This document shows, one piece after another, positions 1 to 64,000 of a stretch of DNA of 64,000 bases (within the stretch, counting starts at the first letter, position 1; each line of letters starts with the position of its first letter). Under the pieces are notes generated by a model that made no database searches, had not been told where the DNA came from, and saw nothing but the letters and a program-made list of their open reading frames with translations. The DNA comes from Pseudomonas sp. MM211 (GTDB taxonomy: Bacteria; Pseudomonadota; Gammaproteobacteria; Pseudomonadales; Pseudomonadaceae): the NCBI RefSeq assembly GCF_020386635.1, contig NZ_CP081942.1, forward strand, positions 2,604,001-2,668,000, in the 5' to 3' direction. The position numbers and the translations under genes were made by a program.

Positions 1-1
1 G

Positions 2-352
2 CCGCCCGGGCTGGTGGAGATCGTCGGGCCGCTTAGTACGCTGGTCTCCAGGCACGGCATTCAGGTCACACCCTATGTCGGGATAGTGCCTGACTTCGTC
101 GACTACCAGGCCAACGATGGCGAGATCGCTGCGGTGTTTTCCGTGCCACTGGCGTTCTTTCGCAACGACCCCCGCGAGGTCACCCATCGTATCGATTATC
201 TCGGGCACAGCTGGTACGTGCCGAGTTATCGCTATGGCGAGTACAAGATCTGGGGGCTGACGGCGATCATGCTGGTGGAACTGGTCAATCTGGTTTACGA
301 CGCTGGCATCGACATGCAGCGCCCGCCCGAGCATTACATTCACCTCAAGTGA
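2..352 (+). CDS. NUDIX hydrolase, CoA pyrophosphatase type (3' part only)
   Basis: This is the C-terminal part of a NUDIX protein whose start lies left of the window. The open frame runs from base 2 to a TGA at 350-352. The visible residues include [19 protein letters not shown] and [12 protein letters not shown], typical of the segment after the Nudix box in CoA pyrophosphatases of the YeaB/NudL group, which hydrolyse CoA and derivatives to phosphopantetheine and 3',5'-ADP. The Nudix box itself is outside the window, so catalytic residues cannot be checked. It lies 22 bases upstream of a gamma carbonic anhydrase on the same strand, an order I recall from other Pseudomonas (PA3754-PA3753 in PAO1). 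Family assignment is good; the exact substrate is inferred. Confidence 0.85.
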
Positions 353-374
353 GCCCTGCTCCGAGACCTCTGCC

Positions 375-899
375 ATGAAATACCGTCTGGGCAACGCCCG
401 CGTCGAACAGCACCCGCAAAGCTGGATCGCTCCCAATGCCACGGTGATAGGCAACGTGCGCCTCGATGAAGGCGCCAGCGTGTGGTTCGGCGCCGTACTG
501 CGTGGCGACAACGAGCTGATTCATATCGGCGAGAACAGCAATGTGCAGGACGGCGCGGTGATGCACACCGATCTCGGCTCGCCGCTGACCTTGGGCAAGG
601 GCGTGACCGTCGGTCATAACGCCATGCTGCATGGCTGTACGGTTGGCGATTACAGCCTGGTCGGTATCAATGCCGTGGTGCTCAACGGTGCGCGCATCGG
701 CAAGCATTGCATCATTGGCGCCAATGCGCTGATCGCCGAGGGCAAGGAAATTCCCGATGGTTCGCTGGTGGTGGGCTCGCCGGGCAAGGTGGTGCGTGAG
801 CTCACCGAACAGCAGAGGAAACTGATCGAAGCCGGCGCCGCGCATTATGTGCAGAACGCACGGCGCTACGCCGCCGAGCTGGCCGAGCAGGAAGACTGA
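375..899 (+). CDS. gamma carbonic anhydrase family protein
   Basis: A 174-residue left-handed beta-helix protein built from hexapeptide repeats along most of its length. The three histidines expected to bind the metal are visible as His64 (MHTD), His81 and His86 (VGHNAMLHG), matching the H-x16-H-x4-H spacing of the YrdA/CaiE-like branch. Family members bind zinc or iron as trimers; some have carbonic anhydrase activity and many have no proven reaction, so the activity is inferred. The gene follows the NUDIX gene closely and its stop overlaps the start of the next gene (TGATG), suggesting a three-gene transcription unit. Confidence 0.92.
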
Positions 900-1090
900 T
901 GCAAACCGTCGAACGTCCTGTCGCCTCGCCCTGCGTGCATGTCTGTGCACTGGACGAGGAGGACATCTGCATCGGTTGCCAGCGCAACGTCGACGAGATC
1001 ACCCGCTGGAGCCGCATGGAAAACACCGAGCGCCGTCAGGTGCTGCAGCTGTGCCATGAGCGTGCCAAAGACAAAGGCATCCTGCTCTAG
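899..1090 (+). CDS. DUF1289 family small cysteine protein
   Basis: A 63-residue protein with four cysteines arranged C-x3-C-x8-C-x2-C (CVHVC, then ICIGC), followed by a conserved basic helix (EITRW, ERRQVL). This is the signature of DUF1289, a family of very small proteins presumed to bind metal and of unknown role. The ATG at 899 overlaps the stop of the gamma carbonic anhydrase gene, indicating translational coupling. Length is normal for the family. Confidence 0.9.
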   Translation: MQTVERPVASPCVHVCALDEEDICIGCQRNVDEITRWSRMENTERRQVLQLCHERAKDKGILL

Positions 1091-1140
1091 CGGGATGCGC
1101 CGCCCGATTGCGACACATCCCGTGCCAGCAGTGACTGTGA

Positions 1141-1812
1141 TCAGTCGTTACGCGCTCCGCCGAATGCCGCGCAGCCGCGCATCAGCTTGCCATTGAGGCG
1201 CAGCTCGGCGCTCAGATGCTGTACCGCGCCGCTCATGGTGTTGACGCAACGCTGCGGCGCGATCCACAGCTCGACGCGTTGGCCATTGGCTTCGCTGGTC
1301 AGGTTGGTGCGACCATCGGGCAGCTGCTCTTCCATGTAGGGCAGTGCCAGGGGCTCGTGATCCGGGCCGCTGAGTACCATGCCCTGATTGCTCACGGTCA
1401 CGCTCCAGAACGGCTCCTGGCCGCTGGCGCGCAGCAGTGTGCGCTTGAAGTTGGGGTCGTCGCAGCCGTGGCCCTCACCCTGCAGCCGATAGACGCGGCT
1501 CAGCTCGAAGCCGCCGTCGGCGCCGCTGACCTTGGTCGGCCCCATCTGCCCGCGCAGGTCGGCGAACAGAGCCGAATGGCCATCGCCGAGCAGCTCGCTG
1601 CTGTCCTGGGTGATGCCGGTATTGCCTTCGCTGATCGCGAAGCGGCGTGGATCCTCGCATGGTTTGAACCACAGTTGATCGGCTTCACGGGTCAGTTCGC
1701 CCTGCAGGCGTGTCTGTGATTTTTCCGGATCCACGGGTTTGCCCGTATACACCGCGCAACTGGCGAACAGTGGCAGCAGGGTGAACACTAGGTGTTTAAG
1801 GCTGATAGGCAT
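1141..1812 (-). CDS. COG3650-like lipoprotein of unknown function
   Basis: A 223-residue protein with a lipoprotein signal: a short hydrophobic stretch ends in the lipobox LFASC at about residue 19, so the mature protein should be anchored to a membrane by Cys19. The body contains two segments of the type seen in COG3650/MliC-like envelope proteins (GQEPFWSVTV and ELWIAPQRC), and a C-terminal Cys pair (CVNTM, RGCAAFGG) may form a disulfide. The function is not established. It is convergent with the DUF1289 gene and divergent from the DUF488 gene, so it is probably transcribed alone. The promoter should lie in 1813-1877. Confidence 0.75.
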   Translation of the reverse strand: MPISLKHLVFTLLPLFASCAVYTGKPVDPEKSQTRLQGELTREADQLWFKPCEDPRRFAISEGNTGITQDSSELLGDGHSALFADLRGQMGPTKVSGADGGFELSRVYRLQGEGHGCDDPNFKRTLLRASGQEPFWSVTVSNQGMVLSGPDHEPLALPYMEEQLPDGRTNLTSEANGQRVELWIAPQRCVNTMSGAVQHLSAELRLNGKLMRGCAAFGGARND

Positions 1813-1877
1813 GTGGCTCTCCGTTTGCGAGCGGCCACGTTACCGAGGCCGCCTGGCAATCTCAAGGGACGCTGACG

Positions 1878-2273
1878 ATGATCCGTTGCAAACGCGTTTA
1901 CGAACTAGAGGAGGAGGGTGACGGCTACCGGGTGCTGGTCGACCGCCTATGGCCACGAGGTTGCCGCAAGGATGTACTGCCACATGATCAATGGCTGCGT
2001 GACGTGGCACCGTCAGCGCAGTTGCGCCGTAGCTTCGCGCATCAGGTCGAGGCGTACGAGACGTTTCGCGATGCCTATCGCCGCGAGCTGGCCGCTCACC
2101 CTGAGTTCTGGCAGGGGCTGCTGGCCCGCGCCGCAGAGGGAAACCTGACCTTGCTGTACGCCGCACGGGATACCGAGCATAACAACGCCAAGGTGCTGCA
2201 AGATTTTCTCGAGGATGAGCTGGAGCGGCGAGGGGACAGCAGCTCACCGGTTTGTTACGCCGGTGAGTTCTGA
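1878..2273 (+). CDS. DUF488 family protein (YeaO-like)
   Basis: A 131-residue protein with the family hallmarks VLVDRLWPRGCRKD near the N-terminus, a central W-DVAPS motif, and LLYAARDTEHNNAKVL near the C-terminus. It matches the COG3189/YeaO branch of DUF488 in length and motif order. The biochemical role is unknown. The Arg/Trp-rich VDRLWPRG motif suggests a nucleotide- or nucleic acid-related fold, but this is inference. It converges on the NIPSNAP gene, with only two bases between stop codons. Confidence 0.85.
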   Translation: MIRCKRVYELEEEGDGYRVLVDRLWPRGCRKDVLPHDQWLRDVAPSAQLRRSFAHQVEAYETFRDAYRRELAAHPEFWQGLLARAAEGNLTLLYAARDTEHNNAKVLQDFLEDELERRGDSSSPVCYAGEF

Positions 2274-2275
2274 CG

Positions 2276-2590
2276 TTATCGAGGCGCTATGCCCACTGGG
2301 CGCATGAAGCTGCGCTCGTAACTGATGATGCAGCGGTTCTGCTGGGCATAGGCGAAGGCTTCCAGGCACTCGGCATCCTGCATTGAACGCTCACGGTACT
2401 CCTCGTAGGCGGCCAGGCTGGGGAAGCTGAACAGCGCCAGGGCCACGTTGTTGCTGCCTTCCGAGGGCAGGAAGTAGCCGTGATGCTGGCCGCCGAATTT
2501 CTCCACCAGCGGTATCCACAGCTTGGCGTAGTGCTCGAATTCGGCCAGTTGGTAAGGGTCGATGATGTAGCGCAGGTAACAGGTGATCAT
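2276..2590 (-). CDS. NIPSNAP family protein
   Basis: A 104-residue ferredoxin-like (dimeric alpha-beta barrel) protein. The start MITCYLRYIIDP, the central WIPLVEKFGGQHHGYFLPSEG and the FSFPSLAAYEEYR segment are typical of bacterial NIPSNAP proteins. A very good ribosome binding site (AAGGAG) precedes the ATG at 2590. The family has no agreed catalytic role. Its neighbour at 2662-2973 has the same fold class, so the pair may share a small-molecule oxidation or binding role; that is inference. Both lie downstream of a LysR gene on the same strand. Confidence 0.85.
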   Translation of the reverse strand: MITCYLRYIIDPYQLAEFEHYAKLWIPLVEKFGGQHHGYFLPSEGSNNVALALFSFPSLAAYEEYRERSMQDAECLEAFAYAQQNRCIISYERSFMRPVGIAPR

Positions 2591-2661
2591 GGGTGTCTCC
2601 TTGACGGGTTGCGCAGCATATCAGGCTGGTTGCAGGCTTCCAGATGGGCACAGCTTTCAGG

Positions 2662-2973
2662 TCAGCGCTCGGTTTTGCTGCCTGGTTCGGCAAAGGTGTC
2701 CATCAACAGAAAGGTGCCAGGCTGGCGCTGGTAACTGTCGATTTTCGGTACCAGCGTCCTGAAATGTTCGGTTCTACAGTGCACGTCCAACGCGGCCTTG
2801 TCCGGCCAGGTTTCGATAAAAACGAAGTGTCCTGGATCCTTTTGGTCGATATGCAAATCGTAAGACAGGCAAAGGGGTTCTTCGCGTGTTTTGCGAACCA
2901 GTTCGGCGTACAGCGGCAGTACGTCGGCGATGTGTTCAACGTTGATGAAATCCTGGGCTATGACCGTGAGCAT
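2662..2973 (-). CDS. antibiotic biosynthesis monooxygenase (YgiN-like) family protein
   Basis: A 103-residue ABM-domain protein. The motifs EEPLCLSYDLHIDQKDPGHFVFIETW, read in short pieces (CLSYDLH, FVFIETWPDKAALD), and the HCRTEHFRTLVP helix match cofactor-less quinol or antibiotic monooxygenases, small dimeric enzymes that oxidise quinols or polyketides without metal or flavin. The substrate cannot be read from sequence. It sits between the LysR gene (62 bases upstream) and NIPSNAP on the same strand, so the three may be co-transcribed. Confidence 0.85.
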   Translation of the reverse strand: MLTVIAQDFINVEHIADVLPLYAELVRKTREEPLCLSYDLHIDQKDPGHFVFIETWPDKAALDVHCRTEHFRTLVPKIDSYQRQPGTFLLMDTFAEPGSKTER

Positions 2974-3034
2974 GGCGATGGGCTCTTGTTGGTAAGTGAG
3001 TGCGTGCGAGGTGTTTCGTGGCGCGATAGAGCAT

Positions 3035-3910
3035 TCAGTTGCTCAGTAACCGCTCCAGCAACCAGGCCGCTGCCGGGCCCAGCGGCCGTTCCCGCGACCA
3101 CACCACGTCCACCGAAACCTGCTTGGGCCAGCCGTTGATGGCCAGTTCCTGCAGGCGGTCGCCGCCATGGCCGATCACCAACTGGCGAGGCAGGGCAGCC
3201 CAGCCAAAGCCCAGCGTGGCCATCTCCAGTAGCAGCAGGTAGTCCGGCGCCGACCAGCAGCGCCCGCCACTGCCCGGCAGATCGTCCAGTTCTTCCTCCT
3301 GCTTCGCCACAGTGCTCAGGCGCAGTACGCGCCAGTGGGCCAGATCATCCGCAGTGACTCGTGGCAGTTGGCTGAGCGGATGCCCTCTGGCGACGAACAG
3401 GCCGAAGTCTGCACAATCGGCCAGGCTGGCGTGGGCCAGTTCCGGCGGGTAGCTGGGCTGGGCAGCGAGCAGGCCAAGATTGACCCGGCCCTGGCCGACC
3501 AAGTCGAGAACATCAGCGTGCTCGGCGAAAAAACACTCGAACTCCAGATCCGGGTAGCGCTGATCGAGCTCCACTAGGCGAGCCTGATATTGGCTGGCCT
3601 GGTAGGCATCTGACAAAACCAGCGTCAGCTTGGGCTCCAGGCCTGCAGCCAATTGCCCAGCTTGACGCAGCAAGCGGTCGGAAGCTGCCAGCACATCCTG
3701 TACGCGGCTAAGCAGACTACAGCCCGCCTCGGTCAAGGTGAGCTTGCGTGCGCCACGCTCGAATAGGCTGACGTTGAGGTCGATTTCCAGTCGTGCAATG
3801 GATTCGCTGACCGTCGATTGGCTTTTGCCCAGGCGCCTGGCCGCCGCGCTGAACGAGCCGGTGGCGGCCGCCTGGGCGAACGCCTGGAGAGATTCGGGAG
3901 AGAGGTTCAT
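3035..3910 (-). CDS. LysR-type transcriptional regulator
   Basis: A 291-residue regulator. The N-terminal winged helix is clear (SLQAFAQAAATGSFSAAARR, then QSTVSESIARLE, residues about 5-60), followed by a type 2 periplasmic-binding-protein effector domain. The frame is open for eight more codons upstream, but MNLSPESLQAF is the usual LysR start, so 3910 is chosen. It is divergent from the PACE efflux gene, with 88 bases between starts that contain a LysR-like dyad. The likely target is therefore the efflux gene, and possibly its own operon with the monooxygenase and NIPSNAP genes. The inducer is unknown. Confidence 0.9.
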   Translation of the reverse strand: MNLSPESLQAFAQAAATGSFSAAARRLGKSQSTVSESIARLEIDLNVSLFERGARKLTLTEAGCSLLSRVQDVLAASDRLLRQAGQLAAGLEPKLTLVLSDAYQASQYQARLVELDQRYPDLEFECFFAEHADVLDLVGQGRVNLGLLAAQPSYPPELAHASLADCADFGLFVARGHPLSQLPRVTADDLAHWRVLRLSTVAKQEEELDDLPGSGGRCWSAPDYLLLLEMATLGFGWAALPRQLVIGHGGDRLQELAINGWPKQVSVDVVWSRERPLGPAAAWLLERLLSN

Positions 3911-3917
3911 ATCGGTT

Positions 3918-3934
3918 TTGCCGATGGCTGGCAA
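3918..3934. promoter_or_regulatory. candidate LysR operator (dyad TTGCC-N7-GGCAA)
   Basis: A perfect 5-bp inverted repeat with a 7-bp spacer lies in the 88-bp region between the LysR start and the divergent PACE start. Its size and its T...A ends fit the T-N11-A pattern of LysR binding sites. It lies just upstream of the regulator start. Binding is inferred from position only. Confidence 0.4.
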
Positions 3935-3998
3935 CTTTGCTCTGGCTGTTTTTCCGATGAGGATAGCGCCATCGACGTTACCTTGCGAGTCATCAGAA

Positions 3999-4463
3999 AT
4001 GAGTCAGTCCAATCATATCGCCCGCCGCTCTTTTAAGGAGCGCGTGCTGCATGCAACCCTGTTCGAAGTGATCGCCGTGGTGGTGTGCGCACCGCTGCTG
4101 GCCTGGGCCATGGGCAAGTCCCTGGCGCACATGGGCGCCCTGACGCTGATGTTCTCGGCCATCGCCATGCTCTGGAACATGATCTTCAACGTGATGTTCG
4201 ACGCCGCCCAGCGCCGCATGGGCTTCGAGCGCGGCCTGTGGGCACGAATCAGCCACGCCTTGCTGTTCGAGGCAGGCCTGATTCTGGTGCTGGTGCCGCT
4301 GGCGGCCTGGTGGCTGTCGATCAGCCTGGTGGCGGCATTCTTCCTGGATATCGGCCTGATCCTGTTCTTCCTGCCCTACACCCTGGGCTACAACCTGGCC
4401 TACGACAACCTGCGCGAGCGCTACTTTCAACGCCGCCAGGCCAGCGAACTGGCCTGCCGCTAA
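3999..4463 (+). CDS. PACE family multidrug/biocide efflux transporter
   Basis: A 154-residue inner-membrane protein with four hydrophobic helices arranged as two tandem bacterial transmembrane pair domains. The first helix carries the acidic residue Glu23 (HATLFEVIAVVV), equivalent to the essential Glu of AceI. Both inter-domain signatures are visible (LWNMIFNVMFD and TLGYNLAYDNLRERYF). PACE pumps export biocides such as chlorhexidine, and natural polyamines, using the proton gradient. The ATG at 3999 (MSQSNHIARRSF) is chosen; the longer open frame overlaps the divergent LysR gene. Regulation by that LysR protein is likely. Confidence 0.9.
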   Translation: MSQSNHIARRSFKERVLHATLFEVIAVVVCAPLLAWAMGKSLAHMGALTLMFSAIAMLWNMIFNVMFDAAQRRMGFERGLWARISHALLFEAGLILVLVPLAAWWLSISLVAAFFLDIGLILFFLPYTLGYNLAYDNLRERYFQRRQASELACR

Positions 4464-4478
4464 CCGCCGCTTTCCCTA

Positions 4479-4500
4479 CGGCCTGCCACGTTGCAGGCCG
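4479..4500. terminator. hairpin downstream of the PACE gene
   Basis: An 8-bp perfect stem (CGGCCTGC / GCAGGCCG) with a 6-base loop starts 15 bases after the PACE stop codon. No T-run follows, so it may act as an mRNA 3' stabiliser or a weak terminator. Confidence 0.4.
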
Positions 4501-4581
4501 TCGGCCCAGCGTCATGCGGCTTGTGATCCGCTGCCGGCAACCCCTAAGCTTCGCGGTTTAAGGTTCCCGGAAGGCAAGGGC

Positions 4582-5118
4582 ATGGCAACTCAGAGTATCG
4601 TCGTTCCGCGGATTTCCAACTTCCCCGGCCATGAGCGCAAGGCGCAGCAGATCCTTCGCTGGCTGGCCAAGCGCGATATCGTCGAGGCACTGCCAACCAC
4701 CTGCGGGCGTAGTGGCATGGCCTACGCCATCGCGCCAGGGGCGAGCAGAGTGGTCGAGTTCGCCGAGCGGCTGCCATTTGGTCAGCCCGTCAATGGGCTG
4801 GAAGTCATCTACCGGCGCTGCATCTATACGCCCGTCGATGATTTTCTCGAAGAAGCCGGTTGCCCAGAGTGCCGCAAGGAGGTCGGCGAGGCGCTGTTCG
4901 AAAGCCTGGACGAATGGACGCCGGGGGAAACCGATAACTTCACGTGCCCCGAATGCAGGCACGAAGACGACATCAACGGTTTTCTGTTCCTGCAGCCCTG
5001 CGGCTTTTCCAATCTGGGCTTTATCTTCAATGGCTGGGCGGATGCACGGTTCACGCCGGCCTTTCTCGAAGAGTTCGCCGAGCGGCTGGGGTATCCGGTT
5101 GCGGCGGTGCAGGCCTGA
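4582..5118 (+). CDS. conserved hypothetical protein with two CPxC zinc-ribbon-like motifs
   Basis: A 178-residue soluble protein. Two CPEC motifs (GCPECRKEV and FTCPECRHED) about 40 residues apart in the middle suggest one zinc ribbon. The N-terminus (RISNFPGHERKAQQILRWLAKRDIVE) and C-terminus (GFSNLGFIFNGWADARFTPAFL) are conserved in appearance but match no enzyme I recognise. Homologues in Pseudomonas are, as I recall, sometimes labelled sugar ABC transporter ATPase. That name is not supported: there is no Walker A or ABC signature. It stands alone upstream of guaB. Confidence 0.7.
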   Translation: MATQSIVVPRISNFPGHERKAQQILRWLAKRDIVEALPTTCGRSGMAYAIAPGASRVVEFAERLPFGQPVNGLEVIYRRCIYTPVDDFLEEAGCPECRKEVGEALFESLDEWTPGETDNFTCPECRHEDDINGFLFLQPCGFSNLGFIFNGWADARFTPAFLEEFAERLGYPVAAVQA

Positions 5119-5306
5119 GAGCGGCGATTGCAAGTAGTTGCGCGTGACCTGCTGGCGCTCAGTCCAGCCTGCGGCGTGGTGCCGCGATAGAAAGGGGTGC
5201 TCTTCCCTGAGCCTGAATAGATCAGGCTGCGGGAATTCTCATCGGTTCCCCGCCAGCTGAGAATCATTGATATTAATTGCCGAACGGTCGATATCCATTC
5301 TTTACA

Positions 5307-6842
<1,536 letters not shown>

Positions 6843-6862
6843 TGCTTCGGTAATACCTGTAA

Positions 6863-6887
6863 GCGGGGCTGTTATCGACAGCCCCGC
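6863..6887 (+). terminator. guaB-guaA intergenic hairpin
   Basis: A 10-bp perfect GC-rich stem (GCGGGGCTGT / ACAGCCCCGC) with a 5-base loop is followed by GTTGTTT. It lies between two genes of one pathway, so it may partially terminate or tune the guaB:guaA ratio rather than separate the genes fully. Confidence 0.6.
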
Positions 6888-6920
6888 GTTGTTTCTGCTT
6901 ACCACTGACGAGAACTAGTC

Positions 6921-8498
6921 ATGGCCCTCGACATTCACGCTCACCGCATCCTGATCCTCGATTTCGGTTCCCAGTACACCCAACTGATCGCTCGCCGCGT
7001 GCGCGAGATCGGCGTGTATTGCGAACTGCACCCGTTCGACATGGACGATGACGCGATTCGCGAATTCGCACCGCGCGGTGTCATCCTCGCCGGTGGCCCG
7101 GAGTCGGTACACGAAGCCAACAGCCCGCGTTGCCCGCAAGCGGTATTCGACCTCGGCGTGCCGGTATTCGGCATCTGCTACGGCATGCAGACTATGGCGG
7201 AGCAGCTTGGCGGCCGAGTGGCCGGTTCCGACCTGCGCGAGTTCGGTTACGCCCGCGTCGATGTGGTCGGCAAGAGCCGCATCCTCGACGGCATCGAAGA
7301 CCATGTCGACGCCGATGGCGTATTCGGCCTGGACGTGTGGATGAGCCACGGCGACAAGGTCACCGAGATCCCGGCTGGTTTCCACGTGCTGGCCAGCACG
7401 CCGAGCTGCCCGATTGCCGGCATGTTCGACGATGCGCGCGGTTACTACGGCGTGCAGTTCCACCCGGAAGTCACCCACACCAAGCAGGGCGAACGCATTC
7501 TGTCGCGTTTCATCATCGACATCTGCGGATGTGAAGCCCTGTGGACGCCGTCGAAGATCGCCGAAGACGCCATCGCCCAGGTGCGCGCTCAGGTTGGCGA
7601 TGCCAACGTGTTGCTCGGCCTGTCCGGCGGTGTGGACTCCTCGGTGGTCGCGGCGCTGCTGCACAAGGCCATCGGCGATCAGCTGACCTGCGTATTCGTC
7701 GACAATGGCCTGCTGCGCCTGCACGAAGGTGAGCAGGTGATGGCCATGTTCGCCGAGAACATGGGCGTCAAGGTGATCCGCGCCAACGCTGAAGCGCAGT
7801 TCCTCGACAACCTGGCCGGCGAAGCCGACCCGGAGAAGAAGCGCAAGATCATCGGCCGTACCTTCATCGACGTGTTCGATGCCCAGGCCAGCCAACTCGA
7901 CAACATCCAGTTCCTGGCGCAAGGCACCATCTATCCGGACGTGATCGAGTCCGCTGGCGCCAAGAGCGGCAAGGCCCATGTGATCAAGTCGCATCACAAC
8001 GTCGGCGGCCTGCCCGAGGAAATGAACCTCAAGCTGGTCGAGCCGCTGCGCGAGCTGTTCAAGGACGAAGTGCGTCGCCTCGGCCTCGAACTGGGCCTGC
8101 CGTACGACATGGTCTACCGTCACCCATTCCCGGGCCCGGGCCTGGGCGTGCGTATCCTTGGTGAAGTGAAGAAGGAGTACGCCGACCTGCTGCGTCGTGC
8201 CGACCACATCTTCATCGAAGAACTGCGCAAGGCCGACTGGTACCACAAGGTCAGCCAGGCGTTCGTGGTGTTCCAGCCGGTGAAATCGGTCGGTGTGGTC
8301 GGTGACGGCCGCCGTTACGCCTGGGTCGTGGCCCTGCGTGCGGTGGAAACCATCGACTTCATGACCGCTCGCTGGGCGCACCTGCCGTACGAACTGCTGG
8401 AAACCGTCAGCGGTCGCATCATCAACGAGATCGACGGCATCTCCCGCGTCACCTATGACGTGTCGAGTAAGCCGCCAGCGACCATTGAGTGGGAATGA
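6921..8498 (+). CDS. guaA: GMP synthase (glutamine-hydrolysing)
   Basis: A 525-residue enzyme that aminates XMP to GMP using glutamine and ATP. The N-terminal class I glutamine amidotransferase has Cys86 in FGICYGMQ and the His181/Glu183 pair in FHPEVTHT. The ATP pyrophosphatase domain has the PP-loop [11 protein letters not shown] near residue 235, and the dimerisation domain ends in the conserved IEWE. Length and ends are intact, although the 3' end is the apparent integration site for the region that follows: integration at this spot rebuilds the last codons. The stop TGA is at 8496-8498. Confidence 0.98.
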
Positions 8499-8510
8499 CC
8501 CCGCGTCCGG
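8487..8510 (+). repeat. guaA 3'-end repeat, site A (putative att site)
   Basis: The last codons of guaA plus the following bases are repeated downstream. Bases 8487-8507 match 13659-13679 with a single difference in 21 bases, and 8494-8510 (aatgaccccgcgtccgg) match 17897-17913 exactly. The repeat covers the guaA stop codon, as expected when an integrase uses the gene end as its target. A weaker relative occurs at 20338. The 3' end of guaA is a known hotspot for genomic islands; use as an att site here is inferred. Confidence 0.7.
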
Positions 8511-8541
8511 TGTAAGCCGGTAGTAAGTGGTCAGGAAAACC

Positions 8542-8568
8542 AAAAGCCCGCGTAATTGCGGGCTTTTT
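8542..8568 (+). terminator. guaA terminator (copy A)
   Basis: A stem AAAAGCCCGC / GCGGGCTTTT with a 6-base loop and a terminal T-run, a standard intrinsic terminator. Related hairpins recur after sites B, C and D, so the terminator appears to be part of the repeated unit. Confidence 0.85.
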
Positions 8569-9122
8569 GCGTCTGATATTCTCGTAGCCCTAGTAAGTCA
8601 AAAGGCAACCGCCAATCTCGTAGGGATCATCACCGTGGAAGATAGGAAGCACCTGATTAACGCCATGACGGACACTCTGATGATTGCGATGTATCAGGCC
8701 GAAACGAGCGTGGCCAAGTGCCCGGATCTCAACAGCTGCATTGGGCAGAGTGTCAGAGCAATGGAGGAAAATAAATCTGTCCCCTTTTTTCTGGGGTGCT
8801 TCCTACTCTGACCCCTGCTTTGGAGAGCCAGTGATCGCAGCACACCAGTAGTAGCGAACAGCAACCCTCGCTGGTCACGTCAAGCGGGGACATATCCATC
8901 AAATTCCCAGTCCATCACTTCAGCCAAGTTACGGGTACTCCCATGGGGCACAGCCGCGCGCACAAGCTCGGCTGTGTGCACTGCCCACTACACTGGCTAC
9001 GCTGCTGGTCGCCGGCCACCCGTGCTTGCCGCTAATAGGGCATTCCAGCAGAATGTACCGAAGCCACACGACGGCCAGCAGGTCGTTCCCACATGTGCAG
9101 ACCGCCTCGAGAGAACGCCGAC
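8569..9122. other. intergenic region without a confident gene
   Basis: Between the guaA terminator and the first secreted-protein gene there is no full gene. It holds a short open frame (8635-8811, listed separately) and a phrase near 8775 (aaatctgtcccctttttt) that, from memory, is common at the edges of REP-associated transposase relics. The rest shows no clear structure. Confidence 0.5.
8635..8811 (+). pseudogene. short open frame, probable gene fragment
   Basis: A GTG-started frame of 58 codons. The first about 47 residues (EDRKHLINAMTDTL..., ending SVRAMEENK) have the composition of a real helical protein with two Cys (KCPDLNSC). The remaining residues are encoded by the low-complexity phrase containing cccctttttt and look random. 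I read it as the start of a gene cut off by a small insertion or rearrangement. I do not recognise the family. Confidence 0.25.
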
Positions 9123-9695
9123 ATGAAACTCCGCCCCCGCATCGCCGCATGCATGCTTGCACTGCTTCCTACGGCCTTGATGGCGCAGGTACCAACGGAA
9201 CTGTTGGGTGGTGGCAATTCGGCGAATGATGGGAAAATGGCAAACACGCCGTTCTACAAAGGCAAGGAAGGCATTTGGGTGCTGTCGCACAAGGCGGTGA
9301 ACGATGGCTACCAGTGCTCCGTAGGTTTCATCACCGAGACGGCCTCGCTGAAAATTGCAGATCCGTGGGATGCCGACATGGCCAAAAAAGGCGACGGGAT
9401 GCTGTGGTTCAACAGCAAGGACATTCCCCAGGTAAAAGCCCCTAAGACCGTAAGAGTCACATTCGGCAATGGGCTAGGCAATGCTGATGTCGGGGCCTAC
9501 CAGATACCCGGCAGTGACGGCCAGGGAGGGGGTTTCATCCTGTCGCTCAAGTTTGACTCGGTTCTGAAGGATAAAAGCGACACTGCCCACTACACCATCG
9601 GCATGGATGGCAAGTCCATGGTCGATATAAAACCCATTGCCGTGCAGGCCGCCTATAGGCGTTTGAAGGAATGCATGGCGGTGCGGGTAAAGTAA
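9123..9695 (+). CDS. secreted hypothetical protein
   Basis: A 190-residue protein with a clear signal peptide (MKLRPRIAACMLALLPTALMA, cleavage after ALMA). The mature part is beta-rich by appearance, with Cys in GYQCSVGF and near the C-terminus (LKECMAVRVK) that could form a disulfide. The ATG at 9123 is chosen because the signal peptide starts there. I do not recognise the family. It converges on another secreted unknown (9748-10932), with a shared hairpin between them. The pair lies in the segment bounded by guaA repeats A and B, so it is accessory DNA. Confidence 0.6.
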   Translation: MKLRPRIAACMLALLPTALMAQVPTELLGGGNSANDGKMANTPFYKGKEGIWVLSHKAVNDGYQCSVGFITETASLKIADPWDADMAKKGDGMLWFNSKDIPQVKAPKTVRVTFGNGLGNADVGAYQIPGSDGQGGGFILSLKFDSVLKDKSDTAHYTIGMDGKSMVDIKPIAVQAAYRRLKECMAVRVK

Positions 9696-9697
9696 GC

Positions 9698-9718
9698 CCC
9701 CGGACGACAGCTCCGGGG
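9698..9718. terminator. hairpin between two convergent genes
   Basis: A stem CCCCGGA / TCCGGGG with a 7-base loop sits between the stop codons of the two convergent secreted-protein genes. It could stop transcription from either side; the T-run is weak. Confidence 0.5.
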
Positions 9719-9747
9719 CAGTACGTTACACCGCCTTACCGTGCCGT

Positions 9748-10932
9748 CTATTGGCCGGGCGCGTTCATGATGTCGGCGCAGGCATGCATGCCGCGGGTAT
9801 CCCCTGCAGAGTCAGCCGTCACCCGGACATCGGCAACCTTGTATACGTTGTCCGACTCGTCCGGCATCAGGACATAGCGCACGTTGCAATACTGCCAACC
9901 GCCCGCCGTGCCCATTGGGGCGCCATTGAAAGCATTCACCCACTGCACCTGGTTGTCGTACGAACTGCCGTAGGAAAGAAAGCGCATCCCACCGGCATCA
10001 TTGATTGCCGGCGGCCCGTTCGCCACGACCACATCGTGTTCTGTCTTCCCCACCCACAGCTGGACCAGCGTTGACTCGGCCCGCGACAGCTTGCGCTTGC
10101 CGCGCAATTGCGCAGCCTTGGTGGTAAAGGAAAGTTCTCCGCCAAGCTTCTTGAGCGTTGCATTGGTCTCATCTGCTTCACGGTCAACTCTCGACTTGAG
10201 CTCGGCCATGTTTCGTTTGAGTCCGGCGATTTCATCCGGCGTCATTTCCCGCGCGGCTACCGAGGGTGGACGTACCGCGTCCTTCCAGATGTGCTTCCAG
10301 GTGAAATCCGCCGCATCCTCACCAGTACCTATCGGAACCGCGCCCAAAACATGGATGCCCAGCCCTTCCATATTTTTTGCAAGCAGTTCGTTATTGATGG
10401 AGCGGTCCGGGTTACCCGACGCCTGCAGTGCGCTCGAGAAAGCATCCGGCTGACAGGCAATGCGATAGGCCTGCAGCAAGGTGTAGCTCGAGGTCGTCTG
10501 CCAATCCGTGGGTTGTGTTGCATCGTACCTGTCCTTCTTCCGGGACCAGGTTCCACCTCCATTGGAACGGAACCTGATGGTGTCTACCTCCGGCAAGGAT
10601 GCAAGTTTGATCTCGACATCTTTCGGAACCCGCACATTGCTTCCGTTCAAGTCCGGCATGATCATGCGATTCATGTTGGGGCATTCGAATTGCGCCGCCA
10701 TGACCGTCCAATGAGGCTTGTCCGCCGCCTCGTAGACCAGTTCCAGCTCCATCCCTCGGATCAGCGTTTGGGAGAATGCACTGCCACCCAGTCTGGCGAT
10801 ATCCTCCGCATTGGCATACACGATCACGCGGTTGGGCGATTCACCCTGCATGTCGATGATGTACTTGTTCGCCAGTACCGGGCTGGCCATCGCCAATATG
10901 GCCAGCCCGCAAAACATTTCTCGAATTTTCAC
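9748..10932 (-). CDS. secreted hypothetical protein
   Basis: A 394-residue protein. A GTG start at 10932 is favoured because AAAGGA stands seven bases ahead and the product begins with a signal peptide (KIREMFCGLAILAMASPVLA). The longer ATG-initiated frame has no ribosome site and would bury the signal. The mature protein has scattered cysteines (FECPNM, IACQP, QYCNVRY, HACADIM) and a Lys/Glu-rich helical stretch in the middle (AELKSRVDREADETNATLKKL), perhaps a coiled coil. I do not recognise any domain. It is convergent with the 190-residue secreted protein and probably has its own promoter upstream of 10932. Confidence 0.55.
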   Translation of the reverse strand: MKIREMFCGLAILAMASPVLANKYIIDMQGESPNRVIVYANAEDIARLGGSAFSQTLIRGMELELVYEAADKPHWTVMAAQFECPNMNRMIMPDLNGSNVRVPKDVEIKLASLPEVDTIRFRSNGGGTWSRKKDRYDATQPTDWQTTSSYTLLQAYRIACQPDAFSSALQASGNPDRSINNELLAKNMEGLGIHVLGAVPIGTGEDAADFTWKHIWKDAVRPPSVAAREMTPDEIAGLKRNMAELKSRVDREADETNATLKKLGGELSFTTKAAQLRGKRKLSRAESTLVQLWVGKTEHDVVVANGPPAINDAGGMRFLSYGSSYDNQVQWVNAFNGAPMGTAGGWQYCNVRYVLMPDESDNVYKVADVRVTADSAGDTRGMHACADIMNAPGQ

Positions 10933-11335
10933 TGAAGGATCCTTTGTTGCCATCCACAGCGCAGCGCATGGCCGGCTATGACCTTGAGATGGTTCGATCT
11001 TAGAGCCGCTCGGTTCGGCTAACAAGCCGAGGTATAACCGGACCCAACGTGGTGCAGAGCGTGCGCTGCGACGGATGTTCGTTTTGGGTCGATAGCAGTC
11101 GCCGGTGACGAGGGGCAACTACCGGCCAAGAGCAGATGTAGATGACAGGCCGCTATCGGCCAAAAGCTGCCGGTCGCCAATAGGCCGGTTTCCGCCTGTG
11201 GCCAGCGGGTCGGGGTTGGCCTATAGCGGTCAATGCTAGCCGCAGCCCCCATTTTGCTCGCAGTATGCTCTGTACCTTGTAAGGGCGGTCAATTCCATTT
11301 GTTGTCGGACGGATCCGCTGCCCTTTTTCAGCTAG
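10933..11335. other. intergenic region, no gene seen
   Basis: This stretch holds the upstream region of the leftward secreted-protein gene. Several CCGGT/GCCGG-type short repeats near 11100-11220 could form local hairpins. No open frame here has convincing composition. Confidence 0.4.
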
Positions 11336-11581
11336 ATTCACGAAGCTAATAACTGCCTGCCACATCAGCTTGCCCTAGATGACGAATGTCTATCTACAGC
11401 TGAGTGGATGAAGGATGCGTTCGACACACCGGCTAAGGTTAACCAGCGCAAGACGTGGGTTATTGAGGCTTGCCTGCAGGCGATCAAGCCGTTCCCGAGC
11501 GCGGGTTTTGATTGCAAGAAAGATATTTCCTTTAAAGTGCTTTCCGAGGTCATTGACCCGTTGACGACTAAGGGCAAATAA
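11336..11581 (+). pseudogene. C-terminal gene remnant upstream of the beta-propeller gene
   Basis: An open frame begins after a stop at 11333 and ends with TAA at 11579-11581, one base before the next start. The encoded tail (CLSTAEWMKDAFDTPAKV, then WVIEACLQAIKPFPSAGF) reads like genuine protein, but there is no good start for a full protein; the first ATG is at 11408. I interpret it as the 3' remnant of a larger gene whose 5' part is lost. The tight spacing to 11583 suggests the two were once co-translated. Family unknown. Confidence 0.4.
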
Positions 11582-11582
11582 A

Positions 11583-12701
11583 ATGGCAGTAGGTATCCCC
11601 GCGAAAAAAGCGACCTTTCGCTTTGCGCAGAAATTCAACGGTGTGGTATCCACCGCTATTGGTGGTGATCAACTGTATGTGCTGTACAGCAGTAAAGACG
11701 CCGAGGGTGAGCGTTACTTCAAGGCTTTTGACCTGCCTCGGTACAACGGCCTAGAGGACGATGTGCCGGCACGTCTGAGCCGCAAGTCGGAGCCACGCTG
11801 GCGCCCGATGTTTCTGAAGAGTGGCTTGTTGTATGTCTATGGGGAATCCCCCGAACTGATCGATGTGACTGACTGGCAGCCGCGTTACAGCGAGCATGAA
11901 GCGGTCGCCAACCCTGAATGGGCAATCGACGGCCGCTTTGTCTACGACGGCAAACGGATTTACCGCGCTTTTGGCTGGAATGACTACAGCCGTGGCCTGG
12001 ATATCGTCGAGAACGGCAAGGTGGTCGATCATGTTGACATCGATATCCAGTATTTCATGCCGGCCGCTGACGGCCTGATTTACGGAGTACGACTGTCTGC
12101 TCCGGTTTTCTGTGTGTACTCACTCACTGAAAAAACCGTGAAGCTCGAAATTCCTCTGGACCGTTTCGAGTTTGCGCCTGGCGTTACCCTGGCTCCGACT
12201 TCGCGTGACGGCGACACGCTCTACGTGCTGGCAGGTGATCATGTACTGGTCATTGATTTGACCTCTTTCACCCTCGTCGGCGAGTTTGCTTACTTCAATA
12301 CCGCGTTCATGCAAACGCTACTGGCTGGCATGAAGTACAAAAATCAGGCATTTCCGCGCTACATCAGCGCCCGTGGCGGCACCGTCCTCTTGAGTAACGT
12401 CAACAGCAGCGGCTTCGTACTCTGCTTATCCACGGTTGATGGAGTCCAGCTTTGGGCACGCAAAAGCAACGATGAAATGCTCGCCGCGAATACCGATGGC
12501 GACCTTGTGTTCGGTCTGGAGGAGCGCCGACCCCGCGCCTGGGACAAGTACACCGGCGCGGAGGTTTGGCAGGCATCGGCCGGGACCATTGCCAATACCA
12601 TCGAGGTGAGTGGCGACTGGGTGGTCTACCACCAGCCTGCCGGCGATATTCAGTGCTTCACCTGGAAAAAGCCCTATTCGTCACCTCATCGTCGGGGTTG
12701 A
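11583..12701 (+). CDS. beta-propeller (PQQ/WD-like) hypothetical protein
   Basis: A 372-residue protein with repeated beta-strand units of about 40-50 residues (for example GGDQLYVLYS, GLLYVYGESPELIDV, GRFVYDGKRIYRAF, GDTLYVLAGDHVLVIDL, and a PQQ-like DKYTGAEVWQASAG). This pattern indicates a propeller. No signal peptide is seen, so it is probably cytoplasmic. No catalytic motif is evident and I cannot name a family. The start is one base after the stop of an upstream gene remnant and the stop is four bases before the next gene, so it belongs to a compact operon whose first gene is broken. Confidence 0.6.
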   Translation: MAVGIPAKKATFRFAQKFNGVVSTAIGGDQLYVLYSSKDAEGERYFKAFDLPRYNGLEDDVPARLSRKSEPRWRPMFLKSGLLYVYGESPELIDVTDWQPRYSEHEAVANPEWAIDGRFVYDGKRIYRAFGWNDYSRGLDIVENGKVVDHVDIDIQYFMPAADGLIYGVRLSAPVFCVYSLTEKTVKLEIPLDRFEFAPGVTLAPTSRDGDTLYVLAGDHVLVIDLTSFTLVGEFAYFNTAFMQTLLAGMKYKNQAFPRYISARGGTVLLSNVNSSGFVLCLSTVDGVQLWARKSNDEMLAANTDGDLVFGLEERRPRAWDKYTGAEVWQASAGTIANTIEVSGDWVVYHQPAGDIQCFTWKKPYSSPHRRG

Positions 12702-12705
12702 GGGG

Positions 12706-13149
12706 ATGTCCAACGTCGTCACGCCGTTGTTGAAAGCCGCCACCTGGCAAGAGCAGGCCAATGAGCATGGTCTGCTTCTTTCGCCGTTGTCTGTGTCGGT
12801 ATCGCCCGCCCAGGCGCCGTTGCTGGCGTATGCCATCGATCAGGGCGAAACCGTGGCGTATGTGTCGGCCAGTGAGGTGGATGTCGCGCAGCGGGCAGAC
12901 TTTCATCAGTCTGCGCTGGCGGCTTTACGCCAGCGCCTGAGCCAGCTGGATTGGGTGCCTGTCGCCGAGCATGAGCACACGCTGATACTGGCGGGCGATT
13001 TCAATGCCGCCGAAGGCCTGCTGCTGCCAGAGCGCCTGCAGGAAGCACAAGCCTTGCTTGGCGCCACGGCGTTGCTGGCGTGTACGCCCAAGCGCGGTGT
13101 GTTGCTGGTGGGCGCTTATGAGACCGACAATAAAGCGGGTGTCGTGTAG
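12706..13149 (+). CDS. hypothetical protein, possibly DUF1444-like
   Basis: A 147-residue acidic protein. The order LLAYAIDQGETVAYVSASEVDV, a helical ALAALRQRL segment, then LILAGDFNAAEGLLLPERL recalls DUF1444 (YtpQ-like) proteins, but the match is by eye only. No signal peptide or membrane segment. It starts four bases after the propeller gene, so the two are co-transcribed and perhaps partners. In such two-gene cytoplasmic pairs after a lost large gene, an immunity or chaperone role is possible; this is speculation. Confidence 0.5.
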   Translation: MSNVVTPLLKAATWQEQANEHGLLLSPLSVSVSPAQAPLLAYAIDQGETVAYVSASEVDVAQRADFHQSALAALRQRLSQLDWVPVAEHEHTLILAGDFNAAEGLLLPERLQEAQALLGATALLACTPKRGVLLVGAYETDNKAGVV

Positions 13150-13658
13150 AGGCTAAAAGGATTATGTCGCTGGGTTTGAAAGTTGCAGCGACTGGCCAGC
13201 CGTTTATATCCATTGGAATTGACCAGCACGCTTTGCTCCCTCGACAGGCAGGAGTCGGCCAGAAGCGGCCCTTCGCTGTGGCTTGAAACTGGCGAAAAGA
13301 GGACGGTCTCACCGCCGTTGGGGACCATCTTGAGGCTTGAGGATCTCTGGAAATGGGGGGCGATTCATTCAGATGATATGCCAGAGATAAGAACGTGAGA
13401 GATCTTGGTCACGATGAGGCAGTGGCAGAGGCTTTTCAGGCTGGCCCGTCGATGCCATCGTATTGCTTGCCGAAGTCTGCGCTGAGGGAGCAGCTTTTGA
13501 GCTTGCCGTGCTGATGCGTCTCCTTTCTGCTGCATGTATCTTGGCGACGTTAGCCCTCAGAAGTGATTTTTATCCTTCAGGGTATTTTTCATGGTTTTGA
13601 AAAAATTAGTTCCTTGAAAGCCACTAAATACATGCTTTCATGGCGTCTGTTGATAATA
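13150..13658. other. intergenic region before site B
   Basis: No full gene. It contains a short antitoxin-like fragment at 13395-13514 (listed separately) and AT-richer sequence from about 13560 to 13660 leading into the guaA-end repeat. Confidence 0.5.
13395..13514 (+). pseudogene. possible relic of an addiction-module antidote gene
   Basis: A GTG-started frame of 39 codons. Its first 20 residues (RDLGHDEAVAEAFQAGPS) resemble the N-terminus of small HigA-like antidote regulators that begin MRD-x-HDEA-x-AE. The frame then runs into unrelated residues and stops, so no helix-turn-helix remains. No toxin gene is visible beside it. If the resemblance holds, it is the stump of a toxin-antitoxin unit of an older mobile element. 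Confidence 0.25.
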
Positions 13659-13737
13659 GAGTGGGAATGATCCCGCGTCTGCCGCTTAGCGGCAGCGACT
13701 GGTAGGAAACACGAAGCCCGCTTAATTGCGGGCTTTC
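13659..13737 (+). repeat. guaA 3'-end repeat, site B, with hairpin and terminator
   Basis: Bases 13659-13679 repeat the end of guaA including its Trp-Glu-stop codons with one mismatch in 21. They are followed by a hairpin (CTGCCGCTTAGCGGCAG) and an intrinsic terminator (GAAGCCCGC / GCGGGCTTTC, 13713-13737). The section 13675-13736 matches 20338-20399 with six differences in 62. I read this as the right-hand junction of one guaA-integrated element and the left-hand junction of the next. Confidence 0.7.
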
Positions 13738-14033
13738 TTCTTTCTGACTTCCCGTTTCTTATTCCCGATGACTCCCTCGTTCCGCATGAGCGCCTGCCGA
13801 CATGTTCCGCATTGCAACGGCGTCGAGCAGGGGGGCAGGCCTTCCTGACCGGGACGGATTGCGGGCCTGATTTTCTCATGCACAGCGGATCGATATGCCC
13901 GACTATCAAGAAAGATGTGCGATATTTCCGCAATCCAGTAGTTGTAGCCAGGAGGGCATGTGATGCACGGCAGATTGTGTGGGGTACCTTTGTGCGAGAC
14001 GCACAATAGCCATTGGACGCCAAACTTGGTCAA
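13722..14033 (-). CDS. doubtful small ORF with two CxxC motifs
   Basis: A leftward frame of 103 residues, opposite to and upstream of the large NTPase gene. It contains two CxxC pairs (CITC and CGTC) about 60 residues apart and a very basic tail, which would suit a zinc-binding nucleic acid protein. Against it: the start would be TTG without a ribosome site and its stop lies inside the site B terminator stem. I recognise no family. Treat as a weak candidate. Confidence 0.2.
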   Translation of the reverse strand: MTKFGVQWLLCVSHKGTPHNLPCITCPPGYNYWIAEISHIFLDSRAYRSAVHEKIRPAIRPGQEGLPPCSTPLQCGTCRQALMRNEGVIGNKKREVRKKKARN

Positions 14034-14108
14034 GTCTTTGCGGGAGCGACAGCTTTCCTATCTGGTGATGACGTCGCGACGCTACTTCAACGATGAGTTG
14101 AAAGCAGC

Positions 14109-17100
14109 ATGAGTGCTCAAAAGGAGTCTGCCTCTGGGGAGTCGTGGAACCTGGTTCCGCTTACGCCTAAATACCTACAAAGGGAGCACGGCGTTTATGT
14201 CGCAGCCATCGAAGCTGCCCTTGCGGACGATCAGATCCGTAACATCGCGCTGTCGGGAAACTACGGAGTAGGCAAAAGCAGCATCTTGCGGGAAGTCGCT
14301 CGAAGACAGGAAAGTCGTGTCGTCGAGATCTCGTTGTCGACACTTGCGCCGATCGAAGCATCCAAACTTGATGAGTCGGTACCTATCCAGGCGACAACGC
14401 CGACCAACCGTATCCAACAGGAGATCGTCAAGCAGCTGCTCTACCGAGAAGATCCGAGCAAGACACCTGCATCCCGGTTTCGACGGATTGAGCGTTTTCG
14501 ATGGATACGGGAGATAGGGACTGCGGCGCTGTTGGGGCTTGCCATCTCTGTCATCTTCCTGCTCACCGGGTGGACAGCACAGATTGCCTCTGTACTCACT
14601 CCGCTGGCAGATGTAGGGCTCTGGGCTCACATGATTGCGTGGGGCGTGGCTGCGGGCGCTGCGCTGCTGGTGCGTTGGCGTTACTACGGAAAGCTCCACA
14701 TCAAGCAGTTTTCAGCAGGCTCGGCAACGGTAACTCTCGAAGACAACTCCGTATCGTACTTCGATCAGTATCTCGACGAGATCGTCTACTTCTTTGATGT
14801 CTCAGACCGTGACGTCGTGATCTTCGAGGATATCGACCGCTTCAACGACTCACACATCTTCGAGACGCTCCGAGCACTGAACACGTTGCTTAATTCTTCG
14901 CCTCAGGTCGAGAAACCGATCCGTTTCATCTATGCCATCAAGGACAGCATCTTCGACCGCATCGGTCTGGAGGGGGAAGGTCGCAAGCTTGAGCCGAACG
15001 TGCTCGAAATGGACGATCCGGCGCAGGCTGAGACTGTGCGTGCTAACCGCACAAAATTCTTCGATCTGGTCATCCCGGTTGTTCCCTTTATCACGCACCG
15101 GAGTGCTCGCAACTTGGCGGTACAGCTGCTAGGTGAGGTCAAGTATGAGATAGCTCCGGAGCTACTCGATTTGGCGGCGCGGTATGTCCCGGATATGCGC
15201 TTGCTCAAGAACGTCCGTAACGAGTTTATCGTCTTTCACGACCGGATCTTCTCCGGCGACGGCGAACAGCTCAAGTTGAGCGAGACCGACCTGTTTGCGA
15301 TGATGCTCTACAAAAGCACGCACCTGACGGATTTCGAAACGATCCGGCTCGGTACGAGCAAGCTGGACATCCTCTATGAGGTAAGCCGAAAGCTTGTGAC
15401 CGAGAACATCAAGCGAATTGAGGGCGAGCGTCGCGAGCTTCGCCAGCGACTTACACAGATCGATGGGGCCGCTACACGCAGCGTGCAGTTGGGTGAGCGC
15501 CTGATCGCGCATGTGCTACGGACAATTGAGGCTGTCGGTTATTACAACCAGGGTTCGACATATACGCTTGCAGGCAAAGTGAGGTCGTTAGACGATCTCA
15601 AAGGGGCGCCATTTTGGAAAGACCTAGCTTTGCTCGACGGTAACGAAGTCTTTGAGTGGCGAAACCGTAATTACGGTCAGGTGTTGTCGTTCAGCCGTGA
15701 CAGCATTGCAGCCGCGCTTGGTGATTCTCTAAACGTCGACAGCTGGAACGAGGTGGATCGTGAGGCGCTGAGTGAGCAGATCGAAGTGGGGGTGGAGGAC
15801 ATCAAGTTCCTGCGGAGCGCCGACCTCGGCGATCTCGTAAAGCGACCGGAGTTTCTCGTCGATTATGAGTCGAGCAAGCAGTCTTTAGATACGACCGCGA
15901 GGGCGTTGCTGAAATCGGGCCTGGCCTACCAGCTCGTCCGGGCCAAGTACATCAACAGCAACTTCACGCTGTACACGTCAACGTTCCACGGGAATCGCGT
16001 GAGCACTGCTGCGACTAACTTCATCATCCACCACGTCGAACGAGGCCTGATGGACGAGCATTTCGAACTTCTCCCGGACGACGTGGATGCCGTGGTTCGT
16101 GAGCGAGGTAAGAACGCATTGAGGGAGCCGGCGCTCTATAACATCGCCATATTCGACCGCCTTCTGGCGACCGACATTCAGGCAGCCGAAATAATGACCC
16201 GTTCCCTGGTTGAATTCGGGCATAGCCAGACGAGGTTTCTGCAGGCGTACCTCGCGACTGGGGAGCAGCGCAGGCTGTTTGTTCAGCAGTTTGCGGTAGT
16301 CTCAACGCAAGCGCTTACTTATCTTGTGAGCCAAGCTTACTTGGATGATGCTTCAAAACTGGAGTTGGTAAACGTTGCCTTGGCGCACCTCCCAGTTCCA
16401 AAGCCACGAACTGATACTGCGGTGTCTGAGTACCTGTCAGCACACTATGTTGAGTTTTCGGCGCTTACGTCGGACTCCACTGATCCGGCCCAGGCAGAGC
16501 GTATTAGCAGGCTCTTCGCGGCAGCGAGCATTATTCTGCCTCGTCTGAAGCCGCTGGGGCTGCAAGTTCGCCAATCGTTTGTATCACGCAACCTGTACGA
16601 GGTAACGCATGAGAACCTTGCGATCGCCATCGGCAATACGGTAACCGTTGCGCTCGACGTCATCAGTGCAGCCAACGAGACGGTGTACGATTATGTGCTC
16701 AAGCATGTGAGCACCTACCTGAAGGCTGTTGAGTTTGCGTCTGCGACAATCGATGCAAACGACAACTTCCTCTGGGTGATCGAAGATGTGCTTGAGCAGG
16801 ATGCGGTTAACCTTGGTGCTGTGATCGAGCGTGCAGCCCCAGATTGTGAAGTTGCTGATCTCGCAGAAGTGTCTGAAGGTGCGTGGCCGGCATTGGCCGA
16901 ACATAAGCGAGTTCCAGCAACATTTAGCAACGTCAGCCGCTACGTCGAGACCCTTGGATCGGTCGATGCAGCGCTGGCGACGATTCTGACTGCTGCTGGC
17001 GAGATTACAGAGATCAGCACCGCTGACGAGGTGTCGAAGACTTCGTTGGCGGTCGCCATACTTGCGGCAACGGATCAGCTTCCATCCGCAGCGCTACGCT

Positions 17101-17753
17101 CAAAGCTGGTCGCGAGTTTGAGCCTGGATAGCTACCTTGATGTTGATGATATCGAGGCGGAGGCAGGAGAACTCTTCCCGCTGCTACTCAAACACGACAT
17201 CATTGCGGACGATGCGGATTCCTATGAGCACCTTGCACAGACGGATTGGCCGACGCGCAAAGCATTTATTCGTGAGTCGAAGAAGTTCTCCAGCTACATG
17301 ACACCGGAAATTGTGCAGCCTGATCTTGCGATGCTCCTAGCAAGCGATGAGGTCAACTCCGCAATCAAGGAGGTGATACTAAAGCAGGCCGCTGAATACG
17401 CGGAAGTGGCTGAATCGCGAGGGCTCAAAGAGCTAGCCAGATTCGCTACTCAGAATAGGTACCAGCTCCCTCCAGTTGCCGTGCAGAAAATGGCGCAAGG
17501 AGGCGTCACAGCGCAGCAGATCGTACTGCTACTCGAACCTCACCTAGCGTCGATCAGTCGCCAGCAGCTCTTCACGGTGTTGATGGCGCTCGACGGCGAC
17601 TATCCGAAGCTGACGACGGTGGGGCGCGATAAGCCGCACATCCCGAACACCTCCGCCGATCGCGCACTGCTTGAGCGTCTCAAACGGGACGGAATCGTCA
17701 GTAAGTTTGACGAGCACGAGTCACCGATCAAGGTGAACAAGAAATACAAATGA
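14109..17753 (+). CDS. large YobI-type P-loop NTPase with membrane hairpin; candidate defence protein
   Basis: A 1214-residue protein. Walker A is GNYGVGKSS (residues 50-58) and Walker B is VVIFEDIDRF (236-245). Between them lie two hydrophobic helices (about 136-155 and 171-190) that should place the NTPase on the inner membrane, an arrangement also seen in KAP NTPases. After about residue 420 comes a long helical region without recognised domains. The N-terminal motif order (NLVPLTPKYLQREHGVY, then LSGNYGVGKSS) fits the YobI-like P-loop NTPase family, whose function is unproven. It is the only confident gene between guaA repeats B and C, and its base composition is visibly less GC-rich than the core genes. 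A role in phage or plasmid defence is inferred from architecture and island location only. Confidence 0.8.
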   Translation: MSAQKESASGESWNLVPLTPKYLQREHGVYVAAIEAALADDQIRNIALSGNYGVGKSSILREVARRQESRVVEISLSTLAPIEASKLDESVPIQATTPTNRIQQEIVKQLLYREDPSKTPASRFRRIERFRWIREIGTAALLGLAISVIFLLTGWTAQIASVLTPLADVGLWAHMIAWGVAAGAALLVRWRYYGKLHIKQFSAGSATVTLEDNSVSYFDQYLDEIVYFFDVSDRDVVIFEDIDRFNDSHIFETLRALNTLLNSSPQVEKPIRFIYAIKDSIFDRIGLEGEGRKLEPNVLEMDDPAQAETVRANRTKFFDLVIPVVPFITHRSARNLAVQLLGEVKYEIAPELLDLAARYVPDMRLLKNVRNEFIVFHDRIFSGDGEQLKLSETDLFAMMLYKSTHLTDFETIRLGTSKLDILYEVSRKLVTENIKRIEGERRELRQRLTQIDGAATRSVQLGERLIAHVLRTIEAVGYYNQGSTYTLAGKVRSLDDLKGAPFWKDLALLDGNEVFEWRNRNYGQVLSFSRDSIAAALGDSLNVDSWNEVDREALSEQIEVGVEDIKFLRSADLGDLVKRPEFLVDYESSKQSLDTTARALLKSGLAYQLVRAKYINSNFTLYTSTFHGNRVSTAATNFIIHHVERGLMDEHFELLPDDVDAVVRERGKNALREPALYNIAIFDRLLATDIQAAEIMTRSLVEFGHSQTRFLQAYLATGEQRRLFVQQFAVVSTQALTYLVSQAYLDDASKLELVNVALAHLPVPKPRTDTAVSEYLSAHYVEFSALTSDSTDPAQAERISRLFAAASIILPRLKPLGLQVRQSFVSRNLYEVTHENLAIAIGNTVTVALDVISAANETVYDYVLKHVSTYLKAVEFASATIDANDNFLWVIEDVLEQDAVNLGAVIERAAPDCEVADLAEVSEGAWPALAEHKRVPATFSNVSRYVETLGSVDAALATILTAAGEITEISTADEVSKTSLAVAILAATDQLPSAALRSKLVASLSLDSYLDVDDIEAEAGELFPLLLKHDIIADDADSYEHLAQTDWPTRKAFIRESKKFSSYMTPEIVQPDLAMLLASDEVNSAIKEVILKQAAEYAEVAESRGLKELARFATQNRYQLPPVAVQKMAQGGVTAQQIVLLLEPHLASISRQQLFTVLMALDGDYPKLTTVGRDKPHIPNTSADRALLERLKRDGIVSKFDEHESPIKVNKKYK

Positions 17754-17896
17754 GATCTGCGGGTTTATCCAAAACTCAACGATTGGAATCGTAGTGGCCT
17801 ACTGCACCTAGGCACCCATTTAGGGCGAGAATTCTGGTGTCTAATGCCAAACAACGTCGTGTGTTCACGCCAGACTTCAAATCATAATCGAATGTA
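17754..17896. other. short intergenic region before site C
   Basis: AT-richer DNA between the NTPase stop and repeat C. No gene or strong terminator is seen before the repeat; the hairpin inside site C may terminate the NTPase transcript. Confidence 0.4.
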
Positions 17897-17978
17897 AATG
17901 ACCCCGCGTCCGGCACTGCCCGGTACGATCTAGCAAAAATGCCCAGAAGCCCGCGTAACAGCGGGCTTCTGGCTTTTT
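17897..17978 (+). repeat. guaA 3'-end repeat, site C, with hairpin and terminator
   Basis: The 17-mer aatgaccccgcgtccgg (17897-17913) is identical to the sequence spanning the guaA stop at 8494-8510. It continues with a short dyad (CCGG..CCGG) and a strong intrinsic terminator (CCAGAAGCCCGC / GCGGGCTTCTGG at 17943-17972, then CTTTTT). It lacks the upstream guaA codons seen in site B. It forms the right border of the NTPase segment. Confidence 0.7.
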
Positions 17979-18126
17979 GGGGTTGGCTAATTCAGGTTGT
18001 GTTCTGCGTCGCCAAGCACGGTATCTATTTCGCTCCCGGCCGGGATTACTGTCGCGAGGGGGCGGCGTTGAATCAGGGGTTGCCGCCGGGGCATGAGCGC
18101 GAGCTGCGCCTTGCCCTATCGGCGGA
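17979..18126. other. intergenic region right of site C, no gene seen
   Basis: This stretch lies between repeat C and the stop of the leftward GGDEF/EAL gene. An open frame on the plus strand here has the random composition expected of non-coding GC-rich DNA. Confidence 0.4.
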
Positions 18127-20073
18127 TCAAATCGCCTGTACCTTGGTTAGTTGCTCGCCTTCGAGCCAGGTGCTGATGTCGCTGGCGCGCATGGGTTTTG
18201 AGAACAGGTAGCCCTGGGCCCAGGCGCAGCCGAGGTTTTTCAGGGCGCCGAGTTCTGCGGCGGTTTCCACGCCTTCGACGATGCATTCCAGCTGCATGTC
18301 CTGGCACAGGGCAACCAGCGATTTGACGATCTTGAAGCTGGCCGGGTCGAGGTGGATGTTGGTGACGAAGGTGCGATCCACCTTCAGTTTGGTCAGCGAC
18401 AGCGCGTGGATCTGGCTCAGGCTGGAATAGCCGGTGCCGAAGTCGTCAAGGGAAATGCCGCAGCCCAGCTCGCGAAACCGGCTGATCGCTCGCTGGGTCT
18501 GCGGCAGATCCTGGATGGCTGCGGTTTCGGTGATTTCCAGATCGAGGCAGGTCGGGTCGAAACGGCTGCTCTTGATCAGCTCGACGATCTGCTGGGCGGC
18601 GTCCTCCGAACCACAGTCGTGGGCGGACAGGTTGAATGACAGGCGCATACCCGCAGGCCAGCTCGCGGCCACGTCCATCGCCTCTCTCAGCAATGGCAGC
18701 GTGAGGCGATTGATCATGCCGACGCGCTCGGCAATCGGGATGAATTCACTGGGCGGCACGTTACCCAACTCCGGGCTCTCCCAGCGTGCCAGTGCCTCGA
18801 ACGCAACGGTTTGCTCACTGTGAATATCTACGATGGGCTGGAACACCACGTGAAACTCACTATCCAGATCGGCCCTGCGCAGGGCCTGTTCGGTCTGCCC
18901 TTCGCGATTGAGCTGCTGGCGATGGGCTGCGCTGAACAGGCAGACCGTGCCGGAGCGGTGGCGCTTACTCTGATACAGGGCATAGTCGGCGTATTCATAC
19001 ACCTGCGTGGCGCTGGATGCCTGATCCGGGAAGGTCGCGATCCCCAGTGAGGCGCTGATCTGAATAGGGATGTCCACCAGCAGAAATGGCTCGCGCATGC
19101 TGGCGCAGATTTTCTCGCCAAACGCCCGCAACTGGTCGTCGCTCATGGCCTGAGTAATGATCAGAGCGAACTCGTCGCCGCCCAGTCGGGCCAGGTGCAC
19201 ATCGTCGTCGAGCAGCCCGCTCAGGCGCTGGCCAACCTGATAGAGCAGCTTGTCACCAATGCTGTGGCCATACAGATCGTTGACCGGCTTGAAGCCATCC
19301 AGGTCGATCAGCCCTACGGCCAGGCGAATATCCTGCTCGCGGGCGCGGGACAGCTGCGTATCGAGGCGGGAAAAGAACTGCCGCCGGTTGGCCAGCCCGG
19401 TCAGGCTGTCCTGATTGGCCAGGTGAAGGTTTTCCTCGCTGAGTTTTGCCGTATGCGCCTGCATGTTCACCAACCGGGTGAAGTCGGTGTATTGCGCCTT
19501 GAGAATGATCAGCATGGCAATGGACACCAGCAGCACGTCAATTGCAGTGGCAATAAAGGTAATGATATTGGTGGACGCGAAGAACACCACGAACGCCGTA
19601 TTGACCACTGCCGTGGTGACCAGGGCGGCTGGCAGCAGGTGCATCATGCAAAAAATGCAGCCGATGACGGTGATCGCCATATAGAACGCGACATGCGCCT
19701 GGGTGTAGCTATCGCCATAGGGAAACAGCGCCAGCGACCAGGCGGTGAACGCCACGGCGACAAAAGGCGCGAGCATATTGGTGCGCTTCAGCGCCGTCAG
19801 CATCTGCGCCGGGCTGCGCGTCTGCCCTCGCGTGCGTATCCATTCCACCGCACGAATCACGCCGAACACCGTCATGATCAACGGGCAATACACCACGAGC
19901 CAGCGCGGCGCGACCGCGAGGTGGGTGCCCGCCAGCATCAGGGTGTTGATCAGCAGGATGAAGTACATCATGGGCAATTGGCGAGACAGAGCGAGGTATT
20001 GCGCCTTGACCAGACCAGGATTGTCCTTGGGCACGGACATCAAAGTTCGCACGCCGAGCAGTGTTTTGTTCAT
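18127..20073 (-). CDS. membrane-bound bifunctional diguanylate cyclase/phosphodiesterase
   Basis: A 648-residue protein when started at MNKTLLGVRTLMS (20073); the frame is open further upstream, but that part has poor composition. About five or six membrane helices form the N-terminal sensor region (residues about 30-200). A GGDEF domain (LGGDEF at 298-302) and an EAL domain (FEALARW, Glu426; DDFGTGYSSL; EGVETAAEL) follow. Both active motifs look intact, while the RxxD inhibitory site ahead of GGDEF is absent (DDDV instead). It makes and/or degrades cyclic di-GMP at the inner membrane, influencing motility and biofilm. It is the only gene between sites C and D and points against the NTPase. 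Confidence 0.9.
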   Translation of the reverse strand: MNKTLLGVRTLMSVPKDNPGLVKAQYLALSRQLPMMYFILLINTLMLAGTHLAVAPRWLVVYCPLIMTVFGVIRAVEWIRTRGQTRSPAQMLTALKRTNMLAPFVAVAFTAWSLALFPYGDSYTQAHVAFYMAITVIGCIFCMMHLLPAALVTTAVVNTAFVVFFASTNIITFIATAIDVLLVSIAMLIILKAQYTDFTRLVNMQAHTAKLSEENLHLANQDSLTGLANRRQFFSRLDTQLSRAREQDIRLAVGLIDLDGFKPVNDLYGHSIGDKLLYQVGQRLSGLLDDDVHLARLGGDEFALIITQAMSDDQLRAFGEKICASMREPFLLVDIPIQISASLGIATFPDQASSATQVYEYADYALYQSKRHRSGTVCLFSAAHRQQLNREGQTEQALRRADLDSEFHVVFQPIVDIHSEQTVAFEALARWESPELGNVPPSEFIPIAERVGMINRLTLPLLREAMDVAASWPAGMRLSFNLSAHDCGSEDAAQQIVELIKSSRFDPTCLDLEITETAAIQDLPQTQRAISRFRELGCGISLDDFGTGYSSLSQIHALSLTKLKVDRTFVTNIHLDPASFKIVKSLVALCQDMQLECIVEGVETAAELGALKNLGCAWAQGYLFSKPMRASDISTWLEGEQLTKVQAI

Positions 20074-20337
20074 CAGGCGACGCTCTGAAAATAAGACCAG
20101 ATAAATAACCGAGCGGATCATCCTTTCCAGCCTGGATCGAGCAGGGCTAAACGCTGCTCTCATTGGGATCGTGTCGGCCGATCCCCAGGTTTCTGCAATC
20201 TTTACGACTAGTGGCACTTTGCTTTCGTTCCGTCAGCCGGTCGCGATAGGTGTAAGCGAGGCAAGCGCCGGTGGCGAATTCAAAAGGCGAACTAGACGTT
20301 TTATTCAGTCGCTCTGCAGGAGCATGCAACCTGACCG
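20074..20337. other. upstream region of the GGDEF/EAL gene
   Basis: It presumably contains the leftward promoter for the cyclic di-GMP gene. No other gene is seen before repeat D. Confidence 0.4.
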
Positions 20338-20402
20338 GCGTCTGCCGCTTATCGGCAGCGATTAGTAGAAAACACAAAGCCCGCTTGATTGCGGGCTTTG
20401 TG
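20338..20402 (+). repeat. guaA-end type repeat, site D (hairpin plus terminator)
   Basis: Bases 20338-20399 match 13675-13736 with six differences in 62, covering the hairpin (CTGCCGCTTATCGGCAG) and the terminator (CACAAAGCCCGC / GCGGGCTTTGTG, 20373-20402). The guaA codons upstream are not recognisable (ctgaccggcg instead of atgatcccgcg), so this is either a degenerate att junction or a copy of the element end alone. It marks the right border of the third segment. Confidence 0.6.
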
Positions 20403-20541
20403 CATTTTGGACTCCGCATTTCGACGAGCCCCGTATGTGTGAGCGGCGCTTTTCCTGACGACCTCAGCGTGTCGACCTAATGAAGTTTTATCTGCTCCTA
20501 TCCAACCGACTCGGTTTTATGTAACAGCTGGGAACTTTATT

Positions 20542-20560
20542 GATAATGACTATCGTTGTG
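20542..20560 (+). promoter_or_regulatory. Fur-box-like operator ahead of the TonB receptor
   Basis: The 19-mer GATAATGACTATCGTTGTG agrees with the Fur consensus at 14 of 19 positions by my count. It lies about 105 bases upstream of the receptor start. Iron-repressed transcription of the receptor is the natural inference. Confidence 0.65.
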
Positions 20561-20665
20561 ATAGATGTTTTCGAATATCATTGTTGTACGACCTCTGCCG
20601 GTGCGTTGCGAAAAAGCTAAAAGGGCTAACGGCGGAAGCCTTAAAAACAATCAAGGATCTTGAGC

Positions 20666-22810
20666 ATGACTCATTGCAAACCCAGGGCTATCCCTACAAC
20701 TGTGTCCTGGCAGCGAACTGCTACGGCCGCTCTGTTCTGCGCTCCGCTGGTTGCTGTTCCTCTGGGCGCGAATGCTCAGGAGGCGATTACCATCGGTGAG
20801 GAGGAGAGCTATCGCCTTGCGCCGATCATCGTTAATTCCCAGGCTGCAGCAAGTGATGACGCCAGCACTGTAGTTGCTCAGGAGCTTTGGGTTGGCGGCA
20901 AGGTCGCCACCAGCATCCTCAACACGCCGGCTTCTGTCTCAGTCGTGACCCAGAAAGAAATCGAGCAACGCAGCGCAAGCACCACTGAAGAAGTGCTGCA
21001 ATACACTCCGGGTGTTATCACTGACTACTACGGCTCCGATGACCGCAACGACTACTTTAAGATCCGCGGCTTTCAGGCCACTACCTACCGTGATGGCTTG
21101 ACCCTCAGTTCGATGCGCGGTGTGCGCGAAGATCCATTCGCCTATGAGCGCATCGAAATACTGCGTGGCGCCAACTCCACCCTGTTTGGCCCAGCAGACC
21201 CAGGCGGCTCGGTAAACTTCGTTAGTAAACAGCCGCGCTTCAACTCGTTTGGCCAGGGCTATGTCACCTATGGCTCCTTCGATCACAAGGAAGTCGGCAT
21301 CGATGTGGGCGATGCGCTCAACGACAGCAAAACTCTGGCCGGCCGTTTCACCGCCAAGAAGCAAGACAGCGAACGCGAGTACGACCATTCGCAAGATGAT
21401 AATCAGCTAGTGATGGGCGGTCTGACTTGGGCACCGACTGAATTCACTTCGGCGACCATAGTTCTGGATCACCTGAAAACTGAAAGCTCGCCCAACAGTG
21501 GCGGTTATCCACTGGACAGGGAATATGACCGCGACGAATTCTTTGGCGAGCCCAGCTACAACTTTCATGATGTGGAGCGCACCAGTCTCAGCGGTAACAT
21601 CACCCACGATTTCGACAACGGCTTCGTGCTGCGCAGTAACCTGCGTTACAGCAAATTGACCGACGACTTTGGCTACGTGTACCTGAGCGATACCGCCGGG
21701 CGTGTTGGAACCACTATCCCTCGTGTTCAATTTGCCACGGACAGTGAGGCGGATCAGCTCAACGGCAACGTGATGCTTCAATACGATCACCGCTTCGAGA
21801 ACGTCGACAGCAGCTCTCTGGTGGGTATCGAGTATCTCGATTCGTCGACCGAATCCACTTCAATATTTACCGGTGCGTCCTCGATCGACATCGCTAACCC
21901 TGTATTCACCGGTGTGGCTCGCGGAGCCGCGCCCTTCACGTCCCGCAAAGAGGACGCCAAGACGACTGCCGTCTTCCTCCAGCAGAACCTGTCTTTCTAT
22001 GAGCGCTTCATCGTCACTGCCGGTGTGCGCAGAGACTTCATGGATCTCTCCAGCAAGGGGTTCAACACATTCAACGTAGCTCCAACCCCTGTTGTGTTTG
22101 ATGATAACGACAACTTTTCCGAGACTTCCTACCGCGGCGCGCTGACTTATATCGTCTCCGACGAAGTTTCCACCTATGTCAGCATGGTCGAGTCGGTCGC
22201 ACCGCCTGAAATCGGCGTAACGCCTAAGCGTGGTAAGCAGTATGAAGTCGGCGTGAAATATTCGCCCATCGGCATGAACGCGTTGTTCTCGGCAGCTATC
22301 TATGACCTTACCCAGGATGACGTAACTTTCGCTGTCACCCTGCCGGATAACCGCATTGAGCAGCAAACGATTGGTGAGACACGCACGCGTGGTCTGGATC
22401 TGGAAGCCAAGGCTGATATCACCGAAAATCTTAGTCTGGTCGGTGGTTATTCCTACATGGAGTCGGAGATCATTCGTGACATCGACCCATCCCGAGAGGG
22501 TAATGAATTCGATGTTGCGCCGAAGCATTCTGCGTCGCTGTGGAGCTATTACAGCTTTCCAGGCACGAAGATGAGCGCTGGCCTGGGTGCCCGTTATGTA
22601 GGCGCCTATTACTTCAACCTTGCTAATACCAGCAAAAGCGACGCAACTACGCTCTTCGACGCTGCTTTCAACTACAACATCGCCAAAGGCACTGATCTGG
22701 CACTCAACGTCAGCAACCTGCTGGACGAGCAGCATGTGGTCGGCTCCGGTACCGCCAACTACTACAACCCTGGCCGCGAAGTTACTGCCAAGCTGAGCTA
22801 CAACTGGTAA
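20666..22810 (+). CDS. TonB-dependent siderophore receptor
   Basis: A 714-residue outer-membrane receptor. The ATG at 20666 has AAGGA eight bases upstream, and the signal peptide ends at GANA/QEA. The plug domain is typical (TPASVSVVTQKEIEQR, then NDYFKIRGFQATTYRDG and LRGANSTLFGPADPGGSVN), and the barrel ends in LSYNW with the C-terminal aromatic residue needed for assembly. There is no N-terminal signalling (STN) domain, so it is a plain importer rather than a transducer. The ligand, probably a ferric siderophore, cannot be read from sequence. A Fur-like box lies upstream and a strong terminator downstream; it is monocistronic and no siderophore biosynthesis genes are nearby. Confidence 0.93.
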   Translation: MTHCKPRAIPTTVSWQRTATAALFCAPLVAVPLGANAQEAITIGEEESYRLAPIIVNSQAAASDDASTVVAQELWVGGKVATSILNTPASVSVVTQKEIEQRSASTTEEVLQYTPGVITDYYGSDDRNDYFKIRGFQATTYRDGLTLSSMRGVREDPFAYERIEILRGANSTLFGPADPGGSVNFVSKQPRFNSFGQGYVTYGSFDHKEVGIDVGDALNDSKTLAGRFTAKKQDSEREYDHSQDDNQLVMGGLTWAPTEFTSATIVLDHLKTESSPNSGGYPLDREYDRDEFFGEPSYNFHDVERTSLSGNITHDFDNGFVLRSNLRYSKLTDDFGYVYLSDTAGRVGTTIPRVQFATDSEADQLNGNVMLQYDHRFENVDSSSLVGIEYLDSSTESTSIFTGASSIDIANPVFTGVARGAAPFTSRKEDAKTTAVFLQQNLSFYERFIVTAGVRRDFMDLSSKGFNTFNVAPTPVVFDDNDNFSETSYRGALTYIVSDEVSTYVSMVESVAPPEIGVTPKRGKQYEVGVKYSPIGMNALFSAAIYDLTQDDVTFAVTLPDNRIEQQTIGETRTRGLDLEAKADITENLSLVGGYSYMESEIIRDIDPSREGNEFDVAPKHSASLWSYYSFPGTKMSAGLGARYVGAYYFNLANTSKSDATTLFDAAFNYNIAKGTDLALNVSNLLDEQHVVGSGTANYYNPGREVTAKLSYNW

Positions 22811-22915
22811 GCCGGTAGATCGTCGCCCGAGAGTCTTCTTACTGCTCGGGCTATGCTCCGCGATTGCCGCAGGCCTCCGTTGAGACCAGGCAATAGTGGA
22901 AATGTACCGCTAATG

Positions 22916-22952
22916 AAAAAGGCGCGAATCGTTAATCGATTCGCGCCTTTTT
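22916..22952 (+). terminator. strong intrinsic terminator
   Basis: A perfect 16-bp stem including flanking A/T runs (AAAAAGGCGCGAATCG / CGATTCGCGCCTTTTT) with a 5-base loop. Symmetric, so it can act in both directions. It ends the TonB receptor unit. Confidence 0.9.
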
Positions 22953-23081
22953 CAGTTTGGGCTGGTATCGCAAAGGGTGCAGCTTGTTGGTCTCAGCCAA
23001 AAAATGCGCAGAGGCAAGCTTGGCTATTGCGACCTGGCAGGCCTGTGCTGCTGGTTGGCGACCAATGCCCATGTCGCTCTC

Positions 23082-23906
23082 TCAAGTCGCTCCTCGCACC
23101 GGCAGCGCCAACCGCGGCTTGCCAAGCACGTGAGTCGCCACCCGCGACGCGAGTCGGCGTGACAAGAAACGCACACCAAAGCACGTCAGCTTGTTGAACA
23201 GGCCAGGCACAACCGTGCGTTTGCCGCGCAGCATCGCGCGGATTGTGGCGTGTGCAACGAACTCTGCGCTTTTCGTCGAGGCGTTCGCGATCCATGAATA
23301 GTCACCACCGCCAGAGGCAGCATGAAACGCGGTTTCGGTGCCGCCAGGGCAGATGCAGGTCACCGACAGCGGCGTGCCGCGGTGCTCGTCATGGAGCGCT
23401 TCGCTGAAGTTGCGCACGAAGGCTTTCGACGCGGCGTACAACGCCATGTTCGGTACGGACTGGTACGCACCGGTCGAAGCGATATTGACCAGCTGCGCGG
23501 GGTCGATACGTGTCGTGTTAGCGTCAACGAAGCACCGTGCGAGCGCGACCAGCGAGGTGATGTTGAGTTGTACGAGCTCTGCGTCGCGCGCCCAGTCGAC
23601 CTCGTCGAACCGGCGGAAGTAGCCGAAGCCGGCGTTGTTGATCAGGATGTCGATCGGGCCGTTGGCAGTCGCGGCGTCCCACAGGGCGTGCGCGGCATCG
23701 GCTTTGCCGAGATCTGCGCTGATGATCTCGACCTTGACGCCCTTGCAGCTTGCGGCGACTGCATCGAGGGCGTCGCGTCGTCGGGCCGTCAGAACGAGAT
23801 CAACGCCGAGCGTGGCAAGCTCACGTGCGATTGCCGCGCCAATGCCGCTGGATGCGCCAGTCACTAGCGCGCGCTTGCCAAGGTTGGCAGTTGCGGATGT
23901 GCTCAC
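23082..23906 (-). CDS. short-chain dehydrogenase/reductase
   Basis: A 274-residue classical SDR. The cofactor motif is TGASSGIG, the structural motif is NNAGFG, the catalytic Ser is in NIASTGAY and the YxxxK is present as YAASK. A GTG start at 23906 is favoured because AAGGAG lies six bases upstream; the longer frame lacks this. The substrate is unknown. It leads a leftward-facing group of oxidoreductases and hydrolases in the accessory stretch, separated from the next gene by about 105 bases. Confidence 0.9.
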   Translation of the reverse strand: MSTSATANLGKRALVTGASSGIGAAIARELATLGVDLVLTARRRDALDAVAASCKGVKVEIISADLGKADAAHALWDAATANGPIDILINNAGFGYFRRFDEVDWARDAELVQLNITSLVALARCFVDANTTRIDPAQLVNIASTGAYQSVPNMALYAASKAFVRNFSEALHDEHRGTPLSVTCICPGGTETAFHAASGGGDYSWIANASTKSAEFVAHATIRAMLRGKRTVVPGLFNKLTCFGVRFLSRRLASRVATHVLGKPRLALPVRGAT

Positions 23907-24011
23907 ATCGTTCTCCTTATCTTCCGGAGTTATCAGGGAAACCCAGAACCTGCGTGACGCCACCAGGCTCGAAGACCTGCTCGGCGACGCCAGCGCAGGC
24001 CTGCTCGGCTG

Positions 24012-25013
24012 CTAGATCACGCGTACTCCGACCTTGCCCTTGGCGCGCCCGCTGTCGACGTAAGCCAAGGCCTTGGCGGTGTCCTGAAACGGGAAAACCT
24101 TGTCGATGACCGGGCGGATGGCGCCTGATTCGATCAGGGCAGTGATCTCGCGCAATTGCGCGCCATCGGCTCGCATGAACACGAAGCTGTATTCGACGCT
24201 CGACTGCTTGGCCTTCTTGCGAATGCCACTGCTCAGTAGGCGCAGTACCTGCTTGAGCGGCCAGGCCAGGCCTCGTGCGGCGGCGAACGCCGGGGTGGGT
24301 GGCCCGGAGATGGAGATGAGGTGCCCGCCCGGCTTGAGGATCTGCAGGGATTTCTTCAGCTCGTCGCTGCCCAGGCTGTTCAATACCACGTCATAGCCAT
24401 GCAGCTGCGTGGCGAAGTCCTGCTGTTTGTAGTCGATGACGACATCAGCGCCCAGGGCCTTGACCCACTCGATGTTGGCCGTACTCGTGGTGGTGGCCAC
24501 GAAGGCGCCAAGGTGCTTGGCAAGCTGGATGGCGATGCTGCCGACTCCGCCGGAGCCAGCATGGATCAGCACCTTCTGGCCCTTTTTCAGCTTGGCGGTT
24601 TCGACCAGTACCTGCCAGGCCGTCAGGGCGGCCAGAGGAAGGGTGGCGGCCTCGACCATATCGAGATTCATGGGTTTCAGTGCCAGGGACGATTCCTTTA
24701 CGGCAATGAGTTCGGCAAAGGTGCCGATGCGATCATCATCTGGCCGTGCGTAGACCTCGTCGCCTGGTTTGAAGCCGCGAACGCGAGCCCCGACCCGAAC
24801 GACCGTGCCGGCCACGTCGTTGCCCAGAATCAGCGGGAGGCGGTAGGGAAGAATCAGCTTGAATTCGCCGCTCTTGATCTTCGAGTCCAGGGGATTGATG
24901 CTCGCCGCGTGGATCTGGATCAGCACGTCGTCATCGCGAACCTCGGGTTCGGGGATTTCGGCGATGCGACCGGCTTGCTTCTTTCCATAACGATCAATGA
25001 TGAACGCTTTCAT
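24012..25013 (-). CDS. NADP-dependent zinc-independent alcohol dehydrogenase/quinone oxidoreductase (MDR family)
   Basis: A 333-residue medium-chain reductase. It begins MKAFIIDRYGKK and has the GroES-like motif LGNDVAGTVVRVG, then the Rossmann motif HAGSGGVGSIAIQLAK. The cysteines that hold structural zinc in alcohol dehydrogenases are missing, so it belongs to the quinone oxidoreductase or enone reductase branch, which reduces activated C=C or quinones with NADPH. The start at 25013 gives the normal length. It is followed downstream by the SDR at 23082 on the same strand. Confidence 0.88.
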   Translation of the reverse strand: MKAFIIDRYGKKQAGRIAEIPEPEVRDDDVLIQIHAASINPLDSKIKSGEFKLILPYRLPLILGNDVAGTVVRVGARVRGFKPGDEVYARPDDDRIGTFAELIAVKESSLALKPMNLDMVEAATLPLAALTAWQVLVETAKLKKGQKVLIHAGSGGVGSIAIQLAKHLGAFVATTTSTANIEWVKALGADVVIDYKQQDFATQLHGYDVVLNSLGSDELKKSLQILKPGGHLISISGPPTPAFAAARGLAWPLKQVLRLLSSGIRKKAKQSSVEYSFVFMRADGAQLREITALIESGAIRPVIDKVFPFQDTAKALAYVDSGRAKGKVGVRVI

Positions 25014-25105
25014 GTGGGATTGTTCTCTGCAGTTCTTGAATGAATGGGCATCAGGCAATCCCATCCGCAGGGGCAGCCTTGAGTCTTTCGCTAGAGTCGA
25101 CGCAG

Positions 25106-25849
25106 CTACCAGTTTTCCTTGAATGGCCGCAGGTCGAGTTCCTGTGTCCATGCTGATTTTGGCTGGTGGTGCAGCATCCAGTAGTTCTCGGCGATGGCGT
25201 CATAGCTGAGCAGGCCTTCCGGGCCGGCATGCTCCACCCGCGCGGGAAAGGCGTTCTGCAGACGGTCGCCGAGGATGCCACCGTCGATGACCACATGTGC
25301 GACGTGGATCCCCTGAGGCCCGTACTCGCGCGCCATGCTTTGCGCGATCATGCGTAGCCCCGCCTTGGCGGCTGCGAAATGAGCAAAGCCGGGCTTGCCG
25401 CGCAGGCTGCCGGAGGCCCCTGTGAAAATGACGGTGCCACGCCCCAGGGGCACCAGCCGGCGTGCAGCTTCACGACCGACCAGGAAGCCTGAGTAACAGC
25501 CAACGCGCCAGAAGTCCTCGAACTGTGCGGCAGTCAACTGGGTGAAATCGATGATGGCGTTGTTGCCGGCGTTGGAGATGACGACATCGGCGGGCTCGCG
25601 CCCTGGGCCGGGCCGCATGGCGCGGTCGAATGCCGCGATCACCTGGGCTTCATCGGTCACGTCGGTTGGCAATGCCTCGGCACTGCCGACGCCCAGCGCG
25701 GCGATCTCTGCCACCACCGCCTCGATCTTGGCCGGCGTTCGGCCTGCCACGATGACGTGGTAGCCCTCGCGCGCGAAGCGTTTGCACACGGCGCCACCGA
25801 CGCCCCGTACCGATCCCACGCCGAACACGATTGCTGTTGGCTGACTCAT
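25106..25849 (-). CDS. SDR family protein with altered catalytic Tyr
   Basis: A 247-residue SDR-fold protein. The cofactor loop is unusual (GVGSVRGVGGAV instead of TGxxxGIG) and the usual YxxxK motif reads FAAAK, that is, the catalytic Tyr is Phe. SNAGNN and TGASGSL are present. Such divergent SDRs exist as a recognisable subgroup, but classical hydride transfer with Tyr as the acid is unlikely, so it may act differently or only bind the nucleotide. Its ATG overlaps the stop of the upstream hydrolase gene by four bases (ATGA), so the two are translationally coupled and probably share a pathway. Confidence 0.85.
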   Translation of the reverse strand: MSQPTAIVFGVGSVRGVGGAVCKRFAREGYHVIVAGRTPAKIEAVVAEIAALGVGSAEALPTDVTDEAQVIAAFDRAMRPGPGREPADVVISNAGNNAIIDFTQLTAAQFEDFWRVGCYSGFLVGREAARRLVPLGRGTVIFTGASGSLRGKPGFAHFAAAKAGLRMIAQSMAREYGPQGIHVAHVVIDGGILGDRLQNAFPARVEHAGPEGLLSYDAIAENYWMLHHQPKSAWTQELDLRPFKENW

Positions 25850-26763
25850 TTCATCGTTTCCGTTGTGAGGGTGGGACGGGCTGTCGCCAAGAAATCGTCT
25901 TGGGCAGCGAGGAAAGCCAGCGCCGTGACGACGAACTCGCCGTGATACTGGAAAATCCCGCCATGCCCGGCGTCTTTATAGATGACCAGTTGTGAGTTGG
26001 GGATGCGCCGCGCCATGTCGCGGCTGTTCTGTGTGGGCACCATGATGTCGTTGTCGCCATTGGCGATTAACACCGGGATGCGGATGTTGCCGAGTGCCTG
26101 AGGCGACTGCCGACCCCAGGCCTTGATGGCCTTCAGTTGCCGCAGCAAGGCAGCGGGCGTCGGCCCCTTGTCTCGGTTCTCCTTGCGCTCCTTCAGCCGC
26201 TTCAGAAAGGCTTTCGCGGCTTGCCGGCCGTTGGCCGTGGAGGTGAAGAACAGGTAAGTCTTGGGATCACGTAGCGTCAACAGGCCTTTAAGCATCAGCG
26301 GCCAGGAAACCTTATCGACCTGCTCGATACCCATACCGCCTGCAGGCCCCGCGCCGGTCAGAATGAGCCTGCGTACCAGTTCGGGAGCTTTCAGCACGAT
26401 GTCCTGTGCGACGAACCCACCGAGGGAGAAACCGAGCAGATCGACCCTATCCAGACTCAGTGCGTGGATCAATGCGATCACGTCCCGCGCCATTGCATCG
26501 ACGGTCACCGGTGCCGCTCCATCAGAAGCGCCGATCCCTCGGTAGTCGATGGCGATGATGCGATGCTTGTGGGCAAGCCCATCGACGATACGCGGGTCGA
26601 AATTATCGAGAACCGCGCCCCAGTGGTTGAGTAGGATCAGCGGCCTGCCATCACGCGGCCCGAGATCGCGGTACGCGAATGCCGTCCCGTCGACATCGAC
26701 AGACCGGGTGGGGGAGTCGATGTAGGGCATGCTCGACCCTTTAGGGTTGTGGGTAGGGATCAT
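25846..26763 (-). CDS. alpha/beta hydrolase
   Basis: A 305-residue alpha/beta hydrolase. The oxyanion region is LNHWGAV, the nucleophile elbow is GFSLGG, the acid lies in NGDNDIMVP and the catalytic His in DAGHGGIFQ. The start at 26763 has GAAGAG just upstream; MPYIDSP at 26730 is an alternative. It resembles non-haem haloperoxidase/esterase-like members. Its stop overlaps the SDR start. A second, related hydrolase lies upstream at 26983-27828 with a gene relic between them, suggesting duplication and rearrangement. Confidence 0.88.
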   Translation of the reverse strand: MIPTHNPKGSSMPYIDSPTRSVDVDGTAFAYRDLGPRDGRPLILLNHWGAVLDNFDPRIVDGLAHKHRIIAIDYRGIGASDGAAPVTVDAMARDVIALIHALSLDRVDLLGFSLGGFVAQDIVLKAPELVRRLILTGAGPAGGMGIEQVDKVSWPLMLKGLLTLRDPKTYLFFTSTANGRQAAKAFLKRLKERKENRDKGPTPAALLRQLKAIKAWGRQSPQALGNIRIPVLIANGDNDIMVPTQNSRDMARRIPNSQLVIYKDAGHGGIFQYHGEFVVTALAFLAAQDDFLATARPTLTTETMK

Positions 26764-26828
26764 CGTCTCTTCACTGTGTTTGTTGGGTGCGCAGATGCGC
26801 GGGGAATGAGGTGTCGCCGAATTGGCGG

Positions 26829-26982
26829 TCACCCATTCACATCGACAAGGGTGCGGCCTTGGATTTTTCCTGCGAGAACCTGATTGGCGACTCCAGAAAC
26901 CTGCGCCAAGCCAATTCCCTTGCGGGTTCGCCCAAGCGTGCCGATCTCCGCAATGTCGGCACGCATCAGGCGAGCAACGACA
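26829..26982 (-). pseudogene. 3' remnant of an MDR oxidoreductase gene
   Basis: The leftward frame ending at 26829 encodes a tail GLAQVSGVANQVLAGKIQGR followed by TLVDVNG and a stop. The ending (LAGKIQGRTLVDVN) is typical of the C-terminus of medium-chain alcohol dehydrogenases/quinone reductases (compare the family ending GxVxGRVVVDV). Nothing resembling the rest of that enzyme lies upstream; the frame runs into the neighbouring hydrolase gene. I read it as the stump of a deleted oxidoreductase gene. Confidence 0.45.
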
Positions 26983-27828
26983 TCACTCCTCCAGGAACTG
27001 GATCGCGTGCTTAACGAAACGCTCGGGATACTGGAACTGCGCGCCGTGACCGGCATCGGGGTAGATCAGCAACTGCGCGTTGGGAATGTTCTGCAGCAGA
27101 TGCCAGGAGTTGATCGTGGGAATCATGATGTCGTCGACACCATTGAGTACCAGGGTCGGCTGCGTGAGGGCGCCCAGGAAGGCATAGGGGTTCGCACCTG
27201 GCAACGGCTGCAGGTAAGCGGCGTGCGCTTTGGCCTGGGCTTGAGCGACTGCCAGCGAACTGGGTGGGTCTTGGTCTGCGCGCAGGTGACGACGCTTCCA
27301 GAAAGCCAGACCAGCCTGCTTCGCGGCCTCCGAGCGGCCGAAGAACAGGTAGAGGAAGTCTTCTGCCGTGGGCACCGGATTCGGCGCAACCTCCAGCACT
27401 CTGGGTTCCATTTTCGGATCGCCGCCGCGCAGCCCGGTACCGAGCAGGAGGAGTTTACGAACCAGGTGTGGATGACGCAGCGCCACCTCTTGTACCTGGA
27501 AGCCGCCTATCGAGAAACCAAGCAGGTCGACCTGGGATAGGCCCAGCGTTTGGATCACCAGAGCGATGTCGTCTGCCATGTCTTCGATGCGGTTGCGCGG
27601 CGTACCGGTTGAAGAGGCGATACCGCGGCCGTTGTAGAGGATGACTTCGCGACCTGCCGCTAGGCCATCAGTCAGCAGAGGATCCCAGTGATCCATACCG
27701 CCGCGGAAATGCTGGACGAAGAACAAAGGGGGCTGACCGACAGAGGCATTGCCCCAGCGACGATAAGCGAATTTTTCTCCATCCACTTCGACGAAACGGG
27801 TGGAGGCGGTCAGGTGGCTATCGTTCAT
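26983..27828 (-). CDS. alpha/beta hydrolase
   Basis: A 281-residue alpha/beta hydrolase. QHFRGGMDHWDP forms the oxyanion region, GFSIGG the nucleophile elbow, NGVDDIMIP the acid turn and DAGHGAQFQ the catalytic His. It is clearly related to the downstream hydrolase (same motif order and the same NxxDIM-P and DAGHG-xFQ signatures), so they are paralogues. Substrate unknown. A pair of long inverted repeats lies directly upstream (27861-27912), implying control by a dedicated repressor. Confidence 0.9.
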   Translation of the reverse strand: MNDSHLTASTRFVEVDGEKFAYRRWGNASVGQPPLFFVQHFRGGMDHWDPLLTDGLAAGREVILYNGRGIASSTGTPRNRIEDMADDIALVIQTLGLSQVDLLGFSIGGFQVQEVALRHPHLVRKLLLLGTGLRGGDPKMEPRVLEVAPNPVPTAEDFLYLFFGRSEAAKQAGLAFWKRRHLRADQDPPSSLAVAQAQAKAHAAYLQPLPGANPYAFLGALTQPTLVLNGVDDIMIPTINSWHLLQNIPNAQLLIYPDAGHGAQFQYPERFVKHAIQFLEE

Positions 27829-27860
27829 GTCGAGAAACCTTCCGAGAGGGGATTGTCTTA

Positions 27861-27912
27861 ATGATGTCGATCATCATTTTTGCTGTCAAGCAATTAGATG
27901 TAGATCGACATC
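27861..27912. promoter_or_regulatory. nested inverted-repeat operator upstream of the hydrolase gene
   Basis: GATGTCGATC (27863-27872) and its exact inverted copy GATCGACATC (27903-27912) are separated by 30 bases. The left arm lies inside a local palindrome (ATGATG-TCGAT-CATCAT, 27861-27877). The position, 33-84 bases ahead of the start at 27828, fits a repressor site with two operators. The cognate regulator is not identified. Confidence 0.5.
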
Positions 27913-28148
27913 AATAATTTGCGCCGATGCTGGTGGCGTATCGAAGGGGAAGGCTGGGTATGAGCCGGGCACACATTGCCGAGGTGTCTCTGTGCTGGTT
28001 CGAGCGGGCGCAGAAGAGACTTGCGGGCGTGATGGTGGCGCGCAGTCTTTGCCTATGGCGGGGACTGTGTTTCGGCGAGTAATCCCCCCGTCACGGGGTA
28101 GGCGGATAACCGCGCTCTGGCGCGGGATAGCGGCTGGGATTGGGAGGT
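27913..28148. other. intergenic region with GC-rich hairpins
   Basis: No convincing gene. A stem CCGCGC / GCGCGG lies at 28110-28125. Open frames on both strands have random composition. A small RNA cannot be excluded, but nothing positive supports one. Confidence 0.35.
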
Positions 28149-28170
28149 AAAAAGCCGCGAAAAAGCGGCT
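28149..28170 (-). terminator. intrinsic terminator of the PH-domain gene
   Basis: Read leftward, the stem AGCCGC / GCGGCT with a 6-base loop is followed by TTTTT. It lies about 95 bases beyond the stop of the PH-domain gene. Confidence 0.7.
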
Positions 28171-28265
28171 GTCCATTTTTCAGGCGCCCAGGCTGTATTT
28201 GCATCTTTTCAATCACGCCTGACAGATAGCGAACGTGGTTTCGCCGGATGCGCTACGCGGTGATG

Positions 28266-28637
28266 TCAGACGAAGATATGCGCAGAAATAAGCTTGGAAA
28301 TCTCCACTATCGCGGTCTTGCCGGTGAACTCGAACTTCACTTTGCCGAGTGACGAAAAATGGATTTCCAGTTCGGAGTCCAGATCGAAAGTGCCGGAGGT
28401 TTCGATCGAATAGGCGACGATATTCTTGTAGGGCAGGGAGGTGAAATCCTTCTTGCTGCCGGTGAGGCCCTGCACGTTAACTGCGATGATGCGTTTGTTG
28501 GTGAATACCACGCCGTCGCGCATGGATTTGTAGGCGTCGATGACGTGCTCGTTTTCAAGCAGCAAGGCGCTTACGCGCTGGGCGTACTCGTCGTTTTGTT
28601 TGAGTTTGAAAAAGCCTTTGTTGTTGAAATCGATCAT
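28266..28637 (-). CDS. bacterial PH-domain protein
   Basis: A 123-residue protein made of a single bacterial pleckstrin-homology-like domain: GVVFTNKRIIAVN is the hallmark strand pair, with SLPYKNIVAYSIETSGTFD and a C-terminal helix (AIVEISKLISAHI) completing the fold. No membrane segment. Such proteins are often annotated as PH domain-containing or general stress-type proteins; the ligand is unknown. It stands alone with its own terminator. Confidence 0.85.
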   Translation of the reverse strand: MIDFNNKGFFKLKQNDEYAQRVSALLLENEHVIDAYKSMRDGVVFTNKRIIAVNVQGLTGSKKDFTSLPYKNIVAYSIETSGTFDLDSELEIHFSSLGKVKFEFTGKTAIVEISKLISAHIFV

Positions 28638-28810
28638 CCGGGGATATCTCTGTGAGGTGGGAACACGTCTGAGTCTTCCCGCCTAGAAGACCGCCGCGGA
28701 GAGCTTTTGGCAAGCTGCAATCCGGGGCACGGCGGGAGTCACTTGGGCGTCGGCTCTGACCCTCTGAATGTTCATCAGGTGTCCGGTGCTTCCCGCTCTC
28801 TCCGGTCGAC

Positions 28811-29410
28811 TTAATGACTTCGCTCGACCAACCCTAGAATGATCGCCTGCAGCTCATCCTGAGCCTGTTCTTCGCTGATGTCGCCGGCAACGGCTGCGTC
28901 CGAGAGTGAGTCGGCCGCGCCGAGCATGGCCCACATGCCGGCTGACGAAGCGCCCTTGGGGGCGCAGAAGGGCGCCAGGATCGCGGCACATTTTTCGATG
29001 AAGGCATGCTGGTACTGCTTCTTCACGGCTGCCAGCTCCGGGGAACCGTTGAGGGCTGCCACGACATCGGATATCTCTCGTCCCTGAGTCAGTACGCAAT
29101 TGACGTAGCTGGCTGCGATGACGCGACTCTTCTCCTGCAGATCCGCGGCAGCGGCTTCGATTGCGGCGTCGAAGACCCTGGTCTGGCGCTCGTCGTAATC
29201 CTGATAGAGCGCCGCCAGCAGCCCGTTGCGGGTGCCGAAGTGGTCGTATACCACCGGTTTGGTCACGCCCGCTGCTTCGGCCAGCCTGCCCAGCGTCAGG
29301 GCATCGGTGCCTTCATCACCGATCAGTTGCCAGGCCACCTCGAGAAGCTGACGCGTGCGCTCCTCCCTTGGCAGGCGGCGACGTGGCGATACGGGGGGCT
29401 GCGAACTCAT
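28811..29410 (-). CDS. TetR/AcrR family transcriptional regulator
   Basis: A 199-residue repressor. The N-terminal helix-turn-helix is complete (RTRQLLEVAWQLIGDEG, TLGRLAEAAGVTKPVVYDHF, residues about 15-62), followed by a helical ligand domain. MSSQPPVSPRRR at 29410 is chosen since GGAG lies six bases upstream. It lies 16 bases after the NAD(P)H oxidoreductase gene on the same strand, so the two form an operon that the regulator probably represses through the palindromes at 30033-30075. Confidence 0.9.
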   Translation of the reverse strand: MSSQPPVSPRRRLPREERTRQLLEVAWQLIGDEGTDALTLGRLAEAAGVTKPVVYDHFGTRNGLLAALYQDYDERQTRVFDAAIEAAAADLQEKSRVIAASYVNCVLTQGREISDVVAALNGSPELAAVKKQYQHAFIEKCAAILAPFCAPKGASSAGMWAMLGAADSLSDAAVAGDISEEQAQDELQAIILGLVERSH

Positions 29411-29426
29411 CGGTACTCCGGGCGTT

Positions 29427-30023
29427 TCAGGATTGCTCGGCGAACAGCTTACGGCCAATCGCCTGTGCCGTCTCCAGATGCGCTTCCGGGAAGCCGGGAT
29501 CCGAGGCGAGTAGAAACTGCGATGTGGCTACCGGTGCGCCGCAGTAGTCGAAGATGCCGTGGTCGATCTGCGTCTTCATTGCTTGGTCATAACCGTGACG
29601 CGTGAAGGTGCCTGCGTCCGCACCGCCAACGGCCACCAGGTGAACCTGCAGGCGCTGCAGCTTCTTAACGACCTTGCCGTTATCGGCTTCTTCATAGGCC
29701 CAACCGTTGGTGAACACGCGGTCGATCCAGCCCTTGAGCAGGGCAGGGAAGGACCACCAGTAAATCGGGTAGACCAGCACCAGCGCATCGGCACGCTCGA
29801 GCCGCGCGTGTTCGGCAGCGACGTCTGCAGGTGCCGAGGCTTTTTTCTGGAACAGGGCGATGTCCGCCGCGTTGAAGCGCGGGTCGAAGCCTTCCGCAGC
29901 CAGATCGGCGACCTCGGTCGAGTGGTTGGACTTCGTGCTGACAAGCCCATCGGCGATACCTGTAGCGATAGCGTGGGTCAGGGAGTGTTTGTCCGGGTGT
30001 GCAACGACGATAAGGGCATGCAT
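29427..30023 (-). CDS. NAD(P)H-dependent flavin oxidoreductase (flavodoxin-like, NQO/KefF type)
   Basis: A 198-residue flavodoxin-fold reductase. Signature segments are ALIVVAHPDKHSLTHA at the N-terminus, VLVYPIYWWSFPALLKGWIDRVF for flavin and substrate binding, and VGGADAGTFTRHGYD. Members reduce quinones or other electrophiles with NAD(P)H by two-electron transfer, protecting against electrophile stress. The gene is followed by a TetR gene, and a strong dyad lies just ahead of its start, so induction by an electrophile or quinone sensed by that TetR protein is likely. Confidence 0.9.
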   Translation of the reverse strand: MHALIVVAHPDKHSLTHAIATGIADGLVSTKSNHSTEVADLAAEGFDPRFNAADIALFQKKASAPADVAAEHARLERADALVLVYPIYWWSFPALLKGWIDRVFTNGWAYEEADNGKVVKKLQRLQVHLVAVGGADAGTFTRHGYDQAMKTQIDHGIFDYCGAPVATSQFLLASDPGFPEAHLETAQAIGRKLFAEQS

Positions 30024-30032
30024 GGGTTAGCT

Positions 30033-30075
30033 CCAATAGTTACTTCCTACTATTGGTAACCTACTTTTGGTAGGT
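30033..30075. promoter_or_regulatory. palindromic operator for the TetR/oxidoreductase unit
   Basis: Three nested dyads lie 10-52 bases ahead of the oxidoreductase start: CCAATAG/CTATTGG (30033-30056), GTTAC/GTAAC (30039-30060) and ACCTAC/GTAGGT (30059-30075). The density of symmetry and the position over the expected promoter indicate a repressor-binding region, most simply for the adjacent TetR protein. Confidence 0.65.
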
Positions 30076-30192
30076 TGTCGAGTGTTGGATAATTCATGCC
30101 GTCAGTACGGGTTGATGAATGCATCGCTTGAGAATCAGCCGCAGTTGGCCCGTATAATCGCCGGTAACTTTTTGTTTCAGAGGAAGTGGTCA

Positions 30193-31209
30193 ATGTCAGC
30201 TCATCGAGTAACCGGTCTGGCGCGCGCGATTGCCGCGGGTGTTCTGTCCTCCCTGCTGTTCGCCGGTGGCGTGCACGCTGACGATGCCGTGACCCTGACG
30301 TTGTACAACGGCCAGCACGAGGCTACCGGCAAGGCGGTTGCGGCTGCCTTCGAGAAGAAGACGGGCATCAAGGTGCTGATCCGCAAGGGCGGTGGCGGCC
30401 AGTTGGCCAACCAGATCGCCGAAGAGGGCGAGCGCTCGCCGGCAGACATCATCTACACCGAAGAGGCGCCGCCGCTGATCAAGCTCGGCAGCCAGGGGCT
30501 ATTGGCCAAGGTCGATGACAGCACCCTCAAGCAGATCGACTCCAAGTTTTCCGACGACAACGGCAACTGGATAGGCATCACCTCGCGCGTGCGCGTGCTG
30601 GCCTATAACCCGGATCTGGTCAGCGAAGCCGAGCTGCCGAAAAGCGTGCTGGAGGTGGCCGACCCCGAATGGGCCGGCAAGATAGCCTTCGTGCCGAGCA
30701 GTGGCGAGTTCCTTGGCCAGACGGCAGCGGTCATCCGGATCAATGGTCGCGAGGCTGCCGAGGAATGGCTCACTGGTCTCAAGGCCTTTGGTGGCACCTA
30801 CACCAATAACGTCATCGCCATGAAGGCCGTGGAGAACGGTGAGGTCGGTGCCGCGCTGGTCAACAGTTACTACTGGACTGCGTTGAAGAAAGAGAAGGGC
30901 GAGCTGAAATCCAAGCTGCACTACTTCGCCGATGGCGATGCCGGCGGCCTGTCGAGCGTGTCCGGCGCGGCCGTGGTCAAAGCCAGCAAGCACCCGAAAG
31001 AGGCCCAGCAATTTCTCGCCTTCATGATCAGCGAAGAAGGGCAGCAGGCCATTCTGAGTAAATCCGCCGAGTACCCGGTCAACCCCAAGGTGCAGGCCGA
31101 TCCGCTTCTCAAACCCTATGATCAGCTCAAGCCGCCGGCCATCACCGCCGCGCAGATCGGCCTAGCCGAGGATGCGCTGGAGCTGCAACGCGAAGTTGGA
31201 ATGAACTGA
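30193..31209 (+). CDS. ferric iron ABC transporter, periplasmic binding protein (FbpA/HitA-like)
   Basis: A 338-residue periplasmic protein. The ATG at 30193 has AGAGGA eight bases upstream and begins a signal peptide that ends at GGVHA/DDA. The sequence LTLYNGQHEATGKAVAAAFEKKTG, read in pieces, and the late SYYW motif with its iron-binding tyrosines are typical of FbpA-type ferric-binding proteins. It binds Fe3+ in the periplasm and delivers it to the permease encoded immediately downstream, with two bases between the genes. A Fur site was not recognised with confidence. Confidence 0.92.
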   Translation: MSAHRVTGLARAIAAGVLSSLLFAGGVHADDAVTLTLYNGQHEATGKAVAAAFEKKTGIKVLIRKGGGGQLANQIAEEGERSPADIIYTEEAPPLIKLGSQGLLAKVDDSTLKQIDSKFSDDNGNWIGITSRVRVLAYNPDLVSEAELPKSVLEVADPEWAGKIAFVPSSGEFLGQTAAVIRINGREAAEEWLTGLKAFGGTYTNNVIAMKAVENGEVGAALVNSYYWTALKKEKGELKSKLHYFADGDAGGLSSVSGAAVVKASKHPKEAQQFLAFMISEEGQQAILSKSAEYPVNPKVQADPLLKPYDQLKPPAITAAQIGLAEDALELQREVGMN

Positions 31210-31211
31210 CC

Positions 31212-32786
31212 ATGCAGCCTCAGGCGGTAACCCCTGAACTGCCGTTACCCCCGGTGAACGTCACCACGCGGCGCCGCAAGGCGCCACCGATCTGGCTGCA
31301 GCTTCCGATCCTGGTCTTGCTGCTGCTCGCCGCATTGCCGCTGTTCTTCGTGGTCGCCCGTGCGGCGCAGGTTGGGCTGCACGAAGCCTTCGCGCTGCTC
31401 TGGCGGCCGTTCGTATTCGGCCTGCTGGCCAATACCATGAAGCTGATGGTGCTGGTGACCCTGGGCTGTGCGCTGCTCGGGCTGGCGCTGGCCTGGCTGG
31501 TGGAGCGCAGCGATCTGCGCTGGCGCCGGCACTGGAACGTGCTGCTGTGCCTGCCGTTCGCCATTCCCTCGTTCGTCAGCGGCTTCACCTGGGTGTCGAT
31601 CAGCCCGATGTTCGAAGGCCTGGGCGGCACGGTACTGGTGATGATCTTGTCGAAGTACCCGCTGATCTACCTGCCGGTGGTCGCGGTGCTGCGCAATCTC
31701 GACCCGGCCCTCGAAGAGTCGGCGCGGATGCTCGGCTGCAGTCGCCGCCAGGTGTTCTGGCGGGTCACGCTGCCGCTGCTGCGCCCGGTGCTGATGGCCA
31801 CCAGCTTGCTGGTCGCGGTGCACATGTTGGTCGAGTTCGGCGCGCCGTCGATCATGCGTTACCAGACCTTCACCACCGCCATCTACCAGCAGTTCGAGCT
31901 GGAGTTCAGCGGCAGCAACGCGGCGATGTTGTCCGCACTGTTGCTGGCGCTGTGCATGCTGTTGCTGTGGGGCGAGTTTCGCCTGCGCGGGCGCGGCTAT
32001 GCACGTACCGGCCAGGGCGTGGCACGCAGCGCGGCACGGGTGCGCCTGGGTCGCTGGAGTGTGCTGGCTCAGGTACTTCTGCTGGCGCTTGTGGCCATCG
32101 GCTGCGGTGTGCCGCTGGTGATGCTGGGGTTCTGGATCGTCGAAGGCAGCTCGGCCAGCTTCCCGGTGGTGGAAATCGCCGAGACGCTGTGGTCGTCGCT
32201 GACCTATTCCTTTGGTGGCGCCTTGCTCAGCTGCCTGCTGGCGCTGCCGGTGTGTCTTGTGGTGGTGCGCTACTACGGTCGCATGGCCACGCTGGCGGAT
32301 CGCTTGCCGTACCTGCTGCACGCCTTGCCGGGCCTGGTGATCGCTCTGTCGCTGGTGTTCTTCGCCCTCGGCTACGTGCCGGCGCTTTACCAGACCAGCA
32401 TGCTGCTGCTGGTGGCCTATGCGCTGCTGTTCATGCCCATGGCTCAAGGGCCGATCCGCGTGGCGTTGGAGAAGGCTTCGCCGCAACTGGAAGAGGCTGC
32501 ACGCACCCTTGGGCATACGCCGATTGCCACGTTTCTGAGAGTCACCTTGCCGATCATCTCGCCCGCCATCGGTGCCGGCTTCGTACTGGTATTTCTCGAC
32601 TGCATGAAAGAGCTGACCGCTACCCTGATCCTCGGCCCGACCGGTCTGGAGACCCTGGCGACCAAGGTCTGGTCGCACACCGGCAACCTGGAATACGCCG
32701 GCGCTGCGCCTTATGCCGCGCTGATCGTGCTGGTGTCGGGGCTACCGGTGTATCTGCTGACCACGCGTGCTTACCGGCGTTCTTGA
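31212..32786 (+). CDS. ferric iron ABC transporter permease (FbpB/HitB-like)
   Basis: A 524-residue inner-membrane protein with about twelve helices, a head-to-tail duplication of two permease domains. Both EAA loops for ATPase docking are visible (EESARMLGCSRRQ and EEAARTLGHTPIA). Length is normal for fused FbpB-type permeases. It starts two bases after the binding-protein gene. No ATPase gene follows: the next gene is a multicopper oxidase on the same strand. The ATP-binding subunit must therefore be encoded elsewhere, as I recall for hitAB in P. aeruginosa. Confidence 0.93.
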   Translation: MQPQAVTPELPLPPVNVTTRRRKAPPIWLQLPILVLLLLAALPLFFVVARAAQVGLHEAFALLWRPFVFGLLANTMKLMVLVTLGCALLGLALAWLVERSDLRWRRHWNVLLCLPFAIPSFVSGFTWVSISPMFEGLGGTVLVMILSKYPLIYLPVVAVLRNLDPALEESARMLGCSRRQVFWRVTLPLLRPVLMATSLLVAVHMLVEFGAPSIMRYQTFTTAIYQQFELEFSGSNAAMLSALLLALCMLLLWGEFRLRGRGYARTGQGVARSAARVRLGRWSVLAQVLLLALVAIGCGVPLVMLGFWIVEGSSASFPVVEIAETLWSSLTYSFGGALLSCLLALPVCLVVVRYYGRMATLADRLPYLLHALPGLVIALSLVFFALGYVPALYQTSMLLLVAYALLFMPMAQGPIRVALEKASPQLEEAARTLGHTPIATFLRVTLPIISPAIGAGFVLVFLDCMKELTATLILGPTGLETLATKVWSHTGNLEYAGAAPYAALIVLVSGLPVYLLTTRAYRRS

Positions 32787-32931
32787 ACTCGGGCCGGGCG
32801 GTATGTCGCGGTGTCGCGGCTTAACGCCCCCGCGTTCAAGGTGTATCGTGCGCAGCTCTCCAGCGCCCGCAGAGGCGCAGTCGTTCAGACCTGATTAGTG
32901 TCACCGCAGTCCCGCTTCAGGAGCAGGCTTC

Positions 32932-34308
32932 ATGAGTTTCACCCGTAGACAGGTGTTGGGCGGTTTGGTCGGCCTTGGCGTCGTTGGCCTGGGCGCTGGT
33001 GGCGCGCGTTACTGGCTGGGGCGCCCGTTCGACCGCAAGACCCACGACTACGAGCTGATCGCCGCGCCCCACGATATCGAGCTGGTGCCCGGCCATGTCA
33101 CGCCTGCCTGGACGTTCGGTGGCCAGGCCCCCGGCGTCGAGCTGCGTTGCCGTCAGGGCGACGAGTTGCGTGTGCGCTTCATCAATCACCTGCCCGAAGC
33201 CACCACCATTCACTGGCACGGCATTCGCCTGCCACTGGAGATGGACGGTGTGCCCTACGTATCCCAGTTGCCGGTGCTCCCGGGCGAATATTTCGATTAC
33301 CGTTTCGTCACCCCGGATGCCGGCAGTTACTGGTACCACCCTCATGAGTCGAGTGCCAAACAGCTGGGTCGTGGGCTGGTCGGCCCGCTGATCATCGAAG
33401 AGCGCGAACCCACCGGGTTCCAGCACGAGCGCACCCTGTGCCTGAAAAGCTGGCATGTGGACGAACAGGGGGCCTTCACGGCATTCAGCGTTCCCCGTGA
33501 GGCGGCCCGCGAGGGCACCCGTGGGCGCCTGTCGACCATCAACGGCATCTCGCTACCGACCCTGGAGCTGCCGGCTGGGCAGGTGGTACGCCTGCGGCTG
33601 ATCAACGTCGACAGCACCATCACCTACCGCCTCAACCTGCCCAAGGGCGATGCGCGCATCTACGCGCTGGACGGCAACCCGATCCAGCCGCGCCCGCTGG
33701 GCAAGGAATACTGGCTGGGGCCGGGTATGCGCATCGACCTGGCGCTCAAGGTGCCGGACGTCGGCAGCGAAGCGTTGTCACTGCGCAACGGGCCGCTGCG
33801 CCTGGCCACCATCAAACCGGTGGCCAGCAGCGAAGCGGCGGGGGAGTGGCCGCCTGCGTTGCCGGCCAACCCGGTGGCCGAGCCGGATCTGCAGCGCGCC
33901 GAAACCCTGCGCTTCAACTTCGAGTGGGCGGCGTCACTGGCATCCCCGGCCGATGAAGCCGCTGGCCGCTACAAGTACTGGCAGATCAACGGCCAGGCCT
34001 GGGACATCAACGACAAGACCTGCGCTGACCGGCCCATCGCCAGCCTGAAGAAGGATGGTCACTACATCTTCGTGCTGCGCAACATGGCCCAGTATCAGCA
34101 CCCGATCCACCTCCACGGGCTGATCTTCAAGGTGCTGGATTCCAACCGCCGCAAGATCGAGCCGTACTACACCGACACCTTTCTGCTCGGCAAGAACGAG
34201 ACCGCGCGCATCGCCTTCGTGGCCGATAATCCTGGCGTATGGATGTTCCATTGCCACGTCATCGACCATATGGAAACCGGCCTGATGGCCGCCATCGAGA
34301 TCGCCTGA
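32932..34308 (+). CDS. Tat-exported multicopper oxidase
   Basis: A 458-residue periplasmic multicopper oxidase. The Tat signal is TRRQVLGG followed by a glycine-rich hydrophobic stretch. The four copper-binding motifs are present: HWHG (His94/His96), HPHE, HPIHLHG, and HCHVIDHMETGLM with Cys441 and the Met axial ligand of the type 1 copper. It oxidises a substrate, possibly Cu(I), Fe(II) or a phenol, with O2; the methionine-rich insert of CueO is not evident. In P. aeruginosa PAO1, as I recall, the equivalent gene directly follows guaA; here it follows the iron permease. Confidence 0.92.
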   Translation: MSFTRRQVLGGLVGLGVVGLGAGGARYWLGRPFDRKTHDYELIAAPHDIELVPGHVTPAWTFGGQAPGVELRCRQGDELRVRFINHLPEATTIHWHGIRLPLEMDGVPYVSQLPVLPGEYFDYRFVTPDAGSYWYHPHESSAKQLGRGLVGPLIIEEREPTGFQHERTLCLKSWHVDEQGAFTAFSVPREAAREGTRGRLSTINGISLPTLELPAGQVVRLRLINVDSTITYRLNLPKGDARIYALDGNPIQPRPLGKEYWLGPGMRIDLALKVPDVGSEALSLRNGPLRLATIKPVASSEAAGEWPPALPANPVAEPDLQRAETLRFNFEWAASLASPADEAAGRYKYWQINGQAWDINDKTCADRPIASLKKDGHYIFVLRNMAQYQHPIHLHGLIFKVLDSNRRKIEPYYTDTFLLGKNETARIAFVADNPGVWMFHCHVIDHMETGLMAAIEIA

Positions 34309-34337
34309 CGTGAGAGTCCTGACTTGGGAGCGTTAAC

Positions 34338-34814
34338 TTGAGAGCCCCGCTGATCATCGATCGCAGCCACGACGAACGCTTTATGCGTGAAGCGCTGGAG
34401 CTTGCAGGGAAAGGTGCCGAACGCGGCGAAGTGCCGGTCGGTGCCGTGCTGGTGCAGGACGGCGAGGTGATCGGCCGCGGTTTCAACTGCCCGATCTCCA
34501 CCAACGACCCCAGCGCACACGCCGAAATGGTCGCCATCCGCGCCGCCTCCCTGGCCGTCAGCAACTACCGCCTGCCAGGCAGCACCCTGTACGTGACTCT
34601 GGAGCCTTGCGCCATGTGCGCAGGGCTGATCGTCCACTCGCGGGTGCAGCGTGTGGTGTTCGGGGCCAGCGAGCCCCGCGCGGGCATGGCCGTGAGTCGC
34701 GGCCAGTTCTTCGACCAGGGCTTTCTCAACCACCGCGTGCTGGTCGAAGGCGGAGTGCTGGCAGAGGAGTGCGGGGCGATGTTGAAGACCTTTTTCAAGG
34801 CGCGGCGGGGGTAG
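34338..34814 (+). CDS. tadA: tRNA-specific adenosine deaminase
   Basis: A 158-residue zinc deaminase that converts A34 to inosine in tRNA-Arg(ACG), an essential wobble modification. The catalytic HAE is at His61-Glu63 and the zinc cysteines are in PCAMC (Cys91, Cys94). VGAVLVQDGEVIGRG and the C-terminal ECGAMLKTFF are also typical. A TTG start at 34338 with GGGAG seven bases upstream is used; an ATG at 34383 (MREALEL) is the alternative. It lies 29 bases after the multicopper oxidase gene, in the same order as in other Pseudomonas. Confidence 0.95.
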   Translation: MRAPLIIDRSHDERFMREALELAGKGAERGEVPVGAVLVQDGEVIGRGFNCPISTNDPSAHAEMVAIRAASLAVSNYRLPGSTLYVTLEPCAMCAGLIVHSRVQRVVFGASEPRAGMAVSRGQFFDQGFLNHRVLVEGGVLAEECGAMLKTFFKARRG

Positions 34815-34941
34815 GCCTGCTCGTCTGCTGTCTTTGTGAGCGGCGCTCTAGGTGTGCCGCAACAGGCTGCCAAACCATGGTTCTGGTAATCCCGGCTCGA
34901 TAGGCCTGCTCGGCACGCCAAGAGCGCTGCAAGGCAGGTTC

Positions 34942-34965
34942 AGCCGCACACCTGAGGTGGCGGCT
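34942..34965. terminator. hairpin between convergent tadA and the TonB receptor gene
   Basis: A stem AGCCGC-CACCT / AGGTG-GCGGCT with one bulged base and a one-base loop lies between the two convergent stop codons. There is no long T-run, so the terminator function is tentative. Confidence 0.45.
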
Positions 34966-34978
34966 GACGAATCTCACC

Positions 34979-37417
34979 TCACCAGCTGAAATTCACCGAG
35001 CCGACCAATTGGCGCTCGTCGCCATAGGTGCAGGTGGCGAACTCGCAGTAGGTGTACTGCTTGTTGGTGAGGTTGTTGGCGTTGAGGCTGACGTCCCAGT
35101 TCGCGTCGAGCTGGTAGCTGACCATGGCATCGAACAGGGTGTAGGCGGGCATCGCCGAGTCCATTTCGGAGGCCTGGGTGGTGCCCTTGTAACGGGCGCC
35201 AGCACCAACGGTGAGCTGCGGCAGGTTGAGGCGCATGAAGTTGTAGTCGAGCCACAGCGCCGCCTGGTGATAGGGCGTGTCTTCACTGCGTTGGCCAACT
35301 TCGCCGGGGATCACGCTCTCTGTGATGCGCGCATCGATATAGGCGTAGGAGGCGATCAGGCTGAGGGCTTCGCTGAGGTCGGCCTTGGCTTCCGCCTCGA
35401 AGCCGCGCGAGCGCACTTCGCCAGTCTGCGAGGCGATGTTGGTGGCAGGGTTCTGCTTGAACACGTTCTGCTGGGTCAGCTCGAAAACCGCCGCACTGAG
35501 CAGCAGGTTGCGGCCGTCGGGCTGGTAGCGAATCCCCGCCTCGTATTGCTTGCCTTCTGTGGGCACGAAGCTCTGCCCGCCGGCAACGGCCACTGACACC
35601 GGGAAGAACGATTCGCTGTAGCTCAGGTACGGTGCCAGGCCGTTATCGAACTTGTACACCAGCCCGGCGCGGTAGGTGGTGGCTTCATTGTTCTGGCTGG
35701 TGCGTACGCCGTTGCGATGCTGACGCTGATCCTGGTCGGCCCAGTCGTGGCGCACGCCGAGTACGGCAACCCAGCGGTCGTCGATGTTGATCTGATCCTG
35801 CAGATAAACGCCCTTTTGCAGGGTGTCGATTTGTGAGCCGCGATCCAGGCTGGAGTCCTTGTTCACTACCACTGGCTGCCCGTAGTTGTAGCGGCTCAGG
35901 TCAAGCGCTGGCGCTACGCCGCGAAAGTTGTGCGAGTCGTAGGTCATGTCGTAAGCATCGAAGCCCAGCAGTACGCTGTGCTCGGCGCCACCAAGCTGCC
36001 ATTTGGACTCGATATTGGTGTCGCTGGCCAGGCCGCGGGCGCGCTCGTGGCGGTCGCTGTACTGGCGGCGCAGGATGCCCGTGGTGGCTGCCTGATTGAT
36101 GGCCGCGGCGGAGGTTTGTATCTGCAGGTACTTCCAGTCCACGTCGGTCTGGTAGTAACGCAGCTTGTGGTTGATGCGCAGCTGCTCGTTGAAGTGGTGC
36201 TCGAACTCGTAACCCAGCGTCGACATCTCACCGTTCATTTCGTTGTAGCCGGGCTCGCCGATAAAGTCGTGGCGGCCTATCTGGTACGTCGCGTCGCCCA
36301 CACCCTTGACCAGTTGATAGGGCAGCGGCGCGGAGAAGCCCGTTTCGGTCTTCTGGTAGAACGACAGCAGGGTCAGGGAGGTGTCTTCGTTCGGGCGCCA
36401 GGTCAGCGCCGGTGCGATATAGAGCCTGTCGTCATTGATATGATCCTGCGGCGTGTCGCTGTCGCGCTTGAGCATCGTCAGGCGGTAGCTCAGCGTATCG
36501 CTTTCACCGAGCGGGCCGCTGAAGTCAGCGGACAGCTGCTTGCGGTCGTTCTGGCCGACCTGCAGGTTCAGTTCGCGCAGCGGCTCCCGAGTCGGCCGCT
36601 TGCTCACCCCGTTGATCATGCCGCCTGGCGACAGCTGCCCGTAGAGCACGGACGCCGCGCCGCGAATCACCTCGACGCGCTCCAGGCCATAGGGCTCCTG
36701 AATGCCGTCATAGGAGTTGTTCTGCAGGCGCAGGCCATCGCGCAGCGAGCCGCCGGTGGCGGACTCGACATCGAGGCCACGGATACGAAAACGATCCGCC
36801 GTGCGGTTGAAACTGGTCGGCTGGCTGGTGACACCCGGTGTATAGCTGAGTGCCTGGGACAGGGTTTCCGACTGGCGATTGCGCAGCTCGTCGCGGGTGA
36901 CCACCGAGATCGACTGCGGGGTATCGACCAATGCTGTATCCGTTTTGGTCGCGCTGCCGTTGCGCAGGGCCACGTAACCGGCGAGCGGCTCACCCGGTGC
37001 CTCGCCACTGCCCAGCGCGCTTCCAGACACAGTGGTGCTATCGAGCTGCAGCGCGCCACTGGCTGGCAGCGGGCGTAGCACGTAGCCGCTGCCGCCCAGA
37101 GCGACTGCTTCCAGGCCAGAGTTCTGCAGCACCAGGGCAAGCCCAGCGGACACCGAGTAGCTGCCATTCAGACCGGGGCTGTTCTTGCCCGTCGCCAGGT
37201 CGTTATGCCCAGCGAGGTAGATGCCCGCCTGGGCCGAGAACTGGTTGAGCACGCCGGCCAGCGGGCCTGGCGCGATGCTGTAAGTGCGCACCTCGCGGCT
37301 TTCCTGCGCCGCTGCCGGTAGCGAAACCAGCAAGGCCGGAGCGAGGGACAGCGCCATTGGCAAGACCAGTGCGAGTGGCCGCAGGGATTGGAAGGAGTGC
37401 GCGGTTGGCAAGTGCAT
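34979..37417 (-). CDS. TonB-dependent siderophore receptor with N-terminal signalling domain
   Basis: An 812-residue outer-membrane receptor of the transducer type. The start MHLPTAHSFQSL at 37417 has AGGGGA upstream, and the signal peptide ends near LPAAAQ. A secretin/TonB N-terminal (STN) domain follows (YSIAPGPLAGVLNQFSAQAG, about residues 45-120), then the plug (TPQSISVVTRDEL, RFRIRGLDVE, VIRGAASVLYGQLSPGGMING) and a barrel ending VNFSW. Together with the upstream FecR and FecI genes this forms a cell-surface signalling set: ligand binding signals through STN to the anti-sigma factor, releasing the sigma factor. The ligand is probably a ferric siderophore; identity unknown. Confidence 0.93.
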   Translation of the reverse strand: MHLPTAHSFQSLRPLALVLPMALSLAPALLVSLPAAAQESREVRTYSIAPGPLAGVLNQFSAQAGIYLAGHNDLATGKNSPGLNGSYSVSAGLALVLQNSGLEAVALGGSGYVLRPLPASGALQLDSTTVSGSALGSGEAPGEPLAGYVALRNGSATKTDTALVDTPQSISVVTRDELRNRQSETLSQALSYTPGVTSQPTSFNRTADRFRIRGLDVESATGGSLRDGLRLQNNSYDGIQEPYGLERVEVIRGAASVLYGQLSPGGMINGVSKRPTREPLRELNLQVGQNDRKQLSADFSGPLGESDTLSYRLTMLKRDSDTPQDHINDDRLYIAPALTWRPNEDTSLTLLSFYQKTETGFSAPLPYQLVKGVGDATYQIGRHDFIGEPGYNEMNGEMSTLGYEFEHHFNEQLRINHKLRYYQTDVDWKYLQIQTSAAAINQAATTGILRRQYSDRHERARGLASDTNIESKWQLGGAEHSVLLGFDAYDMTYDSHNFRGVAPALDLSRYNYGQPVVVNKDSSLDRGSQIDTLQKGVYLQDQINIDDRWVAVLGVRHDWADQDQRQHRNGVRTSQNNEATTYRAGLVYKFDNGLAPYLSYSESFFPVSVAVAGGQSFVPTEGKQYEAGIRYQPDGRNLLLSAAVFELTQQNVFKQNPATNIASQTGEVRSRGFEAEAKADLSEALSLIASYAYIDARITESVIPGEVGQRSEDTPYHQAALWLDYNFMRLNLPQLTVGAGARYKGTTQASEMDSAMPAYTLFDAMVSYQLDANWDVSLNANNLTNKQYTYCEFATCTYGDERQLVGSVNFSW

Positions 37418-37509
37418 GGTGTCCCCTGGAGTTGTTCGAATAGTTGGCTTCTCAGGGATTACCGAGCGAGATTGCAGAAAGGGAACCGCATCGATGATTT
37501 TCTTTTCAG

Positions 37510-38499
37510 TCAGGCACTGGCTGGCTCGACGCTCACCCACCAGTCGGTGAGCCGTTGGATACGGATTGGTAGGGCAGCTTGCAGCAGTTGCAGTGTTTGC
37601 TCGCTGTCGTCCAGCGGGAAATAGCCCATCACCGGCAAGCTGGCGATGCTCGGATTGCAGCCCAGGTGCCCACGGCGAAAGTGCGATAGCTCTTCGAGCA
37701 GTTGCCCCAGGGGCATGCCCTCAGCCGCCAGCACATGGCGCGTCCACGACTCGCGAGCGCTGGCGGCGGGTGCCTGGCCGCCAACCCGTTGGGCATTGAA
37801 GCCGACCTGCTGGCCAGCCTCGACCCGCCGCGTCTCGCGGCTATCTGCGGTGCAGATTTCCACTGTGCCATCGAACACCGTCAGCCAGGTTTCTTCAGGC
37901 GTCTGGCGCACACTGAAGCGGGTGCCCAGGGCCTGCATGCGGCCATGCCTGTTGTCGATGAACAAGGGCCTGGCGTCTTTCGCGGTATCGATCAGCACTT
38001 CACCGAAACGCAGGTGCAGCAGGCGCAGGCTGGTGCTGAATTGGGCATCCACCGCACTGGTTGCGTTAAGCCACAGGTGGGTGCCATCAGCCAGCCTGGC
38101 TTCACGCACCTCGCCGGTGCCGGTGGCGAAGTCCGCCGTCCAGCCAGCCAGCAAGCGTGGTAGCGGAGTATTGCGCCAAGTGCCCCAGCCAAGCACGCTG
38201 CCGGCGCCGATAATCAGCAGGCTCTTGAGGCCCTGACGACGACTGAAGCCCGCGCGGCTTTCCTGACCCAGAGCCTGGCGCAGGGCCTGGGGATCGTCCT
38301 GTTGCTGCAGGTTGCCGAAGCGCTGGCTGACCCGCTCCACATAGTGCCAGGCGTCACGGTGTTCGCTGTGTTGCTCGAGCCACTGCTGCCATTGCTGGCG
38401 CATCTGGCTGTCTGGTTGTTCGTCGTGCAGCAGCACATACCAGTTGGCGGCCTGTTGCAGGCTGGCATGGCTGAGCGTGCGGTCTTGTTGGGTATGCAT
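37510..38499 (-). CDS. FecR-type anti-sigma factor/sigma regulator
   Basis: A 329-residue inner-membrane protein. The N-terminal cytoplasmic part (ANWYVLLHDEQPD, WQQWLEQHSEHRDAW) is the usual sigma-interacting DUF4880 segment; one membrane helix follows (LKSLLIIGAGSVLGW, about residues 88-103). The periplasmic FecR domain has DGTHLWLNATSAVD and TRFSVRQTPEETWLTVFDG. It keeps the FecI-type sigma factor inactive until the receptor's STN domain signals. The ATG at 38499 lies just inside the end of the sigma gene. Confidence 0.9.
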   Translation of the reverse strand: MHTQQDRTLSHASLQQAANWYVLLHDEQPDSQMRQQWQQWLEQHSEHRDAWHYVERVSQRFGNLQQQDDPQALRQALGQESRAGFSRRQGLKSLLIIGAGSVLGWGTWRNTPLPRLLAGWTADFATGTGEVREARLADGTHLWLNATSAVDAQFSTSLRLLHLRFGEVLIDTAKDARPLFIDNRHGRMQALGTRFSVRQTPEETWLTVFDGTVEICTADSRETRRVEAGQQVGFNAQRVGGQAPAASARESWTRHVLAAEGMPLGQLLEELSHFRRGHLGCNPSIASLPVMGYFPLDDSEQTLQLLQAALPIRIQRLTDWWVSVEPASA

Positions 38500-38504
38500 C
38501 GCCG

Positions 38505-39029
38505 TCACTCGACCAGCAGGCCGTCGAGCTCCGCTTCGAGCAGGGCGCAATGCAGCAGAGCCTGGGCCAGGTACTTCTTGACCATGCGCTCGGATACGCC
38601 GAGCTGCCGGGCTATCTCGCGGTAGGGCAAACCATCGAGCTGAGCCAGCAAAAACGCCTCCCTCACCCGGGCAGGTAGGCGCAGCAGCATGGCGTCAACT
38701 TCGTGCAGGGTTTCCATGATCAACGCCGCCTGCTCCGGCGAGGGCTGCAGCGCTTGCGGACGGTTGGCGAGCACACTCAACCAGGCCTGTTCCAATTGCT
38801 TGCGGCGCCAGTGGTCGATGCTCAGGCCGCGGGCTATGGTCGCCAGGTAGGAGCGCTCGCCACTGTCACTGTCGAAGCTGCGCGGGCGAAGCAGCAGGCG
38901 CACGAAGGTGTCTTGCACCAGGTCGGCGGCATCGGCGCCATCGCCCAGGCGGCGGCGCAGAAACTGCTGCAGCCAGCCGCTGTGGCTGGCGTAGAGGCTA
39001 TGCAGGTGGTTGGTATCGAGAGGCGTCAT
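38505..39029 (-). CDS. FecI-type extracytoplasmic function sigma factor
   Basis: A 174-residue ECF sigma factor. Region 2 has DLVQDTFVRLLLRP and SYLATIARGLSIDHWRR; region 4 has the helix-turn-helix YREIARQLGVSERMVKKYLAQAL. The start MTPLDTNHLHSLY at 39029 gives the usual length; the frame is open a further 12 codons. It heads the sigma-FecR-receptor unit and should direct RNA polymerase to the receptor promoter once activated. Fur control is suggested by a weak box upstream. Confidence 0.92.
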   Translation of the reverse strand: MTPLDTNHLHSLYASHSGWLQQFLRRRLGDGADAADLVQDTFVRLLLRPRSFDSDSGERSYLATIARGLSIDHWRRKQLEQAWLSVLANRPQALQPSPEQAALIMETLHEVDAMLLRLPARVREAFLLAQLDGLPYREIARQLGVSERMVKKYLAQALLHCALLEAELDGLLVE

Positions 39030-39069
39030 CGAGAGCACGTACCCGTTGGCGTTTACGCGCCTCAATGCA

Positions 39070-39090
39070 GATAAGAATTAGTCGCAAATT
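39070..39090 (-). promoter_or_regulatory. possible Fur box ahead of the FecI-type gene
   Basis: The stretch around GATAAGAATTAGTCGCAA resembles the GATAAT-repeat structure of Fur sites only partly, by my count about half of the consensus positions. Its location, some 40 bases before the sigma gene start, is where iron control is usually found. Tentative. Confidence 0.3.
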
Positions 39091-39206
39091 AGAACAAGAT
39101 GCGCTGATTGCTGCAATGGGTGGTGCTCAATTCAGTTTGCAGGCACGGGCTGCCGACTTCGTGCAGCAGCCCGTGATGGCGTTGGTCATGCATCAAACGC
39201 TGCGGA

Positions 39207-40409
39207 TCAGGCCACCACTGGAATCAGCGGGTCGGCCGCTGCCAGAGCGGTTTCGCGGATCGCGGCTGGCGGGTAGATCCACTGGGTGTTGATCTCGGTT
39301 TTCAGCTGCTTGCCCTTGGTGCCGGTCAGCATCACTTTGCGCTCCCAGCCTTCGGTGAATAGCGCGCCCCATTCGCCGAGATCCAGGCAGGTGACATACT
39401 TGGGCTGGCTGTAGGTAATGGGTGCGATAGCGAGCAGGTCGGCCGCCGCGTTGTTGCCTGCAGATCGGCCCAGGGCGATGGCGTGCTGGCAGGACATCAG
39501 CGCATGGTTGCCGTGGTCATCTACTGCCGCGTAGGCGGTATCACCGGCGGCGTACACGCTCTCCAGCCCGGAGACCTTGAGGTTACGGTCAACATGCAGG
39601 CGACCCTGAGCGTCCCGCTCGGCAGTCAGCTCTCGGGTTAGCGGCGAGGCCTGCACGCCAACCGTCCAGATGACCGTCTGGGCGTCGATGCGTTCGCCGT
39701 TGGTGAGCGTGACGCCGCCCGCATCTACCGAACCCACTGCACTGCCCAGGCGCCAGTTAACGCCCTGCTGGGCGCTGGCTTCGGCCACGATGGGGGCGAC
39801 GTGTTCGCCCAGGCTGGCGCCGATCCGCTCGCCACGGTCGACCACGATCACGCGGATATCAACATCGTCGCCCAGGATGCTGCGCAGGCGAGCGGGCAGC
39901 TCGGTAGCGGTTTCGATACCGGTGAAGCCGCCGCCCGCGACTACTACGGTGTTGCGCGCGGGGCTGTCTGGCAGATCGCGCAGGCTGTGGAGATGACGCT
40001 CCAGAGCCAGGGCCTGCTCCAGGCTGTCGACATCGAAGGCATGTTCGACGCCGCTCAAGGCGGGGCGCACCACCTGGCTGCCGCTGGCGAGGATCAGGCG
40101 GCTATAGCCCAGCTCGCTGTCGAGGCCGTGTTCGCTTCGGTAGGTCAGGGTTTGCCTGGCGCTGTCGATACCCGTGACCCAGCCTTGCACGAAGCGGATG
40201 CCGACCACGGCGAACAGCTTGTCCAGCGGTGCGCTCATCCGCGCTACATCCGCCTCGTAAAAGCGTGGCCGCACGTGCAGTTGCGCCTTGGGAGCAATCA
40301 CGCAGACCTCGATATCCTCGCGTGCCTGCAGGTCGAGCAGACGCGCTGCGCTCAGGGCGCTCCACAGACCGGCGAAACCGGTGCCGATGACTAGAATTCG
40401 TTGCTTCAT
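39207..40409 (-). CDS. NAD(P)/FAD-dependent oxidoreductase (NDH-2-like)
   Basis: A 400-residue flavoprotein of the pyridine nucleotide-disulfide reductase superfamily. The FAD motif is IGTGFAGLWSA at the N-terminus, the NAD(P) motif is VAGGGFTGIETA at about residues 160-171, and the second FAD contact is YAAGDTA. It resembles type II NADH dehydrogenases and related COG1252 proteins, but the membrane-anchoring C-terminus is weak (WIYPPAAIRETAL), so it may be soluble. The gene is divergent from a MocR regulator, with palindromes between them, so that regulator probably controls it. Confidence 0.88.
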   Translation of the reverse strand: MKQRILVIGTGFAGLWSALSAARLLDLQAREDIEVCVIAPKAQLHVRPRFYEADVARMSAPLDKLFAVVGIRFVQGWVTGIDSARQTLTYRSEHGLDSELGYSRLILASGSQVVRPALSGVEHAFDVDSLEQALALERHLHSLRDLPDSPARNTVVVAGGGFTGIETATELPARLRSILGDDVDIRVIVVDRGERIGASLGEHVAPIVAEASAQQGVNWRLGSAVGSVDAGGVTLTNGERIDAQTVIWTVGVQASPLTRELTAERDAQGRLHVDRNLKVSGLESVYAAGDTAYAAVDDHGNHALMSCQHAIALGRSAGNNAAADLLAIAPITYSQPKYVTCLDLGEWGALFTEGWERKVMLTGTKGKQLKTEINTQWIYPPAAIRETALAAADPLIPVVA

Positions 40410-40515
40410 CAGGTGTTCCTCGAAAGCGGTTGCCTGGCCGCAAGGTGCGGCGCAGGAAGGGCGATACGCTTGGGGCGCGATCGCTGCAGTTGACGAGGCG
40501 ATTCTCTACTTGAAG

Positions 40516-40559
40516 TGGATCAGCGTATTGATCCATAAAGTGCTAAATGGATTGATCCA
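40516..40559. promoter_or_regulatory. paired palindromes, probable MocR operator
   Basis: TGGATCA-N6-TGATCCA (40516-40535) and TGGAT-TG-ATCCA (40548-40559) lie in the 162-bp divergent region, the second 13 bases ahead of the regulator start. TTGATCCA also recurs as a direct repeat with a 24-bp period (40528 and 40552). Tandem sites of this kind are usual for MocR/PdxR-type dimers. Control of both the regulator and the divergent flavoprotein gene is inferred. Confidence 0.65.
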
Positions 40560-40571
40560 AGAGAGGCGTTC

Positions 40572-42080
40572 ATGGCAGCCAAGAATCAAGGGCCGTTGGT
40601 GGTATCACTGCCGCTCGGCGAGCCGCAGCCAGGCGAGAGCCTGCAGCGTTGGCTATACACCGCGCTGCGCGAGGCGATCCTCAGCAGTCGGCTGCCATCT
40701 GGCAGCCAGTTACCCAGTACGCGAGCGCTCGCTGAGCATTACGGCATGGCGCGTGGTACGGCGCAGGCCGCCTACCAGCAGTTGCAGTCCGAAGGCTATC
40801 TGAATACCGACAGCGGCTATGGCACGCGAGTCTGCGTGGTGTTGCCGGATGCCACGCTGAACGCGGGCTATGTAAGGCGGCCAATCGCCCCGCAGGTAGA
40901 GCAGCGTGACGCGCCAGATACGCTCTGGGCGCAGCGTCTGCAGGCAGAGAAGCCGGTGTTCATGAGTGGTGGAGCACAAGCTGGATTGCGCCCGTTCTTT
41001 CCGCACCGCGGCGACGTCCTGGCATTCCCTATCGACCTGTGGCGCAAGCTGCACACCGGGCACCTGCGTTCGTCACGCCTGCTGGATATGCTGGATGCCG
41101 ACCCGGCGGGCTTGCCCGTGCTGCGCAATGCCATCGCCCAGTACCTGTCGATTGCCCGTGGCGTGCGGGTGACAGCCGAGCGCATCGTGATTCTTGGCAG
41201 CGTCCAGCAGGCGCTGGATCTGACCCTGCGGCTAGTGGTTGCGCCCGGCGAGACGGTGTGGATGGAAGACCCCGGCTACCCCGGCGCCCGGCAATTGATG
41301 AAGGCCAGCGGCGTGGAGATGGTCGATGTGCCCGTTGACCGTGAAGGTTTGCAGGTCGAGGAAGGGATTCACCTGGCGCCGGGCGCGCGCATGGCCTATG
41401 TCACCCCATCGCACCAGGCACCGCTGGGCGGCGAGCTGTCACCAGCACGGCGCATTGCGTTGCTGCGTTGGGCCAGTGAAAACGGCAGCTACATCTTCGA
41501 GGACGATTACGACAGCGAGTACCGCTTCGTCGCCAAGCCCATCCCGGCGCTGCGCAGCATGGCCAACAGCGACGCTCAGGTGATTCTTGCCGGGACTTTC
41601 AGCAAGCTGCTGTTTCCGTCTCTGCGCCTGGCCTACGTGGTATTGCCGCCGCAGTTGGTGGAGAGCTTCACGCGCCTGGTTTCGCTGACTGCGCGGCACG
41701 CCAACAGCCTTTCACAGGCGGTATTGGCCGACTTCATCGCGCAGGGGCATTTCGACCGCCACCTGCGGCGCATGCGCAAGTTGTACGCGGCGCGGGCCGA
41801 GGCCTTCGCTCATGCCGCCGAGCAGCATTGGCAAGGGCTGATCGACGTTCCGCCAATACGCGCGGGGCTGGATGTGGTGTGTGGTCTGCTGGCGGGCGAT
41901 GAGCTGGACGTGCAGGCGAGGCTGGCCGCGGAAGGCATCGACGTGATGCCCTTGCAGCGTTACTGCGTGAAACCTCGGGCGCCTGGGCTGGTGATGGGCT
42001 TCGCGCCCTATGACGAAGCGGCCATCGAGCGTGCCGCCAAGGATGTGGCGCGGTTGCTGCAATCGGTGAAAGTGCGCTAG
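40572..42080 (+). CDS. MocR-type (GntR plus aminotransferase) transcriptional regulator
   Basis: A 502-residue fusion. Residues about 15-85 form a GntR winged helix (REAILSSRLPSGSQLPSTRALAEHYG), and the rest is a class I aminotransferase fold with the PLP-binding Lys in GTFSKLLFPSLR and the DYDSEYRF segment typical of MocR proteins. PLP or an amino-compound adduct is the likely effector. PdxR-like proteins control vitamin B6 genes and other MocR members control transport or catabolism; here the neighbour is an NDH-2-like flavoprotein, so the regulon is open. Its stop overlaps that of the convergent zinc-ribbon gene. Confidence 0.9.
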   Translation: MAAKNQGPLVVSLPLGEPQPGESLQRWLYTALREAILSSRLPSGSQLPSTRALAEHYGMARGTAQAAYQQLQSEGYLNTDSGYGTRVCVVLPDATLNAGYVRRPIAPQVEQRDAPDTLWAQRLQAEKPVFMSGGAQAGLRPFFPHRGDVLAFPIDLWRKLHTGHLRSSRLLDMLDADPAGLPVLRNAIAQYLSIARGVRVTAERIVILGSVQQALDLTLRLVVAPGETVWMEDPGYPGARQLMKASGVEMVDVPVDREGLQVEEGIHLAPGARMAYVTPSHQAPLGGELSPARRIALLRWASENGSYIFEDDYDSEYRFVAKPIPALRSMANSDAQVILAGTFSKLLFPSLRLAYVVLPPQLVESFTRLVSLTARHANSLSQAVLADFIAQGHFDRHLRRMRKLYAARAEAFAHAAEQHWQGLIDVPPIRAGLDVVCGLLAGDELDVQARLAAEGIDVMPLQRYCVKPRAPGLVMGFAPYDEAAIERAAKDVARLLQSVKVR

Positions 42081-42310
42081 CGGGCCACGATGATCACGGT
42101 GATGCAGATCATCGCCACCACGCCAAAAACCATGCGGGCGATCCATGGTGCTGTGAGCCATGCCGTCGTGGCGCCGGCAACCTGGCCGACGTTCTTTTCC
42201 GACAGCCAGCGATTACTGACCGGATGGCTCATCGGGTTGCCACATTGCGGGCAGGCCTGAGCCTTGTCGGAAATACGGTTCTGGCACTCGGGGCAGTCGA
42301 TAAGGCTCAT
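42077..42310 (-). CDS. small zinc-ribbon membrane protein
   Basis: A 77-residue protein. Two CPxC motifs (DCPECQNRI and ACPQCGNPM) form an N-terminal zinc ribbon, followed by a linker and one C-terminal membrane helix (MVFGVVAMICITVIIVA). The ATG at 42310 has GAGGA eight bases upstream. The function of this type of short zinc-ribbon protein is unknown. It overlaps by four bases the end of the convergent MocR gene. Confidence 0.75.
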   Translation of the reverse strand: MSLIDCPECQNRISDKAQACPQCGNPMSHPVSNRWLSEKNVGQVAGATTAWLTAPWIARMVFGVVAMICITVIIVAR

Positions 42311-42426
42311 GTCGCTCGTCCTCTGATCAGTGGCGATGGCGAACGTGAGACTTGGCCGGCGCAGCCGAGTTCCGCCACAGGGCAGAGCTGGCGGGGTCTG
42401 TAGCGTTTTCGTGGGGGAGATCACAA

Positions 42427-42452
42427 AGCGCCCGCAGCGTACGGCGGGCGCT
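42427..42452 (-). terminator. terminator of the ydbH-ynbE-ydbL operon
   Basis: A 9-bp stem AGCGCCCGC / GCGGGCGCT with an 8-base loop begins nine bases beyond the ydbL stop. Read leftward, a short TTTG follows. Moderately convincing. Confidence 0.6.
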
Positions 42453-42460
42453 CCTGGCGG

Positions 42461-42805
42461 CTACTTGCGGCGCCACTGACCTTGCTGCTGGATGTACTGC
42501 CCGGCGGGAGTTCTGTCGATAGCCTTCTGGCCGGCGATGGTTTCCACGTCGCTGAGTTGAATACCGTTCTGCTGGGCGAGCTTCTGGTATTCGGCGCGGC
42601 GGGCGGCGTTGATCAGTTTGGCGATCTCGTCGGCCTGGCCGCCGGATTTGACCACGCCGAGGTAACCACTGGGCAGTTCGCCGAGTTGGCCGCTGGCCTT
42701 GGCATCGCTCAGGGCGGACATCGCCTCGTTGAGGCTGATGGCGTGGGCCGGCAGGCTCAGGCTGAGCAGCAGCAACAGGCCGGCGAAGGGTTTGATCAGG
42801 CTCAT
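42461..42805 (-). CDS. ydbL: YdbL family periplasmic protein (DUF1318)
   Basis: A 114-residue secreted protein. The signal peptide ends near LPAHA/ISL, and the mature part contains the DUF1318 features GYLGVVKSG, EYQKLAQQNGI and TPAGQYIQ. It is the last gene of a ydbH-ynbE-ydbL operon. In E. coli this set, together with the TamB/YhdP systems, supports phospholipid movement between the inner and outer membranes, YdbL acting as a periplasmic partner of YnbE. The start MSLIKPFAGL at 42805 is chosen because it begins the signal peptide. Confidence 0.88.
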   Translation of the reverse strand: MSLIKPFAGLLLLLSLSLPAHAISLNEAMSALSDAKASGQLGELPSGYLGVVKSGGQADEIAKLINAARRAEYQKLAQQNGIQLSDVETIAGQKAIDRTPAGQYIQQQGQWRRK

Positions 42806-42815
42806 TTGCGTTTCC

Positions 42816-43007
42816 TCAGAACAGTCCGCTGGATTCACTGAACATGCTGTCCAGTGCCTTATCCACCTTGATATAGATCTCGTGCTCGATCTTCACATTC
42901 AGGTTGATGTTGATCGGCTCGTTGGGCATCGCCAGTTGTACCGTGGGGGTACAGGCTACGCTCAGTAGCCCCAGCAGCAGGGCGGTGATGCAACTACGCA
43001 AGCGCAT
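42816..43007 (-). CDS. ynbE: YnbE family lipoprotein
   Basis: A 63-residue lipoprotein. The lipobox is LSVAC, and the short mature part (TPTVQLAMPNEPININ, then LNVKIEHEIYIKVDK) is diagnostic of YnbE. In the known system YnbE sits in the outer membrane and extends the beta-structure of YdbH. The start at 43007 has a strong GAGGAG ribosome site. It lies between ydbH (14 bases upstream) and ydbL (10 bases downstream), so all three are co-transcribed. Confidence 0.9.
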   Translation of the reverse strand: MRLRSCITALLLGLLSVACTPTVQLAMPNEPININLNVKIEHEIYIKVDKALDSMFSESSGLF

Positions 43008-43021
43008 GGCGCTTCTCCTCG

Positions 43022-45622
43022 TCAAGGCTCCTTGGGTGCGGTATTGCGCTGCAACATACGCTGTTGCACGCGCCGCGTGATGATCTCGTTGACCCGATCC
43101 GTCAGCTGCAGGCTGGCGAGCAGGTTGGGGATGTCCTCCTCCAGGTTGATGTTGAAGTGAATCGGCCGGCCATTCTCGATGGCCGGGTTCTGACCTTCCA
43201 GGCGCATGGCCAAGCGCAGTTTGCCGTGCTGATCATAGTCGACCGAGCTGTTCAGGGTGGTGAAGTTGAAGTCCTCGAGGGACTGCGTCACCAGCTGCAT
43301 CGCCGGGTTGCTGCGGCCCAGGGCCTTGATCTTCTCCGAGCTGAATTGCAGCCGCCCGCCGGGTTGGCGGGCGGCGATATGGCCTTGCTCCACCTTGATG
43401 CCGTTCTGGCCCAGACGCACCGGCAGATCACCGTCCAGTGTGCCGCTACCGGCCAGACCTTCTGCCGGGTAGAGGGTGAAAAGCTGCTGGAGTTCCAGGC
43501 CGCGTATCTGGATAGGAAACAACTGATTGCTGGAGGCGAGATCCCATTGCCCTGGCGTTAGGGTGACTTGCCCACCCATCAGGGCAGTTCGGACGAGGTT
43601 CACCTGCAACTGGCCCTTGTCGGCGCTGGCCAGTGATGCGCTGTAGCGGCCGCGGGCCTCGATCGGGCCGATGGGCAGGCCGGGGTTGGCCTGCTGTATT
43701 TTCAGCTCATCAATGGCCAGGTCGAAGTGCTGGCGCGCCAGCTTGAATTGCAGGCGGGTGTCCAGGCCACTGAGTTCGGAGCGGTCGTAGATACCACCCA
43801 AGCCCTTGCCGGTGAGGCTCAGGTCAACGCTCGGGGCGCTGCCGCCGGCGGTCAGGGCCAGGTTCGCGACGGCATTCAGGCGGCCACTGTTGAGGTCGAG
43901 TAACTCCGGCCACTGCACCAGGGTTTTCGCCAGTGGGTTGCCGGAGCGCAGGAACAGTTCGCCGAGGGTCGCCTTGAGCTGCAGGTTCTGTTTGGCGTCT
44001 AGACGGGCATCCAGGTCCAGTTGCAGGTCGCTGTCGTTGCTCAGTTTGCCGCGCAGGGTGCCAGCCAGATCCGCTGCTGCTATCTGGCTCTGCAAACGCC
44101 AGCCCTGAGGCTTGAGGTTGGCCTGCTCCAGGCGTGTGGTGCTCAGGTTCAGCGGGCCCTTGAACTGCCAGTTCTGCAGGGTGCCGTCCTGCAGCGTCAG
44201 GTTCAGGGCGCTGCCAGCGAGCTCTACTTGCAGCTTCTGTGCATTCAGGTCGGCGCCTTTGAGGGTGGCTGCCTGAAGCTGTGAGCCTTGGCCAAGGCTC
44301 AACTCGATTGCGCTGCCATCGGCGTGGCCGGCCAGCTTGAGGTCGCTGGTCAGCTCACCGATTTGCCAGCCAGCCTGGTTGGCCGTGGTGGTGCGGCTGG
44401 TCAGGCGCGTGTCGGCGAATTGCACGGCCCAGGGCGCTGAGCTTGCCAACGCCAGGCGGCCTTGCAAGTCCAGGCGGGTGGCGCCACGCAGTGCAAGCGT
44501 CAATTTCAATGGCAGGCTGCGCTCGGCCAGATCGCTACGCAGGTCGCCGAGCGGCGTGTCAGGCTGCACCTGTACACGCAGGGATTCGCTGCGCAGCTCC
44601 GGCGGCAGCACGTTCAGCCAGTCGGCACTCGGCTGGGTGAGCTGCAGATCCGCCTCGACGCGCCTGGCGATCCACTGTTTCCCGTCGTTGTTTGCTGCCA
44701 GGGCCAGTTGGCCTTGCAACTGGCCGATGCCAGGAAATGGCCAAGGCTGGGGCAGGTTGCCCTGTAGATCGAACTGGCCGATGGCTTCCAGCAGGTTGTC
44801 TACATCCATTGCGCGGCGCGGCATGTTCAATTGCCATGAGCCTTGCAGGCCAATCTCTCCCGGTGCCTGAGGCCACTGCGTGCCTTCCGGCACCGTCCAG
44901 GCGCTCAGCCAGTTCTGCAAGACCGCCGCTTGCGTCAGTTGCGTCGCGTCGAGCTGGCCACTCCAGGCCAGGCCATCGCCGAGGTGTTCCAGGCTGCTTT
45001 TCAGGGTCACTTGTGGTTGCTGATCTATGGCCAGGGTCAGTTGCAGATCGAGTGCATCACTGTGCGGCTGTAGAAGTAGCGAGGCATTCAAGACCTGCGC
45101 CTGGTGGTCAAGATTCAGCTGTATTGCCAGGTGGTCATCCTCATCATGCAGCAGGCTCAGGTCACCTGTGGCGGTGCACTGCCCACGGGCGCAGGGCAAG
45201 GTGGCGGCGAGCTGGTGAATCCTCAGGCTGCGTGGCAGTAAGGCCAGTGGTGCGGCCAGTTGTTGCAGGTCGAGATCGGCTGGAGGTGTGGCTGGCGCTG
45301 CCTCTGCGCTTGCTGGTCGCCAGGTGAGTGCCAGGCTGCCTATATCGAGGTACTGCCAGAACGGCAGGCTGAAGCCGAAGTCGCGCCAGGCCAACTGCAG
45401 ATCCAGGCTGTGCAGATCCAGAGTGCCTGTGCTGCTGCGTTGAGTCAGCTGCAGATCCTTCACATTCAAGCCAGTGCGGGAGAGCGAAACGCCATGCCAA
45501 TCGAGTTTCTCGATGCCGTTGCGCTGCAGCAGGTAGCTGCCACCCAGATAAAGGGCGGCAACGGACACCACGAGCAGCGTGAAAACAACAGACAGTCGCA
45601 GTCTGGTGCGGCGGCTGAGCAT
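43022..45622 (-). CDS. ydbH: YdbH family AsmA-like intermembrane lipid transport protein
   Basis: An 866-residue protein anchored by one N-terminal helix (LSVVFTLLVVSVAALYLGGSYLL) with a very long beta-rich periplasmic part of repeated amphipathic strands (for example LTLALRGATRLDLQGRLAL). This is typical of AsmA/TamB-type bridge proteins, and the YdbH C-terminal segment (GQNGIKVEQGHIAARQPGG and LNSSVDYDQHGKLRLAMRLEG) is present. It spans the periplasm with YnbE to move phospholipids towards the outer membrane. Length is near that of E. coli YdbH. First gene of the operon. Confidence 0.9.
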   Translation of the reverse strand: MLSRRTRLRLSVVFTLLVVSVAALYLGGSYLLQRNGIEKLDWHGVSLSRTGLNVKDLQLTQRSSTGTLDLHSLDLQLAWRDFGFSLPFWQYLDIGSLALTWRPASAEAAPATPPADLDLQQLAAPLALLPRSLRIHQLAATLPCARGQCTATGDLSLLHDEDDHLAIQLNLDHQAQVLNASLLLQPHSDALDLQLTLAIDQQPQVTLKSSLEHLGDGLAWSGQLDATQLTQAAVLQNWLSAWTVPEGTQWPQAPGEIGLQGSWQLNMPRRAMDVDNLLEAIGQFDLQGNLPQPWPFPGIGQLQGQLALAANNDGKQWIARRVEADLQLTQPSADWLNVLPPELRSESLRVQVQPDTPLGDLRSDLAERSLPLKLTLALRGATRLDLQGRLALASSAPWAVQFADTRLTSRTTTANQAGWQIGELTSDLKLAGHADGSAIELSLGQGSQLQAATLKGADLNAQKLQVELAGSALNLTLQDGTLQNWQFKGPLNLSTTRLEQANLKPQGWRLQSQIAAADLAGTLRGKLSNDSDLQLDLDARLDAKQNLQLKATLGELFLRSGNPLAKTLVQWPELLDLNSGRLNAVANLALTAGGSAPSVDLSLTGKGLGGIYDRSELSGLDTRLQFKLARQHFDLAIDELKIQQANPGLPIGPIEARGRYSASLASADKGQLQVNLVRTALMGGQVTLTPGQWDLASSNQLFPIQIRGLELQQLFTLYPAEGLAGSGTLDGDLPVRLGQNGIKVEQGHIAARQPGGRLQFSSEKIKALGRSNPAMQLVTQSLEDFNFTTLNSSVDYDQHGKLRLAMRLEGQNPAIENGRPIHFNINLEEDIPNLLASLQLTDRVNEIITRRVQQRMLQRNTAPKEP

Positions 45623-46149
45623 GGGGCGTCATCCATCGGCGGGGGATTTACGACGGTAACCCGAAGCGACATGGGCTGCCAAACGCACTGTTTGCTGAAT
45701 GTGCCGTTCACAGTTTTATGTCGCAATGGTGACATGAGCGTTATTGGTGCGGGGCTAGAACGTCCGCCTGTCATTGCGTGGGCCCGTTGGAGCATGCCTG
45801 ATGCCCCGCAAAAGGGCGTCCCAGGCGGCGTGCAGACGGACTTGTGCACAATCGCGATGCAGCTTGTCAAGCTGCATATTTACGCTTGCGTAAATCCTGT
45901 AAGTGTCGTAGGAGATAATTTAAGTATATGAAAAATATGGATTTTTTAGATTTGGTGAAAAAATAGCCAGTTTGACTTCGACCCCCATACCATCGGTGCT
46001 GGGAGGTCTTTCTCCCACGATATGCACACAGTTATCCACAGCTTCTGTGGATTGTCGCAAGCAGGCCAGCAAGGAGTAGGGCGGGCTTTACCTGGGGCGA
46101 AAAAAGAGTAGAGTGGCGCGCCTCTCTGGTAGCCCCTGCTTTATCCAAT
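45623..46149. other. intergenic region with a perfect palindrome and a DnaA-box sequence
   Basis: No convincing gene. It contains the ydbH promoter region, an 18-base perfect palindrome ATTTACGC-TT-GCGTAAAT (45878-45895), a very AT-rich stretch with a 12-codon frame (ATG at about 45928, ending KK and TAG), and a consensus DnaA box TTATCCACA at 46032-46040 with a partial inverted copy a few bases on. Long frames through 45260-45931 look like shadows of ydbH. Confidence 0.45.
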
Positions 46150-46557
46150 ATGCCCCGCGTTTTATCCCATTCCGAGCTTCATCTGCTTCCCGTCCGTGCC
46201 CAGGTACCTGTTCGTGTCGCCGCCTGGCTGCTAGACAGCCCGCGCCTGGGGCATGCTACGAGCGTCAAGCGCATCGCTGGTCGCCTGCTCAAGCAGCCAG
46301 CGCGCCAAGGCGTGGTGCAGGCGCAGAGCCGTCTTGGCCAGATGCTTTGTCGTGATTGCGACAGCGCCCGTGATCGCCGTATGGGTGTGGAGCTGCTACG
46401 CCAGGCGGCACGTGCCGGTGACGGGGTTGCGCAGTTGGAGTTGGGGCGTCTTTACTGCCAGCCGCGCACCCTGGAGCTGGAGCAGGCCCGCCACTGGCTG
46501 GAGCTGGCGGCATTGCAGGGGCAGGACGAAGCGCGGGATCTGCTGCAGCGTCTGTAG
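46150..46557 (+). CDS. Sel1/TPR-like repeat protein
   Basis: A 135-residue basic protein made largely of helical pairs. Two Sel1-like repeats are visible (VVQAQSRLGQMLCRD..RRMGVELLRQAARAG and GVAQLELGRLYCQPRTLELEQARHWLELAA, seen in short pieces), with the characteristic A-x-LGxxY and A..WL-x-x-A positions. Such repeats mediate protein contacts. There is no signal peptide. It lies 57 bases upstream of rmuC on the same strand. Confidence 0.75.
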   Translation: MPRVLSHSELHLLPVRAQVPVRVAAWLLDSPRLGHATSVKRIAGRLLKQPARQGVVQAQSRLGQMLCRDCDSARDRRMGVELLRQAARAGDGVAQLELGRLYCQPRTLELEQARHWLELAALQGQDEARDLLQRL

Positions 46558-46614
46558 CCTCTGTAGAGCAGCCCGCGCGGGTATACTGCCAGGCAGTCTC
46601 GCCTGGATGTCTGT

Positions 46615-48102
46615 ATGCCCTTCGATCTCGTTTCGCTTCTGCCGGCCTTTCTGGTCGGCGCTCTGGTCTGTGCCGTTCCCCTGTTGCTGCGTGCTGTCGC
46701 CCTTTCCCGGGAGGCCGAGGAGATGCGCCTGCAATCCGGCCTGGCGCAGGAGCGCATGAATGCCGCGCAACTGGCCCAGGCAGGCCTGAGTGCGCAACTG
46801 GACAGTTGCCGCGAAGAGCTTGCCGAGATTCTCGAGATCAAGGCTGACCAGCAGGCCGAGCTGGCCGCGCTGCGCCGCGAGACTCATTTGCTACAGAACG
46901 ACCTGCAACTGGCGCGCGAGCAGATCAAAGGTGGGCAGGCGCTGCGTGATCAGCAGGAAGCCGAGCTGCGTCGCCTGGATACCGAGCGGGCTGGCCTGGC
47001 TGCCGAGCTGCATGAGCAACAGGAAAACCACCAGCAACGTCTCGAAGATCTGCAGGGCGCCCGTGACGCCTTGCGGGCGCAGTTCGCCGAGCTGGCGGGC
47101 AAGATCTTCGACGAGCGCGAGCAGCGCTTCTCGGAAACCAGCCAGCAGCGCCTCGGCCAGTTGCTCGACCCGCTCAAGGAGCGCATCCAGTCCTTCGAGA
47201 AACGGGTCGAGGAGAGTTATCAGCAGGAGGCGCGCGAGCGCTTTTCCCTGGGCAAGGAGCTGGAGCGCCTGCAGGGGCTCAATCAGCGCCTGAGCGAAGA
47301 GGCGATGAATCTCACCCAGGCCCTCAAGGGGCAGAAAACCCAGGGCAACTGGGGGGAGCTGGTGCTCGAGCGAGTGCTGGAGCATGCCGGTCTGCAAAAG
47401 GGCCGTGAGTACCATACTCAAGTCAGCCTGAAGAGTGCCGATGGCGAGCGCTTCCAGCCGGACGTGCTGATCCAGTTGCCGGGCGAGAAGCAGGTGGTGA
47501 TCGATGCCAAGGTCAGCCTCACGGCCTATCAGCAGTGCGTGTCCGCCACCGATGAGCCGACGCGGCAACTGGCCCTGAAGCAGCACGTGCTCTCTCTGCG
47601 CAGCCATCTGAAGGGGCTGTCGCTCAAGGATTACCAGCACCTGGACGGGCTGCACAGCCTGGATTTCGTGCTGCTCTTCGTGCCCATCGAGGCGGCATTC
47701 GCGGCCGCTTTGCAGGCTGATCCGGGATTGTTTCAGGAGGCCTTCGACCAGCACATCGTGATCGTCAGCCCCACCACGCTGCTGGCTACGTTAAGGGTAA
47801 TCGACAGCCTCTGGCGTCAGGAACGGCAAAGCCAGAACGCTCGGGAAATCGCCGAAAGGGCAGGGGCGCTGTACGACAAGTTCGTGGCCTTCATCCAGGA
47901 TCTGGACGAGGTGGGCATGCGCCTGCAACAACTCGACAAGGCTTATTCCGGTGCGCGCAACAAGCTGGTCGACGGTCGCGGCAACCTGATAAGCCGTGCC
48001 GAAAATCTCAAGCTGCTCGGTGCCCGGGCCAGCAAAAGCCTGCCTCCCGAGCTGCTCGAGCGAGCTGCCGGCCTGCCTCTGGACGAGCCAGAGGACGACT
48101 GA
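46615..48102 (+). CDS. rmuC: DNA recombination protein RmuC
   Basis: A 495-residue protein. An N-terminal membrane helix (LPAFLVGALVCAVPLLLRAVAL) is followed by a long coiled coil (residues about 30-200) and the RmuC domain, with signatures KTQGNWGELVLERVLEHAGL, FQPDVLIQLPGEKQVVIDAKVSL (in pieces) and the later SPTTLLATLRVIDSLWRQE. The D..VIDAKVSL segment is the PDDEXK-like nuclease core. RmuC limits inversions at short repeats and affects recombination. Length and order are normal. Confidence 0.95.
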   Translation: MPFDLVSLLPAFLVGALVCAVPLLLRAVALSREAEEMRLQSGLAQERMNAAQLAQAGLSAQLDSCREELAEILEIKADQQAELAALRRETHLLQNDLQLAREQIKGGQALRDQQEAELRRLDTERAGLAAELHEQQENHQQRLEDLQGARDALRAQFAELAGKIFDEREQRFSETSQQRLGQLLDPLKERIQSFEKRVEESYQQEARERFSLGKELERLQGLNQRLSEEAMNLTQALKGQKTQGNWGELVLERVLEHAGLQKGREYHTQVSLKSADGERFQPDVLIQLPGEKQVVIDAKVSLTAYQQCVSATDEPTRQLALKQHVLSLRSHLKGLSLKDYQHLDGLHSLDFVLLFVPIEAAFAAALQADPGLFQEAFDQHIVIVSPTTLLATLRVIDSLWRQERQSQNAREIAERAGALYDKFVAFIQDLDEVGMRLQQLDKAYSGARNKLVDGRGNLISRAENLKLLGARASKSLPPELLERAAGLPLDEPEDD

Positions 48103-48225
48103 ATCTCTGTCCGGTCGCTGCCCCGCCAGGAGGATTCCGTTTCCAGGCTGGACGTAGCAGAAATTTTGGCTATCTTGTCGGTTGTCATACTTCTTTAGGG
48201 TGTGACGATTTCGCCTGGCTGATTA

Positions 48226-48251
48226 TTAAACCGGCTCGATGGCTGGTTTAA
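48226..48251. terminator. hairpin upstream of the polygalacturonase gene
   Basis: A near-perfect stem TTAAACC..GC / GC..GGTTTAA followed by TTTC, 124 bases beyond the rmuC stop. It could terminate rmuC transcription or act as an operator for the next gene. Confidence 0.4.
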
Positions 48252-48293
48252 TTTCAGCTGATTCAATAGATTGGCCATAACAAGGATAAGAAT

Positions 48294-50120
48294 ATGCCGC
48301 TCATCGAGAGCTCATCTGCGTCAGCAGTGCAGGGTGCCTGGCGCCAAAAAAAGTATGTTGTCGTACCGCTTGCGCTGCTGTTCAGCGCTTCTGCCCTGGC
48401 GCTGGACGCGCCCCACAAGGTTCAAGTGCCGACCCTGGCCTACGACGACAGCCAGATCATTCTGGTCTGGGAGAAGCCGGAGAACGCCGCCGGCATCGTC
48501 GACTATCACGTCTACATGGACGGCAAGAAACTGGGCGGCGCCAACGCCAACAATGACCAGCATTCGCCAGCCAAGCCGTACATCGATCAGTTCTACAAGG
48601 CCGATACGGAAAACTTCCATCACCGCATCTCCATCCATAACTACACCGTGGATGGCCTGAAGCCCGAGACCGAGTACCGCTTCACCGTGCGTTCGGTGGA
48701 TGCCGACGGGCGCGAGTCCGGCGACAGCCCGGTGCTGGTGCAGCGAACCACGGCGACCCCCGAGGTCTTCAACGTCGAGGAGCAGGGTGCCAAAGGCGAC
48801 GGCAAGACGCTCAACACGGCGGCCATCCAGAAGACCATCGATGCCTGTTCGCTGAACTGCAAGGTGCTGATCCCGGCTGGCGTGTTCAAGACCGGCGCGC
48901 TGTACCTGAAGAGCAACATGACCTTGGAGGTCGCCGAGGGCGCGACGTTACTGGGTTCGGAACGCAGCGAGGACTACCCGCTGGAGGGTTATATCCAATA
49001 TCCCTATTCGACCATGGTGCGCCCGGCGTCGTTGATCAACGCGTTGCCGCGTGATCCGCGCCAGCATCAGTCGTTCGAGAACATCCGCATCGTCGGCAAG
49101 GGCACCATCGACGGCAACGGCTGGAAGCGCAACGACGACAGCCGTGACGAGCTGGGCAACACGCTGCCGTTCTATCGCGCCAGTGACAACACCCGTTACA
49201 TGGAAGATGGCATTCTCGCCAAGGATCAGGTCGAGAAGGCGGTAGCGCGGGGCATCATCGTCAAGGACGCCTATGGGCAGATGCGCTCGTCACTGATGAC
49301 CCTGCGCAACGTCACCAACGTCTTCTACGGCGGCTTCACCGTGCTCAATCCGGCCTACCACGGGATCATGAACCTGGAGACCGAGAACGTGGTAATGGCT
49401 GGCACCGTGCACAAGACCTACGACGCCAACAATGGTGACGGTATCGAGTTCGCCAACAGCAAGGGCGCCATGGTCTTCAACAACTTCTTCGACACCGGCG
49501 ACGACTGCGTCAACTTCGCATCGGGCACCGGCGCCGATGCGACCCAGCAGCCGCCTCAGGAAGATGCCTGGATCTTCAACAACTACTTCCGTCGTGGCCA
49601 CGGCATGGTGGTCGCCGGTAGCCATACCGGCGGCTGGATCCAGAACATCCTCGCCGAAGACAACGTTTCCGATGGCACCGATACCGGCCTGCGCATGAAG
49701 AGCACCAACTTCATGGGCGGTGGTGCGCGCAACGTCACCTTTCGCGATTCGGCTATCCGCAATACGGTCAAGCAGGGGGTGATCATGACCCTCGACTACC
49801 ACGACCCCAACGCCATTCTCGACTACAAGCGCTCGACTGTTCCTGGCCAGTTCCGCGATATCCGCGTGGCCAACGTGACGGTGGAGGATGCTGCCGGTGC
49901 GGCGATTCAGGTCAAGGGTGACAGCGCCCACGACGCCTTCCACGAGAACGTCGCCTTCGAGCAGGTGCGCTTCACGGGCAAGGCTGGGGCGCAGATCGAT
50001 GGCCTGCGCAATTCGAGCTTCACCGACGTCAGTTTCGTCGGTAGCGAGGGCGACCCCTGGAACATCAAGGGCAGCGAAGGTCTCAGCTTCGACCGCGTCG
50101 AGCCTCAACCCAAGCAGTAG
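48294..50120 (+). CDS. secreted GH28 polygalacturonase (exo-acting, PehX-like) with FnIII domain
   Basis: A 608-residue secreted pectinase. The signal peptide ends near SASALA/LDAP. A fibronectin type III domain follows (about 40-150; ILVWEKPENAAGIVDYHVY and LKPETEYRFTVRSVD), then a GH28 right-handed beta-helix. The GH28 motifs are in order: NGDGIEF (NxD), DTGDDCVNF (DD), GHGMVVAGSHTGG (GHG) and RMKS (RxK), so all catalytic Asp, His and substrate-binding residues are present. The FnIII-GH28 order resembles exo-polygalacturonate hydrolases of plant-associated bacteria. It would release galacturonate units from pectin. It is a lone gene; no pectate uptake genes are near. Confidence 0.92.
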   Translation: MPLIESSSASAVQGAWRQKKYVVVPLALLFSASALALDAPHKVQVPTLAYDDSQIILVWEKPENAAGIVDYHVYMDGKKLGGANANNDQHSPAKPYIDQFYKADTENFHHRISIHNYTVDGLKPETEYRFTVRSVDADGRESGDSPVLVQRTTATPEVFNVEEQGAKGDGKTLNTAAIQKTIDACSLNCKVLIPAGVFKTGALYLKSNMTLEVAEGATLLGSERSEDYPLEGYIQYPYSTMVRPASLINALPRDPRQHQSFENIRIVGKGTIDGNGWKRNDDSRDELGNTLPFYRASDNTRYMEDGILAKDQVEKAVARGIIVKDAYGQMRSSLMTLRNVTNVFYGGFTVLNPAYHGIMNLETENVVMAGTVHKTYDANNGDGIEFANSKGAMVFNNFFDTGDDCVNFASGTGADATQQPPQEDAWIFNNYFRRGHGMVVAGSHTGGWIQNILAEDNVSDGTDTGLRMKSTNFMGGGARNVTFRDSAIRNTVKQGVIMTLDYHDPNAILDYKRSTVPGQFRDIRVANVTVEDAAGAAIQVKGDSAHDAFHENVAFEQVRFTGKAGAQIDGLRNSSFTDVSFVGSEGDPWNIKGSEGLSFDRVEPQPKQ

Positions 50121-50146
50121 ATAGCCAGTCGCAGGCGCGGGGTGAC

Positions 50147-50488
50147 TCAGTCGTCCCGCGTCAGCACTTCCAGCAGCTCGATTTCGAAGGTCAGGTTCGA
50201 GTTGGGCGTGATATGCGCGCCCATCGAACGCTCGCCGTAGGCCAGGTGCGCGGGCACGAACAGGCGACGTTTGCCGCCGACTTTCATCCCCATCAGCCCC
50301 TGATCCCAGCCCTTGATCACACGACCAGTGCCGATCACACACTGGAAGGGCTTGCCGCGGGAATAGGACGAGTCGAACTCGGTACCATCTTCCAGCCAGC
50401 CGCGATATTGCGTGGTGATCAGCGCACCTTTGACCGCCGCTTTGCCATCGCCTGGGTGGAGGTCTTCGATACGTAAATCTTCGCTCAT
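50147..50488 (-). CDS. FKBP-type peptidyl-prolyl cis-trans isomerase
   Basis: A 113-residue single-domain FKBP. The core motifs are present: YRGWLEDGTEFDSSYSRG, VIGTGRVIKGWDQGLMGMKVG, read in pieces, and AYGERSMGAHITPNSNLTFEIELL. It accelerates proline isomerisation in folding. No signal peptide, so cytoplasmic. MSEDLRIEDL at 50488 is chosen; an ATG three codons upstream is possible. The frame is open far upstream, but that part is non-coding in character. Confidence 0.92.
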   Translation of the reverse strand: MSEDLRIEDLHPGDGKAAVKGALITTQYRGWLEDGTEFDSSYSRGKPFQCVIGTGRVIKGWDQGLMGMKVGGKRRLFVPAHLAYGERSMGAHITPNSNLTFEIELLEVLTRDD

Positions 50489-50654
50489 TGCCGTCATTCC
50501 AATGTTCCAGAGAACCGCGTTTTCGCAGGAAACGCGGTGTTTTGCAACAGCCGCACGCGGAAGCAGATGGTCTGGTGAGGCGTATCTCAAAGGCAGGCTA
50601 TGGCAGGAACGTGGCGTAAGCAGACGTTCGCGTAACTTGTGGGAGGGGCCGGGC

Positions 50655-50672
50655 GGCTAAAGCCCCTCCTAC
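50655..50672. repeat. REP-like sequence
   Basis: ggctaaagcccctcctac is the exact reverse complement of 60470-60487 and belongs to the dispersed palindromic repeats common between Pseudomonas genes. It lies near the 3' side of the sensor kinase gene. Confidence 0.65.
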
Positions 50673-50708
50673 AAAAAGAAAGCTCTGCATCCACCGTCTG
50701 CTCCCGCC

Positions 50709-53700
50709 TTATTGCAGTGGCAGATGGCGGCTGATCAACGCGCGCAGGGCTGCCGGCTTGACCGGCTTGGGCAGGAAGTCCAGGCCCGCAGCGTGCACCT
50801 GGGCGATCAGCTCGGGGCGGCCGTCGGCGCTGATCACCACGCCAGGTACCGGCTCACCGAGGCGGGTGCGCAGCCAGGCCATCAGCTCGGTGCCGGTATC
50901 GCCTTCGTCGAGGTGATAGTCGACCAGCGCCAGGTGCGGGCGCACGTCACCTGCGAGCAACGCTTCGCACTCGGCGCGATTGCGCGCCGACCACACTTGG
51001 CAGCCCCAGCGTGACAGCAGGCTGTGCATGCCGGTGAGGATACTTTCCTCGTTGTCGATGCACAGCACCTGGGTGCCGGTGAGTAGCTGGCCGTTGCCTT
51101 CCGGTCGCGGGCGCTGCAGGGCGGGCGTCTGATTACGGGCGATAGGCACGGTGACGCTGAACACGCTGCCCTTGCCTGGCCAGGAGCGTACTTCGAGGCT
51201 GTGATCGAGCACCCGGCATAGCCCATCGGCGATGGCGAGGCCAAGGCCCAGGCCTTTCTCGGCGCGGGTCTGGTGGCTGTCCAGGCGTTTGAATTCCTCG
51301 AAGATGGTTTGGCGCTTGTCTTCGGGGATGCCCGGTCGCGATCCCATACTTCCAGGCGCAGTTGTCTACCCTGGCGGCGCACGCCCAGCAGCACGCGGCC
51401 CTTGGCGTAGCGGAAGGCATTGGTAAGGAAGTTCTGTAACACGCGGCGCAGCAGCTTGATGTCGCTGTCCACGCGCAGTGTGCTGCCCTGCATATGGAAG
51501 TCGACGCCATGCTCCGCCGCCAGCACCTTGAATTCGGCGCCCAGGGTGTCGAACAGATTGTTGAGCACGAAGGCGTTGCGATCCGGGGTGATGCGGCCGT
51601 TCTCCAGGCGCGAGATGTCCAATAGATCGCTGATCAGGTCTTCTGCGGAGCGCAGCGAGCTGTCGAGGTGACGCACCAGTTCCTGGGCTTCCCGCGGCAG
51701 CGCTTCTTCCTGGTGGGAGAGGGCGGCGGAGAACAGGCGGGCAGCGTTGAGTGGCTGCATCAGGTCATGGCTGACCGCCGCGAGAAAGCGGGTTTTCGAG
51801 GCGTTGGCCGCTTCGGCGATGCCAGTGGCGGCGGTCAGCGCCTTGTTCAGTTGCGACAGCTCAAAGGTACGCTCGGCAACGCGTTGCTCGAGGCCCTCGT
51901 TGGCTGCCTTGAGGGCGCGCTCGGCTTCGCGGAATTCGGTGATGTCGGTGAAGCTCATGACGAAGCCGCCGCCCGGCATCGGGTTACCGATCAGCTCGAT
52001 GACCCGGCCATTGGGGAAGACCCTTTCGTAGCTGTGGGCGGTGCCCTGGCGCATCCAGTACAGGCGCTTGGTGACGCTTTCCTCGACATTGGTGCTGCCG
52101 AGCATGCCGCGCTCGGCATTGAACCGGATGATCTCGGCAATCGGCCGACCCACGCAAATCAGTCCTTCCGGGTACTCGAAGATTTCCAGGTAGCGATGGT
52201 TCCAAGCCACCAGACGCAGGGACTGGTCGACCACGCTGACGCCCTGGGTGATGTTTTCGATAGCGCCTTGCAGCAAGGCGCGGTTGAACTGCAGCACCTC
52301 GCTGGCTTCGCCAACGATGCGCACCACGTCCTCGACCTGCATGTCGCGCCCCTCGATGGCCGCTTTCACCACCGCGCGGGTCGAGGAGGCGCCGAGTACA
52401 CCCGCCAGCAGGCGTTCGGTGTGGGCGATCCATTCGCTGTTGGCCGGTTGTGCGGCGTTGAAGGTCTTGCCGTGGCGAGCAGCGAAGCGGCTAAAGCTGT
52501 GCTGCGCGCGCTCTGCGCCGACGAAGCGGCCGGCGAGCAGCAGCAGATCGTTGACCTGTACCGCGAGCATGGTGCGGCCGCCCTGCTTGCTGCCAAAGTC
52601 GTGGTTGACGAAGCGCCCGGCCTGCCAGTGCTCGGAAACCCGGGTGCGCGAGAAGAAAGATACCCAGGCGAATATCATGGTGTTGCCGGCCAGCGACAGC
52701 ACTACGCCGCGGGTCAGGGCGTCCACTTCGAAGCCGATCGGCGCGTACAGCAAGGTGCGCAGGCCAGGAAAGATATCCAGCGGCCAGCCCAGGCCGCGGG
52801 CCAGCACTGGCAGCACCAGTGTGTAGACCCACAGTGCGGCGCCAGTGATCAGGCCGGCGAATACGCCACGACGATTGGCCTGCTTCCACACCAGGGCGCC
52901 GAACATGGCGGGCGCCAACTGGCCGATGGCAGCGAAGGATATCTGCCCGATAGTCGCCAGGCTGGCGTTGGTGCCGAGCAGGCGGTAGCACACGTAGGCC
53001 AGCAGCAGGATCAGCACGATGCTGACCCGGCGTGCAGTGAGCATCCAGTGGCGGAAGGCCTCGAAGGGCCGCTCGGTGCTTTTGCGGTGCAGCAGCCAGG
53101 GCAGCAGCATGTCGTTGGAAATCATGGTCGATAGCGCCACCGAGGCGACGATTACCATGCCGGTGGCTGCCGATGCGCCGCCAATGAAGGCCAGCAGGGC
53201 CAGGGCCGGATGAGCCTCGGCCAGCGGCAGGCTGATCACGAACGAATCCGGGCTGACGCCGGCTGGCAGCAGCATCTGTCCGGCGAGGGCGATGGGAATA
53301 ACGAACAGCGCGGCGAGCAGCAGATACAGCGGGAATACCCAGCGCGCCAGGCGCAGATCCTGCGGTTGGGTGTTCTCCACCACGGTGACATGGAATTGGC
53401 GGGGCAGGCAGATGATGGCGATCATCGCCATGCCGGTTTGCACCAACATGGCCGGCCAGTTCACCGCCACGGCCCAGTATTCTTCGAGCTCGGTATTGCG
53501 CTGTGCCTGGCTGAGCAGGTCGCCGAAGCCGTTGTACAAGCCGTAGGTGACAAAGGCGCCCACAGCGAAGAAGGCCAGCAGCTTGACCAGCGATTCGAAA
53601 GCGATGGCCAGCACCATGCCGCGGTGATGCTCGGTAACGTCAAGGTTGCGGGTGCCGAACAGGATGGTGAACAGCGCCAGGATTAGCGATACAACCAGGG

Positions 53701-54184
53701 CAGTGTCCTGGGCGCGGGTGCCGTCTGGGTCGCTTTCCGAGCCGATCAGCAGGTTGACGCCGAGCACGATACCCTTGAGTTGCAGGGCAATGTAGGGCAG
53801 CACGCCGACCAGGCAGATGAGTGCGACGACGATGGCCAGCGACTGTGATTTGCCGTAGCGGGCAGCGATGAAGTCAGCAATCGAGGTGATGTTTTCCTGC
53901 TTGCTGATCAGCACCATCTTCTCGATCACCCAGGGGGCGAACAGCAAGAGCAGTATCGGCCCGAGGTAGATCGGCAGGAACGACCACAACTGTTCGGCGG
54001 CCTGGCCGACAGCGCCAAAGAACGTCCAGCTGGTGCAGTACACTGCCAGCGACAGGCTGTAGACCCAGGCGCGTACTTTCGGCGGCAGTGGTTTGCGCCG
54101 ACGGTCACCGTAGAAGGCGATGGCAAACAGAACGGCCATGTAGAGCAGGGCGACCGCAGCGATGAGCCAACTGGACAGCGACAT
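50709..54184 (-). pseudogene. symporter-type hybrid sensor kinase with an apparent frameshift
   Basis: The intact gene would encode about 1158 residues: a sodium:solute symporter-like sensor with some 13 helices (about residues 1-500), a PAS domain, HisKA with phospho-accepting His (SHDLMQPLNAARL), HATPase, and a C-terminal receiver with phospho-acceptor Asp (LALVDYHLDEG) and Lys (FLPKPVKP). The reading frame shifts at 51331-51343: the upstream frame reads VWDRDRAS and the downstream frame resumes as PGIPEDKRQTIFEEF. Adding one G gives D-R-G-P-G, the expected D-x-G-x-G ATP motif, so one base seems to be missing. As written, the protein would lose most of its HATPase domain and all of its receiver. 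A true mutation, programmed slippage or sequencing error are all possible. Start MSLSSWLIAAVALLY at 54184. Confidence 0.85.
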
Positions 54185-54353
54185 GCATACTCCGGAAGAA
54201 CCAAGGGGCGACTGTATCGTTGCATGCACGCCTTTACGTGCTCGCGTCGAGGCGTAGAAGATACCGCAGTAGTGTCTCAGTAAAGTACCGCAGCGTCAGG
54301 CGCGACCAAGGTCGCACATACACTGCGGGCGCTGCTTTTTATGGAGAAACCTA

Positions 54354-54923
54354 ATGTTCAAGCCGCAGTTGATCACCTTGCAACGTGGTGCCCTGCGCAT
54401 CGAGCCGCTGCTCGACGGCGATATTCCTGCGTTGGTGACGCTGGCTGAAGTCAACCGCTCTGAACTGGCCTACATGAGCGGCACCCGGCGCCTGGACTGG
54501 TATCGCCAGGCCCTGCACGAGCAGCGTGAGGATCGCGCGTTGCCCTTCGTGATTCGCCTGGGCGATCAGTTGGTCGGCACGACCCGCTTCGCCGATTTCA
54601 TACCGACCTTGCCCGCTGTGGAAATCGGCTGGACCTGGCTGGACGCCAGCCAGCACGGCACCGGGCTCAACAGCATGATCAAGTACCTGATGCTGCGTCA
54701 TGCCTTTGAAAGCTGGCGGATGGTTCGTGTGCAACTGAAGACTGCTGGCAGCAATTTGCGCTCCCAGCGCGCTATCGAAAAACTCGGCGCCATTCGCGAA
54801 GGGCTGCTGCGTAATCATCGCCGCCTGGCTGACGGGCGTCTCGACGATACCGTGATGTACAGCATCACCGATCATGAGTGGCCGGTGGTTAAGGCCGGTC
54901 TGGAGGCGCGCTTCGGCGTTTGA
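54354..54923 (+). CDS. GNAT family N-acetyltransferase (RimJ/RimL-like)
   Basis: A 189-residue GNAT enzyme. Visible features are the N-terminal LRIEPLLDGDIPALVTL, the acceptor strand EIGWTWLDASQHGTGLNS, and the acetyl-CoA region LKTAGSNLRSQRAIEKLGA followed by REGLLRNHRRLADG. This order is typical of the RimJ/RimL-type branch (DUF/Acetyltransf_3). Target unknown; small molecules or protein N-termini are possible. It is divergent from the sensor kinase and six bases ahead of an AraC gene. Confidence 0.88.
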   Translation: MFKPQLITLQRGALRIEPLLDGDIPALVTLAEVNRSELAYMSGTRRLDWYRQALHEQREDRALPFVIRLGDQLVGTTRFADFIPTLPAVEIGWTWLDASQHGTGLNSMIKYLMLRHAFESWRMVRVQLKTAGSNLRSQRAIEKLGAIREGLLRNHRRLADGRLDDTVMYSITDHEWPVVKAGLEARFGV

Positions 54924-54929
54924 TCCGCT

Positions 54930-55772
54930 ATGGACTCCGGTGAACGCACCCGTTTCTGGGAAAGCTCCGCACTGGCTGGGGTGGAGCTGCTCCAGGCGCG
55001 TTATATCAAACAGCGCTTCACCCCGCATGTGCACGAAGGTTTCGTGTTCACCGTGATCGAGCACGGCGCGCAGCGTTTCCGCCATCGTGGCGCCGACCAT
55101 CTGGCCCCCATCGGTAGCATGGTGCTGATCAATCCGGATGAAGTGCACACCGGTTCGGCGGCCCACGAGCAGGGTTGGTTCTACCGGGCGTTCTATCCGG
55201 CCCCTGCGCAGGTGAATGGTGTGCTCGAAGAGTTGGGGCTGGCCCAGCGCGGCCTGCCTTCATTTGCCGCCAGCGTGCTGCAGGATGTGCAACTGCATCA
55301 GGCATTTGGGCAGTTGCATCGCCTGCTCGACAGCGAAGCGAGTAAGCTGCAGCAGCAGACTGCATGGCGGGAAACGCTGCTGATGCTGTTCCAGCGGCAT
55401 GCGGGTGTTAGCCAGGCGCCGCTGCCTGGCCAGGAGCCCCGTGCGGTGACTTTGGCCAAGGAACTGCTCGCCTCGCGACTGGGCGAGCCACCTTCCCTGG
55501 AAGAGCTGGCCGCTGCGGTGAATCTCTCGCCCTTCCATTTCGCCCGGGTGTTCCGCCGCTCGACGGGCCTGCCGCCCCACGCCTGGCTGCAACTGCGCCG
55601 ATTGGAGCAAGCACGAGCGCTGCTGCGCGATGGTTGTGCACCGCTGAATGTCGCCTTGCAGCTGGGTTTCTCCGACCAGAGCCACCTTGGGCGGCAGTTC
55701 AAGCAGGCTTATGGCGTAGCGCCCGGCGAATACCGCAACGCCTGCCAACGCAGCCCCGTAGCCTGTGGTTGA
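54930..55772 (+). CDS. AraC family transcriptional regulator
   Basis: A 280-residue regulator with an N-terminal cupin-like sensing domain (HVHEGFVFTVIEHG, GSMVLINPDEVHTG) and a C-terminal pair of helix-turn-helix motifs (SLEELAAAVNLSPFHFARVF and NVALQLGFSDQSHLGRQFKQAYG). It starts six bases after the GNAT gene, so they are co-transcribed. The closely following azlCD genes on the same strand are a plausible target, given that AraC regulators often control adjacent amino acid exporters; this is inference. Confidence 0.9.
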   Translation: MDSGERTRFWESSALAGVELLQARYIKQRFTPHVHEGFVFTVIEHGAQRFRHRGADHLAPIGSMVLINPDEVHTGSAAHEQGWFYRAFYPAPAQVNGVLEELGLAQRGLPSFAASVLQDVQLHQAFGQLHRLLDSEASKLQQQTAWRETLLMLFQRHAGVSQAPLPGQEPRAVTLAKELLASRLGEPPSLEELAAAVNLSPFHFARVFRRSTGLPPHAWLQLRRLEQARALLRDGCAPLNVALQLGFSDQSHLGRQFKQAYGVAPGEYRNACQRSPVACG

Positions 55773-55908
55773 GCGCAGCGATACCCAGGTCAGCTTCCTC
55801 GGGTTTCGCTGTGCTCAACGCCGGGCTACGGTGCTTTGATCGCCGCACTTGCGCAAGATCGTTCAAGACTGACATGGCATCGGCCACATAGCCTTTGGCA
55901 ATCCTGAT

Positions 55909-55930
55909 CGCCCGCAAGCGGGCTCCTACC
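55909..55930. repeat. REP-like palindrome
   Basis: GCCCGC-AA-GCGGGC followed by tcctacc, the core form of a common Pseudomonas REP. It lies in the gap between the AraC and azlC genes. Confidence 0.6.
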
Positions 55931-55950
55931 TGCTCAATGGTTCGCCTCTC

Positions 55951-56661
55951 ATGTCCCGTCAACACGAATTTCTGCAGAGCCTGCGCGACATGCTGCCGAT
56001 GCTGCTCGGTGCCATGCCGTTTGGCATCATCTACGGCAGCCTGGCCGGCGCCGCCGGGCTGAGCGCCTGGCAAACCGTCGGCATGTCGGTGCTGGTGTTC
56101 GCCGGCTCCGCGCAGTTCATTGCCATCAGCCTGCTCGGTGGTGGCGCAACTCTGGCGGTGCTGTGGCTGACCACTCTGGTGGTGAATCTGCGCCACGCTC
56201 TATACAGCGCCACCCTGCAGCCTTTCGTCCGCCATCTGCCCAAGCGCTGGCGGGTGCCGCTGGCTTTCTGGTTGACCGACGAAGCTTTCGCGGTGGTGCA
56301 GCAGCGCTATGCGCGAAGCGACTCCTCGCCCTACAAGCACTGGTATTTCCTCGGTGCGGGCCTGGCGATGTACGTCAACTGGGTGAGTTGCACGCTGATA
56401 GGCCTGGTATTCGGCCAGGCCGTACCGAATATTGCCGCCTGGGGTCTGGATTTCGCGATGATCGCTACCTTCATCGGTGTCGTCGTGCCGATGCTACGCA
56501 ATCGCCCGCAGGTCGCCGCGGCGCTGGTGGCCGCGGTGGTCGCCCTGGTATGCCATGACCTGCCGTACAAACTCGGCCTGATGGCCGCTGCCTTTGCCGG
56601 CATTGTGGTCGGCGTGCTGCTGGAGCGTTGCCAGCGTCCACTGCTGGAGGAGCCGTGCTGA
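55951..56661 (+). CDS. azlC: AzlC family branched-chain amino acid exporter subunit
   Basis: A 236-residue inner-membrane protein with about eight hydrophobic helices. Signatures of the family are AMPFGIIYGSLAGAAGLS at the N-terminus and FAGSAQFIAISLL, with WLTTLVVNLRHALYSA in the middle and FWLTDEAFAV. With AzlD it exports branched-chain amino acids and toxic analogues such as azaleucine. Its stop overlaps the start of azlD (TGATG). A REP palindrome lies just upstream. Confidence 0.93.
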   Translation: MSRQHEFLQSLRDMLPMLLGAMPFGIIYGSLAGAAGLSAWQTVGMSVLVFAGSAQFIAISLLGGGATLAVLWLTTLVVNLRHALYSATLQPFVRHLPKRWRVPLAFWLTDEAFAVVQQRYARSDSSPYKHWYFLGAGLAMYVNWVSCTLIGLVFGQAVPNIAAWGLDFAMIATFIGVVVPMLRNRPQVAAALVAAVVALVCHDLPYKLGLMAAAFAGIVVGVLLERCQRPLLEEPC

Positions 56662-56990
56662 TGGAAAACTGGATCTTGATTGTCGGCATGCTGGCGATCA
56701 CCTTCGCCACCCGCTACAGCCTGTTCGCCTTTCCCGACCTGCGCTTTCCCCAGGCCGTGCGCCTGGCCCTGCATTACGTGCCGACGGCGGTGCTCACCGC
56801 CATCGTGGTGCCCGCCATGCTGCTGCCGGATGGCGAACACTGGGCCCTGAGCTGGGATAACGCCTATTTGCTGGCTGGGCTGGCGACCATCGCCATCGCG
56901 GTGCTTACCCGGCATCTGCTGGCAACCATCGGTGGCGGCCTGGTGATCTTCTTCCTGCTGCGCTGGGCGATGGGGCAGTTGCCGATCTGA
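56661..56990 (+). CDS. azlD: AzlD family branched-chain amino acid exporter subunit
   Basis: A 109-residue inner-membrane protein with three to four helices. MENWILIVGMLAITFATRYSLF and LHYVPTAVLTAIVVPAMLLP are the AzlD hallmarks. It is the small partner of AzlC; the ATG at 56661 overlaps the azlC stop, so the two are translationally coupled. The longer frame starting at 56628 lies within azlC and is not used. Confidence 0.92.
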   Translation: MENWILIVGMLAITFATRYSLFAFPDLRFPQAVRLALHYVPTAVLTAIVVPAMLLPDGEHWALSWDNAYLLAGLATIAIAVLTRHLLATIGGGLVIFFLLRWAMGQLPI

Positions 56991-57120
56991 GGTCGAGATT
57001 GTTCCACTTACCGCAATAAAGTAGTGCCAATAACGCGTATTCCTCAACTCGGCATCCTGTCGCAAGCTGGCCTCACGGATCGGGAACTCTCCCGGTCTAC
57101 CGCCAGCCAGGAGCCGACCC

Positions 57121-57738
57121 ATGAAAATCCATCACTTCCCACTCTCGGGGCATGCCCATCGCGCCGTTCTGTTCGCCTCGCTGCTTGGCCTCAAGCCCGA
57201 ACTGGTAGAGGTCGACCTCGCTGCGGGCGAGCACAAGCAGCCTGAGTTTCTGGCGCTCAACCCGTTCGGTCAGGTGCCGGTGCTGGAGGACGACGGCGTC
57301 GTCATCGCAGACGCTAACGCCATCCTCGTCTACCTCGCCAAGAAAACCGGCCGCACTGACTGGCTGCCGGAAGACCCTGCTGGTGCGGCGGCGGTGCAGC
57401 GCTGGCTGTCCGTTGCGGCCGGCGAATTGGCCTACGGGCCGTGTGCGGCACGCCTGATCACGGTATTCGGCTACGACCTCAACGCTGAAGAGGTGATCGC
57501 CCGCGCCCACGTGCTGCTCGCTCGCTTGGAGCGTCACCTGAGCGGCCGCCAATGGCTGGCCGCTGATCATCCGACCATCGCTGATGTGGCGCTGTACAGC
57601 TACCTGGCCCGGGCTCCGGAAGGCAATGTCGACCTGTCCTCTTACGTGCAGGTCAGGGCATTTCTGACGCGCATCGAAGCGCTGCCGGGCTTCGTCGCTA
57701 TCCCCGAAACGGCCGCAGGGCTGACCGCCAACGCCTGA
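57121..57738 (+). CDS. glutathione S-transferase family protein
   Basis: A 205-residue soluble enzyme with an N-terminal thioredoxin-like domain ([49 protein letters not shown]) and a helical C-terminal domain ([24 protein letters not shown]). The VPVLED and S/D-AxAIL pieces form the glutathione site. Likely role: conjugation or reduction of electrophiles. It is followed after 38 bases by a PNPOx/reductase/ferredoxin fusion and then a DUF1348 gene on the same strand, so these probably form a detoxification operon. Confidence 0.9.
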
Positions 57739-57776
57739 GCATCCACACCGCCGTCGCCGCCACTGGGAGAACAGCC

Positions 57777-59843
57777 ATGACCGATCACGCGAAAACGCCT
57801 GCCACCTGGCATCCGGGCGAAACTCTCATCCAGGAAAAACTCGGCGTCGCCGAGCGGATGGCTGCGGTCGGCAAGCGTGTGGTGCGTGACTTCATGCCCG
57901 ATCAGCACCGCGAGTTCTATGCCCAGCTGCCGTTTATGGTGCTGGGCAGCGTGGATGCACAGGGCGATGCCTGGGCCGGCATGCTCGAAGGGCAGGTTGG
58001 CTTTATCGCCTCGCCGACGCCCGCCACGCTGGATATCGCTGCCCGCCCGCACCCAGATGATCCTATTGCGCAAGGAATGGGCGATGGTGCTGCGCTTGGC
58101 CTGCTTGGCATCGAACTGCACACCCGTCGGCGCAACCGTATTAATGGCTTGGTGACTGCCGGTGCGCAGGGCCTGCGGGTCGCGGTCAAAGAGAGCTTCG
58201 GCAACTGCCCGCGCTATATCCAGCAGCGCGACTTCACCTTTTCCCGTGATCCGGCAGCGCCGTTCGCCAGTGAGGTCAAAGAGTTGCCGGTGCTGGATGC
58301 AGCAGCGCGGACGTTGATCGAAGGGGCGGATACCTTCTTCGTTGCGACCTATACCGATGTCGATGGGCAGCGTCAGGTCGATGTCTCGCACCGTGGTGGC
58401 AATAGCGGCTTCGTGCGGATCGAGGCTGACGGAACGCTGACTATTCCGGACTTCAACGGCAACCTGTTCTTTTCCACCCTCGGTAACATCCTGCTCAATG
58501 GCAAGGCCGGCCTGCTGTTCGTGGATTTCGCCACGGGCGATGTGCTGCAGATGAGCGGTGATGCCGAGGTCATATTCGAATCACCAGAAATCGCTGCCTT
58601 CCAGGGCGCCGAGCGGCTGTGGACATTCCAGGCGCGGCGTATCGTGCGCCGCCCAGGTGCGGTGGCCTTGCGCTGGGCACTACGCGAAGACGGCTGGTCG
58701 GACAGTTCGCTGCTCACCGGCAACTGGCAGCAGGCTGCTGACCAGCTGCGCGCCGCCCAGTACGCTACGCAATGGCGGCCGATGAAAATCGCGCGCATCG
58801 TTCAGGAAAGTCAGTCGATCCGCTCGCTGCATCTTGAACCGGTCGATGGCGCCGGGCTGCTGCCGCATCTGGCCGGCCAGCACTTGCCGGTTCGGCTGCA
58901 AGTGGCTGCGGATGAGAAACCGCTGATCCGTACCTACACCCTGTCGGTGGCACCGTCCGATGGCCTTTATCGGATCAGCGTCAAGCGTGAAGGGCGGGTG
59001 TCGCAATTCATCCATGATCAGTTGCGTGAGGGCGATCTGATCGACGCTCGCGCCCCGGCCGGCGCGTTCACCCTCGACCCGCCCGATGATCGTCCGCTGG
59101 TGCTGCTGGCGGGTGGCATCGGTATCACCCCGATGCTGGCGATGCTGCGCCATGTGGTCTACGAAGGCTGGCGGCAGCAGCGAATCAGGCCGGTCACGCT
59201 GTTCTACGCTGCGCGGTCGAAAGCAGAGCGCGCCTTCGACCGCGAACTCACCGATCTGGTCGCCGCTGCCCAGGGTGCCGTCAGGTTGGTGCGGGTGCTT
59301 GGCGATACCCAGGGCGCTGAGCCGGGCATCGATTACGAGACGGCGGGGCGTATCGATATGGCACTGCTGACCCGCTTTCTGGCCTTCGACGATTACGACT
59401 TCTACCTGTGCGGCCCGCCGGCGTTTACCCAGGGCCTGTACGATGGCCTGCGCGGCTACAACATCGCTGACCGGCGCATCCACGCCGAAGGCTTCGGCCC
59501 GGCGTCCCTGCTGCGCAGCCTCGATCAACCCGCGACTGCTACGGCCATGCTGCCGCCGGCGACCGAGCCGGTGGCGGTGCTGTTCACCGAGTCGTTGAAG
59601 GAAGGACGCTGGACGCCTGAGTCGGGCACACTGCTGGAACTGGCCGAGGCCCGTGGCCTGGAACCGGAATTCAGCTGCCGCGAAGGCACCTGTGGTACCT
59701 GCCGCACGCGGCTGTTGAAAGGCGCTGTGAGCTACGTGAAACAGCCCACCGCGAAGCTGGACGACAACGAAGTGCTGATCTGCTGCGCTGTACCGGCGCA
59801 GTCACAGGAGACTGGCGGCGAGCGGCTGGAGCTGGCCCTCTGA
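57777..59843 (+). CDS. three-domain fusion: PNPOx-like, ferredoxin reductase-like and 2Fe-2S domains
   Basis: A 688-residue soluble protein. Residues about 45-280 are a pyridoxamine phosphate oxidase-like flavin-binding barrel (PFMVLGSVDAQGDAWAGML, then FVATYTDVDGQRQVDVSHRGG). Residues about 335-580 form a ferredoxin-NADP reductase module with RTYTLS for FAD and GGIGITPMLAML for NAD(P). The C-terminus is a plant-type 2Fe-2S ferredoxin with ligands C-x4-C-x2-C in SCREGTCGTC and a fourth Cys near LICCAVP. Electrons could pass from NAD(P)H through FAD and the cluster to the PNPOx flavin. The substrate is unknown; GST and DUF1348 neighbours suggest detoxification. Confidence 0.9.
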   Translation: MTDHAKTPATWHPGETLIQEKLGVAERMAAVGKRVVRDFMPDQHREFYAQLPFMVLGSVDAQGDAWAGMLEGQVGFIASPTPATLDIAARPHPDDPIAQGMGDGAALGLLGIELHTRRRNRINGLVTAGAQGLRVAVKESFGNCPRYIQQRDFTFSRDPAAPFASEVKELPVLDAAARTLIEGADTFFVATYTDVDGQRQVDVSHRGGNSGFVRIEADGTLTIPDFNGNLFFSTLGNILLNGKAGLLFVDFATGDVLQMSGDAEVIFESPEIAAFQGAERLWTFQARRIVRRPGAVALRWALREDGWSDSSLLTGNWQQAADQLRAAQYATQWRPMKIARIVQESQSIRSLHLEPVDGAGLLPHLAGQHLPVRLQVAADEKPLIRTYTLSVAPSDGLYRISVKREGRVSQFIHDQLREGDLIDARAPAGAFTLDPPDDRPLVLLAGGIGITPMLAMLRHVVYEGWRQQRIRPVTLFYAARSKAERAFDRELTDLVAAAQGAVRLVRVLGDTQGAEPGIDYETAGRIDMALLTRFLAFDDYDFYLCGPPAFTQGLYDGLRGYNIADRRIHAEGFGPASLLRSLDQPATATAMLPPATEPVAVLFTESLKEGRWTPESGTLLELAEARGLEPEFSCREGTCGTCRTRLLKGAVSYVKQPTAKLDDNEVLICCAVPAQSQETGGERLELAL

Positions 59844-59912
59844 GTGACCCGGCCAGTCTGATGGTAATGCGTTACGAGAGAACATCCCCAATCCACAGCA
59901 AGGAGTTGCGCC

Positions 59913-60377
59913 ATGTCCCGTCCACCGCTTCCCCCGTTCGACGAGCAATCCGCCATCGCAAAAGTACGCCTGGCCGAAGATGGCTGGAACGGTCGCGACC
60001 CGGCCAAGGTGGCGCTGGCTTATACCCTCGACACTCGCTGGCGCAACCGCGTCGAGTTCGTCACCAACCGTGCCGAGGCCGAAGCCTTTCTGACCCGCAA
60101 ATGGAACCGCGAGCTCGACTATCGGCTGATCAAGGAGCTTTGGGCTTATACCGGTAACCGCATCGCCGTGCGCTATGCCTACGAGTATCACGACGACAGC
60201 GGACAGTGGTTCCGCGCCTACGGCAACGAGAACTGGGAGTTTGCCGAGGACGGTCTGATGCGCGCGCGCCACGCCAGCATTAACGAACAGCCTATCGCCG
60301 AAGCCGACCGCAAGTTTCATTGGCCACTGGGCCGCCGCCCGGACGATTACCCTAGCCTCAGCGATTTCGGGTTCTGA
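59913..60377 (+). CDS. DUF1348 (SnoaL/NTF2-like) protein
   Basis: A 154-residue protein of the nuclear transport factor 2-like fold. The DUF1348 signatures are [45 protein letters not shown] and the C-terminal [14 protein letters not shown]. The conical fold can bind or convert small hydrophobic ligands; the reaction is unknown. The start has AAGGAG upstream. It lies 69 bases after the fusion oxidoreductase and probably belongs to the same operon. Confidence 0.9.
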
Positions 60378-60469
60378 GCGCCGGTTCACGAGTTTTCTAA
60401 GCATGTGAAGGTCGATGCCGGTAGCAGGCAGGGATTACTTCAAGGCGCAAGCGCACATCCAGCGATCTC

Positions 60470-60540
60470 GTAGGAGGGGCTTTAGCCTCGAGCTCTTTAC
60501 GCCTAGGCAGGCACAATCGAGGCTAAAGCCTCTTCCACAG
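60470..60540. repeat. REP pair (BIME-like)
   Basis: gtaggaggggctttagcc (60470-60487) and, about 30 bases on, tcgaggctaaagcctctt form an inverted pair able to fold into a long hairpin. The first half is an exact reverse complement of 50655-50672. It lies downstream of the DUF1348 gene. Confidence 0.7.
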
Positions 60541-60775
60541 AAGCTCTGCTCACCGGCCGCCTCCGCCATGTTCCTGCCAGTGGTTTCCGCTGTCGAGGCC
60601 AAGCGGGAGCAGAGCGCCCTGGACTAGTAGGCTCCCACGCTGGAGCGTGGGAGCCATCATCGTATGATGGCGAACAGACTCTGAGCGCAAGCGCTCTGGG
60701 GTCACTCAGATACGGCATACTGCCCCGCTGCGCTCGTTGCGTAGTCAACGCTGAAGCAAGAGGATCGACAGGCGG
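60541..60775. other. intergenic region with a perfect 12-bp hairpin
   Basis: GGCTCCCACGCT / AGCGTGGGAGCC with a two-base loop lies at 60630-60655; it is another typical dispersed repeat and may end the GST-DUF1348 unit. The remaining bases contain the LysR promoter region. No gene. Confidence 0.6.
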
Positions 60776-61666
60776 ATGGATCGTTGGCAGGCGATGCGGG
60801 TATTTGTGAAGGTCGCGGAAACTGGCAGCTTCGCCAGTACCGCGCGGCAGATGCACATGAGTGCGCCGGCGGTGACGCGCATCGTCGCGGGCCTCGAGGA
60901 TCTGATCGGCGCCAGGCTGCTGGTGCGCACCACGCGCTCGGTGAAAACCACCGACGCAGGCAGCCGCTACCTGCAGGACTGTCGGCGGATTCTTGGTGAT
61001 ATCGCCGAGGCGGAACTGGCCGCCGCCGGCCACTATGCCGAGCCTTCCGGTAGCCTGGCGGTGACTGCGGCGTCGATGTTCGGCCACATGTACGTGCTGC
61101 CACTGGTACTGGATTACCTGGATACCTACCCGGGCATGCACGCGCGTACCTTCTTCGTCGATCGCCCGGTGAATATCGTCGACGAGGGCATCGACGTGGC
61201 AATCCGTATCGGTCATCTGGCGGATTCCGGCTTCACCGCCATTCAGGTCGGCTCGGTGCGGCGAGTGATCTGCGCGGCGCCGTCCTACCTGCAAAAGTAC
61301 GGCGTGCCATCGACCCCAGCCGCGCTGAAAGATCACCGCATCGTCGTCTCGCAAAGTGCCTGGGCTTCGCCAGAGTGGCGCTTTGCCGAGGGGCAGCGGG
61401 TGCTTGTCGATCCCGTCCTGCAATGCAACACCAACGAATCGGCGATCGCTACCGCGAGCGCCGGGTGGGGGCTGACCCGCGTACTGAGTTATCAGGTTGG
61501 TCCGGCCCTGCAGGAGGGCGCGCTGCAGATCGTGCTCGACCCCTTCGAGGAGCCGCCGTTGCCGATTCACGTGCTTTACCCGGAGGGGCGCCAGGCGCCT
61601 GCCAAGGTGCGCGCTTTCGTCGATCTGGCCGTGGCGCGGCTGCGCGGCAATCCGCTGTTCAATTGA
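60776..61666 (+). CDS. LysR-type transcriptional regulator
   Basis: A 296-residue regulator with an N-terminal winged helix (AMRVFVKVAETGSFASTARQ, then MSAPAVTRIVAGLEDLIG) and a substrate-binding effector domain (LAVTAASMFGHMYVLPLV, GIDVAIRIGHL). It resembles the large CrgA/AaeR-like branch whose members often control adjacent oxidoreductase genes. The GST/fusion oxidoreductase/DUF1348 operon lies upstream on the same strand, so it might control that, but no divergent target is present. Confidence 0.9.
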   Translation: MDRWQAMRVFVKVAETGSFASTARQMHMSAPAVTRIVAGLEDLIGARLLVRTTRSVKTTDAGSRYLQDCRRILGDIAEAELAAAGHYAEPSGSLAVTAASMFGHMYVLPLVLDYLDTYPGMHARTFFVDRPVNIVDEGIDVAIRIGHLADSGFTAIQVGSVRRVICAAPSYLQKYGVPSTPAALKDHRIVVSQSAWASPEWRFAEGQRVLVDPVLQCNTNESAIATASAGWGLTRVLSYQVGPALQEGALQIVLDPFEEPPLPIHVLYPEGRQAPAKVRAFVDLAVARLRGNPLFN

Positions 61667-61781
61667 TGGCATCGTACCGCTGAGCAATGGCGTGTCGCGC
61701 CAACATTAATGCTCTCGGATGTAGCTTTGCCCGAGCAGTTGCAGTCCAATGTTCAGCGACTCACCAATAGGGAAGGTATCG

Positions 61782-63656
61782 ATGAGCCAGCAATCTCAAT
61801 TTGCCCTGCTGAAAAGCCGGCGCTTCCTGCCGTTCTTCATCACCCAACTGCTCGGCGCCTTCAACGACAATATCTTCAAGCAGTCGTTGATTCTGGCGAT
61901 TCTTTTCAAGCTCAGCCTCGACGCCGATCGCGACCTGATGGTCAACGTGGCAGCGATGCTGTTCATTCTGCCGTTCTTCCTGTTCTCCGCACTCGGCGGG
62001 CAGTTCGGCGAGAAGTTTGCCAAGGACTGGCTGATCCGCCGGCTCAAGTTCTTCGAGATATTCATCATGCTGATTGGCGCGGCCGGGGTGCTGCTGGGCA
62101 ACCTCACACTGATGCTCGCGGTGCTGTTCGCCATGGGTATGCAGTCGGCGCTGTTCGGCCCGGTCAAGTACTCGATCCTGCCCCAGGCGTTAAGGCCCGA
62201 GGAGCTGGTCGGTGGCAATGCCCTGGTGGAAATGGGCACCTTTCTGGCGATCCTGGCCGGCACCATCGGCGCCGGGATCATGCTCACCAGCGCGAATTAC
62301 GGGGTGATCGTCGCCGCCTCGGTGGTGCTGGTGGCAGTGATTGGCTACCTGACCAGCCGTGCTATTCCGCGTGCGGATGCCGCGCTGCCGAATTTGGCGC
62401 TGGACTGGAACATCCTGCGCCAGACCTGGCTGACCCTGCGTATGGGGCTGACCCAACCAAAAGTGGTATCCCGCTCGCTGGTCGGCAACTCCTGGTTCTG
62501 GTTTCTCGGCGCGGTGTACCTGACGCAGATTCCGGCCTATTCCAAGGAATGGCTGCACGGCGACGAAAGCGTGGTCACGCTGATTCTTACCGTGTTCTCG
62601 GTGGGCATCGCTCTGGGTTCGATGCTCTGCGAGCGAATGAGCGGCCACAAGGTGGAGATCGGCCTGGTACCGTTCGGCTCCATCGGCCTGTCGGTGTTCG
62701 GCATTCTGCTGTGGTGGGGATCGGGTGGTGTGCCCGAGGCAGCGCAGCCGCACAACTGGCTGGCGCTGCTCGGCTATGGCCATGCTTGGTGGGTGCTGGG
62801 CTCGATCCTCGGCATTGGTGTGTTCGGCGGTTTCTACATCGTGCCGCTGTATGCGCTGATCCAGTCGCGTACCGCCGAGAACGAGCGGGCCCGGGTGATT
62901 GCCGCCAACAACATTCTCAACGCGCTGTTCATGGTGGTGTCGGCGCTGGTGTCGATCCTCTTTCTCAGCGTCGCCGGGCTGTCGATCCCGCAGCTGTTCC
63001 TGGTCATTTCGCTGATGAACGTGGCGGTCAACAGCTACATCTTCAAGATCGTCCCCGAATTCACCATGCGCTTCCTCATCTGGCTGCTCGGCCACTCGAT
63101 GTACCGGGTGTCGCACAAGGGCCTGGATGCCATCCCGGATGAAGGTGCAGCCGTGCTGGTGTGCAACCACGTGTCATTCGTCGATGCGCTGCTGATCGGT
63201 GGCGCGGTGCGCCGGCCGATACGCTTCGTCATGTACTACAAGATCTACAACCTGCCAGTGCTCAACTTCATCTTTCGCACTGCGGGTACCGTGCCGATTG
63301 CCGGGCGCAGCGAGGATCTGCTGGTGTTCGATGCAGCGTTCCAGCGCATTGGCGAGTACCTGCGCAACGGCGAGGTGGTGTGCATCTTCCCTGAAGGCAA
63401 ACTGACCGCCGACGGCGAGATCGACGCGTTCAAGGCAGGCGTAGAGCGCATTCTGCAGGACAACCCGGTGCCGGTGATTCCCATGGCCCTGGGTGGCCTG
63501 TGGGGTAGCTTCTTCAGTCGTGATCCGCGCAAGCGACTGTTCCGCCGCTTCTGGTCGCGTGTCGATCTGATCGCCGGCAAGCCAATCGAGGCCGCTGCGG
63601 CCACACGCCAGGTGCTGCAGGCCGAGGTCGCCGCGTTGCGTGGAGACAAGCGCTGA
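61782..63656 (+). CDS. MFS transporter fused to 1-acyl-glycerophosphate acyltransferase
   Basis: A 624-residue inner-membrane protein. Residues about 1-430 form a 12-helix major facilitator unit resembling the lysophospholipid transporter LplT (FITQLLGAFNDNIFKQ, GPVKYSILPQAL). Residues about 440-620 form a PlsC-type acyltransferase with NHVSFVDALL (the H-x4-D motif) and FPEGKLTADGE. It probably flips lysophospholipids inward and re-acylates them, recycling damaged phospholipids. The start MSQQSQFALL at 61782 has GGAAGG six bases upstream; an in-frame ATG at 61749 is less likely. Related proteins in other species end in an additional AMP-binding domain, absent here. Confidence 0.92.
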   Translation: MSQQSQFALLKSRRFLPFFITQLLGAFNDNIFKQSLILAILFKLSLDADRDLMVNVAAMLFILPFFLFSALGGQFGEKFAKDWLIRRLKFFEIFIMLIGAAGVLLGNLTLMLAVLFAMGMQSALFGPVKYSILPQALRPEELVGGNALVEMGTFLAILAGTIGAGIMLTSANYGVIVAASVVLVAVIGYLTSRAIPRADAALPNLALDWNILRQTWLTLRMGLTQPKVVSRSLVGNSWFWFLGAVYLTQIPAYSKEWLHGDESVVTLILTVFSVGIALGSMLCERMSGHKVEIGLVPFGSIGLSVFGILLWWGSGGVPEAAQPHNWLALLGYGHAWWVLGSILGIGVFGGFYIVPLYALIQSRTAENERARVIAANNILNALFMVVSALVSILFLSVAGLSIPQLFLVISLMNVAVNSYIFKIVPEFTMRFLIWLLGHSMYRVSHKGLDAIPDEGAAVLVCNHVSFVDALLIGGAVRRPIRFVMYYKIYNLPVLNFIFRTAGTVPIAGRSEDLLVFDAAFQRIGEYLRNGEVVCIFPEGKLTADGEIDAFKAGVERILQDNPVPVIPMALGGLWGSFFSRDPRKRLFRRFWSRVDLIAGKPIEAAAATRQVLQAEVAALRGDKR

Positions 63657-63678
63657 GCTGCGATTTCTTTACGCACTT

Positions 63679-63714
63679 AACGAAGGAGCCCGCCAATTGG
63701 CGGGCTCCTTCGTT
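63679..63714. terminator. strong bidirectional terminator
   Basis: A perfect 16-bp stem (AACGAAGGAGCCCGCC / GGCGGGCTCCTTCGTT) with a 4-base loop stands between the convergent MFS-acyltransferase and SMR genes. Confidence 0.88.
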
Positions 63715-64000
63715 TCAGCCGTGGCTCATCTTCAGCCCGACCAGGCCACAGATGATCAGTGCCACGCTGGCCAGGCGCATCAACGCCATGGACTCGCCGA
63801 ACAGGATAATGCCGGCGATCACCGTGCCTACCGCGCCGACGCCCGTCCAGATGGCGTAAGCAGTACCTAGCGGCAATTCCTTCATGGCCAGCCCGAGCAG
63901 GCCGAGGCTGATAACCATCGCGGTCACGGTGAGCAAGGTGGGCAGTGGTCGAGTGAAGCCGTCGGTGTATTTCAGGCCGACGGCCCAGCCGACCTCGAAC
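63715..64000 (-). CDS. sugE: small multidrug resistance transporter, SugE type (5' end cut)
   Basis: The visible 94 residues cover nearly the whole SMR protein; about 12 N-terminal residues lie beyond the window. The sequence begins [18 protein letters not shown], which carries the essential membrane Glu, and continues with [17 protein letters not shown] and [10 protein letters not shown] at the end. Four helices are expected. SugE/Gdx-type members export guanidinium and some quaternary ammonium compounds in exchange for protons. Assignment to SugE rests on the [13 protein letters not shown] segment and is good. A guanidine riboswitch, if present, would be outside the window. Confidence 0.9.

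Follow-up and report, generated by a model that had tools for sequence, protein, structure and literature searches.

A YobI/Tmn-type membrane ATPase downstream of guaA in Pseudomonas: a probable stand-alone anti-phage protein with relatives in type I restriction–modification operons

What does a 1214-residue membrane NTPase do when its gene sits almost by itself downstream of guaA in a Pseudomonas genome, and does it belong to a known class of bacterial defence proteins? We address this question for a window of 64,000 nucleotides from Pseudomonas sp. MM211 (the whole stretch of DNA analysed), in which a preliminary description had singled out the gene as a candidate for an undescribed defence system. 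The features on which the argument draws are the following.

8484..8570, + strand: site A, the 3' end of guaA, with an intact GAGTGGGA core and a terminator-like stem
13656..13746, + strand: site B, a guaA-type repeat with an intact GAGTGGGA core and a terminator-like stem at 13713–13736
13963..14112, + strand: a 49-aa frame, possibly (weakly) a small partner or leader; its stop and the NTPase start share 4 bases
14109..17753, + strand: YobI/Tmn-type membrane NTPase, 1214 aa, a single uninterrupted frame
14196..15368, + strand: PF20693 YobI-ATPase domain, residues 30–420 (Pfam profile match)
14256..14282, + strand: Walker A, GNYGVGKSS, residues 50–58 (sequence and alignment A2)
14502..14684, + strand: predicted transmembrane hairpin, residues 132–162 and 170–192 (hydropathy and predicted helices)
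14814..14843, + strand: Walker B, VVIFEDIDRF, residues 236–245 (sequence and alignment A2)
15459..15758, + strand: hypervariable segment, residues about 451–550 (identity to relatives and predicted secondary structure)
15759..17750, + strand: C-terminal helical region, residues 551–1214 (structure prediction), inside the stretch that aligns with the Tmn group
17887..17973, + strand: site C, a degenerate guaA-type repeat without the core; terminator-like stem at 17943–17972, on both strands
20335..20409, + strand: site D, a repeat 85% like B that lacks the core

The 8-bp GAGTGGGA core, whose consensus was taken from PMC7775301, is kept in only two of the four guaA-type repeats, A (at 8487) and B (at 13659). 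As neither C nor D has it, segment B–C carries an intact site at one end only, and we rejected it as an att-bounded cassette; the placement 'between guaA repeats' given earlier is thus sound at B, and C is degenerate. No integrase was found among the six Pfam-scanned ORFs from guaA to the TonB receptor gene (of the minus-strand ORFs of 103–174 aa, one was scanned, with PADLOC). Defence genes, hsdM, hsdS and hsdR included, were not seen among the scanned neighbours (Pfam, PADLOC), HsdM_N has no match in the whole genome, and a sigma-70 scan of 13600–18130 returned no promoter-like site. The gene is indeed less GC-rich than most of its surroundings (54–56% in its four kilobases versus 57–67% in most other kilobases of 5000–34999), though 10000–13999 (54–58%) and 20000–22999 (53–55%) are also low.

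The NTPase, first described as the only confident gene between B and C, is the sole plus-strand ORF of at least 100 aa there, but the 49-aa frame overlaps its start. This frame is 88% identical to the G414 copy (dN 0.073, dS 0.173) and has a counterpart just upstream of the NTPase at one further locus, L033 (39% over 46 aa, local E = 7e-4); a database search with the frame returned only two close relatives, and one with the L033 counterpart returned none. A frame in this position might conceivably be a small partner or leader, in which case the NTPase would have company. The order B–NTPase–C–EAL–TonB is common to the window and G414, where the guaA core was sought on the plus strand over 38 kb and the dS of the EAL ORF was computed after dropping its first 48 codons. 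This common order and the uneven divergence of the NTPase led us to reject a recent arrival as one uniform block. By sequence comparison, the divergence is mosaic, with one variable segment, and the NTPase part is under purifying selection (residues 1–390: dN 0.016, dS 0.187).

The protein itself is intact, as first described. PF20693 matches it over the whole model (1–363 of 363; 390.9 bits at E = 1e-116, where the cut-off is 27 bits), and both Walker motifs contain residues invariant across the 58 rows of alignment A2: G50, G53, G55, K56, S57 and S58 in Walker A, and E240, D241, D243, R244 and F245 in Walker B. Hydropathy peaks (19-residue windows starting at 132–146 and 169–170) coincide with the predicted helices at 132–162 and 170–192, which points to a membrane hairpin placed between the two motifs. 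In fold comparison (VIA-align, whose rows cover mainly model residues 1–590), the N-terminal part shows an ORC/Cdc6-, MuB/TnsC- and RdrA-like arrangement, while sequence search at E ≤ 1 found no solved structure for the protein. Weak PADLOC matches to JetB1 (E = 0.037) and PtuA (E = 0.015) were treated as chance. The C-terminal region, previously called 800 unassigned helical residues, is predicted to be helical (pLDDT mostly 88–96) and is covered by a profile alignment with the Tmn group (see below). Within the protein, residues about 451–550 form a small predicted beta-containing module flanked by two long helices, and here identity to the seven closest relatives falls to 48–78%, compared with 88–100% over residues 201–400.

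Is this an undescribed family? We rejected that idea because a full match to the Tmn profile is itself PF20693: a plasmid protein that fits the PADLOC Tmn profile at full length (2224.6 bits over 9–1273) is of the YobI type. The window protein does not match the profile (PDLC02220) at full length, its best stretch aligning residues 5–283 to profile positions 16–324 of 1273 (163.7 bits). Profile–profile comparison of the window group A1 (21 rows) with the Tmn group A3 (five rows: L092 from E. coli and four YobI-type relatives outside the PADLOC scan) nonetheless gave an hhalign probability of 100 (E = 5e-62, 1077 columns), nearly end to end (44–1241 of 1244 against 42–1267 of 1275), arguing that the two groups share an ancestor across their full extent. 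In a fast tree of 88 sequences, with the root set arbitrarily on a Roseovarius protein and four fragmentary loci dropped from the 78 loci with an NTPase ORF, L092 groups with a Pantoea relative, 53% identical to it, in a clade of their own (support 1.0) that is distant from the clade of the window protein. Given the partial profile match and the distant branch, we rejected membership in Tmn proper; on these sequence grounds, the window protein is an intact, predicted membrane-anchored ATPase of Tmn's protein family, on a separate branch.

Placement in this family changes two statements of the preliminary description. The family was thought to have no proven role, yet Tmn, which fits PF20693 through its PADLOC profile, was assayed against phages in E. 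coli, and its mechanism is called unexplored, in the available text of the source (PMC11846954). Nor is the idea of an undescribed system supported: Tmn belongs to the same family, and a database entry on the window protein's own branch, P0120, is already titled 'antiviral immunity YobI-like NTPase'. PF20693 YobI-like matches also occur in three of 14 control genomes, B. subtilis among them, and the literature searched yielded no paper on the YobI family. The suggestion of a defence role, as distinct from a new one, is supported by this homology and by the context of the relatives.

That context is patchy and mobile. Five of 398 genomes of the genus, the window's own included, contain a match at E ≤ 1e-100, and the relatives' loci that were opened lie at differing places (guaA, icd/intE, restriction–modification operons, plasmids), so the concern that homologues might lie mostly in conserved core loci did not materialize. 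In E. coli the homologue sits between icd and intE (an e14-type integrase) in both genomes opened, of four; elsewhere gajA–gajB (Gabija) lies one gene downstream of a homologue (L015), and on a Lelliottia plasmid an MkoC-like gene (230 bits) adjoins one. The closest actinobacterial members of the window branch are 67–72% identical to gammaproteobacterial ones. Among 50,697 phage records there was no homologue; in viral contigs 69 pattern matches gave six loci. Could the main target then be plasmids or other mobile elements, or the function protection of the carrier element, rather than action against phages? Carriage on plasmids, the prophage integrase neighbour, and relaxase or integrase genes near the homologue at several loci would fit; Tmn, though, was assayed against phages (PMC11846954, in the text available), and the links to restriction–modification and Gabija are compatible with both kinds of target. 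We regard this reading as quite improbable.

A further contextual signal comes from type I restriction–modification. HsdM occurs in the examined flanks of 11 of 40 relatives (the highest-ranked of 79 loci, with L022, L034 and L036 left out) against a chance expectation of 0.20, a Poisson figure that ignores kinship, the linked loci with L077 representing about six lineages by tree reading. Some homologues do sit near known defence genes, and enrichment was shown for type I restriction–modification only. (Flank clusters other than HsdM were named after scanning a few of their members with Pfam and PADLOC.) The HsdM HMM position falls inside all 11 linked loci, and in all of them the NTPase gene shares the strand of the type I operon and lies within it or closes it, with a gap to the preceding gene within 35 bases in 10. 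At six loci (L013, L016, L023, L025, L026, L028) the NTPase frame overlaps the gene before it by 4 bases, an approximate figure, as flank ORFs and hence starts follow a simple longest-ORF rule. Outside the 40, two more loci fall in the HsdM cluster: in L077 hsdM and hsdR are read from the opposite strand, while L063 has a partial HsdM-like ORF 8.9 kb away at the edge. This apparent operon coupling of the NTPase branch, read from gene order, is new here. It also weighs against taking the protein for neutral cargo, or for a membrane ATPase of stress or housekeeping, with no immune role, a view favoured by the absence of defence genes among the scanned neighbours and by retention of the block beside the same genes in G414; with purifying selection on residues 1–390 and no match at the above threshold in 393 of the 398 genomes of the genus, we consider that view most improbable.

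The same coupling raises the possibility that these NTPases guard restriction, being wired to type I systems and firing, PrrC-like, when modified DNA or an anti-restriction protein defeats restriction, the window copy being descended from them as an orphan and sensing such phages with no restriction–modification system beside it. The 11 linked loci and their 4-base overlaps would fit, as would L025 (Methylobacillus), where the NTPase has hsdS on one side and, on the other, a Schlafen-AlbA_2 gene and then hsdR, and the stand-alone gammaproteobacterial clade, which lies beside restriction–modification-linked clades in the tree; Tmn escape mutants, moreover, have a mutation of nmad5, a DNA-modification gene, in common, although sensitivity to Tmn was not lost when nmad5 was deleted (both from the available text of PMC11846954). 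Against this, 29 of the 40 relatives have no HsdM in the examined flanks, the window's genome has no HsdM_N, the NTPase has no nuclease domain match (Pfam scan), and an ORF without any Pfam assignment separates hsdR from the NTPase in L026 and L028. As an account of the window protein we judge it unlikely. A broader generalization, which we put forward as rather doubtful, is that YobI-type NTPases form a membrane-bound 'second line' built into restriction (as the last operon gene, or between hsdS and hsdR) that would fire when phage DNA modification or anti-restriction proteins defeat it; the Tmn–nmad5 link would reflect the same principle, and stand-alone copies, the window's among them, would be guards orphaned from restriction, with their target set by an exchangeable tip.

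Membership in Tmn's family, together with relatives in restriction–modification operons, makes the window protein probably a stand-alone bacterial immune protein, and the reading that we prefer, and hold to be likely from homology and modelling, is that it acts alone against phages as a membrane-anchored sensor-effector ATPase of the YobI/Tmn family. The predicted helix hairpin inserted in the AAA+/ORC-like NTPase would anchor it in the inner membrane, and the large helical scaffold, whose long helices carry the fast-changing beta-containing tip, may recognize a phage-made or phage-modified target, with the tip as the putative sensor. Recognition would provoke an ATP-driven rearrangement, probably oligomerization at the membrane, and phage multiplication would be stopped, most likely by damaging or de-energizing the membrane (abortive infection). 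Because the window branch combines Tmn's architecture with a direct link to type I operons, failed restriction becomes a testable trigger, and a sensor role is readily open to experiment, since the variable segment is bounded.

How does the protein compare with known systems? To Tmn of E. coli (PDLC02220) it is alike in being a one-gene system of similar length (1264 aa versus 1214 aa), in sharing PF20693 by way of Tmn's PADLOC profile, and in joining a hairpin-bearing NTPase to a long C-terminus, but identity is only about 22–25% and the tree branches are deeply separate. It matches the YobI-like P-loop NTPases (PF20693) over the full domain, whereas that Pfam model describes the NTPase domain only and leaves its 800-residue C-terminus outside. 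The KAP P-loop NTPases, reportedly described by Aravind in 2004, are said to have an NTPase domain interrupted by membrane segments; the KAP-like hairpin first proposed stands as architecture, although no Pfam KAP model matches at E ≤ 0.01. RdrA of RADAR appears among the fold matches of the N-terminal part. The effector PrrC, whose gene belongs to a type I restriction–modification operon (EcoprrI), acts when restriction is defeated; genes for relatives of the window protein likewise lie within hsd operons or close them, whereas the window protein itself differs from PrrC in having neither a nuclease domain match nor such an operon, in a genome without HsdM_N.

The preliminary description of a large intact NTPase gene holds: positions 14109–17753 translate as one unbroken frame of 1214 residues, and a protein search of the 5.28-Mb genome found a single copy. 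The gene and its neighbours downstream of site B (13656–13746), the second of four guaA-type repeats, are as follows.

13963–14112: 49-aa frame with a C-x4-C-x2-H-x2-H pattern; its stop and the start of the NTPase share a 4-base overlap
14109–17753 (+): YobI-type membrane NTPase
17887–17973: site C, guaA-type repeat
18127–20217: GGDEF-EAL protein, adjoining site C; common to compared genomes G001 and G414
20335–20409: site D repeat, after the EAL gene and before the TonB gene; resembles site B at 85% and lacks the att core
20660–22810: TonB-dependent siderophore receptor; dS 1.48 against G414, far above its neighbours

The YobI-type assignment was borne out by a Pfam search (PF20693, residues 30–420, E=1e-116), as was the proposed motif order, in which a hydrophobic hairpin (residues 132–192) lies between Walker A (50–58) and Walker B (236–245). 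The catalytic letters of both motifs are the same throughout a 58-row alignment with identities down to 29%. With these rows as input, AlphaFold2 gave a model with a mean pLDDT of 84 and a pTM of 0.50, in which a long series of helices runs from about residue 600 onward (pLDDT mostly 88–96).

Relatives of this protein are numerous, with 803 among 8000 scored candidates; the best 120 of them share at least 67% identity over at least 86% of the length. Named sources among the matches listed include Pseudomonas, Stutzerimonas, Serratia, Acidithiobacillus, Salinicola and several actinobacteria. Within the genus, five of 398 genomes (its own included) have an NTPase match at E<=1e-100, and 17 of 249 have a PF20693 match above cut-off. 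A relative occurs in four of 5426 E. coli genomes, each time on the chromosome; 630 plasmid records match the NTPase, nine over at least 80% of its length, and no homologue was found in 50,697 phage records. Elsewhere, NTPase ORFs at a Marinomonas and a Kushneria locus (L054 and L036) are partial, at 531 and 944 aa, L036 lying at a contig end. The related genome G030 holds just a 67-residue fragment (L128, approximately 7.9–8.1 kb), 78% identical to the window NTPase and probably a decayed copy. The 49-aa frame is conserved in G414; in Acidithiobacillus (L033), a weakly conserved counterpart immediately precedes the NTPase.

How does the gene relate to the guaA repeats? According to PMC7775301, the consensus of guaA-inserted islands is GAGTGGGA. 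Between positions 8001 and 23000, on both strands, it occurs only at sites A (8487) and B (13659); a 38-kb stretch of the G414 + strand likewise has it at A and B only, 27.9 kb apart. Because the order B, NTPase, C, EAL gene, TonB gene is shared with G414 but the A–B filling is not, insofar as the window's A–B genes have no match there, A–B looks like an exchangeable island, with the NTPase outside it, past B and adjoining a decayed site C. The ORFs at 9093, 9748, 11583 and 12610 within the island (8571–13655) have no Pfam family above cut-off, and G414 carries 27.9 kb of different content at this position. The site D repeat was not found at the equivalent place in G414. The divergence of the TonB receptor gene from G414, far exceeding that of its neighbours, suggests that this gene was replaced. 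The listed start of the EAL frame is probably 48 codons too early.

Divergence is also uneven within the NTPase. Against G414, dS is 0.187 for residues 1–390, 0.402 for 391–938 and 0.068 for 939–1214, compared with values of 0.296 in the EAL gene and 0.405 in part of guaA; third-position changes cluster in 391–930 (0 of 2000 permutations as strong). Residues 451–550, where the model shows a small module with beta structure flanked by long helices, share 48–78% identity with the seven closest relatives, as against 88–100% for residues 201–400. This fits a putative exchangeable sensor tip, with relaxed constraint as the alternative explanation.

We took 79 loci of relatives from genome contigs (NTPase ORF in 78), clustered the flanking ORFs, and named clusters by Pfam and PADLOC scans of representatives. 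The biggest clusters were the type I restriction-modification (R-M) proteins HsdM (13 loci), HsdR (12) and HsdS (8). As to how often homologues adjoin defence genes, a question raised in the preliminary description, HsdM lies in the flanks of 11 of the 40 top loci where 0.20 would be expected from 40 HsdM_N matches in the 157 Mb of their 40 genomes (Poisson 4e-16, kinship not corrected for). At ten of these 11 loci the preceding gene ends no more than 35 bases from the NTPase frame start, the gap at L048 being 333. At L013, five genes in the order hsdM-hsdS-(Hypoth_Ymh-like)-hsdR-NTPase overlap by 4 bases at each junction, and an Abi_C gene follows the NTPase; L025 has a 4-base overlap between hsdS and the NTPase frame, downstream of which come a Schlafen AlbA_2 gene and hsdR; at L026 and L028 an ORF without Pfam family separates hsdR from the NTPase. 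Loci linked to R-M are spread over several tree lineages. Since the gammaproteobacterial stand-alone clade, which includes the window NTPase, is nested among them (key-node support 0.69 and 0.98), the stand-alone form may derive from the operon form.

Other neighbourhoods are varied. In P. viridiflava (L015), gajA and gajB of Gabija lie one gene further downstream (1171 and 965 bits), and on a Lelliottia plasmid the preceding gene is MkoC-like (230 bits). Counting against a defence context, no PADLOC family was matched at E<=0.001 by the NACHT- and HEPN-annotated neighbours on an Enterobacter mori plasmid or by a 934-aa neighbour on an E. hormaechei plasmid; the scanned neighbours at L011 and L012 gave no PADLOC match, and inspection by eye revealed no defence gene at L010, L014 or L030. 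In Pseudomonas L011 the NTPase ends approximately 300 bp from the guaA 3' end, with a phage integrase on the opposite side, and at L012 a phage-type integrase lies upstream. The two E. coli genomes opened have the gene between icd and prophage intE/xisE, a prophage we take from its gene names to be e14-type. ORFs clustering with TrwC-type relaxase within 7 kb of the NTPase at six loci (L018, L060–L062, L064, L065) suggest conjugative elements.

In the open-licence literature searched (including PMC11846954, PMC12908700 and PMC13273231), we found no description of the window branch or its type I R-M operon form. No YobI family phrase turned up there, and no paper listed for Tmn together with hsdR contains Tmn; the main text of PMC13092281 names no YobI, Tmn or KAP, and PMC10853773 refers to a KAP NTPase that is coupled with Orc/Cdc6 genes. 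The family itself is already known, and the earlier statement that it has no proven role does not stand. On an E. coli plasmid, the gene L092 (annotated ‘pcar’), identified by PADLOC profile match as the anti-phage transmembrane NTPase Tmn (2224.6 bits, full length of the model), also matches PF20693 (E=2.7e-103), and an entry of the window branch from Brevibacterium (P0120) bears the database name ‘antiviral immunity YobI-like NTPase’. On the window NTPase the Tmn profile matches the N-terminal part only (best stretch residues 5–283, 163.7 bits). Profile–profile comparison nevertheless aligns the window and Tmn groups end to end over 1077 columns (E 5e-62, 22% identity; range as in the alignment header). 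A fast tree built from 88 sequences groups the window NTPase with G414, Salinicola and other Pseudomonas, in a clade that adjoins enteric and Acidithiobacillus proteins and lies far from the Tmn clade. From this end-to-end alignment and distant tree position, the sequences place the window NTPase and Tmn in one family, with common ancestry along the whole length but on different branches, one of which includes a tested member.
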